A model generated the notes under the pieces. It made no database searches and was not told the origin of the DNA. It saw only the letters and a program-made list of their open reading frames with translations. A stretch of DNA of 64,000 nt, taken from assembly GCF_011398355.1 (NCBI RefSeq), contig NZ_AP021889.1:1116001-1180000 (forward strand), in the 5' to 3' direction. Shown here one piece after another: positions 1 through 64,000 of this stretch (the first letter of the stretch is position 1; every line of letters starts with the position of its first letter). A program made the translations under genes and the position numbers. The stretch comes from Thiosulfatimonas sediminis (lineage in GTDB: Bacteria; Pseudomonadota; Gammaproteobacteria; Thiomicrospirales; Thiomicrospiraceae).

Positions 1-783
1 CACTGGGGTTTCATCGGCGTGCAAGACCGGTTGCGTCAGCAAAAAGTCTTTGAGTGCTTGAGCCACCGGTTCAAGTTGAACACCACAGACGCCGACCCAT
101 TCGGCTAAAGTGGAACTGGGTAATTTAACACCGGCCCGTTCAAAGATCTGAGCTTGACGATACAGCGGTAAGTGATCAGCGTATTTGGCGATGAGCAGAT
201 GTGCGAGTAACCCAGAGGTGGGCAGACCTTTATCAATGATTTGTGGGGGCATCGGTTTTTGAATCAGAGTTTCACAGGTATCGCACGCCCATTTGGAGCG
301 AATATGACGTTCAACTTGAAACGTCCCGGGCAGATAATCCAGCTTTTCACTGACGTCTTCACCAATATGGCGTAATTGACAGCCACATGAACAGGTGGTG
401 GATTCGGGATCATGACGGATGTCAAGACGAGGTAGGTGTTCGGGTAGCGGCTGACGCTTAGGTTTTTTCTTTGGTTGCGCTGTGTCGGTTTTGTCTCTAA
501 GCGCATCCAGTTCCGATTCAATCGCGGCAATGTCGGCATCGGTCACTTCATCCAACAGTGTCATCTGTAAGGCGCTGATCTGTTCACTTTTGTGTGAGAA
601 TTTTAAACGTCTGAGATAGGCTAACTCATAGGTGAGTTGATCGATTTTAAGCTCTTTTTGTTGAATGGCTTTGGCATCGGCGGCGATGCGCTGGTCTTTT
701 TCTTCAACCTGAACCAACAACTGCGCCGCCAGTGTTCGTAACTGGTCAGCAGAGAGTTGATGGAGGTTTGGCATTGTTTTCAT
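1..783 (-). CDS. tnpC: IS66 transposase TnpC, type A, partial (N-terminal 261 codons)
   Basis: This is the DDE transposase of the element, broken by the window start. The ATG is at 783, matching the complete copy that starts at 3277. The N-terminal leucine/lysine-rich coiled coil is followed by a Cys-rich zinc-binding segment (CSCGC, then CDTC) and the first catalytic aspartate in HADETPV at the edge. Compared with the complete copy it lacks 21 bp, seven codons (TQEARLQ), in the coiled coil. That is exactly one heptad, and the frame stays open. The missing C-terminal half would carry the other catalytic Asp and Glu. Confidence 0.85.
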   Translation of the reverse strand, partial: MKTMPNLHQLSADQLRTLAAQLLVQVEEKDQRIAADAKAIQQKELKIDQLTYELAYLRRLKFSHKSEQISALQMTLLDEVTDADIAAIESELDALRDKTDTAQPKKKPKRQPLPEHLPRLDIRHDPESTTCSCGCQLRHIGEDVSEKLDYLPGTFQVERHIRSKWACDTCETLIQKPMPPQIIDKGLPTSGLLAHLLIAKYADHLPLYRQAQIFERAGVKLPSSTLAEWVGVCGVQLEPVAQALKDFLLTQPVLHADETPV

Positions 784-800
784 GCCGCGGATTATAAAGA

Positions 801-1130
801 CTAACTCAGTGATAAGGAAGTCTCGAGCCGTTGCCAAGGCAAGCCCTGCACCAGTGCCAGACATTGTTCAGGGGAGAGTGTCACGGAATCGCCCCGCCAC
901 AGCTCAGCCCAATGGAATTTACCTTGATTCAAACGTCGAGCACACAGCCAGATGCCTAAGCCATCGTGGATCAGTATCTTCATTCGATTGCCACGCTTAT
1001 TGGCAAACAGATACGCATGATGGGGTTTGGCCTCACCAAACACGGCAATGACACGAGCTAATGCGGTATCGGGTCCTGCACGCATATCCATGGGTTCAGT
1101 CGCCAGCCAATAATGATCAATGCGAATCAT
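801..1130 (-). CDS. tnpB: IS66 accessory protein TnpB (Orf2), type A
   Basis: A 109-aa IS66 Orf2-like protein. It shows the family pattern: EPMDMRAGPDTALARV near residue 12, then an FANKRGNRMKIL core and a WLCARRLNQGKFHW segment. It is required with TnpA and TnpC for transposition of IS66 elements studied so far; its biochemical role is unknown. Its ATG overlaps the TGA of tnpA (ATGA), which suggests translational coupling. tnpC starts 17 bp downstream. Confidence 0.9.
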   Translation of the reverse strand: MIRIDHYWLATEPMDMRAGPDTALARVIAVFGEAKPHHAYLFANKRGNRMKILIHDGLGIWLCARRLNQGKFHWAELWRGDSVTLSPEQCLALVQGLPWQRLETSLSLS

Positions 1131-1477
1131 GACTGCACCGACTTGACAAAGGCGCTTAATTTGGCCAATTCTGTGACAGGCCAGTGCACAGCAATCTTGC
1201 CTTGAGGTGCAGGCAGTTCGACCAAGAGCGTTTGAGGCGATGACGGCGGCAGATCGTTCAAGACCAGCGGAATAAATGCCGCTTGGGAAGCATGGCGCTT
1301 TTTAAGCTGACGCTTCCAGTTCTGTATTTGATTGGCATTGATGCCGTAGTCTCGAGCCACTTGTGCAATCGAGGTGTTAGGGTCCTCGCAAGCGGTCAAA
1401 ACCTGCTGTTTGAATTCCCGTGAGTAGCGACGGCGAATCTTTTTGACTGTGGGAAGCGTTGATAGTGTGTCTGTCAT
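1127..1477 (-). CDS. tnpA: IS66 accessory protein TnpA (Orf1), type A
   Basis: A 116-aa protein with an N-terminal helix-turn-helix of the IS3/IS66 Orf1 type: basic RRRYSREFKQQV, then SIAQVARDYGINANQIQNWK. It is the likely DNA-binding subunit. The start is taken at the ATG of MTDTLS because it is kept in most copies. A longer frame begins ten codons upstream inside the terminal region. The stop overlaps the tnpB start. Confidence 0.88.
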   Translation of the reverse strand: MTDTLSTLPTVKKIRRRYSREFKQQVLTACEDPNTSIAQVARDYGINANQIQNWKRQLKKRHASQAAFIPLVLNDLPPSSPQTLLVELPAPQGKIAVHWPVTELAKLSAFVKSVQS

Positions 1478-1560
1478 AATAAGTGCCCATTTAAAATACG
1501 TGGGCACCTAATTATTCACAGATAAGTGTGGTTGGTAAGAGGTGTTTACCGGATAGTTAC

Positions 1561-1687
1561 TGCCAATCGGCAATCCGCTGCACCCAAAGTTCGTGTTTGC
1601 TCATCAAAATTCACCTGTGATTGAAAACACATAGAAGAATAACGAACTTTATCCAAGAATTTTAGATGTGGGTAAATTGGCGCTTAC
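1561..1687 (-). mobile_element. Type C IS66 end fragment (tnpA start and terminal repeat)
   Basis: A 127-bp piece of a type C element. It has the first codons of tnpA (ATG at 1604, MSKHELWVQR) and the upstream leader up to the terminal repeat, which ends at 1687 (inwards GTAAGCGCCAATTTACC). The ribosome-binding GGAG of the intact copies reads GGTG here. It is cut on one side by the end of A1 (1560) and abuts the end of A2 (1688) with no base in between. Nothing in it can be functional alone. Confidence 0.85.
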
Positions 1688-1702
1688 GTAAGCGTCCGGC
1701 AA

Positions 1703-3277
1703 TCACCGGTTGCTAGGTTGCCAATTGTGCGGTAGGAGTTGGTCGATTTGACTGGCTTTATGGGTGGGCAAGCGTTCAAGCACGTCTTTGAGATAGGCGT
1801 AAGGATCCAGGCCGTTATTCTTGGCCGATTGAATCAAGCTCATAATATTCGCCGCACGTTGACCACTGCGCAGACTGCCGGCAAACAGCCAATTCTTGCG
1901 ACCTAACGCCCAAGGTCGGATTTGATTTTCCACCCAGTTATTATCGATGGGCAGGCGGCCATCTCCGAGGTATCGGCTTAAGGCATCCCAACGTTTCAGG
2001 CTATAGTGAATCACTTTTTCCGTTGCCCCACCTTTGGGCACTTTTTCTCGATGGACCTGCAGCCATTTGAGCAGCAAGTCCATAATCGGTTTGGATTTTT
2101 GCTGCCGAATGGTCTGTCGTTCCTCTGGGGCTAAGGGTTGAATCTCTTTTTCAATCGCGTAAAGTTGCCCCATTAGTTCAATGGCTTGAATGGCAATCGT
2201 GCTTTTGCCGCTTTCATGCAGTTCCACGAACTTACGACGGGCATGCGCCATGCAACCGACTTCGGTCACGCCTTGTTTAAAACTGGCTTTGTACCCAGGA
2301 TAGTCATCACACACCAACAATCCTTTCCAATCCTGTAGCACCTCTCGTGCAAACTTGCCGTTTCGTCCTTCACTAAAGTGGTAATACACCGCCTTATGTT
2401 GTGCATTGGCTGGATTGGTGTAGGCCCACAGATAGGCTTTATGGGTTTTCTTATTCCCCGGCTTGAGCATGGGCACTGGGGTTTCATCGGCGTGCAAGAC
2501 CGGTTGCGTCAGCAAAAAGTCTTTGAGTGCTTGAGCCACCGGTTCAAGTTGAACACCACAGACGCCGACCCATTCGGCTAAAGTGGAACTGGGTAATTTA
2601 ACACCGGCCCGTTCAAAGATCTGAGCTTGACGATACAGCGGTAAGTGATCAGCGTATTTGGCGATGAGCAGATGTGCGAGTAACCCAGAGGTTGGCAGAC
2701 CTTTGTCAATGATTTGTGGGGGCATCGGTTTTTGAATCAGAGTTTCACAGGCATCGCACGCCCATTTGGAGCGAATATGACGTTCCACTTGAAAGCTACC
2801 GGGCAGATAATCCAGCTTCTCACTGACGTCTTCACCAATATGGCGTAATTGACAGCCACATGAACAGGTGGTGGATTCGGGATCATGACGGATGTCAAGA
2901 CGAGGTAGGTTTTCGGGTAGCGGCTGACGCTTAGGTTTTTTCTTTGGTTGCGCTGTGTCGGTTTTGTCTCTAAGCGCATCCAGTTCCGATTCAATCGCGG
3001 AAATGTCGACATCGGTCACTTCATCCAACAGTGTCATCTGTAAGGCGCTGATCTGTTCACTTTTGTGTGAGAATTTTAAACGTCTGAGATAGGCTAACTC
3101 ATAGGTGAGTTGATCGATTTTAAGCTCTTTTTGTTGCAGCGCTTTGGTATTGGCCGCAATGCGTTGGTCTTTTTCTTGAAGACGAGCTTCTTGAGTCTCG
3201 ACCTGAATGAATAACTGCGCCGCCAGTGTTCGTAACTGGTCGGCAGAGAGTTGATGGAGGTTTGGCATTGTTTTCAT
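1703..3277 (-). CDS. tnpC: IS66 transposase TnpC, type A (complete)
   Basis: A 524-aa DDE transposase. It has an N-terminal coiled coil (about residues 5-75), zinc-binding cysteines (CSCGC and CDAC), and a catalytic domain with Asp in HADETPVPM, Asp in LVCDDYPGY and Glu in NNWVENQIRP. The ATG used gives MKTMPNLHQ; the frame is open further upstream but that part overlaps tnpB. The length is normal for IS66 TnpC. It is probably active in sequence terms: no frameshift or missing catalytic residue is visible. Confidence 0.93.
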   Translation of the reverse strand: MKTMPNLHQLSADQLRTLAAQLFIQVETQEARLQEKDQRIAANTKALQQKELKIDQLTYELAYLRRLKFSHKSEQISALQMTLLDEVTDVDISAIESELDALRDKTDTAQPKKKPKRQPLPENLPRLDIRHDPESTTCSCGCQLRHIGEDVSEKLDYLPGSFQVERHIRSKWACDACETLIQKPMPPQIIDKGLPTSGLLAHLLIAKYADHLPLYRQAQIFERAGVKLPSSTLAEWVGVCGVQLEPVAQALKDFLLTQPVLHADETPVPMLKPGNKKTHKAYLWAYTNPANAQHKAVYYHFSEGRNGKFAREVLQDWKGLLVCDDYPGYKASFKQGVTEVGCMAHARRKFVELHESGKSTIAIQAIELMGQLYAIEKEIQPLAPEERQTIRQQKSKPIMDLLLKWLQVHREKVPKGGATEKVIHYSLKRWDALSRYLGDGRLPIDNNWVENQIRPWALGRKNWLFAGSLRSGQRAANIMSLIQSAKNNGLDPYAYLKDVLERLPTHKASQIDQLLPHNWQPSNR

Positions 3278-3294
3278 GCCGCGGATTATAAAGA

Positions 3295-3624
3295 CTAACT
3301 CAGTGATAAGGAAGTCTCGAGCCGTTGCCAAGGCAAGCCCTGCACCAGTGCCAGACATTGTTCAGGGGAGAGTGTCACGGATTCGCCGCGCCACAGCTCA
3401 GCCCAATGGAATTTACCTTGATTCAAACGTCGAGCACACAGCCAGATGCCTAAGCCATCGTGGATCAGTATCTTCATTCGATTGCCACGCTTATTGGCAA
3501 ACAGATACGCATGATGGGGTTTGGCCTCACCAAACACGGCAATGACACGAGCTAATGCGGTATCGGGTCCTGCACGCATATCCATGGGTTCAGTCGCCAG
3601 CCAATAATGATCAATGCGAATCAT
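3295..3624 (-). CDS. tnpB: IS66 accessory protein TnpB, type A copy A2
   Basis: A 109-aa Orf2-like protein that differs from the A1 copy at one residue (WRGESV instead of WRGDSV). ATGA overlap with tnpA; tnpC begins 17 bp after the stop. Confidence 0.9.
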   Translation of the reverse strand: MIRIDHYWLATEPMDMRAGPDTALARVIAVFGEAKPHHAYLFANKRGNRMKILIHDGLGIWLCARRLNQGKFHWAELWRGESVTLSPEQCLALVQGLPWQRLETSLSLS

Positions 3625-3971
3625 GACTGCACCGACTTGACAAAGGCGCTTAATTTGGCCAATTCTGTGACAGGCCAGTGCACAGCAATCTTGCCTTGAG
3701 GTGCAGGCAGTTCGACCAAGAGCGTTTGAGGCGATGACGGCGGCAGATCGTTCAAGACCAGCGGAATAAATGCCGCTTGGGAAGCATGGCGTTTTTTAAG
3801 CTGACGCTTCCAGTTCTGTATTTGATTGGCATTGATGCCGTAGTCTCGAGCCACTTGTGCAATCGAGGTGTTAGGGTCCTCGCAAGCGGTCAAAACCTGC
3901 TGATTGAATTCCCGTGAGTAGCGACGGCGAATCTTTTTGACTGTGGGAAGCGTTGATAGTGTGTCTGTCAT
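3621..3971 (-). CDS. tnpA: IS66 accessory protein TnpA, type A copy A2
   Basis: A 116-aa helix-turn-helix Orf1 protein starting at MTDTLS. It carries one substitution relative to A1 (SREFNQQV for SREFKQQV) at the edge of the HTH. The stop overlaps the tnpB start. Confidence 0.88.
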   Translation of the reverse strand: MTDTLSTLPTVKKIRRRYSREFNQQVLTACEDPNTSIAQVARDYGINANQIQNWKRQLKKRHASQAAFIPLVLNDLPPSSPQTLLVELPAPQGKIAVHWPVTELAKLSAFVKSVQS

Positions 3972-4054
3972 AATAAGTGCCCATTTAAAATACGTGGGCA
4001 CCTAATTATTCACAGATAAGTGTGGTTGGTAAGAGGTGTTTACCGGACGGTTAC

Positions 4055-4112
4055 GGCAGATAAGCGTGTTCAGTTCCATTAACTGATCCAATGTCATGTC
4101 TTCAATGCGCAT
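4055..4112 (-). pseudogene. Type B fourth ORF, truncated start
   Basis: The first 19 codons (MRIEDMTLDQLMELN...) of the small gene that is complete at 14034-14303 in the other type B copy. The start overlaps the end of tnpC. The rest was lost where the end of A2 now lies at 4054. Confidence 0.85.
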
Positions 4113-5769
4113 GAGCGTAAACCTCTGTCGCTGTGTTTTGACGGTACGGGTGGCGTGGATCAATCAGTGCACGCAGAGGGGCATCAGCGAACCGAGTTTT
4201 CCAGACGCGCGGTGTTAAATCCACAACGTCTTTGGCCGGGTGTCGGCCAATGCGTTGCAATACATCCACCAGGTAAGTGTAGGGGTTAACCTCATGTAAC
4301 TTGCAGGTGCTGATCAGGCTTTGAATCAGACCCAGGTGCTCGGCCCCCAGTTCTGTCCAGCAGAACATCCAGTTTTTCCTACCCATTGGAATGGGCCGCA
4401 AGGCCCGTTCCAGGTGATTGGTGTCCGGTTGCACTTGCGGATCTTTTAAAAACACTTTCAGACTCGCTGTACGACCCAGCACATAGTTCAGCGCTTTTGT
4501 CAGCGGATCACTGGGAACCAGTTGTGGGTTATCGAGTTGCTCCTCACACCATGTGAAGAAGTGATCGACCACTGGCTTTGAATGATCCAGTCGGTACTGG
4601 CGTTTTTTCTCCTCTGTCAGGCCCTGTGTCTGAATGACTTCTTCATTCCGGTAAATCTGTGCGATCTGCTGCAAGGCATCGGTCGCTCGTTCAGGGTGCG
4701 CTTTTTGTGCGTCAATAAAGTAGCGGCGTGCATGCACCCAGCATTGAGCATGCGTAACACCCTGTTGTGTCTCAACGTAGCGCGCATAGGCCGAATACCC
4801 ATCACTGAGCAGGGTGCCATTAAATTGGTCCTTGAGAACGGTTTCTATGTGCAACCGCCCTCGGGAGCTGGCATAGGTAAACACCACTTCGTCAGCATCA
4901 CCATACAGCGGCCAGAACCAGCCGGATTTCATTTTACCCTTTTGTGAGCCTGTCCGGCCCTGATGACCGGCTTTGATTGGGGTCTCATCCATGGCCAGTA
5001 CTCGCGAGCGCAACACATTGTCTGTCTGGGCATCGACAATCGGTTTGAGTAGATCAATGGACCGCTTGACCAGATTGGTCAGGGTGCTGCGACTGACGGT
5101 AATGCCAGCCTGCATAAGCCGTTGATGCTGTCGATACAGGGGCAGATGGAATTGGAATTTGTCGACCAACACTCCGGCGAGCAGACTGACGTCAGCCAGA
5201 GAGTTGTCGAGCACGTTCAACGGTGCGGGCGTTGTGATCAATTTTGGGTTGCAGCCCTTGCGACGGATCACCGGGCGCTCAAACTTGAGTACCACATAGC
5301 TTGAGGCGCGCTGCGCCAGACGATAAGTGGTTTTGATGGCAATGATATCGTACAGGTCCGCATCGGGACCACTGAGTTCTGGCGGTTGCTGTTCGATGAC
5401 TTCCACGGGCACATCGGCGCTGAAGCGCAGACCGGTGTCGTTGAGACAATCGTCGTCACGCTGTTTTTTGCCTGTGCCGCGCTGATAGGCCTGAATGGTG
5501 CGTTTGGGTTCATCCACTGATGTGTCCGGTCGCATTGCCTGTTCACTCTGGAACAGACTGGCCTGCTGGGGCAGGTCAAACACCTGCTTTTCTGACTTGG
5601 GACCGAACAGTTGTTTTTTGAACCAGTCGAGCTGGTGTTCGAGCTTAGCGATGGTTTCTGCCTGCAAGGCTAACTGTTCACGTAGCAGCGCATTTTCCTG
5701 AGCCAGGTCTGTGGCGTCAGACGAGGCGCATAGTGGTGTGGCAGGTGATGTTGAGCCCATTGAAATCAT
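4102..5769 (-). CDS. tnpC: IS66 transposase TnpC, type B copy B1
   Basis: A 555-aa IS66 transposase only distantly similar to the type A and C proteins. An N-terminal leucine-rich coiled coil (LREQLALQAETIAKLEHQL) is followed by the IS66 signature FKKQLFGPKSEK. Catalytic residues appear as Asp in LAMDETPIKAG, Asp in LLSDGYSAY and Glu in NHLERALRP. The C-terminal IS66 motif PMGRKNWMF is present. It lacks the Cys-rich zinc segment in the form seen in A and C. It overlaps the fourth ORF by 11 bp and lies 29 bp after tnpB. Confidence 0.92.
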   Translation of the reverse strand: MISMGSTSPATPLCASSDATDLAQENALLREQLALQAETIAKLEHQLDWFKKQLFGPKSEKQVFDLPQQASLFQSEQAMRPDTSVDEPKRTIQAYQRGTGKKQRDDDCLNDTGLRFSADVPVEVIEQQPPELSGPDADLYDIIAIKTTYRLAQRASSYVVLKFERPVIRRKGCNPKLITTPAPLNVLDNSLADVSLLAGVLVDKFQFHLPLYRQHQRLMQAGITVSRSTLTNLVKRSIDLLKPIVDAQTDNVLRSRVLAMDETPIKAGHQGRTGSQKGKMKSGWFWPLYGDADEVVFTYASSRGRLHIETVLKDQFNGTLLSDGYSAYARYVETQQGVTHAQCWVHARRYFIDAQKAHPERATDALQQIAQIYRNEEVIQTQGLTEEKKRQYRLDHSKPVVDHFFTWCEEQLDNPQLVPSDPLTKALNYVLGRTASLKVFLKDPQVQPDTNHLERALRPIPMGRKNWMFCWTELGAEHLGLIQSLISTCKLHEVNPYTYLVDVLQRIGRHPAKDVVDLTPRVWKTRFADAPLRALIDPRHPYRQNTATEVYAHAH

Positions 5770-5798
5770 GGGCTGTATTATACCAAATACTAACGTAC

Positions 5799-6143
5799 TT
5801 ATACCCTTTTGAAACGCTTGAATTGGCGGTATTTTTGCACTTCAATACCATCGATGAGCAGCTGCAGATCAGCAAGCGTCAGCGCATGATGGGACGCATT
5901 GGATTTGGGCACTGGGAACTGTCCCTGTTGCAGTTGTTTGGCCCACAGGCAGTAGCCGGTTCCGGTAAAATACAGCATCTTCATCTGGGTTTTACGGCGA
6001 TTGATGAAGACAAAGTAGTGACCGCTGAGCGGATCTTGTTTGAGTTGGTTGCGAACCAGGGCGCTGAGGCCTTGGAAGGATTTTCGCATGTCGGTGGGCT
6101 GGGTGCACAGCCAGATACGCGCTTGACTATCGAGCCCGATCAT
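5799..6143 (-). CDS. tnpB: IS66 accessory protein TnpB, type B copy B1
   Basis: A 114-aa Orf2-like protein: IWLCTQPTDMRKSFQGLSAL near the N-terminus, then FINRRKTQMKMLYF and WAKQLQQGQF. Its ATG overlaps the TGA of the interrupted tnpA (6140-6142). Confidence 0.9.
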   Translation of the reverse strand: MIGLDSQARIWLCTQPTDMRKSFQGLSALVRNQLKQDPLSGHYFVFINRRKTQMKMLYFTGTGYCLWAKQLQQGQFPVPKSNASHHALTLADLQLLIDGIEVQKYRQFKRFKRV

Positions 6144-6231
6144 CCGTTCTGGCTCAGTCGCAGTTCAACACCGTTGCCCAGACTTAGAACAATGTTCCAG
6201 CCAGAGTCGCTCGCGCGTGAGTCATTTATCA
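6140..6231 (-). pseudogene. tnpA: Type B tnpA, 3' part (split by type C insertion)
   Basis: The last 28 codons of type B tnpA (ending VELRLSQNG, stop 6140-6142). It includes the target duplication ATTTATCA at 6224-6231. Removing the type C element and one copy of the duplication joins this in frame to 8539-8751, giving a 98-aa Orf1 protein. Confidence 0.85.
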
Positions 6232-6314
6232 GTAAGCGCCAATTTACCCACATCTAAAATTCCTGAATAAAGTTCGTTATTCTTCTATGTGTTTTCAATC
6301 ACAGGAGAATTTTG

Positions 6315-6614
6315 ATGAGCAAACACGAACTTTGGGTGCAGCGGATTGCCGATTGGCAAGCCAGTGGTCTTTCACAACGGGCATTTTGCCAGCAGCAAGG
6401 CTTGGCGATTTCAACCTTTTATACTTGGCGACGTAGGCTTCGAAACTTAAGCCAAGCACCCATCAAAGAATCTTCTGCCTTTTTGCCGATGGTGATTCAC
6501 GATCAGCCTGAACCGTGCTCAACCAGCATTGCAGTCAAGGCAAAAGGATTGGTATTTGAGTGTTCCGTGGTGCAATTAGCGCAATTAATCACCGAGTTGA
6601 ATCGTCATGCTTAG
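6315..6614 (+). CDS. tnpA: IS66 accessory protein TnpA, type C copy C1
   Basis: A 99-aa Orf1 protein with the pattern LWVQRIADWQASGLSQRAFC...FYTWRRRLR, a short helix-turn-helix of the IS66 TnpA kind. The ATG at 6315 lies 7 bp after GGAG. Its end overlaps tnpB by 8 bp. Confidence 0.9.
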   Translation: MSKHELWVQRIADWQASGLSQRAFCQQQGLAISTFYTWRRRLRNLSQAPIKESSAFLPMVIHDQPEPCSTSIAVKAKGLVFECSVVQLAQLITELNRHA

Positions 6615-6963
6615 ACCAAGCTTTGATGCACACGTCTTTGTCTATCGTGATCCGGTGGATATGCGTAAATCCATTAATGGACTGGCGGCCATTGTGGAAG
6701 CTGAGCTGGGACATTCTCCCATGAATGGTGCACTGTTTGTGTTTTGCAACCGTTCTCGCGATAAGGTCAAACTCCTCTACTGGGAGCGCAATGGCTTTGT
6801 GCTCTGGTACAAGCGATTAGAGAAACACAAGTTTAAATGGCTCAATCCTCAGGAAACAAAGGATTCGATTGAAGTTACCGGCAAACAGCTCAATCAGTTA
6901 CTCGATGGCTTGGATATTTTTCAACAGCCGCATCAATCACTTTTCTATGACAACGTGGGCTAA
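6607..6963 (+). CDS. tnpB: IS66 accessory protein TnpB, type C copy C1
   Basis: A 118-aa Orf2-like protein with VYRDPVDMRKSINGLAAIVE, FVFCNRSRDKVKLLYW and FVLWYKRLEKHKFKW, all typical of IS66 Orf2. It starts inside the end of tnpA; tnpC starts 20 bp after its stop. Confidence 0.92.
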   Translation: MLRPSFDAHVFVYRDPVDMRKSINGLAAIVEAELGHSPMNGALFVFCNRSRDKVKLLYWERNGFVLWYKRLEKHKFKWLNPQETKDSIEVTGKQLNQLLDGLDIFQQPHQSLFYDNVG

Positions 6964-6983
6964 TTCGGGTATCTTACCCGCCC

Positions 6984-8507
6984 ATGAAGAAACGCCTCTC
7001 TGCTAAAGATTTACCCGATGATATCGACGCCTTAAAAGCCTTGGTTTTGCAAAAAGACCAGCAAATCGACACCTTATCAACGGAAGTCAGTCGTCTGTCT
7101 GAATTAGTCATGTTCTTTAAGGTTCGTCAATTCTATAAAAGCAGTGAAAAACACCCCGATCAAGCGGAACTGTTTAATGAACCCGAAGTCGAGGACAATT
7201 CGTCTTTGAGAGCGTCGAGTGATGAATCCTCGAGTGACTCACCCAAAGCAAAATCCAACGCCGGTCGTAAACCCTTACCAAAGAATCTTCCCCGTCAACG
7301 CGTTGAACATTGCTTACCGGCCGGTGAGAAATGTGACTGTGGCTCAGAGTTCAAAGAGATCGGTGAAGAAGTCTCTGAGCAATTAGAAATTATTCCTGCC
7401 AAAATCATTGTTCGTCAGTTAGTGCGTAAAAAATACGCCTGCCCATGTTGTGAGGGTTCGCTTAAGTTAGCGTCCATGCCCAAACAGCCGATTCCCAAAA
7501 GCATCGCCGGTCCGGGATTAATGGCCTACATTGCCACCGCGAAATACCAAGATGGCGTACCGCTGTATCGTCAAGAAAAAGCCTTTGAACGTTTAGAGGT
7601 CGAACTGTCACGCCAAACGATGGCCAACTGGATGATTAAGGGGGCCCAACTCTGCCAGCCTCTGTACAACCTGATGCAAGATTCTCTGCTGGACAGTGGC
7701 TATGTGCACATGGATGAAACGCGTGTGCAAGTGCTCAATGAGGTGGGGAAAACCGCAGAGAGCCACAGTTACATGTGGGTACGCAAGACGGGTGATCAAA
7801 AACACCCAGTGGTGTTATTCGACTATTCACCGGATCGCACCGCACAAACCGCCCTGAATTTACTGCCTGAGTTTAAAGGCTTCCTACAAACCGATGACTA
7901 TGCGGGTTATCACAAAATCGGTGCAATGGAACAGATTACCCATCTAGGTTGTTGGGCCCATGCCCGACGTAAGTTTATGGATGCCAAAAAAGTACTGCCT
8001 AAGAATAAAACCGGCAAGGCGGACATGGCACTCAATCTCATTCAAAAGCTCTATCAAATTGAACAACACATCAAAGACCAACCACCAAATAAACGACTCA
8101 AGGTCCGGCAAACCGAAAGCCTGCGGGTTTTAGAACAGCTCAAAACGTGGTTGGATAAAAGCCTCAACAGCACCGTGCCCAAAAGCAAACTCGGTGAGGC
8201 CTTGAGCTATCTGGCAAAAAACTGGGAAAAACTTCAAATCTTCACCACGAATGGGCGATTGAATATCGACAACAACCCAGTTGAGAATGCCATTCGTCCC
8301 TTCGCGATCGGACGCAAGAACTGGCTCTTTAGCCAATCGGTTAAAGGCGCCAAAGCCAGTGCGATGCTGTACAGCTTGATTGAAACCGCCAAAGCCAACG
8401 GACTCGAACCCCAAGCTTATCTCACTCATCTTTTCCGAGACCTGCCCAACTGCGACACCCTCGAGCAGTTCGAAGCACTTCTGCCGTGGAATCACACCGC
8501 ATCCTAG
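6984..8507 (+). CDS. tnpC: IS66 transposase TnpC, type C copy C1
   Basis: A 507-aa transposase with an N-terminal coiled coil (about residues 8-45), zinc-binding cysteines (CDCGS and CPCC), then catalytic Asp in HMDETRVQV, Asp in LQTDDYAGY and Glu in NNPVENAIRP. GRKNWLF follows. It is intact and of normal length. It differs from its mirror copy at two neighbouring residues near the C-terminus (RDLPNC here, RNLANC there). Confidence 0.93.
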   Translation: MKKRLSAKDLPDDIDALKALVLQKDQQIDTLSTEVSRLSELVMFFKVRQFYKSSEKHPDQAELFNEPEVEDNSSLRASSDESSSDSPKAKSNAGRKPLPKNLPRQRVEHCLPAGEKCDCGSEFKEIGEEVSEQLEIIPAKIIVRQLVRKKYACPCCEGSLKLASMPKQPIPKSIAGPGLMAYIATAKYQDGVPLYRQEKAFERLEVELSRQTMANWMIKGAQLCQPLYNLMQDSLLDSGYVHMDETRVQVLNEVGKTAESHSYMWVRKTGDQKHPVVLFDYSPDRTAQTALNLLPEFKGFLQTDDYAGYHKIGAMEQITHLGCWAHARRKFMDAKKVLPKNKTGKADMALNLIQKLYQIEQHIKDQPPNKRLKVRQTESLRVLEQLKTWLDKSLNSTVPKSKLGEALSYLAKNWEKLQIFTTNGRLNIDNNPVENAIRPFAIGRKNWLFSQSVKGAKASAMLYSLIETAKANGLEPQAYLTHLFRDLPNCDTLEQFEALLPWNHTAS

Positions 8508-8538
8508 AAAACTAGGGTGTGGGTAAATTGTCGCTTAC

Positions 8539-8751
8539 ATTTATCACTGAGGACAGATCCAGAAAACTGGATTCACTGGATGCTGAATCGTCGCTCTCGT
8601 CTGGTTTTTCAGATAAGCGTTTGCGCCAGTTGCAAAAACTGGCATAGCCAACTTTTTGTTGCTGGCAAAACTGTCGGGCTGACAAGCCACTGTGATGTTG
8701 CTGATCAACCAGGACTTGCCATTGGTCGGCAGTGCGGCGCTTTGTTGTCAT
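8539..8751 (-). pseudogene. tnpA: Type B tnpA, 5' part (split by type C insertion)
   Basis: The first 71 codons of type B tnpA from the ATG at 8751: a DQWQVLVDQQHHSGLSARQ and FCNWRKRL helix-turn-helix typical of IS66 Orf1. The type C element enters after the codons for SSVI. The frame continues into type C terminal sequence and stops at 8512, giving a 79-residue hybrid tail of no evident function. Confidence 0.85.
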
Positions 8752-8847
8752 GAATGTAACCTCCTGTTGGTGAGTGAGAGGTTACTGTAGCGGGAAATTC
8801 ATTGCCGTGGCAGGACGTCCTGGAATGAACGCTTACGATTATAAAGA

Positions 8848-9177
8848 CTAACTCAGTGATAAGGAAGTCTCGAGCCGTTGCCAAGGCAAGCCCTGCACCA
8901 GTGCCAGACATTGTTCAGGGGAGAGTGTCACGGATTCGCCCCGCCACAGTTCAGCCCAATGGAATTTACCTTGATTCAAACGTCGAGCACAGAGCCAGAT
9001 GCCTAAGCCATCGTGGACCAATAACTTCATTCGATTGCCGCGCTTATTGGCAAACAGATACGCATGATGGGGTTTGGCCTCACCAAACACGGCAATGACA
9101 CGAGCTAATGCGGTATCGGGTCCTGCACGCATATCCATGGGTTCAGTCGCCAGCCAATAATGATCAATGCGAATCAT
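8848..9177 (-). CDS. tnpB: IS66 accessory protein TnpB, type A fragment A3
   Basis: A 109-aa Orf2-like protein, open and complete, with two substitutions relative to the other copies (MKLLVHDG for MKILIHDG). There is no tnpC beside it, so it could act only in trans. Confidence 0.8.
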   Translation of the reverse strand: MIRIDHYWLATEPMDMRAGPDTALARVIAVFGEAKPHHAYLFANKRGNRMKLLVHDGLGIWLCARRLNQGKFHWAELWRGESVTLSPEQCLALVQGLPWQRLETSLSLS

Positions 9178-9524
9178 GACTGCACCGACTTGACAAAGGC
9201 GCTTAATTTGGCCAATTCTGTGACGGGCCAGTGCACAGCAATCTTGCCTTGAGGTGCAGGCAGTTCGACCAAGAGCGTTTGAGGCGATGACGGCGGCAGA
9301 TCGTTCAAGACCAGCGGAATAAATGCCGCTTGGGAGGCATGGCGTTTTTTAAGCTGACGCTTCCAGTTTTGTATTTGATTGGCGTTGATGCCGTAGTCCC
9401 GAGCCACTTGTGCAATCGAGGTGTTAGGGTCCTCGCAAGCGGTCAAAACCTGCTGTTTGAATTCCCGTGAGTAGCGACGGCGAATCTTTTTGACTGTGGG
9501 AAGCGTTGATAGTGTGTCTGTTAT
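9174..9524 (-). pseudogene. tnpA: Type A tnpA, fragment A3, start codon lost (ATG to ATA)
   Basis: The reading frame is intact, but the codon that is ATG (MTDTLS) in the other copies is ATA at 9522-9524. Translation would need the upstream ATG at 9554 inside the terminal region, which has no clear ribosome-binding site. The copy is therefore probably silent or poorly expressed. Confidence 0.7.
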
Positions 9525-9638
9525 AATAAGTGCCCATTTAAAATACGTGGGCACCTAATTATTCACAGATAAGTATGGTTGGTAAGAGGTGTTTACCAGA
9601 TAGTTACGTAAGCGACAATTTACCCACACCCTAGTTTT

Positions 9639-11162
9639 CTAGGATGCGGTGTGATTCCACGGCAGAAGTGCTTCGAACTGCTCGAGGGTGTCGCAGTTGG
9701 CGAGGTTTCGGAAAAGATGAGTGAGATAAGCTTGGGGTTCGAGTCCGTTGGCTTTGGCGGTTTCAATCAAGCTGTACAGCATCGCACTGGCTTTGGCGCC
9801 TTTAACCGATTGGCTAAAGAGCCAGTTCTTGCGTCCGATCGCGAAGGGACGAATGGCATTCTCAACCGGGTTGTTGTCGATATTCAATCGCCCATTCGTG
9901 GTGAAGATTTGAAGCTTTTCCCAGTTTTTTGCCAGATAGCTCAAGGCCTCACCGAGTTTGCTTTTGGGCACGGTGCTGTTGAGGCTTTTATCCAACCACG
10001 TTTTGAGCTGTTCTAAAACCCGCAGGCTTTCGGTTTGCCGGACCTTGAGTCGTTTATTTGGTGGTTGGTCTTTGATGTGTTGTTCAATTTGATAGAGCTT
10101 TTGAATGAGATTGAGTGCCATGTCCGCCTTGCCGGTTTTATTCTTAGGCAGTACTTTTTTGGCATCCATAAACTTACGTCGGGCATGGGCCCAACAACCT
10201 AGATGGGTAATCTGTTCCATTGCACCGATTTTGTGATAACCCGCATAGTCATCGGTTTGTAGGAAGCCTTTAAACTCAGGCAGTAAATTCAGGGCGGTTT
10301 GTGCGGTGCGATCCGGTGAATAGTCGAATAACACCACTGGGTGTTTTTGATCACCCGTCTTGCGTACCCACATGTAACTGTGGCTCTCTGCGGTTTTCCC
10401 CACCTCATTGAGCACTTGCACACGCGTTTCATCCATGTGCACATAGCCACTGTCCAGCAGAGAATCTTGCATCAGGTTGTACAGAGGCTGGCAGAGTTGG
10501 GCCCCCTTAATCATCCAGTTGGCCATCGTTTGGCGTGACAGTTCGACCTCTAAACGTTCAAAGGCTTTTTCTTGACGATACAGCGGTACGCCATCTTGGT
10601 ATTTCGCGGTGGCAATGTAGGCCATTAATCCCGGACCGGCGATGCTTTTGGGAATCGGCTGTTTGGGCATGGACGCTAACTTAAGCGAACCCTCACAACA
10701 TGGGCAGGCGTATTTTTTACGCACTAACTGACGAACAATGATTTTGGCAGGAATAATTTCTAATTGCTCAGAGACTTCTTCACCGATCTCTTTGAACTCT
10801 GAGCCACAGTCACATTTCTCACCGGCCGGTAAGCAATGTTCAACGCGTTGACGGGGAAGATTCTTTGGTAAGGGTTTACGACCGGCGTTGGATTTTGCTT
10901 TGGGTGAGTCACTCGAGGATTCATCACTCGACGCTCTCAAAGACGAATTGTCCTCGACTTCGGGTTCATTAAACAGTTCCGCTTGATCGGGGTGTTTTTC
11001 ACTGCTTTTATAGAATTGACGAACCTTAAAGAACATGACTAATTCAGACAGACGACTGACTTCCGTTGATAAGGTGTCGATTTGCTGGTCTTTTTGCAAA
11101 ACCAAGGCTTTTAAGGCGTCGATATCATCGGGTAAATCTTTAGCAGAGAGGCGTTTCTTCAT
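9639..11162 (-). CDS. tnpC: IS66 transposase TnpC, type C copy C2
   Basis: A 507-aa transposase with the same domain order and catalytic residues as the copy at 6984. It differs at two residues near the C-terminus (RNLANC). Intact. Confidence 0.93.
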   Translation of the reverse strand: MKKRLSAKDLPDDIDALKALVLQKDQQIDTLSTEVSRLSELVMFFKVRQFYKSSEKHPDQAELFNEPEVEDNSSLRASSDESSSDSPKAKSNAGRKPLPKNLPRQRVEHCLPAGEKCDCGSEFKEIGEEVSEQLEIIPAKIIVRQLVRKKYACPCCEGSLKLASMPKQPIPKSIAGPGLMAYIATAKYQDGVPLYRQEKAFERLEVELSRQTMANWMIKGAQLCQPLYNLMQDSLLDSGYVHMDETRVQVLNEVGKTAESHSYMWVRKTGDQKHPVVLFDYSPDRTAQTALNLLPEFKGFLQTDDYAGYHKIGAMEQITHLGCWAHARRKFMDAKKVLPKNKTGKADMALNLIQKLYQIEQHIKDQPPNKRLKVRQTESLRVLEQLKTWLDKSLNSTVPKSKLGEALSYLAKNWEKLQIFTTNGRLNIDNNPVENAIRPFAIGRKNWLFSQSVKGAKASAMLYSLIETAKANGLEPQAYLTHLFRNLANCDTLEQFEALLPWNHTAS

Positions 11163-11182
11163 GGGCGGGTAAGATACCCGAA

Positions 11183-11539
11183 TTAGCCCACGTTGTCATA
11201 GAAAAGTGATTGATGCGGCTGTTGAAAAATATCCAAGCCATCGAGTAACTGATTGAGCTGTTTGCCGGTAACTTCAATCGAATCCTTTGTTTCCTGAGGA
11301 TTGAGCCATTTAAACTTGTGTTTCTCTAATCGCTTGTACCAGAGCACAAAGCCATTGCGCTCCCAGTAGAGGAGTTTGACCTTATCGCGAGAACGGTTGC
11401 AAAACACAAACAGTGCACCATTCATGGGAGAATGTCCCAGCTCAGCTTCCACAATGGCCGCCAGTCCATTAATGGATTTACGCATATCCACCGGATCACG
11501 ATAGACAAAGACGTGTGCATCAAAGCTTGGTCTAAGCAT
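11183..11539 (-). CDS. tnpB: IS66 accessory protein TnpB, type C copy C2
   Basis: A 118-aa Orf2-like protein, identical in translation to the copy at 6607-6963. Confidence 0.92.
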   Translation of the reverse strand: MLRPSFDAHVFVYRDPVDMRKSINGLAAIVEAELGHSPMNGALFVFCNRSRDKVKLLYWERNGFVLWYKRLEKHKFKWLNPQETKDSIEVTGKQLNQLLDGLDIFQQPHQSLFYDNVG

Positions 11540-11831
11540 GACGATTCAACTCGGTGATTAATTGCGCTAATTGCACCACGGAACACTCAAATACCAATCC
11601 TTTTGCCTTGACTGCAATGCTGGTTGAGCACGGTTCAGGCTGATCGTGAATCACCATCGGCAAAAAGGCAGAAGATTCTTTGATGGGTGCTTGGCTTAAG
11701 TTTCGAAGCCTACGTCGCCAAGTATAAAAGGTTGAAATCGCCAAGCCTTGCTGCTGGCAAAATGCCCGTTGTGAAAGACCACTGGCTTGCCAATCGGCAA
11801 TCCGCTGCACCCAAAGTTCGTGTTTGCTCAT
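11532..11831 (-). CDS. tnpA: IS66 accessory protein TnpA, type C copy C2
   Basis: A 99-aa Orf1 helix-turn-helix protein, identical in translation to the copy at 6315-6614, with the same GGAG-to-ATG spacing. Confidence 0.9.
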   Translation of the reverse strand: MSKHELWVQRIADWQASGLSQRAFCQQQGLAISTFYTWRRRLRNLSQAPIKESSAFLPMVIHDQPEPCSTSIAVKAKGLVFECSVVQLAQLITELNRHA

Positions 11832-11914
11832 CAAAATTCTCCTGTGATTGAAAACACATAGAAGAATAACGAACTTTATTCAGGAATTTTAGATGTGGGT
11901 AAATTGGCGCTTAC

Positions 11915-12006
11915 TGATAAATGACTCACGCGCGAGCGACTCTGGCTGGAACATTGTTCTAAGTCTGGGCAACGGTGTTGAACTGCGACTGAGCCAGAAC
12001 GGATGA
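11915..12006 (+). pseudogene. tnpA: Type B tnpA, 3' remnant in B2
   Basis: Mirror of 6140-6231: the last codons of type B tnpA up to the TGA at 12004-12006, which overlaps the tnpB ATG. The 5' part is missing because C2 abuts a type A end on its other side. Confidence 0.82.
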
Positions 12007-12347
12007 TCGGGCTCGATAGTCAAGCGCGTATCTGGCTGTGCACCCAGCCCACCGACATGCGAAAATCCTTCCAAGGCCTCAGCGCCCTGGTTCGCAACCA
12101 ACTCAAACAAGATCCGCTCAGCGGTCACTACTTTGTCTTCATCAATCGCCGTAAAACCCAGATGAAGATGCTGTATTTTACCGGAACCGGCTACTGCCTG
12201 TGGGCCAAACAACTGCAACAGGGACAGTTCCCAGTGCCCAAATCCAATGCGTCCCATCATGCGCTGACGCTTGCTGATCTGCAGCTGCTCATCGATGGTA
12301 TTGAAGTGCAAAAATACCGCCAATTCAAGCGTTTCAAAAGGGTATAA
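12003..12347 (+). CDS. tnpB: IS66 accessory protein TnpB, type B copy B2
   Basis: A 114-aa Orf2-like protein, identical in translation to the copy at 5799-6143. Confidence 0.9.
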   Translation: MIGLDSQARIWLCTQPTDMRKSFQGLSALVRNQLKQDPLSGHYFVFINRRKTQMKMLYFTGTGYCLWAKQLQQGQFPVPKSNASHHALTLADLQLLIDGIEVQKYRQFKRFKRV

Positions 12348-12376
12348 GTACGTTAGTATTTGGTATAATACAGCCC

Positions 12377-14044
12377 ATGATTTCAATGGGCTCAACATCA
12401 CCTGCCACACCACTATGCGCCTCGTCTGACGCCACAGACCTGGCTCAGCAAAATGCGCTGCTACGTGAACAGTTAGCCTTGCAGGCAGAAACCATCGCTA
12501 AGCTCGAACACCAGCTCGACTGGTTCAAAAAACAACTGTTCGGTCCCAAGTCAGAAAAGCAGGTGTTTGACCTGCCCCAGCAGGCCAGTCTGTTCCAGAG
12601 TGAACAGGCAATGCGACCGGACACATCAGTGGATGAACCCAAACGCACCATTCAGGCCTATCAGCGCGGCACAGGCAAAAAACAGCGTGACGACGATTGT
12701 CTCAACGACACCGGTCTGCGCTTCAGCGCCGATGTGCCCGTGGAAGTCATCGAACAGCAACCGCCAGAACTCAGTGGTCCCGATGCGGACCTGTACGATA
12801 TCATTGCCATCAAAACCACTTATCGTCTGGCGCAGCGCGCCTCAAGCTATGTGGTACTCAAGTTTGAGCGCCCGGTGATCCGTCGCAAGGGCTGCAACCC
12901 AAAATTGATCACAACGCCCGCACCGTTGAACGTGCTCGACAACTCTCTGGCTGACGTCAGTCTGCTCGCCGGAGTGTTGGTCGACAAATTCCAATTCCAT
13001 CTGCCCCTGTATCGACAGCATCAACGGCTTATGCAGGCTGGCATTACCGTCAGTCGCAGCACCCTGACCAATCTGGTCAAGCGGTCCATTGATCTACTCA
13101 AACCGATTGTCGATGCCCAGACAGACAATGTGTTGCGCTCGCGAGTACTGGCCATGGATGAGACCCCAATCAAAGCCGGTCATCAGGGCCGGACAGGCTC
13201 ACAAAAGGGTAAAATGAAATCCGGCTGGTTCTGGCCGCTGTATGGTGATGCTGACGAAGTGGTGTTTACCTATGCCAGCTCCCGAGGGCGGTTGCACATA
13301 GAAACCGTTCTCAAGGACCAATTTAATGGCACCCTGCTCAGTGATGGGTATTCGGCCTATGCGCGCTACGTTGAGACACAACAGGGTGTTACGCATGCTC
13401 AATGCTGGGTGCATGCACGCCGCTACTTTATTGACGCACAAAAAGCGCACCCTGAACGAGCGACCGATGCCTTGCAGCAGATCGCACAGATCTACCGGAA
13501 TGAAGAAGTCATTCAGACACAGGGCCTGACAGACGAGAAAAAACGTCAGTACCGACTGGATCATTCAAAGCCAGTGGTCGATCACTTCTTCACATGGTGT
13601 GAGGAGCAACTCGATAACCCACAACTGGTTCCCAGTGATCCGCTGACAAAAGCGCTGAACTATGTGCTGGGTCGTACAGCGAGTCTGAAAGTGTTTTTAA
13701 AAGATCCGCAAGTGCAACCGGACACCAATCACCTGGAACGGGCCTTGCGGCCCATTCCAATGGGTAGGAAAAACTGGATGTTCTGCTGGACAGAACTGGG
13801 GGCCGAGCACCTGGGTCTGATTCAAAGCCTGATCAGCACCTGCAAGTTACATGAGGTTAACCCCTACACTTACCTGGTGGATGTATTGCAACGCATTGGC
13901 CGACACCCGGCCAAAGACGTTGTGGATTTAACACCGCGCGTCTGGAAAACTCGGTTCGCTGATGCCCCTCTGCGTGCACTGATTGATCCACGCCACCCGT
14001 ACCGTCAAAACACAGCGACAGAGGTTTACGCTCATGCGCATTGA
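12377..14044 (+). CDS. tnpC: IS66 transposase TnpC, type B copy B2
   Basis: A 555-aa transposase with the same layout as the copy at 4102-5769, differing at two residues. All three catalytic residues are present. A stretch just upstream (GGTATAATACAGCCC before the ATG) resembles a -10 box, but transcription from the tnpA side is more usual in this family. Confidence 0.92.
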   Translation: MISMGSTSPATPLCASSDATDLAQQNALLREQLALQAETIAKLEHQLDWFKKQLFGPKSEKQVFDLPQQASLFQSEQAMRPDTSVDEPKRTIQAYQRGTGKKQRDDDCLNDTGLRFSADVPVEVIEQQPPELSGPDADLYDIIAIKTTYRLAQRASSYVVLKFERPVIRRKGCNPKLITTPAPLNVLDNSLADVSLLAGVLVDKFQFHLPLYRQHQRLMQAGITVSRSTLTNLVKRSIDLLKPIVDAQTDNVLRSRVLAMDETPIKAGHQGRTGSQKGKMKSGWFWPLYGDADEVVFTYASSRGRLHIETVLKDQFNGTLLSDGYSAYARYVETQQGVTHAQCWVHARRYFIDAQKAHPERATDALQQIAQIYRNEEVIQTQGLTDEKKRQYRLDHSKPVVDHFFTWCEEQLDNPQLVPSDPLTKALNYVLGRTASLKVFLKDPQVQPDTNHLERALRPIPMGRKNWMFCWTELGAEHLGLIQSLISTCKLHEVNPYTYLVDVLQRIGRHPAKDVVDLTPRVWKTRFADAPLRALIDPRHPYRQNTATEVYAHAH

Positions 14045-14303
14045 AGACATGACATTGGATCAGTTAATGGAACTGAACACGCTTATCTGCCAGCGCATTG
14101 ACCAGTTGCAGGAGCGTGAAACCATGGAAGCGCTGATGCAATTGCGATTGGGGATGAAAGTGACGTTTGAGGGTCGCTATGGACAAGTGTTTGGCATCGT
14201 CACAAAAATCAATCGAAAGACGGTGATCGTACTGGATGAAGATGGTGCCAAACAATACAAGGTTGCACCGGTATTATTACGCCCACTTCATGAGGCAAGC
14301 TGA
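14034..14303 (+). CDS. Small fourth gene of the type B IS66 element (SH3/KOW-like?)
   Basis: An 89-aa protein overlapping the end of tnpC by 11 bp and inside the element's terminal repeat, so it moves with the element. An N-terminal amphipathic helix (LDQLMELNTLICQRIDQLQ) is followed by a beta-rich part with glycine turns (LGMKVTFEGRYGQVFGIV, then NRKTVIVLDEDGAKQYKVAP). That pattern recalls small SH3/KOW-type barrels. Function unknown. Canonical IS66 elements carry three genes, and extra genes at this position are passengers or accessory factors. The truncated copy at 4055-4112 shows the overlap is fixed in the element. Confidence 0.75.
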   Translation: MRIEDMTLDQLMELNTLICQRIDQLQERETMEALMQLRLGMKVTFEGRYGQVFGIVTKINRKTVIVLDEDGAKQYKVAPVLLRPLHEAS

Positions 14304-14332
14304 TTCAACCACGTCTTGGAATGAACGCTTAC

Positions 14333-14901
14333 GTTGCATGGCGCATGCCCGTCGCAAGTTGGTGGAGCTGCATGAAAGTGGCAAAAGCACGATTGCCATT
14401 CAAGCCATCGACATGATGGGGCAACTCTACGCGATTGAAAAAGACCTTCAATCCTTGCCACCAGAGGAACGACAGACCATTCGACAGCAAAAATCCAAAC
14501 CGATTATGGACCTGCTGCTCAAATGGTTGCAGGTCCATCGAGAAAAAGTGCCCAAAGGTGGGGCAACGGAAAAAGCGATTCACTATAGCCTGAAACGTTG
14601 GGATGCCTTAAGCCGATACCTTGGAGATGGCCGCCTGCCCATCGATAATAACTGGGTGGAAAATCAAATCCGACCTTGGGCGTTAGGTCGCAAGAACTGG
14701 CTGTTTGCCGGCAGTCTGCGCAGTGGTCAGCGTGCCGCGAATATTATGAGCTTGATTCAATCGGCCAAGAATAACGGCCTGGATCCTTACGCCTATCTCA
14801 AAGACGTGCTTGAACGCTTGCCCACCCATAAAGCCAGTCAAATCGACCAACTCCTGCCGCACAATTGGCAACCTAGCAACCGGTGATTGCCGGACGCTTA
14901 C
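14333..14901 (+). mobile_element. Type A IS66 fragment A4 (tnpC end and terminal repeat)
   Basis: The last third of a type A element, from inside tnpC to its terminal repeat ending at 14901 (inwards GTAAGCGTCCGGCAATCACC). It is cut at 14332 by the end of B2. To the right it runs into an older, decayed IS66 tnpC. Confidence 0.88.
14335..14886 (+). pseudogene. tnpC: Type A tnpC, C-terminal fragment
   Basis: The last 183 codons of type A TnpC, from CMAHARRK to WQPSNR, including the catalytic Glu in NNWVENQIRP and GRKNWLF. The two catalytic Asp residues are missing. An artificial longer frame can be read from within the type B fourth gene, but it uses the wrong frame of that gene. Confidence 0.88.
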
Positions 14902-15110
14902 TTTGAGATAGACATAAGGCTCGAGATCATTGTTTTTAGCTGATTGAATCAAGTTCATAATGCTGGCTGCACGTTGACCACTGCGCAGGCTGCCTATCTA
15001 GAGCCAATTCTTGGGTCTTAACGTCTAAGGACGGTTACTGTGATTGAGTTCATTTTGAATGACCACAAGTAAAAAGGCAGAGTTGCCTTTAGGTGGTTGG
15101 GCTTGACAGA
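14902..15110 (-). pseudogene. Decayed IS66 remnant (tnpC and tnpA pieces)
   Basis: Read on the minus strand, about 14905-15010 encodes degenerate TnpC C-terminal sequence (GQRAANIMNLIQSAKNND, preceded by a broken KNWL region). About 15045-15105 resembles the middle of a type C-like TnpA (a GNSAFLLVVIQNEL stretch against ESSAFLPMVIHDQ). Frames are broken and there is no end repeat, so this is older than the other copies. Confidence 0.65.
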
Positions 15111-15149
15111 TTTTGGTCAACCAAGATCGTTGACCAAATAGAGAAAAGA

Positions 15150-15380
15150 TTAATGGGTATTTTTTTTTCGAATGGTTTCGATGCTTATTTTTGTGCTTAA
15201 AGCGGCGATATACATCAATGTCATGGTAAATAAACTAAAGAGAACCATTTGGTAAATACTAAGTTGTTGCAGTTGGATAACACTGTTATCAAGTTGGAAG
15301 AAAATATTAAACCAAATTGCCAATAGACCCGTGGTGAGTATAAGAAGAACGCATCCGTGAATTGAACATTTAGAAAACAT
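15150..15380 (-). CDS. Small two-helix membrane protein, unknown
   Basis: A 76-aa protein with two predicted membrane helices (CVLLILTTGLLAIWFNIFF and MVLFSLFTMTLMYIAAL) and a short basic C-terminus (IRKKNTH). The ATG at 15380 is 8 bp after AAGGA. A TTG two codons upstream leaves only about 2 bp to the same site and is less likely. It resembles no family I recognise. Its left neighbours are IS remnants. It is separated by about 340 bp from the P460 gene on the same strand, so it is probably transcribed alone. Confidence 0.6.
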   Translation of the reverse strand: MFSKCSIHGCVLLILTTGLLAIWFNIFFQLDNSVIQLQQLSIYQMVLFSLFTMTLMYIAALSTKISIETIRKKNTH

Positions 15381-15648
15381 AATCAAATTCCTTCTATTGA
15401 AGATTTTGGTTGGTAAAAATACGTGCTAGATTGATTAAATATAGTATGCGTACTTTTTCATATTGTGTAAAGTTGAATTTGAAGACTATTTTACGGAGCG
15501 TGGTTAAATTTTACTCTTTGTTAGTATGTTTATCTGTTGCGGTTGCTTGTTTGAGCAGGTAAAGCAATTTGTTTTGAGTGATAAGGGATGAAGGTTGTAT
15601 AAATTATGAACTGTGGGGAGGAATCTAACTGATAGCTATGTGTGTAAA
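15381..15648. other. Non-coding stretch, no gene seen
   Basis: AT-rich sequence between the small membrane protein and the P460 terminator. It presumably contains the promoter of the membrane protein. No ORF with a credible start or RNA gene was seen. Confidence 0.5.
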
Positions 15649-15690
15649 AAACCACCATTTACCCTTGAAATGGCTAAATGGTGGTTTCTA
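15646..15690 (-). terminator. Rho-independent terminator after the P460 gene
   Basis: A perfect 13-bp stem AAACCACCATTTA / TAAATGGTGGTTT (15649-15661 and 15675-15687) with a 13-nt loop. On the minus strand the stem ends in a run of T. It lies about 25 bp after the P460 stop. Confidence 0.9.
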
Positions 15691-15715
15691 TTTTTGGCTC
15701 TTTTGCGGTAAACGC

Positions 15716-16222
15716 TTAACGATTTGCGAAATATTTATCATAATGGAAAATATAGTCGGCGGTGGTAAGTGGCAAATGGCAGCTACGGCAACCGTCATAT
15801 CCGGTGTCTAGTTTATTGCCTTTGCCATCAAAAGCGCTGTAGGTCCAGTCGCCAGTTTGTAATCCAGCAGGTGCATGTTTACCATTACCGGCATTTTTAT
15901 ACATCACAAAGACTTTTTGTAGTTCGCCTTTGGTCATAGAGCCAGCTGTTCCGGAAGCACCGTAGATTTCCATTACCGTGACTGTGCCGTTAGCAAACGG
16001 TTGACCTTTTTGCGCTTTCGCACCGATATCATTAATGTAAATATCACGAATGTGTCCAGATTTCTTTTCGATACCGCTTAAAAACGTATCCCATTGCTTA
16101 TAGTCTGGCATTGACATAGTGCCATCTTTTGCACCATTGGCTTGAACGGCGCCACTGAATGCGATGCCTGCGAACACGGCAGATAGAGCTAGGGCTTTAA
16201 ATTTAAAAATTGACTGTTTCAT
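15716..16222 (-). CDS. Cytochrome P460 family protein, secreted c-type haem protein
   Basis: A 168-aa protein. A cleavable signal peptide (about residues 1-28, ending AVQA) directs it to the periplasm. A single haem c motif CRSCH (Cys145, Cys148, His149) lies near the C-terminus, where P460-family proteins carry theirs, and the DWTYSAFDGKG stretch fits the family. Known P460 proteins oxidise hydroxylamine or bind NO with a lysine-crosslinked haem. Many sulfur oxidisers carry homologues of unknown substrate, and I cannot point to the crosslinking lysine with confidence. The ATG follows GGAGAG by 8-9 bp. A strong terminator follows; the next upstream gene on this strand is the anti-sigma factor, which has its own terminator, so transcription is probably separate. 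Confidence 0.82.
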   Translation of the reverse strand: MKQSIFKFKALALSAVFAGIAFSGAVQANGAKDGTMSMPDYKQWDTFLSGIEKKSGHIRDIYINDIGAKAQKGQPFANGTVTVMEIYGASGTAGSMTKGELQKVFVMYKNAGNGKHAPAGLQTGDWTYSAFDGKGNKLDTGYDGCRSCHLPLTTADYIFHYDKYFANR

Positions 16223-16340
16223 CGGATTAACTCTCCTCGATTTTTATATAAGAGCATGAAAATACTGTGACATTTCAAGGTATCTTCAAATCGGATACGT
16301 AAACAAGATGTGATTAGATGCAATAAAATTTAAAAAATAA

Positions 16341-16370
16341 AAAAACCGTATTCGAATGGATACGGTTTGT
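16341..16370 (-). terminator. Rho-independent terminator after the anti-sigma gene
   Basis: Stem AAACCGTAT / ATACGGTTT (16343-16351 and 16360-16368) with an 8-nt loop, followed on the minus strand by a long T-rich run. It lies just after the stop at 16385. Confidence 0.88.
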
Positions 16371-16384
16371 GGATAGAGTGTTCG

Positions 16385-17146
16385 CTAAATTTTGCTGATC
16401 TCGCCAAGGTAAACCGGTGACGAGGTTGGTTGCCCAGTTGGTGAACCGCCTGCCGGTTCGACACTGACTGCAAATTTTTGCACTTTGCCGAGTAAGGCGA
16501 TTTGTTGTTCGTTTAACGGTAAGTTGTATTCGCCGACTTCTGGCATTAAGCCAAGGGATTCGGGTTGATTAAGGCCATCAGCAATAATCCAGAGCTCATA
16601 GGTGCGTCGACTGTCCAATGGCTCCGCTTGTAAAGTTTGTACATGTAGACGTTTATTTTGCGCTTCATAGCGCATTAGCCAACCAGCTTGTTGTTGTGTA
16701 TTAATCAGGACGGTCAGTAATTGTGGCGTCTCATTTTGCACAAATTGCTGTGACTGTTTACTGGTGGTCGGGGCTAAGTTAACGCTAGCAAAAATCGCTA
16801 AACCGATGGTCGAAATGCTCGCAGCAGTCGCCCATGTTTTTAGCCAACGGTTGGATGGGGTAGGGGCTTTAACCGAGCGGAAGTTTTTTCTTAGCTGCGT
16901 AATATTTGATGGCGAGTCTTGTAAGATACGCTGTGAAATATTGACCCACACTTTTAGCGGCGGCTGTTGTTCCGGTGCCGTTAAACTTAAGCGATTCCAA
17001 AGCCCTTCGGTTTTTTGTACTAAGGTGCGTAAGCTTGCATCGCGACTCATCCGCTTTTCAAAATTTTTACGTGCGCGGCTATTCATTAGCCCCATGATAT
17101 AATCATTGGCCAGGCGTTGTTGTAAGTTTTGATCGTCTAATTTCAT
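16385..17146 (-). CDS. Anti-sigma factor, RskA family (membrane-anchored)
   Basis: A 253-aa protein. The N-terminal cytoplasmic part has a zinc-free anti-sigma domain pattern (YIMGLMNSRARKNFEKRM). One membrane helix lies at about residues 103-123 (WATAASISTIGLAIFASV). The periplasmic C-terminal part matches the anti-sigma-K factor RskA domain (RTYELWIIADGLNQPESLG, VEPAGGSPTGQPTSSPVYLG). The start at 17146 overlaps the sigma stop (ATGA), so the two are translationally coupled. The likely role is to hold the ECF sigma factor inactive until an envelope signal releases it. In related systems this pair controls redox or metal-stress genes; the target here is not visible. Confidence 0.87.
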   Translation of the reverse strand: MKLDDQNLQQRLANDYIMGLMNSRARKNFEKRMSRDASLRTLVQKTEGLWNRLSLTAPEQQPPLKVWVNISQRILQDSPSNITQLRKNFRSVKAPTPSNRWLKTWATAASISTIGLAIFASVNLAPTTSKQSQQFVQNETPQLLTVLINTQQQAGWLMRYEAQNKRLHVQTLQAEPLDSRRTYELWIIADGLNQPESLGLMPEVGEYNLPLNEQQIALLGKVQKFAVSVEPAGGSPTGQPTSSPVYLGEISKI

Positions 17147-17703
17147 TGCTGCATACACTCCCTGACACTTTCCATGCCACGCCGGATCCAGGATTTTATG
17201 GTGCCAAGCGGTCGTTTCAATCTGTCTACCATCTCGCTATGTGAATAGCCATAGTAATAGGACATTAGCACCGAGTTGCGTTGGTTAATATCAAGCCCTT
17301 GCAAGCACTCTTGTAGTAACTGCAACTGCTGGTCTTCATCGGCATTATGGTCATATAACAATTGTTCATCGCCTTGCTGCAAAATATCTTGTTCGGTTGC
17401 CATGGCATCACTGCGATTTTGCTGTGACTTTTCACGACGGATAATGTCCAGTGCGCGGTAGCGAACAATGGTCGCCATCCATGCAAAAGCACTGCCTTTT
17501 TCTGGATCGTATTCGGCTGCTTTGTACCATATATGCACAAAGGCCTCTTGTAAGGCTTCATCGGCCAAGTCACTGTTTTGCAGTAAGCGTCTCGCTGCGC
17601 CGTAAAGTCTTGGCGATGCGCTTCGGTAGAGCTTTGCAAATGCGGTCTGTTTTTGCTTGCCGCATTCAATCAGTAGAGTTTGTATTTCGATTTCGTTAAG
17701 CAT
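17143..17703 (-). CDS. ECF-type RNA polymerase sigma factor (SigK-like)
   Basis: A 186-aa sigma-70 family protein. Region 2 runs from about residue 20 (FAKLYRSASPRLYGAARRLL to AFAWMATIVRYRALDIIRR). Region 4 is at the C-terminus (LQGLDINQRNSVLMSYYYGY, HSEMVDRLKRPLGTIKSWIR). The start at 17703 has AGAGG 5 bp upstream. A further ATG at 17787 lacks such a site and would add 28 unconserved residues. The coupled anti-sigma gene follows directly. Autoregulation is usual for such pairs; no promoter could be defined by eye. Confidence 0.9.
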   Translation of the reverse strand: MLNEIEIQTLLIECGKQKQTAFAKLYRSASPRLYGAARRLLQNSDLADEALQEAFVHIWYKAAEYDPEKGSAFAWMATIVRYRALDIIRREKSQQNRSDAMATEQDILQQGDEQLLYDHNADEDQQLQLLQECLQGLDINQRNSVLMSYYYGYSHSEMVDRLKRPLGTIKSWIRRGMESVRECMQQ

Positions 17704-18020
17704 TGCGCCTCTTGCATTTGCATCGCGCCGATTTGGCGTGTAAGTCGTTTTGACGGCGTGGTTCTGTCGGTTGAGTGAATCAACCATAAACTTAACAAAA
17801 AACGCACCGTTATCGTTTATCCGAATTGACTAAAACATCGGATACTTTTAAGGACTCTAAGCTTAACATTATAAATACGTTTGAGAAGTAGATTTGGATG
17901 TCATGACGATTACGTATTATTTAGAGGATGGCGTAGCTGTAAATGAAAAGGCGCGGGAATGAAAAGTTGCCGCGCCTAAATTCGTTGGATAATGGCTTAA
18001 ATTAAGCCAGCTACATCAAC
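17704..18020. other. Intergenic region with sigma-operon promoter and KCG-gene terminator
   Basis: Between the ECF sigma start and the KCG-repeat gene, both on the minus strand. A terminator hairpin is at 17946-17980. The remaining AT-rich part should hold the sigma-operon promoter; no convincing box was identified. Confidence 0.45.
17946..17980 (-). terminator. Probable terminator after the KCG-repeat gene
   Basis: GC-only 7-bp stem GGCGCGG / CCGCGCC (17950-17956 and 17970-17976) with a 13-nt loop, followed on the minus strand by TTTTCATTT. Confidence 0.75.
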
Positions 18021-18305
18021 TTATTTTGCAGAACCACATTTCTTCTCAGCACCACACTTGGCTTCAGTACCGCATTTTTTTTCAGCGCCGCATTTCGCTT
18101 CAGTACCACATTTTTTCTCAGCACCGCACTTGGCTTCAGTACCACATTTCTTTTCGCCACCACATTTATTGCCATGTCCGTCAGCAACCAAAAGCGTTTG
18201 TGAACCGTTTAGCATTTGGAATGGGTTCGCATCTGCCATTGCTGTACCAGAAAGCATTAGTGCGCTGGTTGCTAGGGCAATAAATAAAGATTTTAATTTC
18301 AACAT
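18021..18305 (-). CDS. Secreted KCG-repeat peptide (eight Cys at 6-residue spacing), possible copper-binding RiPP-like precursor
   Basis: A 94-aa protein. The N-terminal signal peptide (about residues 1-25, AMADA cleavage region) is followed by a 20-residue spacer. From residue 46 to the end it is a strict repeat with Cys at 48, 54, 60, 66, 72, 78, 84 and 90, alternating EKKCGT and EAKCGA units. At DNA level this is a 36-bp tandem repeat. The composition resembles the EGKCG-type repeats of HvfA-like and bufferin precursors, in which Cys is modified by DUF692 (MNIO) enzymes and binds copper. No DUF692 or DUF2063 gene is in this window, so modification is conjecture; an unmodified metallothionein-like metal buffer is equally possible. 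The ATG has GGAG 7 bp upstream. It lies two genes from the ECF sigma factor on the same strand. Confidence 0.75.
   Translation of the reverse strand: MLKLKSLFIALATSALMLSGTAMADANPFQMLNGSQTLLVADGHGNKCGGEKKCGTEAKCGAEKKCGTEAKCGAEKKCGTEAKCGAEKKCGSAK
18030..18170. repeat. 36-bp tandem repeat inside the KCG gene
   Basis: About 3.5 imperfect 36-bp units, each coding for twelve residues (EKKCGTEAKCGA). Synonymous differences between units show it is not a very recent duplication. Confidence 0.85.
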
Positions 18306-18394
18306 AATTTTCTCCAGAAATTTTGAGGATAAGCCGATAAGTTCGGTTATTCCAAGGCAATACGTTAGCGCAAATTATTTTGGATGCAAAAAAA

Positions 18395-19678
18395 TTATTT
18401 GAATGCAATATATTTTGGTAGAACGCGTTCCGTGAGCTGAAAGTTAATTGGTGTTATCGCTGGCAAGCCATTGACAAAAGGCGAACTACGTTCACCTTGC
18501 ACCAAGGGTAAAAGGTAGTCGATACCTGCTTGGCTGATGTCCATACCGTTGCAACAGATAAATTCGTCTGGGACGCGTAATTCTAAATTGGCGACCTCTT
18601 GTAAATTAACTGTCTGGAAATCCCAAGCAAAAGGGGTATCAGATGTTTTGATAACCACTGGCAAAGTGCCATGTTCACCGCGTAGTGCGGCCATGACAGA
18701 CGCTTTACCTGCGCCATAAGCCATCTCCCAATCCGTCTGCGAGACGCAGTGGCTGGCTGAGCGTTGCAAATAATCGGGGATGGCGCAGTGGGTTTTGCAG
18801 TTGAGGTGGTCAGCGGCTATTTTAGCGATGATTTCGCCAACCCCCCCCAGTTGGGTGTAATCTTGTTCTACTGTATGTTCAATTGCAGTGATATTGAGAT
18901 AATCGCCGTTTTCATTTTGCAAACCTTCAGATACCATACAAACGCAGTAACCATACTGTTCAACTAAGTCGCTCAGGCGTTGCAAAAAAGCATCTCGATT
19001 AAAAGGCGTTTCTGCTGGTAAAAGCAGTAAAGGAGCGTCTGGCACAATTTGTTTAACCAGTCCTGCGGCCAAACTTAGCCAGCCAGCATTTCGTCCCATT
19101 GCTTCCATAACAAAAAATTTAGTTGAGGTTTCGTGCATCGAGCGAATATCGATGGTCGCTTCGATAAAACTGGTCGCCAAATATTTTACTGCACTGCCAA
19201 ATCCAGGGCTGCAATGTGACAAGGCGATGTCGTTATCAATGGTTTTGGCGACGCCAACACAGATAACTTGGTGGCCACGAGCACGACAATAATCGGAAAC
19301 TTTTTGCGCAGTCACCATTGAGCCGTTACCGCCGTTATAAAAAAAATAGCCGATTTGATAGGCTTTAAACACGGCTAGCACTCGTTCGTACTGCGCAGGA
19401 TTATGTTCCAGAGGATCCAAGTCGAAACGGCACGCCTTGAAGGCGGCACCAGGCTGGTATTTTAGTTGTTCGATGAGTGCGTTATCGATTTCGGATAAAT
19501 CGACTAAATCTTCTTCGAGCACTCCTTTTATGCCGTTAATCGCTGCGTAGATTTTTCCAAAGACATGCGAATTTTGCTGAACCGTTTCAATGACGGCCGC
19601 AGCCGATGCGTTAATCACGGCGGTTACGCCACCGGCTTGGGCATATAGCACATTGTTCGCTTGTGCGGCTTGCGACAT
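18395..19678 (-). CDS. 6-phosphofructokinase, probably PPi-dependent
   Basis: A 427-aa enzyme that phosphorylates fructose 6-phosphate (reversibly if PPi is used). Family motifs are QAGGVTAVIN (N-terminus), FFYNGGNGSM, VAKTIDNDI (catalytic TIDND), and FVMEAMGRNAGWL. The Lys in AKTIDND takes the place where ATP enzymes have Gly and points to PPi. The Gly in GGNGS is at the position where many PPi enzymes have Asp, so the donor is not certain. The ATG at 19678 has GGAG 9 bp upstream, better than a TTG at 19693. A run of eight G on the coding strand (18841-18848) falls mid-gene. PPi-dependent enzymes are usual in obligate chemolithoautotrophs, where they work with the Calvin cycle. Confidence 0.88.
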   Translation of the reverse strand: MSQAAQANNVLYAQAGGVTAVINASAAAVIETVQQNSHVFGKIYAAINGIKGVLEEDLVDLSEIDNALIEQLKYQPGAAFKACRFDLDPLEHNPAQYERVLAVFKAYQIGYFFYNGGNGSMVTAQKVSDYCRARGHQVICVGVAKTIDNDIALSHCSPGFGSAVKYLATSFIEATIDIRSMHETSTKFFVMEAMGRNAGWLSLAAGLVKQIVPDAPLLLLPAETPFNRDAFLQRLSDLVEQYGYCVCMVSEGLQNENGDYLNITAIEHTVEQDYTQLGGVGEIIAKIAADHLNCKTHCAIPDYLQRSASHCVSQTDWEMAYGAGKASVMAALRGEHGTLPVVIKTSDTPFAWDFQTVNLQEVANLELRVPDEFICCNGMDISQAGIDYLLPLVQGERSSPFVNGLPAITPINFQLTERVLPKYIAFK

Positions 19679-19801
19679 AAAAAGGAACTCCAAATTAGCA
19701 AAATGTAATATGCCGCTATTCTAAAGGATTATTCAGAAAAACCGCAAAGCTCTTTAAGGAATTTTACCGTTTAAGCAATTGGGTGATTATGTTGAGCCTT
19801 C

Positions 19802-21007
19802 TTAAATTGAATAAAAACTAAGTTTGCCTTGCGTGTATTGCACTGCGCTATTGCCCTTAAGCCAAGCTTGAAGCGGCTGGCCAAGAATGAGTTGGCGCCA
19901 ACCGATTAAGTTAGATTGCAATGGCTGGCGAATGAGTATTAATAAATCGTCTTTATTGGCGAGATGATTGATTTGTAAGTGATACTCACGTGCTTTCTGC
20001 TGACAAATTGCTTGAGCGATTAATAGCAGTGATTCCTCTTCTGGTGTGGGGGCCGTGATTGCAATAGGTAACTGTGGATAAGTATCCATCGGCATGGCAA
20101 AAACTTGGTCGATAAGCGCTATCCAGCAATCACCAAATTCGCGCACGCTGGATGCCTTGATGTTTGGAACTTTATAGAGTGCTTGCACGGTTTGCGGTGG
20201 ACGCTTGGCGATATCGAGAATAACTTCGTCGCTAAGACTCCACTTTTTAGGTAAGTTATTGGCGATTGCATAATTTTCACGCCACTGCGCTAATTGTTGG
20301 ACTATAGCCAATTGTTTTGGTTTTAGGCGATTGAGGCCTTTAAGTTTTAACCACGCATTTTGCGGTTCGGTGCAATAGAGTTCGGCTTGTAGCAAAGATT
20401 CGTTATCTTCCTGCAAGGCGTTTAATTGTGGTAAATGCAGTTTTTCGATACAGACTTGATATAAATCGACAAGGTAATCCACATCGTCCAAAGCATAGTC
20501 AATCTGCTCAAGGCTTAATGGGCGTGCGTGCCAGTTGGTGCGTGTTTGGCTTTTTTCTAGGCGAATGCCTAGCTGCCCTTCAATGACACGAGCAAAACCA
20601 GCCATATCTCCATACCCTAAAAATAGAGCGGCAAATTGGGTGTCAAAGATGTTTTGCAGCATGACATTTTGCAACTGAAAAAGCACTTCGATGTCTTGTC
20701 GTGCAGAATGAAATACCTTGCAAATCGCCGGATTGGCTAGCAAATCAATCAATGGTTGCAGTGGGTTTGTGCTGCCCGCCGTGGGCGCACTTTCTTTAAT
20801 GGCCAAAGGGTCGATCAGATAAAACGCTTTGTCTTCAGTAGCCAGTTGTACCAAGCTGAGTTCTGGAAAATAGGTGTCGACACGGACAAACTCGGTATCA
20901 ATCGCAAACCATTCAACTTCTTGGCAAAGCAAGTCGTGACAGAGTGTTGCCAACTTATGAGGTTGGTCGATGTACTGATAAGTGCGCTGTTTTGAATCGA
21001 TTGGCAT
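19802..21007 (-). CDS. rnd: Ribonuclease D
   Basis: A 401-aa 3'-5' exoribonuclease that trims tRNA precursors. The DEDDy exonuclease domain fills the N-terminal half: Asp and Glu in WFAIDTEFVRV, Asp in FHSARQDIEVL, and the Asp/Tyr set in IDYALDDVDYLVDLY. One HRDC domain follows (LAQWRENYAIANNLPKKWSLSDE...). The start at 21007 (MPIDSKQRT) is the best by homology; no strong ribosome-binding site is seen. Divergent from mpl. Confidence 0.93.
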   Translation of the reverse strand: MPIDSKQRTYQYIDQPHKLATLCHDLLCQEVEWFAIDTEFVRVDTYFPELSLVQLATEDKAFYLIDPLAIKESAPTAGSTNPLQPLIDLLANPAICKVFHSARQDIEVLFQLQNVMLQNIFDTQFAALFLGYGDMAGFARVIEGQLGIRLEKSQTRTNWHARPLSLEQIDYALDDVDYLVDLYQVCIEKLHLPQLNALQEDNESLLQAELYCTEPQNAWLKLKGLNRLKPKQLAIVQQLAQWRENYAIANNLPKKWSLSDEVILDIAKRPPQTVQALYKVPNIKASSVREFGDCWIALIDQVFAMPMDTYPQLPIAITAPTPEEESLLLIAQAICQQKAREYHLQINHLANKDDLLILIRQPLQSNLIGWRQLILGQPLQAWLKGNSAVQYTQGKLSFYSI

Positions 21008-21148
21008 GGCGGTGACTTTGCTTTGGCTACATAAAAGGATAATCGTGAAGTTTAGCCAGATGTGGTCCAAGGAGCAAATTAAAGTGACTAGGCATTGGCA
21101 TTACTTTGCGTACAATAGGGGTTTTTTAAGACGTTAAGGAATCCGTGG

Positions 21149-22510
21149 GTGAAAATTCATATTCTTGGTATTGCGGGCACTTTCATGGGCGGTATAGCAC
21201 AATTAGCCAAAGAAAAGGGCGATTCGGTCACTGGTTCAGATAAGGCGATTTACCCTCCGATGAGCACACAATTAGAGCAAGCTGGGATTGCAGTTGTGCA
21301 GGATGAAGACTGTACTTTTCTTGCCGAAGAACCGGATTGCGTCGTGATTGGGAATGCCAAGAGTCGGGGGCATAAAGCCGTTGAAGCGACCTTAAATGCA
21401 CAACAAAAATATCAGTCGGGACCACAATGGTTGGCGGAAAATATTCTCGCGGATCGTTGGGTGATTGCGGTTGCAGGTACACACGGAAAAACATCGACCA
21501 GTTCAATGGTAGCGTGGATTTTGGAAGATGTTGGGTTGCAACCGGGTTTTTTGATTGGCGGAGTGCCAGAGAATTTTGGCGTTTCAGCGCGCTTAGGTGC
21601 CGCGCCATTTTTTGTGGTCGAAGCGGATGAATACGATACGGCATTTTTTGATAAGCGCTCCAAATTTGTGCATTACCATCCACGTACTTGCGTGTTAAAT
21701 AATCTTGAATTTGACCATGCGGATATTTTTTCTTCAGTACAAGAGATTCAAAAACAGTTTCATCATTTGGTGCGGACGGTCCCGCAGAATGGCTTGTTGG
21801 TGATGCCCGAGGATGATCAAAATTTACAAGAAGTGATCGCAATGGGGGCTTGGACGCCCATTCAGACACAAGGCCAACAGGGTGTTTGGCAGTATCAGTG
21901 TCAAACGCCGGATGCGTCGCAGTTTACCGTCCAGTTTCAGGGTGAAGAGATTGGCCGAGTCACATGGCGAATGAGTGGCCTGCATAATGTTCGTAATGCA
22001 CTCAGTGCGATTGCTGCCGCAGTGCATTGTGGGGTACCGCCAAAATTGGCGGTGGATGCGCTCAACCGTTTTTTGGGGATTCGTCGTCGCATGACGCTCA
22101 TCGGTGAGGTGAGCGGCATTCAAATTTATGATGATTTTGCACATCATCCAACCGCCATTGCCACCACCTTAGCAGGAGCGAAAAATTCAAGCAGTGCTGT
22201 CGGACGATTAATCGCCGTATTTGAGCCACGCTCTAATACCATGCGCATGGGCATTCACGCTAAAACCTTACCTGCAGCATTCCGTGATGCTGACGCAGTA
22301 TTTGCTTTTATTGATCCGCAATGGCAGTGGCAATTACCGATTCAGGCGTTCAGTCAAACAGTTAGCGTTGCGGAGACTTATGATGCTTTATTAGCACAAT
22401 TACTGGCATATTTGCAGCCAAACGACCGAGTGGTGGTGATGAGCAATGGTGCTTTCGGTGCGATTCATCAGCGATTGTTGCACGCATTACAAGAGTCTAT
22501 GCCATCTTGA
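21149..22510 (+). CDS. mpl: UDP-N-acetylmuramate:L-Ala-gamma-D-Glu-meso-DAP ligase
   Basis: A 453-aa Mur-ligase family enzyme that recycles the murein tripeptide onto UDP-MurNAc in the cytosol. The N-terminal Rossmann part starts MKIHILGIAGTFMGG, which is Mpl-like rather than MurC-like. The ATP loop AGTHGKTSTSSM is at about residue 110, the YDTAFFDKRSKF Mpl segment follows, and the C-terminal domain has the FEPRSNTMRMG motif. The start is GTG at 21149 with AAGGA 8 bp upstream. A tiny ORF overlaps its stop. Confidence 0.95.
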   Translation: MKIHILGIAGTFMGGIAQLAKEKGDSVTGSDKAIYPPMSTQLEQAGIAVVQDEDCTFLAEEPDCVVIGNAKSRGHKAVEATLNAQQKYQSGPQWLAENILADRWVIAVAGTHGKTSTSSMVAWILEDVGLQPGFLIGGVPENFGVSARLGAAPFFVVEADEYDTAFFDKRSKFVHYHPRTCVLNNLEFDHADIFSSVQEIQKQFHHLVRTVPQNGLLVMPEDDQNLQEVIAMGAWTPIQTQGQQGVWQYQCQTPDASQFTVQFQGEEIGRVTWRMSGLHNVRNALSAIAAAVHCGVPPKLAVDALNRFLGIRRRMTLIGEVSGIQIYDDFAHHPTAIATTLAGAKNSSSAVGRLIAVFEPRSNTMRMGIHAKTLPAAFRDADAVFAFIDPQWQWQLPIQAFSQTVSVAETYDALLAQLLAYLQPNDRVVVMSNGAFGAIHQRLLHALQESMPS

Positions 22511-22590
22511 GTTTGGCGCTTCTGGAAGTGGGATTCGTGATTATCTTAGCCTTCGGTATTTGGTGGTTGATTCGTCCGCCAAAAGGCTAA
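22507..22590 (+). CDS. Possible 27-aa single-helix membrane peptide overlapping mpl stop
   Basis: The frame opens with TTG inside the mpl stop (TTGA overlap) and reads a hydrophobic helix (VGFVIILAFGIWWLIRP) followed by basic PPKG and TAA. The composition is that of a small membrane protein, and a TTGA overlap would allow coupled translation. There is no separate ribosome-binding site and no known family, so chance remains possible. Confidence 0.35.
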   Translation: MSLALLEVGFVIILAFGIWWLIRPPKG

Positions 22591-22688
22591 TGCGATGGTT
22601 AGAGATACAGAAAAAATTCTGAACTTGCCACGAATGCTCAGCGAGATTGTTGTGTAGCCAAAGCTGTTTAGACGTATTTTGTGCCTCT

Positions 22689-22844
22689 TTAGCAATCGTC
22701 AGAATAGCCACTTCCCATCTCCATAATGCTGTAAATCAAATCTTTCTCAATCGCTTGTAACGTTGTTTCGTCAATTCCGCGTACCGCTAATAAATCCCTT
22801 GCTTTACGGCAAGTATAGTATTGGCAGTGGATGGAAACACGTTC
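22689..22844 (-). pseudogene. ComEA-like helix-hairpin-helix gene, 3' part, split by IS66
   Basis: The C-terminal 51 codons (ERVSIHCQYYTCRKARDLLA, then VRGIDETTLQAIEKDL) with the second helix-hairpin-helix half of a ComEA-type DNA-binding domain. It joins in frame to 25212-25450 when the type A element and one duplication are removed. The piece alone has no start of its own: an ATG at 22877 lies in the IS end. Confidence 0.8.
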
Positions 22845-22927
22845 GTAACCGTCCGGTAAACACCTCTTACCAACCACACTTATCTGTGAATAATTAGGTG
22901 CCCACGTATTTTAAATGGGCACTTATT

Positions 22928-23278
22928 ATGACAGACACACTATCAACGCTTCCCACAGTCAAAAAGATTCGCCGTCGCTACTCACGGGAATTCAAACAGC
23001 AGGTTTTGACCGCTTGCGAGGACCCTAACACCTCGATTGCACAAGTGGCTCGAGACTACGGCATCAATGCCAATCAAATACAGAACTGGAAGCGTCAGCT
23101 TAAAAAACGCCATGCTTCCCAAGCGGCATTTATTCCGCTGGTCTTGAACGATCTGCCGCCGTCATCGCCTCAAACGCTCTTGGTCGAACTGCCTGCACCT
23201 CAAGGCAAGATTGCTGTGCACTGGCCTGTCACAGAATTGGCCAAATTAAGCGCCTTTGTCAAGTCGGTGCAGTCATGA
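22928..23278 (+). CDS. tnpA: IS66 accessory protein TnpA, type A copy A5
   Basis: A 116-aa helix-turn-helix Orf1 protein from MTDTLS. ATGA overlap with tnpB. Confidence 0.9.
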   Translation: MTDTLSTLPTVKKIRRRYSREFKQQVLTACEDPNTSIAQVARDYGINANQIQNWKRQLKKRHASQAAFIPLVLNDLPPSSPQTLLVELPAPQGKIAVHWPVTELAKLSAFVKSVQS

Positions 23279-23604
23279 TTCGCATTGATCATTATTGGCT
23301 GGCGACTGAACCCATGGATATGCGTGCAGGACCCGATACCGCATTAGCTCGTGTCATTGCCGTGTTTGGTGAGGCCAAGCCCCATCATGCGTATCTGTTT
23401 GCCAATAAGCGTGGCAATCGAATGAAGATACTGATCCACGATGGCTTAGGCATCTGGCTGTGTGCTCGACGTTTGAATCAAGGTAAATTCCATTGGGCTG
23501 AGCTGTGGCGCGGCGATTCCGTGACACTCTCACCTGAACAATGTCTGGCTCTGGTGCAAGGCTTGCCTTGGCAACGGCTCGAGACTTCCTTATCACTGAG
23601 TTAG
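23275..23604 (+). CDS. tnpB: IS66 accessory protein TnpB, type A copy A5
   Basis: A 109-aa Orf2-like protein, identical in translation to the A1 copy (801-1130). Confidence 0.92.
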   Translation: MIRIDHYWLATEPMDMRAGPDTALARVIAVFGEAKPHHAYLFANKRGNRMKILIHDGLGIWLCARRLNQGKFHWAELWRGDSVTLSPEQCLALVQGLPWQRLETSLSLS

Positions 23605-23621
23605 TCTTTATAATCCGCGGC

Positions 23622-25196
23622 ATGAAAACAATGCCAAACCTCCATCAACTCTCTGCCGACCAGTTACGAACACTGGCGGCGCAGTTATTCATTCAGGTCG
23701 AGACTCAAGAAGCTCGTCTTCAAGAAAAAGACCAACGCATTGCGGCCAATGCCAAAGAGATTCAGCACAAGACCCTAAAAATCGATCAACTCACCTATGA
23801 GTTAGCCTATCTCAGACGTTTAAAATTCTCACACAAAAGTGAACAGATCAGCGCCTTACAGATGACACTGTTGGATGAAGTGACCGATGCCGACATTGCG
23901 GCGATTGAATCGGAACTGGATGCGCTTAGAGACAAAACCGACACAGCGCAACCAAAGAAAAAACCTAAGCGTCAGCCGCTACCCGAAAACCTACCTCGTC
24001 TTGACATCCGTCATGATCCCGAATCCACCACCTGTTCATGTGGCTGTCAATTACGCCATATTGGTGAAGACGTCAGTGAGAAGCTGGATTATCTGCCCGG
24101 GACGTTTCAAGTGGAACGTCATATTCGCTCCAAATGGGCGTGCGATGCCTGTGAAACTCTGATTCAAAAACCGATGCCCCCACAAATCATTGACAAAGGT
24201 CTGCCAACCTCTGGGTTACTCGCACATCTGCTCATCGCCAAATACGCTGATCACTTACCGCTGTATCGTCAAGCTCAGATCTTTGAACGGGCCGGTGTTA
24301 AATTACCCAGTTCCACTTTAGCCGAATGGGTCGGCGTCTGTGGTGTTCAACTTGAACCGGTGGCTCAAGCACTCAAAGACTTTTTGCTGACGCAACCGGT
24401 CTTGCACGCCGATGAAACCCCAGTGCCCATGCTCAAGCCGGGGAATAAGAAAACCCATAAAGCCTATCTGTGGGCCTACACCAATCCAGCCAATGCACAA
24501 CATAAGGCGGTGTATTACCACTTTAGTGAAGGACGAAACGGCAAGTTTGCACGAGAGGTGCTACAGGATTGGAAAGGATTGTTGGTGTGTGATGACTATC
24601 CTGGGTACAAAGCCAGTTTTAAACAAGGCGTGACCGAAGTCGGTTGCATGGCGCATGCCCGTCGTAAGTTCGTGGAACTGCATGAAAGCGGCAAAAGCAC
24701 GATTGCCATTCAAGCCATTGAACTAATGGGGCAACTTTACGCGATTGAAAAAGAGATTCAACCCTTAGCCCCAGAGGAACGACAGACCATTCGGCAGCAA
24801 AAATCCAAACCGATTATGGACTTGCTGCTCAAATGGCTGCAGGTCCATCGAGAAAAAGTGCCCAAAGGTGGGGCAACGGAAAAAGTGATTCACTATAGCC
24901 TGAAACGTTGGGATGCCTTAAGCCGATACCTCGGAGATGGCCGCCTGCCCATCGATAATAACTGGGTGGAAAATCAAATCCGACCTTGGGCGTTAGGTCG
25001 CAAGAATTGGCTGTTTGCCGGCAGTCTGCGCAGTGGTCAACGTGCGGCGAATATTATGAGCTTGATTCAATCGGCCAAGAATAACGGCCTGGATCCTTAC
25101 GCCTATCTCAAAGACGTGCTTGAACGCTTGCCCACCCATAAAGCCAGTCAAATCGACCAACTCCTACCGCACAATTGGCAACCTAGCAACCGGTGA
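23622..25196 (+). CDS. tnpC: IS66 transposase TnpC, type A copy A5
   Basis: A 524-aa transposase, intact. It is nearly identical to the copy at 1703-3277 except for a short block in the coiled coil (NAKEIQHKTLK here, NTKALQQKELK there) and scattered single changes. The clustered difference suggests recombination with a third variant. Confidence 0.93.
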   Translation: MKTMPNLHQLSADQLRTLAAQLFIQVETQEARLQEKDQRIAANAKEIQHKTLKIDQLTYELAYLRRLKFSHKSEQISALQMTLLDEVTDADIAAIESELDALRDKTDTAQPKKKPKRQPLPENLPRLDIRHDPESTTCSCGCQLRHIGEDVSEKLDYLPGTFQVERHIRSKWACDACETLIQKPMPPQIIDKGLPTSGLLAHLLIAKYADHLPLYRQAQIFERAGVKLPSSTLAEWVGVCGVQLEPVAQALKDFLLTQPVLHADETPVPMLKPGNKKTHKAYLWAYTNPANAQHKAVYYHFSEGRNGKFAREVLQDWKGLLVCDDYPGYKASFKQGVTEVGCMAHARRKFVELHESGKSTIAIQAIELMGQLYAIEKEIQPLAPEERQTIRQQKSKPIMDLLLKWLQVHREKVPKGGATEKVIHYSLKRWDALSRYLGDGRLPIDNNWVENQIRPWALGRKNWLFAGSLRSGQRAANIMSLIQSAKNNGLDPYAYLKDVLERLPTHKASQIDQLLPHNWQPSNR

Positions 25197-25211
25197 TTGC
25201 CGGACGCTTAC

Positions 25212-25450
25212 ACACGTTCGGCCACTTTTTGCGGTAAATGCAAGGATTCCGCTATTTCATATGAGGTTGCCAAGTTAATGTTGACTGGTGTGGCTTGCAG
25301 TGGACTGCTTAAAAATCCGGCTAAGAATAACAAGAAATAGCGATAGAATCGGATTGTATTTAAAATGGAACGGGTTGTATGTTGAGTCTCTGGTGATTGG
25401 CTTTGTTTAATAAGACGCGCGTCGGCATGGTGATTTTGATAGCAGAGCAT
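25212..25450 (-). pseudogene. ComEA-like helix-hairpin-helix gene, 5' part, split by IS66
   Basis: Begins at 25450 (MLCYQNHH...). It holds a hydrophobic export signal (YRYFLLFLAGFLSSPLQA) and the start of a ComEA-type domain (TPVNINLATSYEIAESLHLP, then KVAERV). The original protein would be about 128 aa. ComEA proteins bind incoming DNA in the periplasm during natural transformation; small ComEA-like proteins can have other roles. A start nearer the signal peptide is possible. Confidence 0.8.
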
Positions 25451-25526
25451 AATCCACTCCTTGTCTCAAAATTCATCCTTGAATGAGCCGTTAAAGAATT
25501 TTAGTTTACAGCGCTAATATCGGTTA

Positions 25527-26051
25527 TTAAAGAGTAAACTCTTCCAAATTAAGGAGATTTGTGGGGCGAAAATGCTGTTGTAAGACGTTTTGCCAGATGG
25601 CTGCGCGCTCTGGTAAACCGCAGTTTAGGTATTGCTGCACTTGTTGAAGGACGGCATTTTGAAAGTTCGGTGAAGCTTGGTTTCCGGCGGCAAGATTATC
25701 CGCGCTAAATTGAAAAATGAAACCGGCGCTCTGTGAAAAAATCCATTCTAAAGCTTGGGGTTTGACTTCGACTTTCTCAAATTCCAGTTGGCGCTCAGCG
25801 GAGCGCCCATCGGGTTCATACCAGTAGCCGTAGTCTTCCAGTAAACGACGCTGCGGTCCAGCTAAGCTCCAGTGCGCAATTTCATGCAAAGCAGAAGCAA
25901 AAAAGCCGTTTGCAAAAATAATTCGATGCCGTGGGTACTTCTGGTCTGCTGGCAAATAAATCGGTTCGGGCTGGCAGCAGACTAATTCGGTATTAAAGTG
26001 TGGGATAAAAGTCTGGTTAAACAGCTCAATGAGGGTTTCTGTTTGATGCAC
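25527..26051 (-). CDS. epmC: Elongation factor P hydroxylase EpmC (YfcM)
   Basis: A 174-aa enzyme that hydroxylates the beta-lysyl-modified lysine of elongation factor P. The metal-binding HExxH sits in ALHEIAHWSLAG (His56, Glu57, His60), and the YGYWYEPDGR segment after it is typical of the family. It lies 4 bp after the DUF6502 gene on the same strand, so the two are probably co-transcribed. Confidence 0.92.
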   Translation of the reverse strand: MHQTETLIELFNQTFIPHFNTELVCCQPEPIYLPADQKYPRHRIIFANGFFASALHEIAHWSLAGPQRRLLEDYGYWYEPDGRSAERQLEFEKVEVKPQALEWIFSQSAGFIFQFSADNLAAGNQASPNFQNAVLQQVQQYLNCGLPERAAIWQNVLQQHFRPTNLLNLEEFTL

Positions 26052-26055
26052 GGCG

Positions 26056-26949
26056 TTACTTCTTTACACTCTCTTCTTTGCTGTCCGTATTCAGTTTGCG
26101 GAAAATGTAGCTACCGAAATGAATCGCTGAGTTGGCGCGTTCACTGTGCTGGTCTTTTTGTTGTAACTGACTGGCTAGCTGATTAATTTCTAAAAGTGAA
26201 TTAAGTGCGTTCTCTTTGGCCTTTTGTTCAAGAATATGCACGGATTTGTCACTAAGATGTTTGTAGTAAACTGAGCGGTCAAACATTGGCGCAATTTTGG
26301 CGGCTGATTGTGGGTCAAGATTTTCCATCTCCATAAAGCCGCGTGGTTGTAAGTTATGATTAATGACTTCAAGATGGTAATGAATATTGCGTCCAGCAAA
26401 AAACATTTTTTCATCTTCATTTTCATCAGGGACAAAACTCTCTGCACTGAGACAAACGTTGTTTTTGTTATCAAGGCGCACAATTCCTTGATGCAACCAA
26501 TCGTCGAGCACCGAACGAAAATGTTTGTCTTTAGAAATACTGTATACCAAGCTTTCAAATGACGGTGCATCCCCGTTTCTTGGTAGTGCTAGGGGTTTTT
26601 GTTGTTTATCCGTGTAGTCTGCGGAACCTTGCCATAGGGCGATAATCGCCGCACTAATCCCAGCTTTGATTTCCGGTTCACTGATTTCATCCTGTAGATT
26701 TTCACGTAAGCGCTTAACTTCTTTACGGTGAATTCCAGTGAGTAAACTGATACGGCTATCGGTTAAACGTTTGTTATCCAGTTTAAAAGACTCTTCAGCC
26801 ACTTCAATATAAATTTGTTTGAGTGCTTCCAATAAAGAGATATAGGTAATGCCTTTGCGCAGCAATAACTTGATTAAGGGTTTTAAAATCTTCTTTAAGG
26901 CGCGTTTAAAAGCGCTAGAGATAATAGGATTTACAAGCGTTTCAGTCAT
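26056..26949 (-). CDS. DUF6502 family protein
   Basis: A 297-aa protein of unknown function. The N-terminal part (KPLIKLLLRKGITYISLLEA, then LTDSRISLLTGIHRKEVKRL) reads like a winged-helix DNA-binding region. The C-terminal half contains FAGRNIHYHLEVINHNLQPR and a charged tail. It is probably cytosolic, with no signal or membrane segment. Directly upstream of epmC. Confidence 0.75.
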   Translation of the reverse strand: MTETLVNPIISSAFKRALKKILKPLIKLLLRKGITYISLLEALKQIYIEVAEESFKLDNKRLTDSRISLLTGIHRKEVKRLRENLQDEISEPEIKAGISAAIIALWQGSADYTDKQQKPLALPRNGDAPSFESLVYSISKDKHFRSVLDDWLHQGIVRLDNKNNVCLSAESFVPDENEDEKMFFAGRNIHYHLEVINHNLQPRGFMEMENLDPQSAAKIAPMFDRSVYYKHLSDKSVHILEQKAKENALNSLLEINQLASQLQQKDQHSERANSAIHFGSYIFRKLNTDSKEESVKK

Positions 26950-27291
26950 ATTTTTACTGCAGAATTAACCAAGTTTTGAGAGTTTTAGAGAGCGATATGT
27001 AAAAAAATATCTCACTATTTTACAGGATTTTAACTTTGGATTAAGACGCAAAGCTAAAATTAAATGGATAGGTTAATTAGTGGTAATTATTACACCGATA
27101 TTGTTCAGTAAACATGTCGTTAAACAACCAATAGGCACTCTTGGGCGATACAGAATAAGTCAAAATGTTCTCTCAAGGTATTGATGTAGAGGTTTCCTAA
27201 TCTCGGTCTAACGATTTTAAGATGGCTGCATTCTGCAAAAGAGTCGCTTAAAAGCGGTAAAATTGGTACTTTTCATAAAAGTGTTAAGCCA
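26950..27291. other. Divergent intergenic region, no gene seen
   Basis: An AT-rich 342-bp region between the DUF6502 gene (minus) and hrpB (plus), presumably holding both promoters. No hairpin terminator, RNA gene or credible ORF noticed. Confidence 0.5.
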
Positions 27292-29835
27292 GTGTCATCC
27301 ATTCATCTTCCCGTTCCTGCTTTTGCCCAATCGCTGCCGATTCATTCTGTTCTTGATAGATTGCTTCATGCGGTTGAATATTCGCTGCAAGTGGTTTTGC
27401 AAGCTGAGCCGGGGGCAGGGAAGTCGAGCGTTGTGCCATTAGCACTCTTGCAAAGTCAGATTTTGCAAGGCCAGATTATTTTGATGTTAGAGCCTCGGCG
27501 TTTAGCCGCAAAGCGATTAGCGGAGTTTTTGGCGCAGCAGTTGGGTGAAAAAGTCGGGGCGCGTGTTGGTTATCGAGTGCGGCATGAAAATTGTCTGGGG
27601 CCAGAAACGCGTCTGCAGATTATTACAGAGGGTGTGTTAACTCGAATGATACAGCAGGATCCAGAACTGCAGGGCGTTGGTCTGGTGATCTTTGATGAAT
27701 TTCATGAACGTAATTTGCAGGCAGATTTGGGGTTGGCGTTGCTATTGGACATTCAGCAAGGGCTCCGTGATGATTTGCGTTGTCTGATTATGTCGGCGAC
27801 TTTGGATGCGACAGAAATACAAAATTTTCTACCGGCGTCGCAGCTGATTTTTTGTGCAGGACGCGGTTTTCCAGTGACGGTTTCTTACCATCCTGCACCT
27901 TCTCAAACACCGCTTTGGCAGTTTCCTCAACTCAAAAAAGTACTTAGTCTGGCGCTACAAGAGTCCAGTGGCGATATCCTACTGTTTTTTGCCGGACAAG
28001 GTGAAATTCATCAGGCTATGCAACTCTGCGCGCCGCTTTGTGAAACGGCGAAAGTGCTGGCGTTACCTTTGTATGGAAGCTTGCCGCCAAAAGAGCAAGA
28101 TGCGGTGTTTCAGCCGAGTGCTCAGCGCAAAGTGATTTTTAGTACTAATTTAGCAGAGACCTCAATCACTTTGCCGGGGATTACCGCCGTGATTGATAGT
28201 GGCTTGCAGAAACAGTTAAATTACGATCCCAATGTTGCGATGAGTCGTTTGCAGTTACAAAGAATCAGTCAAGCGTCAGCAACACAGCGGATGGGGCGTG
28301 CTGGACGAGTACAGGCCGGACACTGCTATCGTTTATGGAGCGAGACGCAGCAGCAAGGTTTATTGGCCTATGATGCGCCGGAAATGTGTCGCGTTGACTT
28401 GGTTAATTTACGTATGGAAATTGCGCAATGGGGGGTAAATTCTGCCGATGAGTTGGCGTGGTTAACGCCGCCACCTCCTGCGCATCTTAGCACAGCCGAG
28501 ACGTTGTTGAACGAGTTGGGTTTTTTAACTGGGCAACAACGTCTCAGTGCTTTGGGTGAGCAGGCGATGAGCTTACATCCAGAACCTCGTTTTGCTAAGT
28601 TGTTGCAACTTGGCGCTCAGTATCAGGCGCTGGAGTTGGCGTGCGATTTGGTCGCATTGTTACAAGAGGGAGAGATTCTTCTCAATCCACAGCAAGTGGC
28701 CAGCGCGGACATCACTTTGCGTCTGTATACGCTCTGGCAAGCGTTACAAGATTCGAGCGTGTTGAAACGAGTGCATCGGGCGCGTTGGCATGGCTTTAAA
28801 AGGTCACGAGATAAACTTTATCGCCGCTTTGACTTGTCGCTGAAACGCAACGGCGAATCTGATGTGGCGAAGTTGGGTCTGTTGTTGGCGCTCACTTATC
28901 CGGATCGAATCGGAAAACAGCGCAATTTAAATGGCAGTTATAAATTAAGTAACGGTCGTGGGGCGCAATTACCATTAAATGACGCTTTGCAAACGCAATG
29001 GCTGGTGGCTATTGAGGTCGATGCGCAAACTCAGAGTGGCCAGCAGAATGCCCAGATTCATGTAGCGGCGGCGTTGAATTGGTTAGATGTTGTGGATAAA
29101 CTGCCTTTGCGTAAACAGGATGTTGTGACATTTGAACGCAGCAAACAGCGTGTAATCGGAATGCGGGAGACCTGGATTGGTAAGCTCAAAATTGATTCGC
29201 ACCCTTTAAAGAGTTTGCCACAAGAGCTTGTTCAGCAATGTTTACTGGGTTCATTGCAGCAAGATTGGTCGCAGTGGGTTTGGCCAAAATCGACTAAGCT
29301 TTTATTAACTCGTGCGCAATGGCTGGCGCAATTTGCCGGCTTTGAATCTTTGGCTGTCTTAAATGAAACTGCTTTGCAAGCAAAGCTTGATTGGTTAGAG
29401 CCTTATACTTTGAATATGACCTCGTTAGCTGAGTTAAATCAGCTTAATTGGCAGCAAATTTTTCAAAGTTTGTTGGGTTATGCCGATATGCAACGCCTGG
29501 AAAAGGAAGCCCCTTTACGTTATGTTGCGCCAACGGGACGTGAATTTTTGATTGAATACTCTGGACGACAAGCAAAAGTTAGCCTACCTCTTCAGCAAGT
29601 TTTTGGTGAATTGTCGTCACCGATCTTAGCGCAAGGTCAGGTCAGTTTAACCTTTGAACTTTTATCTCCAGCACAAAGACCCATACAGACTACGGCGGAT
29701 TTAGCGAATTTTTGGAGGACATCGTATTTTGAAGTGGCAAAAGAGATGCGCGGACGTTATCCGAAACACCGTTGGCCAGATGAACCGCTGCTTGAAAAAG
29801 CGGGCGAATCAATACAACGAAAGAAACCCGTGTAG
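27292..29835 (+). CDS. hrpB: ATP-dependent RNA helicase HrpB
   Basis: An 847-aa DEAH-box helicase. The Walker A GAGKS is at residues 41-45, DEFHERN at about residue 135, SATLDA follows, and motif VI is QRMGRAGR. A helicase-associated domain and the HrpB-specific C-terminal region (KMRGRYPKHRWP-like ending, here EMRGRYPKHRWPDEPL) complete it. The start is GTG at 27292 by frame and N-terminal similarity. It stands alone. HrpB homologues are non-essential and affect mRNA processing or surface factors. Confidence 0.95.
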   Translation: MSSIHLPVPAFAQSLPIHSVLDRLLHAVEYSLQVVLQAEPGAGKSSVVPLALLQSQILQGQIILMLEPRRLAAKRLAEFLAQQLGEKVGARVGYRVRHENCLGPETRLQIITEGVLTRMIQQDPELQGVGLVIFDEFHERNLQADLGLALLLDIQQGLRDDLRCLIMSATLDATEIQNFLPASQLIFCAGRGFPVTVSYHPAPSQTPLWQFPQLKKVLSLALQESSGDILLFFAGQGEIHQAMQLCAPLCETAKVLALPLYGSLPPKEQDAVFQPSAQRKVIFSTNLAETSITLPGITAVIDSGLQKQLNYDPNVAMSRLQLQRISQASATQRMGRAGRVQAGHCYRLWSETQQQGLLAYDAPEMCRVDLVNLRMEIAQWGVNSADELAWLTPPPPAHLSTAETLLNELGFLTGQQRLSALGEQAMSLHPEPRFAKLLQLGAQYQALELACDLVALLQEGEILLNPQQVASADITLRLYTLWQALQDSSVLKRVHRARWHGFKRSRDKLYRRFDLSLKRNGESDVAKLGLLLALTYPDRIGKQRNLNGSYKLSNGRGAQLPLNDALQTQWLVAIEVDAQTQSGQQNAQIHVAAALNWLDVVDKLPLRKQDVVTFERSKQRVIGMRETWIGKLKIDSHPLKSLPQELVQQCLLGSLQQDWSQWVWPKSTKLLLTRAQWLAQFAGFESLAVLNETALQAKLDWLEPYTLNMTSLAELNQLNWQQIFQSLLGYADMQRLEKEAPLRYVAPTGREFLIEYSGRQAKVSLPLQQVFGELSSPILAQGQVSLTFELLSPAQRPIQTTADLANFWRTSYFEVAKEMRGRYPKHRWPDEPLLEKAGESIQRKKPV

Positions 29836-29926
29836 ATTAAAAAGTTAAGATACGAATTGGTTTGGTGATACAAAATTTTTGACAAGAAAGAGGGAAGTGT
29901 TACAGCAAAGAATGTTAGGTAATGCG

Positions 29927-29961
29927 CGAAAAATGCCGACTATCTAAGATAGCCGACATCT
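29927..29961 (-). terminator. Rho-independent terminator after the cold-shock gene
   Basis: A 12-bp stem with two G-U pairs and a 3-nt loop (29933-29944 with 29948-29959), followed on the minus strand by TTTTT. It lies 14 bp after the stop at 29973. Confidence 0.85.
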
Positions 29962-29972
29962 TTTAAAAGCGC

Positions 29973-30185
29973 TTAAGAGATAACAGTGATGTTTTCTGCT
30001 TGTGGGCCTTTAGGTCCTTGTTTGATTTCAAACTCAACCTGTTGGTTTTCTTCAAGCGTTTTGAAATTTGGGCTGTTGATGGCACTAAAATGTGCGAAGA
30101 CATCAGGTCCTGACTCTTGCTTGATAAATCCGAAACCTTTTGTTTCATCGAACCACTTAACGGTTCCTTTAACAGTGTTAGACAT
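29973..30185 (-). CDS. Cold-shock domain protein (CspA family)
   Basis: A 70-aa single OB-fold RNA chaperone with both RNP motifs: KGFGFI (RNP1) and VFAHFS (RNP2). The start at 30185 has AAGGAA 7 bp upstream. A long AT-rich leader upstream is usual for this family and may control translation by temperature. Confidence 0.95.
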
Positions 30186-30462
30186 TATTAATTTCCTTGG
30201 TACAACTTTACTACTTAATCCCTTATTGGGATGGCTGGAAAACATCGAACGGATTTACATACAACAGGACGGGATAATAAGATTTTAAAAATTATTACTT
30301 CGCAATGCAGAAGTTAAAGCCTAGATTTTTCGAGAGCTCTTAGATTAGGCTTTTTTAGGATAAAAAGCCAGCAGAAAATCAGAAAAACCCGCTAAAAAAC
30401 GATTTTTTTTAAAAAAACAGAAAATTATCCAAAAAAACGTTTTTTAAGATGGGCGTTATAGC
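30186..30462. other. AT-rich leader/promoter region of the cold-shock gene
   Basis: No gene seen. It holds many A/T runs. A possible plus-strand hairpin with a T-run lies at about 30316-30357 (AAAGCCTA ... TTAGGCTTTTTT), pointing away from the cold-shock gene; no transcript for it is evident. Confidence 0.4.
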
Positions 30463-30496
30463 AAAAAGGCCAAGTGCGAGATGCGCTTGACCTTTG
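30463..30496 (-). terminator. Terminator after hemL
   Basis: Stem GGTCAAG / CTTGGCC with one G-U pair (30486-30492 and 30468-30474), followed on the minus strand by TTTTTGC. It lies about 37 bp after the hemL stop. Confidence 0.75.
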
Positions 30497-30531
30497 TTAA
30501 TGACGACAATTTAGGTATGTAAAAAATCCGC

Positions 30532-31812
30532 TTAAAGCGTTTTCATCACTTTGGCTGCCGCGTTGATGGTTTGTTCAATGTCAGTATCGCTGTGCATAAT
30601 GGAGACAAATCCGGCTTCAAACGCTGAAGGTGCTAGATAAACACCTTCGTTTAGCATGCCGTGGTAGAACTTTTTGAAGCGTTCCATATCACCTTGGCAG
30701 ACCTGCGCAAAACGTGAAATATTTTTTTGTTCGCTAAAGAAGTAGCCAAACATTCCGCCAACTTGGTTGGTGGTAAATGGGATTCCAGCGTCATCAGCAG
30801 CTTGTTGCAGTCCAATTAGCAGTTTGGTGGTTTTTGCGGTTAGGGTTTCAAAGAAGTCTTCTGCAGAAATTAATTCTAGCGTTTTCAATCCCGCAGCCAT
30901 TGCGATTGGATTGCCAGAAAGCGTACCGGCTTGGTAAACCGGTCCGAGTGGTGCAATATGAGACATAATCTCTTTCTTACCACCAAAGGCACCAACCGGC
31001 ATGCCGCCACCAATGACTTTGCCATAAGTGGTTAAATCCGGTTGGACGCCATAATACCCTTGTGCGCCTTGTAGACCGACGCGGAAACCGCACATAACTT
31101 CGTCAAAAATCAGGACGGCGCCAGATTCATCGCAGACTTCGCGCAATGTTTGCAAGAAACCTTCTTCTGGCGGAATGCAGTTCATGTTTCCGGCAACCGG
31201 TTCAACGATAATGCAGGCCACTTGTTCGCCAATCTCAGCAAAAACACGACGTACTTCATCGGCGTCGTTATGGGTTAGCGTAATGGTTTCGGATGCCAAC
31301 GCGGCGGGAACGCCTGGAGAGGATGGTACGCCTAAGGTGAGCGCACCAGAGCCAGCTTTAACCAATAAAGAATCTGAGTGGCCGTGGTAGCAGCCCTCGA
31401 ATTTAACAATTTTGTCGCGTCCAGTATAGCCGCGCGCTAAGCGAATTGCGGTCATGGTGGCTTCGGTTCCTGAACTGACCATACGCACCATTTCAATGGA
31501 TGGAATAATTTCGCAAATTTTGTCCGCCATGGTGGTTTCAATTGCGGTCGGTGCACCAAAACTTAAGCCAAATTCGGCTTTTTCTTGTACCGTTTTAATC
31601 ACTTCAGGGTGCGCGTGTCCAAGAATCGCTGGTCCCCAAGAGCCAACATAGTCGATGTATTGTTTGTCATCTTCATCGGTTAGGTAAGCGCCTTTGGCAG
31701 CCTTGAAGAAAACCGGCGTTCCGCCAACACTTTTAAAGGCACGTACTGGAGAGTTGACGCCACCAGGAATGTGTTTTTGAGCTGCTTCAAACAGCATTTG
31801 CGATTTGCTCAT
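30532..31812 (-). CDS. hemL: Glutamate-1-semialdehyde 2,1-aminomutase
   Basis: A 426-aa PLP enzyme that makes 5-aminolevulinate for haem and other tetrapyrroles by the C5 pathway. The N-terminus [12 protein letters not shown] is diagnostic, and the PLP lysine lies in [18 protein letters not shown] at about residue 264. Full length. Same strand as thiE, 135 bp apart. Confidence 0.97.
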
Positions 31813-31947
31813 GAAAAATCCTTGCTATATAAACCACGGGGCACTTTGGCTTGGTGTGGTTTTGGGTTTACGTTTGCCGACGATATTAGACCAAAAGCGC
31901 GTTGTTATGCCGCGCTCGGCATCGTGGTTTTTCAATGTTGCTGGGCA

Positions 31948-32589
31948 TTATAGCGATTTGTTGGCGTGAAACAAATCGCTAAGGGCTTGCGCAGATTCTT
32001 GGATATTTGCTTGACCAAATACTGCGTGAATCACCGCCAGTGAATTGGCACCGGCCGAAACCAACTGTGCGCCATTTTGTGGGGTAATGCCGCCGATAGC
32101 GACAACTGGAATTTGCAAGTGACGTTGGCTGTTTTGTAAGGTTCTTAAGCTGGCCTGCGGAGCATCGGGTTTGGTTTGTGAGGCAAAAAAACGGCCAAAA
32201 GCCACATAGTCTGCGCCAAGTTTTTGCATTTCCAGTGCGCGCTCGATGGAGTCGTAACAGGAAATGCCAATAATCGCTTCTTTACCTAGGCAAGCGCGTG
32301 CTTTAGAGAGGTTGCTGTCGTTTTTGCCTAAATGAATACCGTCCGCTTGGCTATATTGCGCGAGTTCAAGCGAGTCGTTGACAATGAATAGGGCACCCTG
32401 TTGATGGCACACTTGTGAAAGTTGACTGGCGATTTTTTTTTGCACCGCCATGCTTTGTGTTTTGTCGCGGTATTGAATAATTTTTGCGCCGCCGGCTATG
32501 GCTGCAGCGACTTTGTCTATAATTGTCTCGTTCGGACAGAGCCAAGGGTCGGTGATGACGTAAAGTCCGTTAATTTTGCTGTGGTTCAT
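31948..32589 (-). CDS. thiE: Thiamine-phosphate synthase
   Basis: A 213-aa TIM-barrel enzyme joining the thiamine pyrimidine and thiazole units. Motifs are IIQYRDKT, LFIVNDSLELA, GISCYDS and VVAIGGI. The start at 32589 (MNHSKINGLYVITDP) is chosen by family length; an upstream frame would add twelve unconserved residues. No TPP riboswitch is seen upstream: the space holds the terminator of the thioredoxin gene. Confidence 0.93.
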   Translation of the reverse strand: MNHSKINGLYVITDPWLCPNETIIDKVAAAIAGGAKIIQYRDKTQSMAVQKKIASQLSQVCHQQGALFIVNDSLELAQYSQADGIHLGKNDSNLSKARACLGKEAIIGISCYDSIERALEMQKLGADYVAFGRFFASQTKPDAPQASLRTLQNSQRHLQIPVVAIGGITPQNGAQLVSAGANSLAVIHAVFGQANIQESAQALSDLFHANKSL

Positions 32590-32613
32590 AAGTCTTGCGT
32601 TTATTGTGATAAA

Positions 32614-32648
32614 TAAAAAAGCCACGTAGAGATGTCGTGGCTTTGGGT
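32614..32648 (-). terminator. Terminator after the TlpA-like gene
   Basis: Perfect 9-bp stem AAAGCCACG / CGTGGCTTT (32618-32626, 32636-32644) with a 9-nt loop and a T-run on the minus strand. Confidence 0.9.
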
Positions 32649-32667
32649 TTGCGCAGTTCTAAAAAAA

Positions 32668-33171
32668 TTAAAACTGTGGACTCATTTGTTTGATTCGCTC
32701 GGTGACTTGTGCGAAATGCACTTCGCCAATTTGCTGATACACAATTTTGCCGTTTGGCGCAATTAAGAAGCTGGTCGGCGTCAATAAGACATCGCCGAAA
32801 GCCTTGGCAATTTTGCCGTCTTTGTCCATGACAAAAGTAAATGGATAAGGGTTAGCGGCAATAAACTTTTCAACCTGCTCTTGAGGATCATAGTCCATAG
32901 ACACGGCTACGATTTCAAAACGATCGCCCAGTTCTTGTTTCATTTCCGCTAAATCCGGCATTTCAGCAATGCACCCTGGACAAGAAGTGGCCCAGAAATT
33001 GACTAAAACCGGTTTCATCGGTTTGTTCAAACTGATTTCTTGTCCACTTGAGGTGGTGACATTTACTTGAGGTGCCGAACCCAAACCATCGGAAAACACC
33101 GTCGCATAAATAAGCGCTGCCAGCAGTAGAAGGACCACTGCTCCAAACAGTTTACCACCAATGTTTTGCAT
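32668..33171 (-). CDS. TlpA/ResA-like thiol-disulfide oxidoreductase, membrane-anchored
   Basis: A 167-aa thioredoxin-fold protein. One N-terminal membrane helix (about residues 8-24) is followed by a periplasmic domain with active-site CPGC (Cys64, Cys67) in NFWATSCPGCIAEMPDL, and the TPTSFLI cis-proline loop. It probably reduces disulfides in the periplasm, for example during cytochrome c or copper-protein assembly. It lies after rpiA on the same strand, 37 bp apart. Confidence 0.9.
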   Translation of the reverse strand: MQNIGGKLFGAVVLLLLAALIYATVFSDGLGSAPQVNVTTSSGQEISLNKPMKPVLVNFWATSCPGCIAEMPDLAEMKQELGDRFEIVAVSMDYDPQEQVEKFIAANPYPFTFVMDKDGKIAKAFGDVLLTPTSFLIAPNGKIVYQQIGEVHFAQVTERIKQMSPQF

Positions 33172-33208
33172 GATTTTCTCCTAAGGTGTTTGAGCTGCAA
33201 ACTGAGGA

Positions 33209-33874
33209 TTATTCAGCTGTTAGGGTTTCAACGCCGTTTTTGGTGCCGCAAAGGAATACATCCGCTTTGCGAGCCGCAAATAGACCGTTGGTGACGACGC
33301 CAACAATGCTGTTCAGTTCGTTTTCTAGGGCGACTGGGTCAACAATTTTTAGACCGTGCACATCTAAAATGACGTTACCGTTATCAGTAATGAATCCGTC
33401 ACGTAAAACCGGCTCTCCGCCAAAACGTTTAACAATTTCACGTGCAACGTAGCTGCGCGCCATTGGGATGACCTCGATTGGCAGCGGGAATTTACCTAAA
33501 ACGGAAACTTTTTTCGAGTCATCAGCAATGCAGATGAATTTGTCGGCTACCGCGAGCACGATTTTTTCGCGTGTCAGTGCGCCACCGCCGCCTTTGACAA
33601 GGTGTAAGCCAGCATCGGCTTCATCCGCACCATCGATATACACTGACATTTCGTCTACACTGTTTAAATCGAAAACAGGAATGCCGTGACCTTTGAGACG
33701 TTCTGCAGTTGCTTCAGATGACGCAACCGCCCCTTTGATTTTGCCTTTAATCTTGGCTAATTCATCAATAAAGAAGTTTGCGGTAGAACCTGTGCCAACA
33801 CCAATGATGGTGTCTGGTACAACATATTCGATTGCGGCCTTAGCCACTTCTAACTTTAGTTCATCTTGTGTCAT
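33209..33874 (-). CDS. rpiA: Ribose-5-phosphate isomerase A
   Basis: A 221-aa enzyme that interconverts ribose 5-phosphate and ribulose 5-phosphate, feeding the Calvin cycle and pentose pathway. Motifs are [24 protein letters not shown] and [11 protein letters not shown]. Full length; the start follows GGATTCTC weakly. Confidence 0.96.
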
Positions 33875-34055
33875 CTTTGAGAATCCTTCGTCTAAAAATA
33901 AGGTCTGATTTTATTGTGTTTTTTTTAAGTTAACTCACTATTCTAATCGCTTTACATAGGACTGCAAAGAAATTTATATCCCATTTGGCGACAGTCAACT
34001 TTGCAGAAAATACTTAAAGGCTAGTTTTATCTGCTCACTGCAAAAGTGCAGTTTA

Positions 34056-34556
34056 TTACTTGCGTAAAGTTGGCGGTGGTTCAACTTCCGGTGCTTCAGG
34101 TACGAGCGCAGGAGGCATGGTGCCTTCTTTACGTTCGTAGGTGGCAACAATCATACCGGATTGAGTGACGTAGTAATGATCTGTGTAGACGTGCACGGTT
34201 TTAAAGGTCATTGGACGAATTTGACGCGACTGCTCCGCAAGGGGTTTGCCTAGCGCCATGTACATACCGCACATGGTCATCGAGTTTACCGCGATTTTTT
34301 TATGGATATTTTCATGGTCTTTGGTGCTGAGTTGGCCGCGAATATCTAGCTCTTGAACATAAGCCTTTTTTTGGGTTTCATCTTCAAGTTCACTGTAAGC
34401 AACGCACAGGTCAAGTGTGCCTATTTTGGAAAGCTCGCTGTCACGATTTAGCATCTGCTCGGCGGTTGGATTGGGCATATTTTGTGGCATGGCAAAGGCC
34501 AAGCTACTAAAGAGTACCGAGGTCATTATCCCAGCGGAAAAAATATGTTTTTGCAT
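34056..34556 (-). CDS. Secreted protein of unknown function next to copper genes
   Basis: A 166-aa protein with a signal peptide (about residues 1-22, ending AFA). The mature part has two cysteines (LDLCVAYSELED and SMTMCGMYMALG), many Met residues and a proline-rich tail (PPALVPEAPEVEPPP). No family recognised. It lies on the same strand 160 bp downstream of the PCuAC gene, so a role in the periplasmic copper module is a guess from position. Confidence 0.7.
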   Translation of the reverse strand: MQKHIFSAGIMTSVLFSSLAFAMPQNMPNPTAEQMLNRDSELSKIGTLDLCVAYSELEDETQKKAYVQELDIRGQLSTKDHENIHKKIAVNSMTMCGMYMALGKPLAEQSRQIRPMTFKTVHVYTDHYYVTQSGMIVATYERKEGTMPPALVPEAPEVEPPPTLRK

Positions 34557-34716
34557 GATATTGTTCCTTTTTATATGGCAAAACGGTTTGCCGGCAAATT
34601 AACTGGATTTTTCAGTGCAGTTTATCAATGAATTTTGCAGGAAATTGATTTTAAAGAGGGTTAAGATATCAGTAAAGTCTTATTTTTAAAGGCGAGTGAT
34701 ATCTTATGCAGCGCCC

Positions 34717-35226
34717 TTAGTGTCCCATCCCGCTGCCGCATTTACCATTACCGCATTTGTGGCCGCCTTGCATCGGTTGCATTGCCATAAATGATTTAAC
34801 CGGCATCGTGACCATTTTGCGACTACCATCGACAAATTCGAGATTGACTTCTACGGTTTGGCCGACTTTGATCGGGTTGAATGGGCCGATGAGCATAATG
34901 TGCAGTCCACCCGGTTTGAGTTCAACGGTTGTGTTCGCGGGAATGGTGATTGCATCGATTTTACGCATTCGCATTACGCCGTCATCATTGGTATGGGTGT
35001 GTAATTCGATGGTTTTAGCAACATCAGAATAGGCTTGCACCAATTTAATTTCTTGTGCCGAGTCATTGGTTAACGTCATAAAACTGGCGGAAGCCGGTGC
35101 TGTCGGCGGGACTTCACGCGCAAAAGGGTTTTCGACCTTAATATGATCAGCTTGTGCTGCCCAAGCGTGCAGACTGGTTAATGAGCAGATCAGTCCAAGG
35201 GTCAGGGTGCTAAGCGTTTTTTTCAT
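34717..35226 (-). CDS. Copper chaperone PCu(A)C family with KCG tail
   Basis: A 169-aa periplasmic protein. A signal peptide (about residues 1-23) is followed by a PCuAC domain with its metal ligands: HTHTNDDGVMRM and, some 20 residues on, PGGLHIML. Such proteins deliver copper to the CuA site of cytochrome oxidase together with Sco. The C-terminus adds MQGGHKCGNGKCGSGMGH, a His/Cys-rich tail that resembles the KCG repeat of the peptide at 18021. It lies 23 bp after the Sco gene, an operon. Confidence 0.92.
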   Translation of the reverse strand: MKKTLSTLTLGLICSLTSLHAWAAQADHIKVENPFAREVPPTAPASASFMTLTNDSAQEIKLVQAYSDVAKTIELHTHTNDDGVMRMRKIDAITIPANTTVELKPGGLHIMLIGPFNPIKVGQTVEVNLEFVDGSRKMVTMPVKSFMAMQPMQGGHKCGNGKCGSGMGH

Positions 35227-35249
35227 CAGAAGTTCCTTTTTGATGGGGT

Positions 35250-35852
35250 TCAGCGAAGATATTGATTAATGATTTTAATAAATTGTTCCGGTGTTGTGGC
35301 GTGCGGCAGTTGCTGTTGTAGTAAGCCATTTTGGTCGACAACATAGGTGAATGCGCTGTGGTCAACTGCGTAGTTAGTGCCGTTATTTGGATCGTCAACG
35401 CGGGCATAGACGACGCCGTAGCGGCGAGCAATTTCCATCAGTGTTTGCGGCGTGCCGGTGAGTCCGACAATACTGGCTTCAAAATAGTCTGCATATTGCT
35501 TTAGACGTTGTGGAGTATCGCGTTCTGGGTCAACGGAGACAAATAAAATTTGTAGTTTATCTTTCTGTTCGGCACTGAGATTACGATAGGCGACTGACAA
35601 ATTACCAAGATTGGTTGGGCAGATGTCTGGGCAAAAAGTGTAACCAAAATACAGCAACACCAGCTTGCCTTTGTAGTCCGATAGGCTGTGTTCGCCATCC
35701 ACTGCGGTTAAGGTAAAGTCGCCGCCTTTAGGTTTCTCTGCGGTAATCAGTTGTGCGTTGCCTAGATGCGTGGTTTGTAGTGGCGCAAACACCATCACTA
35801 AACCGATAAGCGCCCCAATGAAAATAATGCCAAATGTAAATTTATTATTCAT
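35250..35852 (-). CDS. SCO1/SenC family copper protein
   Basis: A 200-aa membrane-anchored thioredoxin-fold protein: N-terminal helix (residues 7-26), copper-binding CPDICP (Cys74, Cys78) and the later His in DHSAFTYVV. It works in CuA assembly of cytochrome c oxidase. The ATG at 35852 is preferred over a longer frame from 35891 because it begins at the membrane anchor. First gene of the Sco-PCuAC pair. Confidence 0.93.
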   Translation of the reverse strand: MNNKFTFGIIFIGALIGLVMVFAPLQTTHLGNAQLITAEKPKGGDFTLTAVDGEHSLSDYKGKLVLLYFGYTFCPDICPTNLGNLSVAYRNLSAEQKDKLQILFVSVDPERDTPQRLKQYADYFEASIVGLTGTPQTLMEIARRYGVVYARVDDPNNGTNYAVDHSAFTYVVDQNGLLQQQLPHATTPEQFIKIINQYLR

Positions 35853-36277
35853 AATCGCTTTCAAAGTTAATTGTGTTTTAGTTTGAAACAAACTAAGAAG
35901 TTCGTTAGTAGGTTAAGTGGGCATTATATTAAGCGTTTTTGGCAATCAAAGTCTTTATACAAAGTGACTTTTGCCTTTACCGGAGCGATGCGCAACAGCT
36001 CATTTAAGTTGAACAGATTGCCGCTCAATGGGCCAATACGGTTAAGCCCATTTTGCTCATTGCAATCCCGCGCAGAAATCAATTGGAACTGATTCTGTTT
36101 CTGTTTCTCCTTAAAGCGTGGCCTGGTTGATAATTATTCAGGGTAAAGCATGAATGCTATACTACGCGCTAAAGTATTCGTGAACTCATGTGACTCATTT
36201 TGGCGGGCGTTTTGTATGCTTTGGTAAAGTTTTTTGGCTTTACTGGCCGGGTGATGCATTAATTTAGTTGGATTTTG
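35853..36277. other. Divergent intergenic region between sco and ilvA
   Basis: 425 bp without a supported gene. Promoters for both sides are expected; TGCTATACT at 36156-36163 looks like an extended -10 for ilvA but has no clear -35. A minus-strand open frame at about 35920-36100 has no credible start. Confidence 0.4.
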
Positions 36278-37807
36278 ATGCCTGAACAGATATTACGACG
36301 CGTGCTGACGGCACCGGTTTATGATGTAGCCCAAGAGACTCCATTGGATTTAGCGGCTCTGTTGAGTAAACGTTTTCACAATCACGTATGGTTAAAACGC
36401 GAAGACCTGCAGCCAGTATTTTCTTTCAAGTTACGTGGCGCCTACAACCGCATGATGCAGTTGAGTGAACAGCAAAAAGCCAAAGGGGTGATTGCCGCCT
36501 CTGCCGGTAATCATGCACAAGGCGTTGCGCTAGCCGCCGCTAAGTTAGGGGTGTTTGCGACCATTGTTATGCCAAACACCACGCCACCTATTAAGTACAA
36601 AGCGGTAGAGCGGCTTGGTGGTAAAGTGGTTTTGCATGGCGATTCGTTTGATGAAGCCTCAGCCTACGCCAAGGAGTTGATGCAAGAGCGCGGCTTAACC
36701 TTTATTCATCCTTACGATGATATTGATGTGATTGCTGGGCAGGGGACATTAGCCTTGGAAATTTTGCGACAGCATCCCAAACCTTTAGACGTGGTGTTTG
36801 TTCCTGTTGGCGGTGGCGGATTGATTGCTGGTATCGCTGCGGTGATCAAGCAGGTTTGGCCGCAAACCCGAGTTGTCGGGGTTGAGCCAGAGGATGCTGC
36901 CTGTATGACTGAAGCTTTGAAAGCGCAGGAACGAGTGGTTTTAGGGCAGGTCGGCTTGTTTGCCGATGGCGTTGCTGTCGCTCAAGCGGGAGCGTTGCCG
37001 TTTGAAATTGCTAAAACGTGTGTCGATGAAATGGTTACGGTGACTACCGATGAAATTTGTGCTGCGGTAAAAGACATTTTTGGTGACACGCGCGCGATTG
37101 CGGAACCCGCTGGAGCCCTAGCGGTGGCGGGTATGAAACGCTATGTTGAAAAATATCAGTTTAGTGGCAAATCGTTGTGTTGTATCGTTTCGGGCGCCAA
37201 TATGAATTTTGACCGCTTGCGGCATATTTCTGAACGTACCGAGTTGGGTGAAAAGCGAGAAGCGATTTTTGCGGTGACGATTGATGAACGGCCCGGCAGT
37301 TTTAAGCAATTTTGTGAGATTCTTGGCGGGCGTCGTTCGATTACGGAATTTAACTATCGTTATTCTGATGCCAAGCAAGCGGTGGTGTTTGTAGGGGTTC
37401 GGACGGAAGGCGGATTGCCAGAACGCGATGTGATTATTCAGACCTTAAAGCAAAATGCTTATGCTGTGCAAGATATGACCGATAACGAAATGGCAAAGCT
37501 GCATTTGCGTCATATGGTAGGTGGTCATGCAAGCGGCTTGCAAAACGAGCTCTTATATCGTTTTGAATTTCCCGAACGCCCAGGCGCTTTATTAAATTTC
37601 TTAACGCAGATGAGCGAGGAGTGGAATATTAGTCTGTTCCATTATCGCAATCATGGTGCCGCTTACGGACGAGTTTTGGTTGGGGTACAAGTGCCGGATC
37701 ATCAGCAGCGCGATTTTGAAGTTTATCTAAAATGCTTGGGTTACCCTTATGAGAACGAAACCCATAACACCGGTTACAAGCTGTTTTTACAGCCGTTAAA
37801 TCCCTAG
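36278..37807 (+). CDS. ilvA: Threonine ammonia-lyase, biosynthetic
   Basis: A 509-aa PLP enzyme making 2-oxobutanoate for isoleucine. The PLP lysine is in FSFKLRGAYN (Lys51), the glycine loop is VPVGGGGLIAG, and two ACT-like regulatory domains fill the last third (about residues 330-505), as in the feedback-inhibited form. The start is the ATG at 36278; a TTG lies immediately before it. Confidence 0.96.
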   Translation: MPEQILRRVLTAPVYDVAQETPLDLAALLSKRFHNHVWLKREDLQPVFSFKLRGAYNRMMQLSEQQKAKGVIAASAGNHAQGVALAAAKLGVFATIVMPNTTPPIKYKAVERLGGKVVLHGDSFDEASAYAKELMQERGLTFIHPYDDIDVIAGQGTLALEILRQHPKPLDVVFVPVGGGGLIAGIAAVIKQVWPQTRVVGVEPEDAACMTEALKAQERVVLGQVGLFADGVAVAQAGALPFEIAKTCVDEMVTVTTDEICAAVKDIFGDTRAIAEPAGALAVAGMKRYVEKYQFSGKSLCCIVSGANMNFDRLRHISERTELGEKREAIFAVTIDERPGSFKQFCEILGGRRSITEFNYRYSDAKQAVVFVGVRTEGGLPERDVIIQTLKQNAYAVQDMTDNEMAKLHLRHMVGGHASGLQNELLYRFEFPERPGALLNFLTQMSEEWNISLFHYRNHGAAYGRVLVGVQVPDHQQRDFEVYLKCLGYPYENETHNTGYKLFLQPLNP

Positions 37808-37894
37808 TAGAAGGAGCGAATAGTTTATTCGATCTCTCCTTTACGGTTTGTCGCTTTTCAAGACGGTACTCAGCGTAATTAAAATAAATAAAAT

Positions 37895-37936
37895 AAAAAG
37901 CCGCCGCTAAAAATGTTTAGCGGCGGCTTTTTTATT
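37895..37936. terminator. Bidirectional terminator between ilvA and asmA-family gene
   Basis: A strong stem AAGCCGCCGCTAAA / TTTAGCGGCGGCTT with a short loop, flanked by A-run and T-run, so it can serve both convergent genes. Confidence 0.92.
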
Positions 37937-37956
37937 GGCGCAATGCTAACCTAGCG

Positions 37957-40452
37957 TTAGAAGCCAAAGCCTTTTAGGGCGTCTTTGAGTTTGTCTTGTA
38001 CTTTTTCTTTTGCATTTTCAATGACTTCCTGTTTTTTGGCTTCAACTTTTTCTTCCGCCTTTGCTTTTAACTCCGCTTTTTTCTTGTCTAGCTCGGCTTT
38101 TGCTTTGGCTTCAAAAAGTGATTTTAAATCCAGTGAAATGTCTGGGTCGAGCCAACTGCCTTTTAAGCGCACCGGTACTGTTAAGCCGGATAAATCGTCT
38201 AAGGATTTTCCACCTTGACCTTTTTCAGTGTTCACGATTTTAGCATTGACTAAATAATTCAATGACTCTTTTGGCAAGGTAATCGTGCCTTCACCTTCAA
38301 TGCGCATATAGGGCGCGAGCGCTTGCAGTTTTTCAGTGGTGACCAAGCCATTAACGATATTGGCTTTGGCAATCAGTGAACTGAAATCGGTCTGTTTCGG
38401 GGCTGCATCTTTGGGAATTGCCTCGCCTTTTAGTTTTGCTTGGGCATCCCGAATGGCTTGTGCGAGGTTAAACCCTTTGACTGCGCCATCGGTCAAATCC
38501 ATCTCGGTACGGCCGTTTAGGTTGGCCATAAATTGTTTGATGGTTTTTCCGCTGGTGGTGATATCTAGATTGACGCTACCAAGGCCGCTGAGTTTATCAT
38601 CGCCAGTGAAAGCCAGTAATACATCGCCAACCGGAACTTTAGGTGCTTGGGTCTGCACGCTGTATTTCGGCGTGTCGCCAGTGACATCTAAACCGGCTTG
38701 GGCGTTAATTGTGGTTTTGAAAAGATCCGCTTTTAAAGGCTCGACCTTCACGACACCGTTGTTCGCTTGCAGTGTGATTAGAATATTCTTCGGATTTAGT
38801 TTATCGATGATCAAGTCGCCGACTTTAAGCGTGCCGTTGATGTTTAGGGAACGAATCAGCTCGTTTGGCAATTCAATCACTAATTCTTCATCGGATTTTG
38901 GCTCTTCAGCCGCAGGCTCGCTTTTGGGTGGTAGATAGAGATTGGCATTCATTTTATCCAAAGCTAAATCATAGCGAATTGTCGGTTTGGCAAAATTCGC
39001 TACCGAAGCGCTTCCTTTTAAAATGCTCTCATCCAAAGTGAACTGTTTTAAGGTGACCGCCAGTGATTCGTTTTTGCCATTGAAATCCAGCGCTAAATCG
39101 GCAGCAACTTTTTGGAAGCGATTGGCATCTGTCATCGGTGGCAAGTCGATGCCAAGCGTACCGAGTAGTTGTTTTAAGTCGAATTGCGCTAAAGCGAGTT
39201 CGGTGTGTATTTGCGGCGCGTCGATAATCTGTGAGCCTTTGACACTTCCTTTTATTTGCATGTTTAAGGCAGATAAATCAAGATTTTGCACGTTAAGCGT
39301 TTGTTTACTTAAATCAACATCAAGTTGTGCATTCAATTTGGAATTTTGCAGGCCGGCAGGCAGTGCAGGTCCTTTGGCACTGGTGTTTGAAGTCATTTGG
39401 GTTTGAAGATGTTGAGTTGGTACTGCAAATGAAAAATTACTGAGTTGCAGTGTGTTGTTCAAGTCCGCAATCGCAAAATCAGCTTGTCCTTGCGCTTGTG
39501 TCGCCAGTTCAATCTGGCTTATTTGCAATTGCATCTGGGCTAGGTCGAAAGACAGATTCTGTAATTTGATTTGATTGTTGATGGTGGCTAATGGAAGGGT
39601 TTTTGCGCCACTGTTTTCTAAGTCTAGGGTTAATTCAGGTAAAGCAATTTGGTTGGCGGTTAAATTCAAATCAATGGTTGGAACCGATAGTTTTGCGATC
39701 ACTTTGCTTACTGGAAGTGCACTGCTGTCGGTTTGATTGTTGATGACGAGATTTCGCAATGTATAGGCGCCGCTTTTGTCGATTTTAGCGTCGATTTCTA
39801 AGGCGATTTTGGTGGTTAATTGCGGTGTATTTAATTGCGTGATCGCTTGTAGGTTAATCGGAAAAAACGCTCCAAAAGCAACGGTTCCAGTGGTCACGCT
39901 GAGCTCACTTAATTTAATGTCTTGACCGCTACTGGCATCTTGCCAATGTACTTGTGCGTTTTGGATGTTCAGTCCACCAAAACTGAGTGCGGCCAGTTTG
40001 TTAAGAGGGTTCTCGGACGTTGTTGCCTTTTGTTCTGTTTCTTCGGCTTTCTCTGTGCCGACTAAATCGTCCCAATTGGTTTTCCCTTCGGCATCTTTTT
40101 GTAGACTGATTTGCACGCCATCTAAGGTTAATTGGTCAATTTCCAGACGTTGTTGGAGTAGTGGCAAAATTGCAGCACCAACGCGGATGACATTAGCTTG
40201 CAGCATTTTGTCCGTACTAAATCCTGGTGCATTTGATAGGCTGGCTTGTTCTAGGTTAATCGCAATCCGTGGCCAGATCGAAAGACTCATATTTCCGATT
40301 TGTAAGTCGCGTCCAGTTTGTTTTTGAACGATGTCGGTAATGTCTTGGCGATAATCGTTTGGGTCAACAAAGGCAAAGAGTGCGCCTATGGCGATAACCA
40401 GCGTGAGGATGGCTCCAAGCGCTATTTTGAGCAACAGTTTTAGCATTGGCAT
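37957..40452 (-). CDS. AsmA family protein
   Basis: An 831-aa envelope protein. One N-terminal membrane helix (about residues 4-27) is followed by FVDPNDYRQDITDIVQKQTG, the AsmA/chorein-type start, long beta-rich repeats, and an AsmA C-terminal domain. A highly charged Lys/Glu/Ala helix (about residues 780-825) ends it. AsmA-like proteins shape outer-membrane lipid transport. The start at 40452 has GGAA 5-6 bp and GGAG 11 bp upstream. Confidence 0.9.
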   Translation of the reverse strand: MPMLKLLLKIALGAILTLVIAIGALFAFVDPNDYRQDITDIVQKQTGRDLQIGNMSLSIWPRIAINLEQASLSNAPGFSTDKMLQANVIRVGAAILPLLQQRLEIDQLTLDGVQISLQKDAEGKTNWDDLVGTEKAEETEQKATTSENPLNKLAALSFGGLNIQNAQVHWQDASSGQDIKLSELSVTTGTVAFGAFFPINLQAITQLNTPQLTTKIALEIDAKIDKSGAYTLRNLVINNQTDSSALPVSKVIAKLSVPTIDLNLTANQIALPELTLDLENSGAKTLPLATINNQIKLQNLSFDLAQMQLQISQIELATQAQGQADFAIADLNNTLQLSNFSFAVPTQHLQTQMTSNTSAKGPALPAGLQNSKLNAQLDVDLSKQTLNVQNLDLSALNMQIKGSVKGSQIIDAPQIHTELALAQFDLKQLLGTLGIDLPPMTDANRFQKVAADLALDFNGKNESLAVTLKQFTLDESILKGSASVANFAKPTIRYDLALDKMNANLYLPPKSEPAAEEPKSDEELVIELPNELIRSLNINGTLKVGDLIIDKLNPKNILITLQANNGVVKVEPLKADLFKTTINAQAGLDVTGDTPKYSVQTQAPKVPVGDVLLAFTGDDKLSGLGSVNLDITTSGKTIKQFMANLNGRTEMDLTDGAVKGFNLAQAIRDAQAKLKGEAIPKDAAPKQTDFSSLIAKANIVNGLVTTEKLQALAPYMRIEGEGTITLPKESLNYLVNAKIVNTEKGQGGKSLDDLSGLTVPVRLKGSWLDPDISLDLKSLFEAKAKAELDKKKAELKAKAEEKVEAKKQEVIENAKEKVQDKLKDALKGFGF

Positions 40453-40730
40453 GATTTCCAACTCCAAGGTGTTTAAGGGCGAATCAAGAATTTGATAGAT
40501 TACAAATCAAGTGATTCCATAGTATAAAACAGCACTGGATGAATCGGTAAAAAATGCGTTGCATAATAAAACGCGGATTTAAAGGCGCTTAAAATTGCCA
40601 TAAAATTCCCGCTAATGCTTGGAAATAATTTGAGAAACGGTTTTAATATGTTTGATTTTAAACAAGATTCTTTTCGGGTAGTATTTGTGCGACAGCACGC
40701 AACCGCCAAGCGGCTGATAAGGAAAACACT

Positions 40731-42089
40731 ATGTTAGACCAAATGGAATGGACGCAACGCTATACCGATTTCTTGTCCGATAAAACACCAAGGGCAGCCC
40801 GTATTGTCTATCAACGCGATCGGGCACGAGTCATTCACTCGGCTTCTTTTCGTCGTTTGCAGGCCAAAACACAGATTTTTGGTTTGAATGAGTCGGATTT
40901 TTTTCGGACTCGCTTAACTCATTCAATGGAAGTGGCGCAAATTGGCTCTGGGTTGGTGGAGCAGTTGATCACGGTTGGCACCGATGCCTTGGGGGTTGAA
41001 CAGGACTATGTGCGTTGGTTGCCGTCGATGTATTTAATTGAGGCGATCTGTTTGGCGCATGACTTGGGTCACCCACCTTACGGACATGGTGGCGAAGTCG
41101 CGCTTAATTACATGATGCGCGATTTCGGTGGCTTTGAGGGGAATGCACAAACGTTACGGATTTTAGCCAAGCTTGGCGAGTATACGCATGACAATGGATT
41201 GGATTTGTCGCGCCGAACGACACTGGGCGTAATGAAGTATCCGGCAATTTATCAAGATGTTCTGTCGCAAAGCGAGGATTATCAACAGAAGCTGATGCGC
41301 CCGGATGCGCAAGATTTTAGAGTGTTGGATTTTGCGAGTTGGACGCCCCCGAAAAGCTTATATGCCGAAGAAAACTACATGCTTGAGTGGGCCTTAGAGC
41401 CCTTTAATCTGGCTGATAGAACGCGCTTTACCCAAGTTGCACCAAGTATTGGTGGCCACAATCGCACGCAATATAAAGCCTTAGATACAACGATTATGGA
41501 ACTGGCAGATGATATTGCTTACGGTATTCATGATTTGGAAGATGCCGTGACCATGAAAATGGTGCGTCGCGAGCGTTGGCAGGCACAAGTAATGGAAAGT
41601 GATGTGTTTGCTAAATATCCGTTGTGGGACGATAAAATGACTGAACGCCTATTTAGTGATTCTTCTAAGGCGCGAAAACACGCGGTCAGCCAGATGGTCG
41701 GCATTATGGTTGAAGCGATTTATATGGATGTGAATCCGCAATTTTCTCACCCGCTTTTAGCTTATCAAGCGAAATTGGAAGAGGGGGCGATGGCGGTATT
41801 GGAATTGCTGAAAAAGTTTGTCTTTGAAAATGTCATCACAATTGCCGAAGTTAAGCAGATGGAATACAAAGGGCAGTTGATTGTTTTGGAGTTGTTTAAG
41901 TCACTGAGAGCAAATCCAAGTGCGCTTTTGCCTTCTAAAAATTATGCGAAATATCTGGTGCAAGAGAGTGAGCAGCAGCAGCAACGAGTTATTTCTGATT
42001 ACATCGCGGGGATGACGAATACTTACGCATCGCGTTTATATGCCAAGCTGTTTACGCCGACGCAAGGATCGATTTTTGATATGTTATAA
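40731..42089 (+). CDS. dgt: Deoxyguanosinetriphosphate triphosphohydrolase-like protein
   Basis: A 452-aa HD-domain dNTPase. The metal-binding set is in RLTHSMEV, AHDLGHPPYGHGGE (HD pair) and ELADDIAYGIHDLEDA. The ATG has AAGGAA 7 bp upstream. Closely convergent with queG (4 bp between the stops). Confidence 0.93.
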   Translation: MLDQMEWTQRYTDFLSDKTPRAARIVYQRDRARVIHSASFRRLQAKTQIFGLNESDFFRTRLTHSMEVAQIGSGLVEQLITVGTDALGVEQDYVRWLPSMYLIEAICLAHDLGHPPYGHGGEVALNYMMRDFGGFEGNAQTLRILAKLGEYTHDNGLDLSRRTTLGVMKYPAIYQDVLSQSEDYQQKLMRPDAQDFRVLDFASWTPPKSLYAEENYMLEWALEPFNLADRTRFTQVAPSIGGHNRTQYKALDTTIMELADDIAYGIHDLEDAVTMKMVRRERWQAQVMESDVFAKYPLWDDKMTERLFSDSSKARKHAVSQMVGIMVEAIYMDVNPQFSHPLLAYQAKLEEGAMAVLELLKKFVFENVITIAEVKQMEYKGQLIVLELFKSLRANPSALLPSKNYAKYLVQESEQQQQRVISDYIAGMTNTYASRLYAKLFTPTQGSIFDML

Positions 42090-42093
42090 GCCC

Positions 42094-43302
42094 TTATTTA
42101 CCGCGATTTTTCGGATAGTGGTATTTTCGGACTTTAAAGGGTTGAATGTCTTGTGGAGCAAGTACTTCAATGCCAATGTTTGTTAAAGCACTTTGTGCAT
42201 CGGTTGTTTGAAGTTGTTCGTTAAGTCGCTGTTGCGCCCAATTCAAATGCGCATCAACCATAGCGCCGAGTGTGTTGATTTTGGTATTAACGGCATTCAG
42301 TGCTTGTGTCAAAGTGCTTTTGGGGGTGGTTTTTTGGTTAAGGTTCCCTAACGCAATCGCTAAATTACGTGTCCACTTGGCGTAACCGATGCGTCGGATT
42401 GGTGAGCCTTCAAAGTTGTTTAAAAAAGTATGTTCATCCCAGTTGAACAATTCCAGTAGTGAAATTTTGTCAAGAAGATGACGATGGGTAAAATCTCCCT
42501 CCTGGCTATAAGCGGCAAAGCGATTCCACGGGCAGACCAGTTGACAGTCATCACAGCCATAAATGCGGTTGCCGATTAATGGACGCAGCGCCTCTTCTAT
42601 CACGCCATCGTATTCGATCGTCAGATAGGAGATGCAACGGCGTGCATCGATTTGGTTGTTTGGCAAAATTGCTTGGGTTGGGCACTCATCTAAACATGCG
42701 GTGCAAGGACCGCATCCTGAAGGCAAGGGCGTGGTGTCAACCGGTAGAGGAAGATTGATGTATAGCTCGCCAAGAAAAAACCAAGAACCGGCGCGTGGGT
42801 GAATAATTAAACTGTTTTTGCCGATAAATCCAAGTCCGGCTTTAGCTGCAATGGCTTGCTCCAAGACAGGGGCGCTGTCGGTAAAGGCTCGAAATTGCAG
42901 TTGCGGCGCATATTCGGCAATTTTTTTCGCTAGTTTTTGCAGTCGTTTGCGTAATACTTTATGGTAGTCTTTGCCGAGTGCATAACGCGATATATAAGCT
43001 TTCTCGGGTTGATGTAGCTGCTGTAGGGCGTTGTAGGCGTTAGCGTCAAAATAGTTTATGCGCACGGAGATAATGCGCACTGTACCGGGCACGAGTTCTG
43101 CTGGGCGAGTCCGCAAGGTTCCATGGCGCTGCATATAGTCTAATGTGCCATGTCTGCCTTGCTCGAGCCAGTCAAAGAAATCGGGTTCGTACTGGCTTAG
43201 GTCACAGTCGCTGATGCCAACGTCGGAAAACCCCAGCGTCTGCCCCCAGTCTTTAATCTGGCTGGCTAGATTTGCGAGTTGTGTTTCGTCTAAATCCGAC
43301 AT
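42094..43302 (-). CDS. queG: Epoxyqueuosine reductase
   Basis: A 402-aa cobalamin- and iron-sulfur-dependent enzyme for the last step of queuosine synthesis in tRNA. Two 4Fe-4S motifs are seen: CGPCTACLDECPTQAI and CDDCQLVCPWN. The catalytic-region ALGKDYHKVLRKRL and the following TDSAPVLEQAIAAKAGLGFIG block are typical. Divergent from tsaE, its usual neighbour in related genomes. Confidence 0.95.
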   Translation of the reverse strand: MSDLDETQLANLASQIKDWGQTLGFSDVGISDCDLSQYEPDFFDWLEQGRHGTLDYMQRHGTLRTRPAELVPGTVRIISVRINYFDANAYNALQQLHQPEKAYISRYALGKDYHKVLRKRLQKLAKKIAEYAPQLQFRAFTDSAPVLEQAIAAKAGLGFIGKNSLIIHPRAGSWFFLGELYINLPLPVDTTPLPSGCGPCTACLDECPTQAILPNNQIDARRCISYLTIEYDGVIEEALRPLIGNRIYGCDDCQLVCPWNRFAAYSQEGDFTHRHLLDKISLLELFNWDEHTFLNNFEGSPIRRIGYAKWTRNLAIALGNLNQKTTPKSTLTQALNAVNTKINTLGAMVDAHLNWAQQRLNEQLQTTDAQSALTNIGIEVLAPQDIQPFKVRKYHYPKNRGK

Positions 43303-43388
43303 GAAATAATCCCAGCGATTGTTACTAAAATCGTTATTTTAGCAGAGCGGAATGAGCATAAGCAGCTTCCGCTTAACGGAGAATATTT

Positions 43389-43895
43389 TTGGAAAATTCA
43401 TTGCAGTTTTTCTTGGCAGATGAGTCGGCCAGTCAATCTTTGGCGCAGGGCCTGGCAACGCAGCTGGAAAAAGCCCTAAGTGAAAATCGGCTACAGAGCG
43501 GTTTGGTTATCTATTTAAAGGGAAATTTAGGCGCTGGAAAATCGTATTTATCGCGCGCTTTTATTCAGCATTTTTTGCCGGATCAAAAGGTGAAAAGCCC
43601 GACCTATACCTTGGTAGAGTCTTATCCAGTGGATGTTTCGCAGAGACCGTTAGTCATTCACCATTTTGATTTGTATCGCTTGTGTGATCCGGAGGAGTTG
43701 GAATATTTGGCCATTCGCGATCTGTTGCAAGGGCGGTTTATTGCCTTAGTTGAGTGGCCGCAAAATGGTTATCCTGTGCTACCCGCAGCGGACATGGTGA
43801 TTGAATTAGCGTATTTAGAGAAGGGCCGACACGCGACAGTTCAATTGTCTAGCTTAGCTGCTCAAATGGCTTTTCAAGGTTTTCGCTTTCCTTAA
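43389..43895 (+). CDS. tsaE: tRNA threonylcarbamoyladenosine biosynthesis protein TsaE
   Basis: A 168-aa ATPase that supports the TsaB-TsaD complex in t6A synthesis. Walker A is GNLGAGKS (residues 45-52), then KSPTYTLVESY and HHFDLYRL. The start is TTG at 43389 with GGAG 8 bp upstream. Followed by the amidase gene, the same order as in E. coli (tsaE-amiB). Confidence 0.95.
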   Translation: MENSLQFFLADESASQSLAQGLATQLEKALSENRLQSGLVIYLKGNLGAGKSYLSRAFIQHFLPDQKVKSPTYTLVESYPVDVSQRPLVIHHFDLYRLCDPEELEYLAIRDLLQGRFIALVEWPQNGYPVLPAADMVIELAYLEKGRHATVQLSSLAAQMAFQGFRFP

Positions 43896-44058
43896 GTCAG
43901 GTTTTTGGCATTGAGATTGCTTGAAAATTAGATGCCCCAGCCAGCGTTCATTGGCTTCAGTGCGGGATTGCAAGGCGCTTATTTTGGGCTTGCCTTGAAA
44001 TTTATGGTCATCGCTATGGCATGACGGTTTTATATAGGTATCAAGATGGAGGTTTGAT

Positions 44059-45888
44059 GTGTTGCCAATTAAAGCAAAACAGACAGTAAAATCGAATCAG
44101 CATCGCCTGTTTTTACAGGGAGCGAGTTTGCCTGCGTCTTTTTACCGCGACGTGATTAAGTTATTCTTCCTGGTCGGTTTGTCTTGGGGGTTATTGCTCA
44201 ACAGCGCATTAGCCTTTGCAACGGGCTCTATTCAGCAGGTTCGGGTTGGACAGGATGCGCAAAAAACCCGTATCGTGTTTGACTTAAAAGCTAAAACTAA
44301 GTTTCAAGTGCGGATGTTGAATAATCCATCCCGTGTGGTGGTGGTTTTTAATAACGTTGCGAACAATATCAGTTTTACCGATAAGGTATTTAGCGATGCT
44401 CGGTTGTATAAAATGTTAGTTGCTGAGCAGGGGAAGCAGACGCAAGTCACGCTGCAATTGCATAAAACACTGGATGTTAGCAGCTTTCATTTGGCGGAAA
44501 ATGCTAAGGGCTTTAATCGCTTGGTGATTGATTTAAAAGAGGTTGAGACTCAACCCATTGAAAAAACGTTTGTGATAGCCAACGCTCCGAAGAAAAGTAC
44601 GCATGTTGAACAGCCAAATCCGATTGTGCAAAAAAATGTGCAAACAGCTGCGGCAGAGCCAAGCTCAGAGTCGGTTCAAGCGAAGCAAGGTGTCTCAAAT
44701 GAATCATCTGTGTCACTGGTCAATAAGACTGAGCCATCGCCTGAGATGATTGCCAAGCCTGATGATTCGCCACAAGGTAGTATTGAGCAGTCAATCGACA
44801 TTTTACTGAGTGCCACCCAGCAGGCGGCTCAGCCAGAAAATGCATTGGAAACATCGGCTGAGAAACCGGTTGCGCCTTTAGTTCAATCTGAGCCAGTAGT
44901 CAGTGAAAAAACGTCTGAAGATGTATCGTTAATATCCGCCAATCAGGATATAAAAGCCAGTGTTGAGCAGATTGTTCGACAGCAAGTCGATACTAATCAA
45001 AAACTGGTGGTCGCTTTGGATGCTGGTCACGGAGGTAAAGACCCTGGAGCGATTAACCGACAAACCCGTTTAATGGAAAAAGAAGCAACATTACAGATGG
45101 CTAAAGAGCTGAAACGTTTAATTGACGCTCAGCCGAATATGCGTGCGGTTTTAATTCGTGATCGCGATGTTTTTATTCCATTGGGTGAGCGCCAAAAAAT
45201 TGCCAAACAAAAAGGGGCGGATGTATTTATCTCGATTCATGCAGATGCTTTTGATGATCCTACTGTGCAAGGCGGGTCGGTGTATGTTTTGTCTCGTCAA
45301 GGGGCGAGTTCACATATGGCAAAGCTCTTGGCAAAGAGTGAAAATGCGTATCTACAAGATGTGAGTTTAAAAGGTTTGGATGATGATGTTGCTTATGCAT
45401 TAAGTGATTTATCGCGGCGTTTTAATATTGAGCACAGTCAGAAATTAGCCAATTCGGTGTTAGAGGAGATGGGTAAGCGCGTTACCATGCATCGTCCGCA
45501 AGTACAATCGGCCCAATTTGCTGTGCTTAAAGCGATTGATATTCCTTCAATGCTGATTGAAACAGCGTTTATCTCCAATCCGAACGAGGCTCGCAATTTG
45601 ATGAACCCGCTGTTTCAAAAACAAATGGCGAATGCGATAGTGGCAGGATTAAGTCGTTATGTGAAAAATTATCGCCAAGTTCCGATACAAGGAACCAACA
45701 CGTTGTTTGTACGTTATGAGGTGCGTAAAGGCGATAACCTAACCATGATAGCCAAAAAGTTTAATGTTTCGATCGCAAAAATTAAATATCATAATCAAAT
45801 TCAAAACAGTAATCGTTTGCAGTTGGGCAAGCGCTTACGTATTCCTGTTACGCCGGATTTGTTAGCGCGTATTGATCAAATCAGTTAA
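44059..45888 (+). CDS. amiB: N-acetylmuramoyl-L-alanine amidase, AmiB type
   Basis: A 609-aa periplasmic amidase that splits septal murein. A membrane/signal helix (about residues 35-56) is followed by an AMIN domain (about residues 57-165, VRVGQDAQKTRIVFDL), a low-complexity linker rich in Ser, Glu and Gln (about 170-310), an Amidase_3 domain (from LVVALDAGHGGKDPGAI at about 316; HAD and ETAFISN further on), and one LysM domain at the C-terminus (YEVRKGDNLTMIAKKF). The GTG at 44059 has GGAGG 6 bp upstream. The N-terminal tail before the helix is unusually long (about 35 residues). Confidence 0.93.
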   Translation: MLPIKAKQTVKSNQHRLFLQGASLPASFYRDVIKLFFLVGLSWGLLLNSALAFATGSIQQVRVGQDAQKTRIVFDLKAKTKFQVRMLNNPSRVVVVFNNVANNISFTDKVFSDARLYKMLVAEQGKQTQVTLQLHKTLDVSSFHLAENAKGFNRLVIDLKEVETQPIEKTFVIANAPKKSTHVEQPNPIVQKNVQTAAAEPSSESVQAKQGVSNESSVSLVNKTEPSPEMIAKPDDSPQGSIEQSIDILLSATQQAAQPENALETSAEKPVAPLVQSEPVVSEKTSEDVSLISANQDIKASVEQIVRQQVDTNQKLVVALDAGHGGKDPGAINRQTRLMEKEATLQMAKELKRLIDAQPNMRAVLIRDRDVFIPLGERQKIAKQKGADVFISIHADAFDDPTVQGGSVYVLSRQGASSHMAKLLAKSENAYLQDVSLKGLDDDVAYALSDLSRRFNIEHSQKLANSVLEEMGKRVTMHRPQVQSAQFAVLKAIDIPSMLIETAFISNPNEARNLMNPLFQKQMANAIVAGLSRYVKNYRQVPIQGTNTLFVRYEVRKGDNLTMIAKKFNVSIAKIKYHNQIQNSNRLQLGKRLRIPVTPDLLARIDQIS

Positions 45889-45890
45889 TG

Positions 45891-46523
45891 TCAATCGTTC
45901 AATGGTTCACGGCCGTAGAACCATTCGAGTTGTATTTCGTTAATAACACCACAAAGTGGAATGTCCCACGGTTGCGTTGGCAGTGTGGTGATTTTTTGCA
46001 AGCTGTGTGCCCAGCCAATTAAATGCGGCTTGGTATTTTTGTGTTGGTGCTGCTTAAACGCAAAGGTTCGGTCATAAAAGCCGCCACCCATGCCCATTCG
46101 ATTGCCGGAATCGTCATACGCCACTAAAGGGGTGAAAACCCAGTCGAGTTGGCTTGCGCTTATAGTGCTTGTATTGAATGGTTCTGGAATGTGAAAGCGA
46201 TTGTTTTTGAGTTGGCTGTCAGGTCGATAGAGCGCAAATGTCATTGGTTGTTCGCTGTGCTGCTGTAAAACCGGTAAGTAGACACGATGAGAAGTGTTTT
46301 GCCATAAATATTGAATCAAATTCTGACTGCTTAATTCACCGTCTTGAGAGATAAAGAGAGCGATGTTTTGTGGATGATTAAAGGCGTTCGAGGCAAGCAG
46401 TTGTTGTGCATTTTTTAGGGCTTGTTGTGCGTGCTGCTGTTGTGTGGCTGAGGTTAATTGACGACGTTGATGGCGTAATTGTTGGCGTAGGTCTTTGCTG
46501 AATGTAGTCGGCGTTGAAGGCAT
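45891..46523 (-). CDS. fau: 5-formyltetrahydrofolate cyclo-ligase
   Basis: A 210-aa enzyme that converts 5-formyl-THF to methenyl-THF. The N-terminal LRQQLRHQRRQL and the GNRMGMGGGFYDRTF ATP/phosphate loop are diagnostic. The ATG at 46523 fits the family length; a frame starting at 46607 would run through the 6S RNA 3' end. It follows the 6S RNA gene on the same strand, as in E. coli. Confidence 0.93.
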   Translation of the reverse strand: MPSTPTTFSKDLRQQLRHQRRQLTSATQQQHAQQALKNAQQLLASNAFNHPQNIALFISQDGELSSQNLIQYLWQNTSHRVYLPVLQQHSEQPMTFALYRPDSQLKNNRFHIPEPFNTSTISASQLDWVFTPLVAYDDSGNRMGMGGGFYDRTFAFKQHQHKNTKPHLIGWAHSLQKITTLPTQPWDIPLCGVINEIQLEWFYGREPLND

Positions 46524-46593
46524 AAATAGCAGAGAGACGTTATTAATCTTAATCACTAGTGTAGCGATATTTGCCAAGACATGGGTAAGAAAT

Positions 46594-46768
46594 AAAGCAT
46601 ATAGCACGAGCTAAAATCCCTGAACCGTTAAGTTCAAGGTGGCAGCCTCCCACAAAAAGTTTAGGCTTCCCGGGTTAGCTGACGCTAACGAGATGCACAC
46701 CACTTAAGGTGTCTGGCCCCAATTTAGTAAGTATCGGAACGGGGTTTAAACCCGTGACCATATGCCTT
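46594..46768 (-). ncRNA. ssrS: 6S RNA
   Basis: About 175 nt between zapA and fau, the classic ssrS position. The ends pair: GCATAT near the 5' end with ATATGC at the 3' end, then CACG with CGTG, TAAA with TTTTA, and CCC with GGG. Internal blocks match the E. coli RNA: CCCCGTTCCGATA, GGGAAGCCTAAA, and CACCTTGAAC...GGTTCA near the 3' end. A TATAAT box at 46775-46780 (minus) lies about 7 bp before the assumed start. The product would bind the housekeeping RNA polymerase in stationary phase. End positions are good to a few bases. Confidence 0.88.
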
Positions 46769-46920
46769 GCTGGCATTATAACAAAACTGTTGATTGAGAA
46801 AATTGATAACTCGAGTAGAAAAGCAAAATTATTGAGTGTTACCAAAAAACTTAAAGGATATTTAGTGTTATGGCGCGGCGGATACAGTTAAATGCGCGGA
46901 CTTTTGGGCGGTCTCTCACT

Positions 46921-46950
46921 AGAAAGGCATAAGCCTTTGCTCTGCCTTTA
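46921..46950 (-). terminator. Weak terminator-like hairpin after zapA
   Basis: AAAGGC-TTAT-GCCTTT hairpin on the minus strand 25-50 bp after the zapA stop, followed only by TCTAG. It may attenuate or process rather than stop transcription into 6S RNA. Confidence 0.4.
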
Positions 46951-46975
46951 TAATTTTTGAGAAAGTGGCTTTGGT

Positions 46976-47281
46976 TTAATTAACGGAGGTTTCGGTTGAC
47001 GATTGTTGTGTTTGTTGCTCAATCGCGTTGGTTAAAATCGCATGAATAGCATCAATTTTGGCTTTCATATCTGACGCGTTGTGATAAGCCTCATCTTTAA
47101 GTTGAAGCAATTCATAAGCGATATTAATGCTAACCATCAATAAATTTCGTTCGTTACGACTCTCTTTGGGTAACTTCAGCATTTGTGTTTCAACCATGTT
47201 GGCGGCTTCTACAAGGCGAGTTCGTTCGTCATCTTCACATTGGAATTTAAAACGATGCCCCATCATATTGATTTCGATCAT
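46976..47281 (-). CDS. zapA: Cell division protein ZapA
   Basis: A 101-aa FtsZ-associated protein: beta-hairpin N-terminus (IEINMMGHRFKFQCEDDE) then a long helix for tetramer formation. The start at 47281 has AGGAGC 6 bp upstream; the frame upstream is not conserved. Divergent from the ygfB gene, as in E. coli. Confidence 0.93.
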   Translation of the reverse strand: MIEINMMGHRFKFQCEDDERTRLVEAANMVETQMLKLPKESRNERNLLMVSINIAYELLQLKDEAYHNASDMKAKIDAIHAILTNAIEQQTQQSSTETSVN

Positions 47282-47457
47282 GGTGTAGCTCCTAAAGCGG
47301 CTGAAGTTTTTGGTTGGTTTCAGCAAAATTTTTTCAATTGCGTTATGTCTTGTTTTTGTTGGTACGCAAAAGGGTTGAAGTTGGCGCTTTGCCAAGTGTT
47401 AGATAATATTAGATATGGTATTATTCCCCAATTAAACAGCTTTAACAAGAGAAGAAA

Positions 47458-48054
47458 ATGATGGATTTTCAGCGCCTAAACGAAGCGGTAACGCCTTATC
47501 CGGAATTAGAGTCGCCGTCCTTTTTACAGGGCATGCTTATCGGCTTATTGTGTGTTGATAGTGATATTCAAGAATCGGTATGGATTCGTAGAATATTAGA
47601 AGAAGCGCAAGTTAAGTCAGTTAAAGAGTCGTTCTTGATTGCACTGCATGAGATGTTTCTTGAGACCAATAAGGGGTTAAATGGTTCCGGGTTTGAATTG
47701 GCTTTATGCCTGCCAGATGACGGGGATTCCTTGGTAATGCGCGCTGCCATGTTAGGGCAGTTATGCGAGGGATTGATTTATGGCGTAGGTCTGGGTGGTG
47801 GATTGAATGAAATGGAAAAAACATTAAATGAATCGGTACGCGAGCTGATTAATGATTTAAGCGAAATTGCCCGAATTGATGTTAGTGCTTTAGGTGAATT
47901 GGAAAAAGAGGCCGATGTTGAGCAGATTGAACAAGATTTAATGGAGTTATCTGAGTTTGTCAAAGTGGGAATTCTGACTCTAAATGAAGAATTGAACCCC
48001 GTAGATGCCGCGCCGATTATGAGTGTTCCGGATAGTGAATACCAACTTCATTAA
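47458..48054 (+). CDS. UPF0149/YgfB family protein
   Basis: A 198-aa protein, mostly helical and acidic, with the family pattern ESPSFLQGMLIGLLC near the N-terminus and DDGDSLVMRAAMLGQLCEGLIYGVG mid-protein split by short loops. The molecular role is uncertain; in Pseudomonas a homologue affects gene expression. Two ATG codons in tandem mark the start; first gene of the pepP-ubi operon. Confidence 0.9.
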   Translation: MMDFQRLNEAVTPYPELESPSFLQGMLIGLLCVDSDIQESVWIRRILEEAQVKSVKESFLIALHEMFLETNKGLNGSGFELALCLPDDGDSLVMRAAMLGQLCEGLIYGVGLGGGLNEMEKTLNESVRELINDLSEIARIDVSALGELEKEADVEQIEQDLMELSEFVKVGILTLNEELNPVDAAPIMSVPDSEYQLH

Positions 48055-48081
48055 TATTGCTTTTGCTGCTTTGGAGAATAA

Positions 48082-49395
48082 ATGCACGCACCTGTCTTAA
48101 ATCGCCAGACTTTATTTAGCCGCTTAAAAGATAACAGCGCTGTATTGGTTAAGTCCGGCGAAGAGTTAATACGTAATCGCGATGTTGAGTTTCCTTTTAG
48201 GGCGCATAGCGACTTTTTCTATCTAACAGGATTCAGTGAGCCAGATGCCTTACTATTGATGAGTAAAATTGATGGCGAGGAACGAACGACTATTTTTTTG
48301 CGCCCAAAAAATTTAGAGCAAGAAATCTGGCAAGGGCGGCGTTTAGGCGTGGAATCCGCCCCCGCCACGTTACAGGTCGATCAGGCCTATTCCATCGAAG
48401 AATTAGATGAATGGTTGCCGGAGTTGTTAATCGGCAGTGAGCAGTTGCTCGTCAGCTTTAGTGATTTTTCCGAATGGGCGGAGATCATTGCGCCTTTGAT
48501 TGAACAACTTAAAAAGCAAGTGCGCAAAGGCGTGGATAGCCCGACCACTTTGTTCGATCTTGATGTTCTATTGCACGAACAGCGTTTAATTAAAAATCAT
48601 CGCGAAATTGAGTTAATGCGTAAAGCGGCGCAGATTTCGGTGCAAGGGCATTTGGCGGCGATGGCTGTGGCAGCAAGTGCCAACAGTGAGCGCACGGTGC
48701 AAATCGCGCTGGAAAATGCTTTTTATCAGCATGGTGCGCAAAGAGTGGCTTTCAATTCAATCTGCGCCAGTGGTGAAAACGCCTGTATTTTGCATTACAC
48801 AGAAAACAATGCGCCTCTACAAAGCAATGCTTTGCTACTGGTTGATGCTGGTGCAGAGTATCACGGCTATGCGGGGGATATTACGCATACTTTTCCGCCG
48901 TCAGGTAAGTTCAGTACTGAACAAGCGGCGCTTTACAGCTTGGTATTAAAAGCGCAACAAGCGGTTATCCAAATGATTAAACCTGGTGTGCTTTATGGCG
49001 ATTTGCATCAGACTACCTTGCGGATTTTGACCGCTGGGTTGTTGGATCTGGGGTTGCTAAAAGGCGACTTGACGACGCTTGTCGCGGACAAGGCTTATAC
49101 CGAATTTTTTATGCACGGCACTGGCCACTGGTTGGGAATGGATGTGCATGATGTTGGTAAGTATAAAATCGATGGGGAATGGCGTCCGCTGGAAGTTGGT
49201 ATGGTGCTTACCGTTGAACCTGGTTTGTATGTTTCGGATCGGCATCAGAATGTGTCTGCAAAATGGCACAATATTGGGATTCGAATCGAAGACGATGTAT
49301 TGGTTACCGAAAAAGGGTGTGAAGTGTTAACTGCCGGTTTGCCGCGTACTGTGGCAGAGATTGAACAGTGGTTTGTTGAACATTCGCACAAATGA
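48082..49395 (+). CDS. pepP: Xaa-Pro aminopeptidase
   Basis: A 437-aa metallopeptidase removing N-terminal residues before proline. The N-terminal creatinase-like domain contains FRAHSDFFYLTGF. The pita-bread catalytic domain has the two-metal ligands in LLVDAGAEYHGYAGDITHTF, the HGTGHWLGMDVHD motif and VEPGLYV. The ATG has GGAG 5-6 bp upstream. 27 bp after ygfB, 12 bp before ubiH. Confidence 0.96.
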   Translation: MHAPVLNRQTLFSRLKDNSAVLVKSGEELIRNRDVEFPFRAHSDFFYLTGFSEPDALLLMSKIDGEERTTIFLRPKNLEQEIWQGRRLGVESAPATLQVDQAYSIEELDEWLPELLIGSEQLLVSFSDFSEWAEIIAPLIEQLKKQVRKGVDSPTTLFDLDVLLHEQRLIKNHREIELMRKAAQISVQGHLAAMAVAASANSERTVQIALENAFYQHGAQRVAFNSICASGENACILHYTENNAPLQSNALLLVDAGAEYHGYAGDITHTFPPSGKFSTEQAALYSLVLKAQQAVIQMIKPGVLYGDLHQTTLRILTAGLLDLGLLKGDLTTLVADKAYTEFFMHGTGHWLGMDVHDVGKYKIDGEWRPLEVGMVLTVEPGLYVSDRHQNVSAKWHNIGIRIEDDVLVTEKGCEVLTAGLPRTVAEIEQWFVEHSHK

Positions 49396-49407
49396 GGTTA
49401 GTAAAGT

Positions 49408-50628
49408 ATGCAGAATAGTTCAGATGTGCTTATTGTTGGTGGTGGGCCGATCGGTCTTTTATTGGCATTGGGTTTAGGCCAGCAAGGTATGCAGGTTCGA
49501 TTACTGGAAGCGCAGCCCTTGCAGGATGAAACCGCAAGCCATTCAACCAATAATGCGTTTGATGGTCGAGTACTGGCCTTATCGTTTGGCTCAATTGAAG
49601 TTTTGCATAAACTGGGCGTTTGGCAAGCGCTAAAACCCTTTGCCACTGCAATTGAACACGTGCACGTTTCGCAAAAAGGGTATTTAGGCATTACCACTCT
49701 TCATGCGCGTGAAATGGGGGTGAATGCGTTAGGTTTTAGTGTGCAAGGACGAGATTTGGGGCGTGTTTTATGGCAGGCAGTTCAAGCGCAGAGTGCCGTG
49801 GAAGTTTTTGCACCGGCTGTATTAGAGGGGTTTAGTGATGATGCTAATCAGCCGTTGCCGATTTGCGCCCAAGTTCTTCTTGATGGTGCTTTACAAGAAT
49901 TTTACGCGCGTTTAATTATCGGCGCTGATGGGACTCAGTCGATGGTTCGTCAGACGCTTGGATTGGCTTTGCAAGAAAAATCGTATGATGCCTATGCGGT
50001 TTTAGCGCAAATCGAAACAGAGCAACACCCGCAGGGTTGGTCTTATGAACGGTTTACCTTGGATGGTCCTGTGGCTTTATTGCCGATGAACGGTCATCAG
50101 CATAAGGCGGTGATGGTGATTCCACAAACGCAGCTGGCAGAGGTGATGGCGCTCGATGATCAAGCTTATTTGCAGAAATTCGCTGACAAAATGGGTGAGC
50201 GTTTAGGTGGTTTTGTTGGTATTAGTCCGCGTTTGGCTTATCCGTTAAAAGAGGCGTATGTCGATAATTTTACGCAAGGGCACGCACTGTTACTAGGAAA
50301 TGCCGCGCATACACAGCATCCGGTAGCCGCTCAAGGCCTGAATCTGGGGATTCGCGATATTGCGGTTTTACTCAACCAAATCGAGCAGTTAAATCTGCCG
50401 CCGACTCAGTCGGTAGAGCAGTTATCGTCCCAGAAGTTTTTACAAAATTATGCGGCGTTACGTCAACCAGACCATCAGAACGTGCTGGGTATGACCGACA
50501 GTTTGATCAGTGTTTTTCAGCATTCATCTCCTTTAGTCGGGCATTTGCGCGGCCTTGGTTTAATGGCATTGCAAGCACTGCCGGCAGTAAAAAAACGTTT
50601 TTCGCGTTTTGCAATGGGCAAAGGATAA
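49408..50628 (+). CDS. ubiH: 2-octaprenyl-6-methoxyphenol hydroxylase
   Basis: A 406-aa FAD monooxygenase of ubiquinone synthesis. The FAD fold starts VLIVGGGPIGLLLALGL, then DGRVLALSFGSIE and RLIIGADGTQSMVR, and the second FAD motif is LLLGNAAHTQHPVAAQGLNLG. Synteny with pepP supports UbiH. It is 12 bp from the next hydroxylase gene. Confidence 0.9.
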   Translation: MQNSSDVLIVGGGPIGLLLALGLGQQGMQVRLLEAQPLQDETASHSTNNAFDGRVLALSFGSIEVLHKLGVWQALKPFATAIEHVHVSQKGYLGITTLHAREMGVNALGFSVQGRDLGRVLWQAVQAQSAVEVFAPAVLEGFSDDANQPLPICAQVLLDGALQEFYARLIIGADGTQSMVRQTLGLALQEKSYDAYAVLAQIETEQHPQGWSYERFTLDGPVALLPMNGHQHKAVMVIPQTQLAEVMALDDQAYLQKFADKMGERLGGFVGISPRLAYPLKEAYVDNFTQGHALLLGNAAHTQHPVAAQGLNLGIRDIAVLLNQIEQLNLPPTQSVEQLSSQKFLQNYAALRQPDHQNVLGMTDSLISVFQHSSPLVGHLRGLGLMALQALPAVKKRFSRFAMGKG

Positions 50629-50640
50629 GGGTGACATTGA

Positions 50641-51888
50641 ATGGCTACGCAAGCAGACATTTATCAACAAGTATGGGATGTGGTGGTGGTTGGTGGCGGC
50701 ATGGTTGGTGCTGCAGCGGCTTTAGGTTTAGCTAAAAACGGTTTTTCGGTTTTGGTTTTAGAGCAGCAAGCGCCCAATATGGATTGGAATCGACAAACGC
50801 CTGTCGGGATTCGTGTTAGTGCCTTGACCCGGGCCTCAGAAAATATTTTGCGAAACTTGAACGTTTGGTCATTTATTGTTCAAAATCGCCACCATCCGTT
50901 TCGATCAATGCACGTTTGGGATGCCTTTAGTTCAGCGGAGGTCACTTTCAATGCAGCTGAAATTGGCGAAGCGAATTTGGGCTATATCATTGAAAATGAT
51001 TTGATTCAGAGTGCGCTTTGGCAGGGCTTTGCTCGAGAGCCGAATTTGGCTGTATCACTGGGCAGTAAGATCATCGATTTACAATTGCCAAATGCTGATG
51101 ATGCGATTGCTAAGCTCAGTTTAGATAACGATAAAACATTGCAAGCCCGGTTGGTGATTGCCGCCGATGGTGGACGTTCGCAGATTCGTCAGCTTGCGAA
51201 TATAGGCTTAAATCGGCAAGATTATGATCAGTGTGCAGTAGTTGGTATTGTTAAGACGGAATTGCCGCATCAGGACACGTGTTGGCAGCGTTATACCGAA
51301 AACGGCCCTTTTGCGTATCTGTCTATGGGGAATAATTACAGCTCTATTGCTTGGTACTTACCCATTGAAAAGCAGCAATGGGCGTTATCGTTGAGTGATG
51401 CAGAATTTGCTCAAGCGCTTGGTAAAGCCTCTGATTATCGATTGGGTCAGGTTGTTGAGGTCGGTCAGCGCGGCGCGTTTCCTTTGATTCGCCAGCATAG
51501 TAATCATTATGTAAAACACGGTTTGGCTTTAATCGGCGATGCGGCACACACGATTCATCCGCAAGCTGGACAAGGAGTGAATCTTGGGTTGTTGGATGCG
51601 GCTGCACTTGTCGATGTTTTAAGTGCTGCGAAACAAGCGAATCGGGATTTTTCAACATTGGCTTGCTTGCGAAAATATGAGCGTTGGCGCCGCGGAGATA
51701 ATGCGTTGGTGCAGCGCTCGATGGAGTGGTTTGCTTGGTTTTATCAAGACAATGCGCTTAAAAATGGTGTTCGCCAAGGGGTGTTGCCTATCGTTAATCA
51801 CTTTAAACCTGGCAAGAACTGGCTGATGGAACAAGCGTTGAATGGTCGTGAGGCTTTGCCCAGTTTGGCGCAGTTGTATGCCATTTAA
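50641..51888 (+). CDS. UbiH/UbiF/UbiI-family FAD hydroxylase
   Basis: A 415-aa FAD monooxygenase: VVVVGGGMVGAAAALGLAK, then RVSALTRASENIL, VIAADGGRSQIR and LIGDAAHTIHPQAGQGVNLG. Position after ubiH is that of ubiI in E. coli, but the HHPFRSMHVWD and NLGYIIENDLIQSALW segments look more like UbiF. It could serve as the C5 or C6 hydroxylase. Confidence 0.88.
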   Translation: MATQADIYQQVWDVVVVGGGMVGAAAALGLAKNGFSVLVLEQQAPNMDWNRQTPVGIRVSALTRASENILRNLNVWSFIVQNRHHPFRSMHVWDAFSSAEVTFNAAEIGEANLGYIIENDLIQSALWQGFAREPNLAVSLGSKIIDLQLPNADDAIAKLSLDNDKTLQARLVIAADGGRSQIRQLANIGLNRQDYDQCAVVGIVKTELPHQDTCWQRYTENGPFAYLSMGNNYSSIAWYLPIEKQQWALSLSDAEFAQALGKASDYRLGQVVEVGQRGAFPLIRQHSNHYVKHGLALIGDAAHTIHPQAGQGVNLGLLDAAALVDVLSAAKQANRDFSTLACLRKYERWRRGDNALVQRSMEWFAWFYQDNALKNGVRQGVLPIVNHFKPGKNWLMEQALNGREALPSLAQLYAI

Positions 51889-52019
51889 TCGATTGTCTTT
51901 GTGAATCAATTCACAGATTGTTAATGTGTACTGTTCTTAAATGGGCTCTTAATTTTTTATTAAAGAATCATTTATATCGGATTTATTTCCGCCTTTAAGG
52001 GCGTAACCGGAATTACAGC

Positions 52020-53051
52020 ATGAATTTAAAAGCTCTATTAGGTGTTGCTGGCGTTCATCGAAAAGAGAGTCCGCGCGCGCGCAGTGTTGGACGCACTTTT
52101 GAATATTTGGTGGCGATTGCGGTCCTTCTGGTTTTTTTGCAGCTGGTACTTTCCTATACCCATTTTCCAATAGAATACGCTTGGTTGGACAGGGTTTTGT
52201 GGGGGGTTTTTGTCGCGGAACTGGTTGTTAATTTAATCCTTGTACAAGATCGTTCGCGCTATTTGCTGCATAACTGGTTAAGTGTATTAATTGTATTGGT
52301 TGCGGCGCCGTGGATATCCTGGCAAGGGGACTGGGCGTTAATCTTCAGGGCTTTACGTTTGGTGCTGTTTCTGCGCTTTGTGTCGACCTTTTTTCAAGAT
52401 GTGTTACTTTTGTTAAAACGCAATCGTTTTGGACAGATTCTTTCTGGGTTTGCTTTTTTGGTCATCGGCTCGGGTGGCATCTTCTCCTATATCGAACAAC
52501 GTCCGATTATTGATGGTATTTGGTACGCACTCGTGACGATTACCACCGTTGGCTACGGTGATGTGGTGCCTCTTACCCAAGAAGGGCGGATTTTTGGTTC
52601 AGTGCTTATTGTTTTTGGAGTGATGTTCTTTTCGTTGGTTACGGCGAACTTCTCTGCGTTTTTAATCGGTTCGGATCAGCGTAAATTGGAGCGCGAGATA
52701 CTGAATTATGTGCGCCAAACTGAAAAACGCTTGGCTACTCAAAGTCTTCAGAATGAGAAGCATGTCGAGAGCATTATGTTGCACTCGACTCAGCAAATCG
52801 ATCGCTTAAAAGAGGAGTTGCACCGTTACCGCGCGTTGGAGGAGTATTTGTTGGATATGCAGCAAAAAGCCGATCCAGTTCCGGAGGAATTTACCACTTT
52901 GAAAGAATCGAGTGATCAGCCTTCTATTAGTAATGAAGGGCGTGCTAATCCATACTCCCACGTTGGCCCATCGCCATTTAGTTCGCCGCATCTTAGTGCG
53001 CTTCAAGACATTGAGCATGAACTGCTGTCTGTTAAACGCAAATTAAGGTAA
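52020..53051 (+). CDS. Voltage-gated-type potassium channel
   Basis: A 343-aa membrane protein with several helices in the first 220 residues, including an Arg-bearing S4-like stretch (LIFRALRLVLFLRFVSTFF) and a pore with selectivity filter TTVGYGD (about residues 175-181). A cytoplasmic coiled-coil tail (about residues 225-285) could tetramerise the channel. The last 50 residues are Ser/Pro-rich. Confidence 0.9.
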   Translation: MNLKALLGVAGVHRKESPRARSVGRTFEYLVAIAVLLVFLQLVLSYTHFPIEYAWLDRVLWGVFVAELVVNLILVQDRSRYLLHNWLSVLIVLVAAPWISWQGDWALIFRALRLVLFLRFVSTFFQDVLLLLKRNRFGQILSGFAFLVIGSGGIFSYIEQRPIIDGIWYALVTITTVGYGDVVPLTQEGRIFGSVLIVFGVMFFSLVTANFSAFLIGSDQRKLEREILNYVRQTEKRLATQSLQNEKHVESIMLHSTQQIDRLKEELHRYRALEEYLLDMQQKADPVPEEFTTLKESSDQPSISNEGRANPYSHVGPSPFSSPHLSALQDIEHELLSVKRKLR

Positions 53052-53397
53052 TCGCTGCAGACTGATAGCGTCTGATGAGACGTGGGGTGAGTTCCTACGC
53101 GTGAGGCTTGCAAAGGTCGCTTTGATGCAATCCCTTTCATCCATAGATTTGCTATGCATTTCGTGGAAGCCCATAATTTGCTCTTTGCAACGCCTCGCTT
53201 AAGTTAATTGGGCTGACTTAATGTGTCTCGCTAAGTTATTTCGAATTTACAACCGCCCTCGGTGGATTGTGATTTAATAACTTCATAAGCCTAAAAGCTG
53301 GCTTTATCGTTTTATCGAAGACGATTGACTTTTTTTATCGAAAAGCCTATATTCACCGCTAATTTTTTTAAAATTAATAACAATAAGGATAGAGCAG
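53052..53397. other. Intergenic region before the LysR gene, no gene seen
   Basis: 346 bp. A small hairpin (AAGCC...GGCTTTAT, about 53285-53309) may end the channel transcript. The AT-rich last 80 bp probably hold the promoter of the LysR gene. No tRNA or ORF was supported. Confidence 0.4.
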
Positions 53398-54351
53398 ATG
53401 GCTGATAGACGTCTTCAGGTATTTCATACCGTCGCGAAGGTAATGAGTTTTACCAAAGCTGCTGAGACCCTCCATATGACTCAACCTGCGGTTACCTTCC
53501 AAGTTAAGCAGTTAGAAGATTTTTTTAACACCCGCCTTTTTGACCGAACCCACAATAAAATCACCTTAACCGATGCTGGTAAAGTTGTGTATGACTATGC
53601 CGACCAAATTCTTGAACTCTATGAAAAGATGAATTCTGAAGTTCGTGAATTGACGGGTGAAGTAACCGGAACCTTAGTGATTGGTGCAAGTACGACAATT
53701 GCCGAATATATGTTGCCAAGCTTGTTGGGTGCGTTTAAAAAGCAGTATGAAGATGTCAATATTCGTCTGCAAGTGGGTAACACCGATGCGATTGTTTCAA
53801 TGGTTGAGAACAATATGATTGATCTTGGCTTGGTTGAAGCGCCGGTACAGAACAAAAATTTGGAAGTGGATGTTTGTCGTATCGATGAGATGCAGTTGAT
53901 TTGCCCATTGGATCATCCGCTAGCAAAACGCGATAAAGTAACGGTAGAAGATTTCCGTAAATATGGGTACATCTCTCGTGAAGAAGGTTCCGGTTCGCGT
54001 CAGGTAATTGATGCGTATATTCGTGAACAAGGTTTGAGTTACAGCGATTTGAGCGTGGTCATGGAGTTGGGTAGTCCTGAGTCTGTGAAGATGGCGGTTG
54101 AGTCCGATGTAGGGGTTGCCGTTGTATCACGTACAACCATTGTTAAAGAACTGAAGTTGGGAACGCTTAAGGCGATTCCGCTGGATCCTCCGATTTTGCG
54201 TCCGTTCTCACATGTTCGTCAGAAGCATAAATTCCGTCATCGTGCCGTGGGTGAACTGCTTGAGTTTGCTATCAATTACTGCCGCGCGCGTGCTCAAGAG
54301 TTAGGTTTCCGTATCCCGACCGAGGAAGAACAGAAGACAATGGGGCGTTAA
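53398..54351 (+). CDS. LysR-type transcriptional regulator (CysL/CbbR-like)
   Basis: A 317-aa regulator. The N-terminal winged helix-turn-helix reads VFHTVAKVMSFTKAAETLHM then TQPAVTFQVKQLEDFF; the effector domain follows from about residue 90 (GTLVIGASTTIAEYMLPSLL). In autotrophs related proteins control Calvin-cycle or sulfur genes, but no cbb or cys genes are adjacent, so the target is open. Terminated by the hairpin at 54372. Confidence 0.88.
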   Translation: MADRRLQVFHTVAKVMSFTKAAETLHMTQPAVTFQVKQLEDFFNTRLFDRTHNKITLTDAGKVVYDYADQILELYEKMNSEVRELTGEVTGTLVIGASTTIAEYMLPSLLGAFKKQYEDVNIRLQVGNTDAIVSMVENNMIDLGLVEAPVQNKNLEVDVCRIDEMQLICPLDHPLAKRDKVTVEDFRKYGYISREEGSGSRQVIDAYIREQGLSYSDLSVVMELGSPESVKMAVESDVGVAVVSRTTIVKELKLGTLKAIPLDPPILRPFSHVRQKHKFRHRAVGELLEFAINYCRARAQELGFRIPTEEEQKTMGR

Positions 54352-54369
54352 TCGCTAAATTGTTTGCAT

Positions 54370-54400
54370 AAAAAACCGAGCATTTGCTCGGTTTTTTTGT
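54370..54400. terminator. Bidirectional terminator between the LysR gene and the phoH-like gene
   Basis: Stem AACCGAGCA / TGCTCGGTT with a minimal loop, A-run before and T-run after, between convergent genes. Confidence 0.93.
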
Positions 54401-54442
54401 TTTTGGAGTCTGGAAACTGGTGGTCGCTTGCTGGAAATAAGG

Positions 54443-55849
54443 TTAAAGATTGTCGGAAGCAAATTCCGCCAAGCGAGAACGTTCTCCTTGTTGTAAGGTG
54501 ATGTGAGCACTGTGATTCCAGCTTTTAAAGCGGTCAACAATGTACGTTAGGCCGGTAGTGGTTTCGGTTAGGTAAGGCGAGTCAATTTGACCGATGTTCC
54601 CTAAGCACACGACTTTGGTGCCTTCGCCAGCACGTGTTACAAGCGTTTTCATCTGTTTTGGCGTTAGGTTTTGGGCCTCATCTAAGATAATGAATTTTTT
54701 CAAAAAAGTCCGGCCGCGCATAAAGTTCATGGATTTGATTTTTATGCGTTTGTTAAGCAGTTGTTGAGTGGTCTCTTTTTCCCAGTCGGTGTGACCATCG
54801 GCTTTGGTAAGGACTTCTAAGTTGTCCATCAGTGCGCCCATCCAAGGAGTCATTTTTTCTTCTTCCGTTCCTGGTAAAAAACCGATGTCTTCACCGACCG
54901 GAATGGTTGTACGAGTCATGATAATTTCGTTATATATATTTTGGTCGAGCGTTTGTTCCAGCGCGGCAGCCAAGGTTAGCAGGGTTTTACCGGTCCCAGC
55001 GACCCCAAGCAGGGAAACGAAATCAATATCAGGATCCATTAAATAATTCATGGCAATGTTTTGTTCGGCATTACGCGCGTTGATACCCCAGACGGTAGAA
55101 TTAGGATTGGTAAAATCATGCATATATTCCAAAATAGCCTTGCCATCTTGTACCTCGCGAACAATGGCTGAAAAGCCGGAATCATTAGCGCTAATCAGGG
55201 CTTGATTGGGGTACCATTTGCAATCGTGCTCGACATCGAGCTCATAAAAAGTTCTGCCGTTATCAAGCCATGATTTCATGCTGCTGCCGTGCGTTTCAAA
55301 GAAGTTGTCCGGCAAAATTTCCCAACCACTATAGAGTAAGTCAGCATCTTCCAATACACGGTCGTTGTAGTAGTCCTCTGAATGCAATCCCACTGCCGAG
55401 GATTTGATTCGCATATTAATGTCTTTGGTGACTAAGGTGACATTGCGTTGCGGATACTGTTCTTTTAAGGCAAGGCCTGTTTGCAGAATATGGTTGTCGG
55501 CTTTGTGGCTTGGCAAATGGGTTGGGAGTTGTGCAATGAGTGGTTCAGTCTCGAAGTAAAGTTTACCGAGATGTTGAAAATCGGTGCCTCCTTTAGGATG
55601 GATGCGTTCTAAACTGAGCCCTATTTTAATGTCTTCAAAAGTGGCATCGCTGATGATTTGGTCAATAAGCCGGTTGGTTTCACGCACGTTGCGTGACACT
55701 TCGGACATCCCTTTTTTACCGGCATCGAGCTCTTCCAACACGGTCATGGGTAGGAAAATATCGTGTTCTTCAAAATGGAATAGTGCCATAGGATCGTGCA
55801 TTAGCACGTTGGTATCCAGAATAAACAAGCGACGTGGTTCATTAGTCAT
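54443..55849 (-). CDS. PIN-PhoH fusion protein (YlaK family)
   Basis: A 468-aa protein with an N-terminal PIN nuclease domain (LFILDTNVLMHDPMALF; conserved Asp residues) and a C-terminal PhoH ATPase (Walker A GVAGTGKT, Walker B FIILDEAQN). PhoH2-type fusions act as RNA helicase-nucleases. The start at 55849 has AAGGA 7 bp upstream. Confidence 0.92.
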   Translation of the reverse strand: MTNEPRRLFILDTNVLMHDPMALFHFEEHDIFLPMTVLEELDAGKKGMSEVSRNVRETNRLIDQIISDATFEDIKIGLSLERIHPKGGTDFQHLGKLYFETEPLIAQLPTHLPSHKADNHILQTGLALKEQYPQRNVTLVTKDINMRIKSSAVGLHSEDYYNDRVLEDADLLYSGWEILPDNFFETHGSSMKSWLDNGRTFYELDVEHDCKWYPNQALISANDSGFSAIVREVQDGKAILEYMHDFTNPNSTVWGINARNAEQNIAMNYLMDPDIDFVSLLGVAGTGKTLLTLAAALEQTLDQNIYNEIIMTRTTIPVGEDIGFLPGTEEEKMTPWMGALMDNLEVLTKADGHTDWEKETTQQLLNKRIKIKSMNFMRGRTFLKKFIILDEAQNLTPKQMKTLVTRAGEGTKVVCLGNIGQIDSPYLTETTTGLTYIVDRFKSWNHSAHITLQQGERSRLAEFASDNL

Positions 55850-55942
55850 AGTGGTATCCTTTTTTGAACGGCAAATCTGCGGTTTCTTGTGTAAAAATCG
55901 CACACGTTAAGCAACCTAAATTAAATAACCTAAATATTAGGT

Positions 55943-56410
55943 TTACGCACACAAATTTTTGAGTGTCTGTAGCACCTCTTGTGCGTGTCCATTTATTTTT
56001 ACCGGGCTCCATACTCGGATAATCGTCCCTTGCGGGTCTACAAGAAAAGTACTGCGAACTAACCCCATATACTCTTTGCCAAAATTCTTTTTGAGTTGAT
56101 AGACGCCAAGTGCTTGGCAGAGTTCGGCCTGTGGATCAGAGATTAAATCAAATGCAAAATTCTGTTTGTTTTTAAAATTTTCGTGGCGACGAAGTGAGTC
56201 GAGTGATAAGCCAAAAATTTGAGCATTCAACTGTTTAAACTCATCCGCTAACGCAGAAAAGTCTAAGCCTTCTGTTGTACAGCCTGGTGTGGAGTCTTTT
56301 GGGTAAACGTAAATTACGCTGTAGCGGCCAACAAAATCCGCGTTACATAGGGTTTGGTTGCTGGTCGCGTGTAATGTGAAATCTGGGAGTGTTGCGCCCT
56401 CTGCTAACAT
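55943..56410 (-). CDS. bcp: Peroxiredoxin, BCP/PrxQ type
   Basis: A 155-aa thiol peroxidase reducing hydrogen peroxide and alkyl peroxides. The peroxidatic Cys44 is in PKDSTPGCTTEGLDFS. The resolving Cys five residues later, as in E. coli BCP, is absent (Leu instead), so it uses another Cys or an external thiol. Confidence 0.92.
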   Translation of the reverse strand: MLAEGATLPDFTLHATSNQTLCNADFVGRYSVIYVYPKDSTPGCTTEGLDFSALADEFKQLNAQIFGLSLDSLRRHENFKNKQNFAFDLISDPQAELCQALGVYQLKKNFGKEYMGLVRSTFLVDPQGTIIRVWSPVKINGHAQEVLQTLKNLCA

Positions 56411-56718
56411 CGTTATGGGTCCTTTAGAGCAGTGTCATAAAGTGGGAACGTAATCGATACACGGGCTAAATCGCGTATCAGGGTTTATTCAGTATGCCGA
56501 TTTTAAAAGCCTCAGGCAATAGCGATGGATCAATTATAGGGCTTGAATTATCGCTATTTTTTGATTGCCTTTTTTGGGTTGCTTGTCCGTTTTGCCCGAA
56601 GGGCGTACATGGCAAATCAGATAGGCTGAGTTGGCAGGGAAATTTTGTTGAAGTGTAAAGGGTGAACGGTTAATATTACGTCTTTCGAAATTGCGTTACT
56701 GGATTGGAGACTTTGACT
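56411..56718. other. Divergent intergenic region between bcp and dapA
   Basis: About 308 bp with no gene seen; promoters for both directions are expected here. Confidence 0.45.
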
Positions 56719-57597
56719 GTGTATACAGGCAGTATGGTGGCACTGGTCACCCCGATGTTAGAAGATGAATCCGTGGATTTTGTCGCTCTGCAGGAACTGA
56801 TTGAGTTCCACATTAAATCTGAGACCGATGCCATTGTTGCGGTTGGCACAACCGGCGAGTCGGCTACTTTAGGTTTTAAAGAACACTGCGAAGTCGTGAA
56901 GTTTGTGGTTGAAAAAGCTGCAGGTCGTATTCCGGTTATTGCTGGTACCGGTGCCAACTCAACGCGAGAAGCGATTGAACTGACGCAATGTGCAAAGCAA
57001 GCAGGGGCAGATGCTTGTCTATTAGTGACGCCTTATTACAATAAGCCGACTCAAGAAGGTCTGTATCAGCACTTTAAAAAAATTGCTGAAACCGTAGATA
57101 TTCCGCAGATTCTTTATAATGTTCCGGGTCGTACTGCCGTTGATATGAGCAGTGAAACGGTCATTCGTTTGGCGCAAATTGACAATATTATCGGTATTAA
57201 AGAAGCGACCGGTGATGTGTCTCGTGTGGCGGTCATCAAAGCTGGTGTGAGTGAAGATTTTGCATTATACAGCGGTGATGATGCCACAGCGGTTGATTTT
57301 ATATTAGCTGGTGGACACGGCGGTATTTCCGTGACGGCGAATGTTGCCCCGAAAATTCTGCGTGATGCGTATGCTGCCGCTTTGGCCGGTGAAGCCGATA
57401 AAGCCCATCAGATTGATGCGCCCTTAACCGATTTGCACCGAGATTTGTTCGTTGAGGCGAACCCGATTCCGGTTAAATGGGCCTTATTCGCAATGGGGAT
57501 GATTGGGCTGAGTATTCGTTTACCTTTAACCGTGCTCAGCGAGCAGGCTCAGCCGAAAGTCCGTGCCGCTCTACAAAAAGCAGGTCTTCTTACTTAA
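56719..57597 (+). CDS. dapA: 4-hydroxy-tetrahydrodipicolinate synthase
   Basis: A 292-aa TIM-barrel enzyme for lysine and diaminopimelate synthesis, condensing pyruvate with aspartate semialdehyde. Motifs are VGTTGESATL, the active-site Tyr in YYNKPTQEGLYQHF, and Schiff-base Lys161 in NIIGIKEATGD. The GTG at 56719 gives the usual length and has GGAG 9 bp upstream; TTG codons upstream are less likely. Confidence 0.95.
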   Translation: MYTGSMVALVTPMLEDESVDFVALQELIEFHIKSETDAIVAVGTTGESATLGFKEHCEVVKFVVEKAAGRIPVIAGTGANSTREAIELTQCAKQAGADACLLVTPYYNKPTQEGLYQHFKKIAETVDIPQILYNVPGRTAVDMSSETVIRLAQIDNIIGIKEATGDVSRVAVIKAGVSEDFALYSGDDATAVDFILAGGHGGISVTANVAPKILRDAYAAALAGEADKAHQIDAPLTDLHRDLFVEANPIPVKWALFAMGMIGLSIRLPLTVLSEQAQPKVRAALQKAGLLT

Positions 57598-57663
57598 TTT
57601 TGCCCATGGTTTCTGGGCGCGGTTATTCTTCTCATTCAGCACAATATTAAGGTTAACAAGTTT

Positions 57664-58788
57664 ATGCGCTTTGCCAAAAAAACACTGCTTGCGACAACGC
57701 TGGCAATGACATTCGGAACGCTAGGTCTGACTGGGTGTTCAACGCTAAACAATATGTTTGGTTCTGACGACTCTTACCGTGACACCGAAGCCAAGACGGT
57801 TAAAAATCTCGAGATGCCGCCGAATCTGTTTAACCCAGGAAAAGCAGATAGCCAATTATCTCCAGCGTTGCAGCAAGCGAATCAAGCGATTGCAAAACAG
57901 CAAGCAGCGCAAACAATTCCGACCTTTCGTGCGCAAGGATTATCGATTAACGGTAATCTCTCCGAGCGTTGGTTAGAATTTGCGACAGCTAATTCGGATG
58001 AGGTGTGGCGTGGGGTTGAGCGATACTTTACCAGCGCAGGTTTTAAAATTGCGGAAGCGCGTAAAGACATTGGTATTATCAAAACGGACTATATTGCGCG
58101 TGAAGAATTAGCGCCAATAGCCAAAGAAAATGGCCCTTTAACGCGTTTATTCAATAGCTGGCGTCCAGAAATTGCCAAAGGTGCTTACGACAAATTTATC
58201 GCCCGTGTTGAAACCGATTCGGTACGTGGTGTGACCAAGGTGTTTATTAATCACAGCGAAATGGTTGCTCCTGGCGATCGTAACGAAAGTTTGAATTCCG
58301 CTAATTGGACAATGCGTCCTTATAGTCCAGTTATTGAGGCGCAAGCGTTATATCAAGCGATGGTATTTTTCGGTTCCAGTAGTGAACAGGCTTTGGCGCA
58401 ATTGCAAGCCACTGAAAATAAAGTCGAAACTTTGGATGGTGAAGAATTTAGTGGTCTGAAATTTACCGCAGGCATTGACGAGTCTTGGTCTTATCTGCAA
58501 GCGATGGCATACCGTTCGGGCTGGAATGTCTTTAAGTCGAGCAAAGGTAATGGCAGCATGCAGCTCGATGTTCCAGCGGATATTCGTACTGAAGAAGGTT
58601 TATTGTCTGGATTGGCATTTTGGCGCGATAGCGATAAAAAGGCTCTGCCAAGTCGTGTAGCAATGACATTGAGTACATCTGATGATGGCAGTACCATTTT
58701 GCGTGCCAGCGCCCTTGAAGGTGATGTGCCGCTAACACCGGCGCAGCGAAAATATTTATTTGAAAGTCTCGGATTATTGGCGAAATAA
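57664..58788 (+). CDS. bamC: Outer membrane assembly lipoprotein BamC
   Basis: A 374-aa lipoprotein of the BAM complex. The signal peptide ends with lipobox LTGC (Cys25); then a disordered segment with NLEMPPNL, the BamD-binding part, and two helix-grip domains. The dapA-bamC order is conserved in gammaproteobacteria. Its operon ends at the following hairpin. Confidence 0.92.
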   Translation: MRFAKKTLLATTLAMTFGTLGLTGCSTLNNMFGSDDSYRDTEAKTVKNLEMPPNLFNPGKADSQLSPALQQANQAIAKQQAAQTIPTFRAQGLSINGNLSERWLEFATANSDEVWRGVERYFTSAGFKIAEARKDIGIIKTDYIAREELAPIAKENGPLTRLFNSWRPEIAKGAYDKFIARVETDSVRGVTKVFINHSEMVAPGDRNESLNSANWTMRPYSPVIEAQALYQAMVFFGSSSEQALAQLQATENKVETLDGEEFSGLKFTAGIDESWSYLQAMAYRSGWNVFKSSKGNGSMQLDVPADIRTEEGLLSGLAFWRDSDKKALPSRVAMTLSTSDDGSTILRASALEGDVPLTPAQRKYLFESLGLLAK

Positions 58789-58802
58789 TCTGAAACCTAC
58801 TT

Positions 58803-58834
58803 ACCCTCCTTAGTCGAGGGTTTTGTTTTTTTGA
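58803..58834 (+). terminator. Terminator between bamC and purL
   Basis: ACCCTC / GAGGGT stem with a 7-nt loop followed by TTTGTTTTTTT, 15 bp after the bamC stop. Confidence 0.88.
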
Positions 58835-58848
58835 AAGGACAAAAAACT

Positions 58849-61800
58849 ATGCAAATTATTTGGGGAAATCCCGCGCATTCTGCGTACCGTTTAAATCAGC
58901 TGTTATCTAAGTTGCAAACCGTCGCCGCGATTGATGCGGTACATTCGCAATTTGTCTATTTTGTTGAGTCGAAGATTGCGCTGACCGCCGATGAGACGGC
59001 ACGTTTAAACGTTTTGCTGAATAAAGATGCCGCTGATAAAGTCGGTGAATTGTCGGCGGATAGCTGTATTGTTACGCCACGTATTGGCACGATTTCCCCA
59101 TGGTCATCTAAAGCGACCGACATTACCCACACTTGCGGGATGAGTTCGGTCACGCGCATTGAGCGCGGGATTGTCTATCATTTCTTTGGTGTGGAAGCCC
59201 AAGATAAACCGGTTTTAGAAGCCCAAGTGCATGACCGCATGATGGAGGCGGTTCATCATGATTTTGCGGCGCTTGATAATCTATTCTCGCATCAGTCGCC
59301 AAAACCGATGAAGACGGTGGATATCCTCTCTGGCGGACGTGATGCGCTAATTGTCGCCAATAAAGAGATGGGCTTGGCATTAAGTCTGGATGAGATTGAT
59401 TATCTGGTAGAGGCTTTTAACACTTTGCAGCGTAATCCTGTTGACGCTGAATTAATGATGTTTGCGCAAGCAAACTCTGAGCACTGTCGCCATAAAATCT
59501 TTAATGCCGACTGGACGATTGATGGCGTAGATAAGCCAAAATCGTTGTTTGGTATGATTCGTAACACCTATCAATGTAATTCTGAAGGGGTCTTGTCGGC
59601 TTACAGTGATAATGCTGCGGTCATTGAAGGGCCTATGGCAACACGTTTCTTCCCGAATCCGGCAAGTCGTCAATATGCGTTTTCTGAAGAGCCTGTGCAT
59701 TTCCAAATTAAAGTTGAAACGCATAACCATCCGACTGCGATTTCACCTTGGCCGGGCGCTGCGACGGGTTCGGGTGGTGAAATTCGTGATGAAGGTGCAA
59801 CAGGGCGCGGCTCTAAACCTAAATCCGGTTTGACTGGTTTTACGGTGTCTAACTTGCACATTCCTGATTTTGTTCAGCCTTGGGAAAAAGCCTACGGAAA
59901 ACCTGGGCGTATCGTCACGCCATTGGACATTATGCTAGAAGGTCCTCTAGGGGCGGCTGCATTTAACAATGAGTTTGGTCGTCCGGCAATTAACGGCTAT
60001 TTCCGTACTTATGAAAACGCATTGATGACCCATGATGGTGAAGAAGTGCGTGGTTATCACAAGCCGATTATGTTGGCTGGCGGTCTGGGTAGCATCCGTG
60101 AAATGCACATCAAAAAAGGCGATATTCCGGTCGGTGCTAAGTTGGTTATCTTGGGTGGCCCAGCCATGCTGATTGGTTTAGGTGGTGGTGCTGCTTCATC
60201 GGTCGAAACCGGTTCCGGTTCTGAGATGTTGGACTTTGCCTCTGTGCAGCGTGAAAACCCAGAAATGGAGCGTCGTGCGCAAGAAGTCATCGACCGTTGT
60301 ACCTATTTGGGCGATGATTCGCCTATCGCTTCGATTCATGATGTTGGTGCGGGCGGTATCTCTAACGCTTTCCCTGAATTGGTTAACGATGCTGGTAAGG
60401 GTGGGGTGATTGATTTACGTTCGGTTCCGAATGATGAGCCGGGAATGTCTCCGATGGAGATCTGGTCAAATGAATCACAAGAGCGTTATGTGATTGCGGT
60501 TTATGCGGACAAAATTGATCAATTTGTCGAAATTTGTAAACGTGAACGTGCGATTTATGCGATTGTTGGTGAAGCGACCAAAGAGCAGCAGTTGGTGGTT
60601 AAGGATACCGTATTTGATAATAATCCGGTCGATATGCCACTGAATGTGTTGTTGGGTAAGCCGCCGAAGATGCATCGTACTGCCGAAACGCGCCAATTGC
60701 CGCAGGCTGGTTTTGAAACGGCGAATTTGGACTTAAACGATGTTGCTGAGCGTCTGATGAAACTGCCGACGATCGCATCGAAGAATTTCTTAATTACCAT
60801 CGGTGATCGCAGTATTACCGGTATGGTGACGCGTGATCAAATGGTTGGCCCTTGGCAGGTTCCAGTTGCCAATGCAGGGATTACCGCATCTGGTTATACG
60901 GGTTATACCGGTGAAGCCATGGCATCTGGAGAGCGTCCACCGGTTGCATTGATTCATCCGAAAGCTTCTGCGCGTTTGGCGATAGCGGAAGCAATTACCA
61001 ATATTGCCTGTGCCAAAATTGCCAAGATGTCGGACATTAAAATTTCTGCCAACTGGATGGCCGCAGCAGGACATCCAGGGGAAGATTCGGCACTGTATGA
61101 CGCTGTTGAAACGGTGGGTATGGAGTTGTGTCCGGCATTGGGTATTGCTGTTCCAGTTGGTAAAGATTCGATGTCGATGAAAACTGTATGGGAAGAGAAC
61201 GGTGAAGCCAAAGCGGTTATTTCGCCGATGTCACTTAATATTACGACTTTTGCGCCGGTCACCGATGTGCGTAAAACGGCCACGCCGCAACTGCGTACCG
61301 ATTTGGGCGACACTGAGCTTTTAGTAATCGATTTAGGGCGCGGTCAAAACCGTATTGGTGCGAGTTGTTTGGCGCAGGTGTATGGTCAGGTTGGAGAAAA
61401 TTCAGCGGATTTGGATTCAGCCGATGATTTGTTGAATCTTTTCAACGCCACTCAGTCATTGCTGGCTGATGACAAGATTGTCGCTTATCACGATCGCGCC
61501 GATGGTGGTTTATTTGTCACTTTAGCGGAAATGGCGTTTGCTGGCCATACGGGTATCAAAGTGGATATTTCTGCATTGGGCAATGAACCGGTCGCTGCTT
61601 TATGTGCTGAAGAAGTCGGCGTTGTTTTGCAAATCAAAGCAGCTGATAAGGCGGCAGTAGAGGCCGTTTTGGCGGCGCATCATTTAACGGATATGGCGCA
61701 CTTTATCGGGACCTTATCCAGCGATGGCGTGATTACGATTATCAACAACGGATCAGAGATTTTTGCGATGCCACGTAAGCAGTTGCAAAAATGGTGGTCA

Positions 61801-62718
61801 GAGACCTCTTTCCGAATGCAAGCCATTCGTGATAACGAATATTGTGCGCAACAGGAATTTGCGGCAATTGATAATGATGCCAATACCGAAATTAATCCAG
61901 TGGTTACCTTTGATGTAAATGAGGACATTACTGCTGAGTTTACGGATCAACCGCGTCCAAAAGTCGCCATTTTGCGCGAACAAGGGGTAAACGGTCAGCA
62001 AGAGATGGCGGCGGCCTTTACTAAAGCCGGTTTTGATGCGATTGATGTGCATATGAGCGATATCTTGTCTGGTGATGTGAATTTTGCCGACTTCCGAGGT
62101 CTGGTCGCTTGTGGCGGTTTCTCATACGGTGACGTATTGGGTGCCGGTCGCGGTTGGGCGAACTCAATCCTATTTAATGACACAGCACGTGCAACTTTCG
62201 AGAACTTCTTTAAACGTGAAGATACCTTCTCGCTCGGTGTTTGTAATGGTTGTCAGATGCTGTCAAACCTAAAAGAGATTATTCCGGGTGCACAAAGCTG
62301 GCCAGCATTTGTTCGTAATACGTCTGAGCAATTTGAAGCGCGTTTCTCGCAAGTGCAAATTGAAAAGTCGCCATCTATTTTATTGCAAGGAATGGAAGGC
62401 ACGCGTATTCCGGTAGCTGTGGCGCACGGTGAAGGGCGTATGGATTTTGTTGACGGCGATGCGTCACAAGTGGCTGGTCTTGTCGGACTGCGTTATGTTG
62501 ATGCACAAGGCAATCCAACCGAGGCTTATCCGTTTAATCCAAATGGCTCTGCGCAAGGGATGACGGGATTGACCACGCCTGATGGGCGAGTCACAATCAT
62601 GATGCCTCATCCTGAGCGTGTGTTCCGTACGGTGCAAAACTCATGGCATCCGGATGATTGGGCCGAAGATGCCCCTTGGATGCGTTTGTTCCGTAATGCC
62701 CGTAAGTGGGTTGGCTAA
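58849..62718 (+). CDS. purL: Phosphoribosylformylglycinamidine synthase
   Basis: A 1289-aa large-type PurL of purine synthesis, converting FGAR to FGAM with glutamine and ATP. In order: an N-terminal domain, two ATP-binding halves (with [33 protein letters not shown] and the second-half [10 protein letters not shown]), and a C-terminal glutaminase with Cys in GVCNGCQML (about residue 1131) and the His/Glu pair near MPHPERVFR. The ATG at 58849 has AAGGA 10 bp upstream. Confidence 0.97.
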
Positions 62719-63024
62719 AGCTCCTCTGCGGAATGGATAAGAATGACAAAGGCGGTGAGGTTTTACTGCCTTTGTTCTATTCGTTGAAGGCCTCGTTTTG
62801 GGCGCTCTAAAACGCCCTCTATAAAAAGATTCATTAACTCTATTAGAAAATTCTAATAGGAAATCATTTTCATTTATTTGACATTAAAAGTTTTAACCCT
62901 TAAATTTGACTGAATTTTTTGGCAGGCAAATTCCTGCCGCTTGCAAACGCTGTATTATCCAGTCGTTCTGCCCTATAAAAACATCGCTTAAGCGAAACAA
63001 CTTTAATAACAACGGAGAGACCTG
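62719..63024. other. Intergenic region between purL and soxB
   Basis: 306 bp. A probable purL terminator (stem ACAAAGGC / GCCTTTGT, about 62747-62776) is followed by a second small hairpin (GGGCG / CGCCC, about 62800-62818). The AT-rich part after 62820 should contain the soxB promoter. No gene seen. Confidence 0.55.
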
Positions 63025-64000
63025 ATGTCTTTAAATCGCCGAGAATTTTTACACGTAATGTCGTTGGCTGCTGCGGCAGGTATGTTACCTGGTACTGCTT
63101 CTGCAATGTCTGGTGGTGCTGATAAAGCTGCGGCTGCAAAAGCCTCAGCAGATATCTACAACCGTCCAATGAAAGGTAAGGTTCGTTTGTTGCACATTAC
63201 CGATACGCACGCTCAGTTGAAGCCTATTTACTTCCGTGAGCCAAACGTAAACTTGGGTACAGGTCCTGCCTTCGGTCAATTGCCACACGTTGTTGGTCAA
63301 AAATTACTCAAAGAAATCGGTGTTGATGCGGCTAAAAATCCTGAGTTAGCGCACGCCTTCACTTACCTAAATTTCCAAGATGCATCTGAAACTTACGGTA
63401 AAGTGGGTGGTTTCGCGCATCTTAAAACGGTTTTAGATATGCTACGTGATCAAGCGGGTGGCTCGGCGAATACCATTACTATGGATGGTGGTGACTTGTG
63501 GCACGGTTCGGGTACGGCATTATGGACACGTGGTCAAGACATGGTTGAAGCGTCAAACCTAATTGGTGTTGACATCATGACAGGTCACTGGGAGTTTACT
63601 TACAAAGCGAACGAAGTACTTAAAAACTTGAACAAGTTTAAGGGTGAATTTGTTGCTCAAAACATTCGTGTTAAAGAAGACTCTTTGTTTGGTGATGCAT
63701 ACCGTGAAATGGTAGATGCCAATAACGGTACTGGTTTGTTTAACGAAGAGGAAGCTCGTCCGTTCAAACCATACGTTGTAAAAGTGATCAACGGTGAGCG
63801 TATCGCGGTTGTTGGTCAAGCTTTCCCTCGTACGGCAAACGCTAACCCACAAGCGAACTTCCCTGATTGGTCGTTTGGTCTGCGCGAACAAGAACTGCAA
63901 GAAACCGTCGAAAAAATTCGTGCTGAAGAAAAAGTCGCAGCAGTTGTGATGATTTCTCACAATGGTATGGATGTGGACATCAAAATGGCTTCTCGCGTCA
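63025..64000 (+). CDS. soxB: Thiosulfohydrolase SoxB, partial (N-terminal 325 codons)
   Basis: Part of a dimanganese enzyme of the periplasmic Sox pathway that removes the terminal sulfone from SoxY-bound thiosulfate as sulfate. A Tat signal (NRREFLHVMSLAAAAG, Arg5-Arg6) is followed by metallophosphatase motifs HITDTHAQLKPIYFR, TMDGGDLWHGSG, MTGHWEFTY and VMISHNGMDVD. The ATG has GGAG 8 bp upstream. The remaining 230-250 residues lie beyond the window. It stands as a separate transcript after purL; no other sox gene is in view. Confidence 0.95.
   Translation, partial: MSLNRREFLHVMSLAAAAGMLPGTASAMSGGADKAAAAKASADIYNRPMKGKVRLLHITDTHAQLKPIYFREPNVNLGTGPAFGQLPHVVGQKLLKEIGVDAAKNPELAHAFTYLNFQDASETYGKVGGFAHLKTVLDMLRDQAGGSANTITMDGGDLWHGSGTALWTRGQDMVEASNLIGVDIMTGHWEFTYKANEVLKNLNKFKGEFVAQNIRVKEDSLFGDAYREMVDANNGTGLFNEEEARPFKPYVVKVINGERIAVVGQAFPRTANANPQANFPDWSFGLREQELQETVEKIRAEEKVAAVVMISHNGMDVDIKMASRV

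Follow-up and report, generated by a model that had tools for sequence, protein, structure and literature searches.

A KCG-repeat peptide of the HvfA/oxazolin precursor lineage that may act without an MNIO in a redox-linked ECF sigma factor regulon

The window analysed here, a stretch of 64,000 nucleotides from the genome of Thiosulfatimonas sediminis, carries on its minus strand (18021..18305) a gene for a Sec-exported peptide of 94 residues and eight cysteines, P0001, with orthologues at loci L052, L053, L122 and L124. The peptide consists of a Sec-type signal (residues 1-24, minus strand, 18234..18305), an NPF-containing linker and eight KCG units. A preliminary description of this DNA had reported eight Cys at six-residue spacing, all within KCG, behind an export signal; the reading frame is as described, and by eye we could recognise a Sec signal, MLKLKSLFIALATSALMLSGTAMA, with probable cleavage before DANPF (AMA-DANPF). 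The repeat region (18024..18167, minus strand) is made of tandem 36-bp units, each encoding 12 residues with one Cys per six, and it is because of this unit that every Cys-Cys interval equals six residues. Copies of the unit differ by synonymous changes. The runner-up among the window's reading frames of at least 60 codons has three equally spaced Cys in a row, and simulating the window 30 times with a first-order Markov model gave runs of at most five. A functional constraint on strict six-residue spacing is ruled out by the orthologues, which show spacings of 5, 6 or 9 residues while always keeping KCG; the number of Cys in P0001 and its orthologues ranges from 5 to 9. By type, the P0001 sites are four EKKCG, three EAKCG and one GNKCG (EGKCG, 0/8), with Glu at position -3 in seven of the eight. 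P0001 matched no Pfam or NCBIfam family at E <= 1, and AlphaFold2, run on a 10-row alignment of the peptide, returned no secondary structure (mean pLDDT 44.8). Many near-identical operons that by eye resemble those of IS66-type transposases flank the peptide region (801-14886 and 22898-25196).

Downstream of the peptide gene, and on the same strand, is the ECF sigma/anti-sigma pair that the preliminary description had placed there: a SigK-like ECF sigma factor (17143..17787, with a likely start at 17703 giving 186 residues) and an anti-sigma factor with an RskA_C domain (16385..17158; PF10099, 69.6 bits). A cytochrome P460 gene on this strand (15716..16222; PF16694), whose product has an export signal by eye, is a possible member of the regulon. 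An ECF-type promoter, TGCATCCA-N16-CGTAT, stands before the peptide gene (18360..18388, minus strand) and is the window's only exact match to this element, with 0.01 expected. Another, ACATCCA-N15-CGTAT, precedes the ECF operon (17875..17901, minus strand), suggesting probable autoregulation, and a promoter-like site with one mismatch, TGCATCTA-N15-CGTAT, precedes the cytochrome P460 gene (16295..16322, minus strand). Reduced to CATCCA-N15-CGTAT, the element occurs in the window exactly once, at the ECF gene, and with one mismatch once, at cytochrome P460; 0.85 one-mismatch matches are expected in the window, and two are not unusual (18 of 100 shuffles). A sigma-70 promoter scan of the window was uninformative (9 found vs 8.9 expected). 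Following the peptide gene is a terminator-like hairpin with an 8-bp stem and a UUUU tract (17949..17977, minus strand; -15.3 kcal/mol, z -2.97), whose 13-base loop exceeds the limits of the window hairpin scan, so that it is unlisted there. Because of this hairpin, the peptide gene is probably transcribed on its own, and the ECF operon from the second promoter.

The element is not confined to this locus. As TGCATCCA-N15/16-CGTWW it lies upstream of the peptide gene at 5/5 orthologous loci, and the shorter CATCCA form recurs unchanged ahead of the ECF gene in T. marina 6S2-11 (G013). Our comparison set comprised 32 genomes of the genus, taken as Thiomicrorhabdus; the five with the peptide at the PFK locus hold 15 element matches and the other 27 genomes hold 27, the reversed control giving 8 matches across all 32. 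Four more matches fall in the host genome: one before a gene for a Ferritin_2 protein, two overlapping opposite-strand genes, and a fourth pointing to FAD amine oxidase-DUF1365 genes about 280 bases off, the host regulon outside the window being drawn from two of these sites. A match in G011 precedes an SDR gene that leads a same-strand run ending with a peroxiredoxin, and in G014 one match falls inside a gene while another precedes a gene for a gluconate dehydrogenase subunit-3 protein; further matches lie on G013 C33 and G011 C1.

The closest PDB relative of the sigma factor is SigK (4nqw, E 3.6e-25), and two of its Cys align with Cys of SigK (ECLQGLD/ECLKALT and RECM/RNCL). The Cys pair of SigK has a redox role. 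PMC7509140, which numbers this pair C133/C183, puts its conservation at 94% in ECF18 and 56% in ECF19. The host module shares with SigK-RskA systems (ECF18/ECF19) its best solved relative with the two aligned Cys, the RskA_C domain, a promoter element before the ECF operon that suggests autoregulation, and a further element site pointing to amine oxidase-DUF1365 genes. In M. tuberculosis, sigK reportedly adjoins amine-oxidase and DUF1365 genes, and its -35 box is said to be CCATCC. The host module differs in that an HvfA-like peptide belongs to it, as cytochrome P460 probably does too. A second ECF/RskA-like pair is present elsewhere in the host genome (C1:23213-24510; L228 1714-3011), with an anti-sigma match at E 2.0e-13; a reading of this stretch showed no exact copy of the promoter element.

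We used profile searches of the complete host genome (one contig, 2.72 Mb, 100% complete) to look for modifying enzymes, and found neither PF05114 (MNIO, DUF692) nor PF09836 (DUF2063); among 14 named genomes the controls were positive in two and one, respectively. The absence of DUF692 enzymes claimed earlier for this DNA thus extends to the whole genome. Within the genus, an MNIO is found in 18 of the 32 genomes and missing from 14, and DUF2063 is found in the same 18. Sec-type KCG peptides occur in 7/14 genomes without an MNIO vs 1/18 with one (Fisher p 0.010, which ignores shared ancestry), in a search that took matches to E 0.01 and could miss weaker relatives. The seven are G000, G011, G013, G014, G020, G026 (Thiomicrorhabdus sp. 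6S3-12) and G031, and in the six species other than the host neither an MNIO nor a DUF2063 gene was found. The remaining peptides counted in MNIO-bearing genomes of the genus have a twin-Arg signal in 17/17 cases. Anti-sigma matches at E <= 5.2e-42 occur in 7/32 genomes, exactly the seven named, with weaker matches in G008 and G024. In five species the peptide gene at the PFK locus stands ahead of the ECF gene and its RskA-like partner. The ECF pair is also at this locus in G020 and G026, with neither a KCG gene nor the promoter element.

The sole MNIO-bearing genome with a Sec-type KCG peptide is G002, which is 83% complete. There the peptide gene neighbours one for a hydantoinase on contig C62 and the MNIO gene is on contig C157, and modification in trans is possible in this genome because both are encoded, on separate contigs. 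Mutual exclusion of Sec-type KCG peptides and MNIO is ruled out by this case, which lowers our confidence in the best explanation and in the wider proposal that closes this account, and raises it for modification in trans. On C62 (L069 1141-1719) no MNIO separates the KCG gene from the adjoining hydantoinase gene; the KCG gene is broken by a run of N, the peptide stretch containing 347 N. Several peptides were seen in other settings. Twin-Arg KCG peptides with QGKCG/RGQCG repeats persist in the MNIO-less close relatives G026 and G020 (L056 9178-9777; L057 8677-9436), where they adjoin a fragment of an HvfX-type DoxX gene. A Sulfurimonas MAG (L112 1393-1683) also encodes a Sec-type KCG peptide; an MNIO was not found in this MAG, which may be incomplete. 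In G008 C39 (L062 3264-8210) an EGKCG precursor lies away from the MNIO locus, beside a large gene that by eye resembles an RND efflux pump.

Where, then, does P0001 belong? Its orthologue in T. marina (L052), 80% identical to it, scores 22.9 bits with the HvfA-family model NF050137 against a cut-off of 19.5, and the host paralogue described below scores 57.2 bits; both fall below the 95-bit cut-off of NF050188. In profile comparison, the part of P0001 before the repeats matched MNIO-associated Sec precursors of other taxa with 94.6% probability, against 0.5% for the reversed control and at most 9.3% for five unrelated signal peptides. It matched the twin-Arg precursor set at 59.5% and four single Sec precursors at 66.7, 64.3, 26.3 and 5.5%, the comparison having used the NPF-bearing peptides (20/24 Sec, 16/17 twin-Arg). 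The kinship with HvfA-type precursors proposed at the outset is thus supported by an orthologue above the family cut-off and by the match across signal and NPF linker; assignment of P0001 to the HvfA/oxazolin (Buf_EGKCG) precursor lineage is accordingly supported at the level of sequence. The DUF2282 domain of Buf1 bufferins was not found in P0001 by Pfam search at E <= 1.

P0001 shares with the HvfA/oxazolin, Buf_EGKCG peptides (captophorins, Lys-Cys group) its export, an NPF linker after the signal and repeated KCG, and the host paralogue adjoins an HvfX gene as well; it differs in lacking the EGKCG unit, and its genome in lacking an MNIO or DUF2063 match. In HvfA/Buf_EGKCG oxazolin precursors the Cys are converted to 5-thiooxazole and copper is bound. 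With bacterial metallothioneins and periplasmic copper buffers P0001 has in common that it is a small Cys-rich peptide likely to act by free thiols. Metallothioneins of bacteria usually carry CXC or CXXC, whereas P0001 and its orthologues are exported and carry KCG at 5-9 residue spacing, and P0001 has no Pfam family. Copper binding by the lineage is known for its modified form (PMC12452194, PMC13097082), which is the topic of PMC13097082 and PMC13419390. Buf_EGKCG genomes without an MNIO number 67/2583 in Table 3 of PMC12452194, which suggests that precursors apart from MNIO genes are possibly modified by enzymes encoded elsewhere, or unmodified. Our searches of the openly licensed literature turned up neither a conserved MNIO-less group nor any treatment of Thiomicrorhabdus alongside these peptides.

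Behind the host paralogue, which lies at C1:1723458, come genes for an HvfX-family DoxX protein (HvfX model, 231.9 bits vs a cut-off of 80), for an ECF sigma factor and for a short zf-HC2 protein. This minimal hvfA-hvfX-ECF-zf-HC2 operon (L051 9459-11412, from C1:1723458 onward) has no MNIO or DUF2063 gene. The order peptide, HvfX, ECF is the same in G013, G026 and G020, with the small zf-HC2 gene listed in the host genome and G026 only, and the regions upstream of all four hvfA-hvfX-ECF loci have TGTAAGGA in common. The arrangement suggests that HvfX is able to function independently of the MNIO reaction.

Another way to view the absence of the enzymes is through the site that they occupy elsewhere. 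In G025, G027 and G018 the precursor, MNIO and DUF2063 genes adjoin PfpI, with BrkB or hydantoinase on the far side, and PfpI and MNIO also lie within one stretch in G003, G007, G008, G009, G015, G016, G022 and G030. In the host genome the cassette is missing and PfpI overlaps hydantoinase by a few bases; in G031 and G014 its site is occupied by a Sec-type KCG gene alone, and in G005 and G021 cassette and precursor are both gone. An unrooted CtpA/PfpI/BrkB/FecCD tree groups G005 and G021 with the MNIO-bearing G025 and G018 (support 100), and for these two alone is loss of the MNIO well supported. Independent loss in each Sec-KCG lineage is unsupported, the tree being unrooted: the outgroup G033 lacks CtpA, PfpI, BrkB and FecCD beside its MNIO. 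A tree of PfpI alone was mostly poorly resolved.

Selection on the peptide can be followed in two pairs of genomes. Set against its T. marina counterpart, the host gene shows a dN of 0.127 and a dS, near saturation, of 1.96 (dN/dS 0.065), with 8/8 Cys kept; between G031 and G014 dN is 0.063 and dS 1.16 (dN/dS 0.054), with 6/6 Cys kept. The neighbouring sigma factor gives peptide-like dN/dS values in the same pairs (0.145/2.0 and 0.072/1.24). For G026 and G020 dN is 0.016 and dS 0.1, and other pairs are too diverged for dS. With dN/dS at about 0.05-0.07 and all aligned Cys kept, the Cys are therefore maintained without an MNIO: purifying selection acts on Cys and KCG in the MNIO-less relatives.

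We then compared the residues around each CG site in peptides with and without an associated MNIO, as descriptive counts in which sites and genomes are related and hence non-independent. An acid stands at -3 in 121/121 MNIO-associated sites of the genus (17 peptides from 16/18 MNIO-bearing genomes, leaving out G002, G009 and two short MNIO-locus peptides of G018) and in 146/152 sites of other taxa (24/25 MNIO-bearing genomes, leaving out the truncated sequence L116). Pro at -3 to -1 and Lys at -2 each occur in 0/273 of these sites. In the MNIO-less Sec peptides, by comparison, the acid at -3 is present in 30/74 sites, Pro at -3 to -1 in 9/74, Lys at -2 in 11/74 and Lys at -1 in 74/74, with L091, L092 and L109 left out as records identical to G013, G011 and G026. 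An additional 105 MNIO-associated sites gave an acid at -3 in 98, Pro in none and Lys at -2 in none; these came from 19 MNIO-bearing loci, 14 of which yielded a peptide and which cover G009, one genome being a duplicate and one peptide already counted. Counted apart were L112 and L120 (MAGs in which an MNIO was not found; acid at -3 in 2/8 and 3/3) and two twin-Arg MNIO-less peptides (2/23). The Sec-type peptide of the MNIO-bearing G002 has an acid at -3 in 3/6 visible sites, with no Pro and no Lys at -2, and the MNIO-bearing peptides L118 (43%) and L074 (few) are also poor in it. Because these three are low in the acid as well, its relaxation may be a trait of the genus's Sec-type group and not a sign that an MNIO is absent. 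In P0001 itself, four of the eight sites are EKKCG, carrying at -2 the Lys found in none of the 273. FonBC, an EGKCG-type MNIO, is described in PMC13097082 as intolerant to Pro. Drift from EGKCG to EAKCG was ruled out as a sign of MNIO loss: EAKCG is in use among the MNIO-associated Sec precursors of other taxa as well, with EGKCG making up 22% of their sites.

A copper module with a similar tail had been noted along with the peptide, and it lies within the window: a PCu(A)C copper chaperone (34717..35226, minus strand) beside SCO1/SenC ends in a short KCG tail, HKCGNGKCGSGMGH. No promoter element was found at this gene. Such tails on PCu(A)C chaperones have two Cys in the window, three in the MNIO-less G031 and four in the MNIO-less G014 (loci outside the window, L058 9442-9984 and L059 9701-10225).

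Taken together, we somewhat favour the view that P0001 is a free-thiol precursor of the HvfA lineage, working without an MNIO as a periplasmic metal or redox buffer within a redox-linked ECF regulon. The parts of this account are not equally firm. That the peptide works without an MNIO is well supported; that it buffers metal or oxidant we infer. In such a scheme, redox or metal stress at the envelope would release the RskA-like anti-sigma factor, and the freed ECF sigma factor would transcribe the peptide gene and its own, together with genes for a few redox proteins and perhaps cytochrome P460. Sec would export the peptide unmodified, and its periplasmic array of free KCG thiols may bind soft metal ions, with Cu(I) the likeliest, consume oxidants, or do both, the peptide serving as an expendable thiol buffer. 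Of the two classes offered by the preliminary description, the new periplasmic metal buffer is the one we prefer, with the regulon pointing equally to redox or envelope stress; the other, an orphan precursor modified in trans, is unsupported in the host, where searches found neither an MNIO nor a DUF2063 gene, the six further MNIO-less species that encode Sec-type KCG peptides giving the same result.

Modification could still come from an MNIO outside the assembly, for example on a plasmid, or from another enzyme. In favour of this, P0001 keeps the acid at -3 in 7/8 sites, G002 encodes both an MNIO and a Sec-type KCG peptide on separate contigs, and FonBC tolerates several motif variants, modifying AKCGA repeats a single time (PMC13097082). 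With the enzymes not found in any of the seven species, however, and with half of the P0001 sites carrying a Lys at -2 that was seen in 0/273 MNIO-associated sites, we regard this as improbable. A less distant alternative, though one we still hold to be unlikely, is that the peptide serves chiefly as a sacrificial or redox-active thiol, a sink for oxidants, sulfane sulfur or singlet oxygen, and not a metal buffer. The element sites at Ferritin_2 and FAD amine oxidase-DUF1365 genes in the host and at the SDR-to-peroxiredoxin run in G011 point this way, as do the two sigma-factor Cys aligned with SigK, but the modified form of the lineage is known to bind copper (PMC12452194, PMC13097082), and KCG tails occur on PCu(A)C copper chaperones too.

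Two further readings are very improbable. P0001 might be a decaying relic of an hvfABC cassette, as could be imagined from the empty site between PfpI and hydantoinase in the host and from G020 and G026, which have the ECF pair at the PFK locus and no KCG gene; a dN/dS of about 0.05-0.07 with every aligned Cys retained, a conserved promoter element and two intact paralogues in the host genome all argue against decay. We give just as little credence to the exported peptide being a feedback ligand of the RskA-like anti-sigma factor instead of a buffer. The peptide does adjoin the ECF-RskA pair in 5/7 genomes that bear the pair, and in two of these five the peptide gene and the pair have the promoter element in common, but G020 and G026 carry the pair without the peptide there, and the number of Cys repeats varies from 5 to 9.

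Returning to the free-thiol buffer, we propose, with slightly less than even confidence, that KCG is the functional unit, that the acid at -3 is an MNIO mark which relaxes without the enzyme, and that a SigK/RskA-like redox ECF regulon has recruited the free-thiol form as a periplasmic buffer. The 7/8 sites at which P0001 retains that acid are a counterpoint. Thiooxazole peptides made by MNIOs are a large, recently recognised class, and the modification is usually regarded as their point. With KCG peptides strongly conserved in genomes that lack the enzyme, the action of the bare peptide becomes testable within one genus, as does the question of which residues serve the enzyme and which the function. 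If the proposal is true, Thiomicrorhabdus would be a natural experiment separating what is gained by modification from the activity of the bare peptide, and the HvfA family would thereby be linked to a SigK/RskA-like module.
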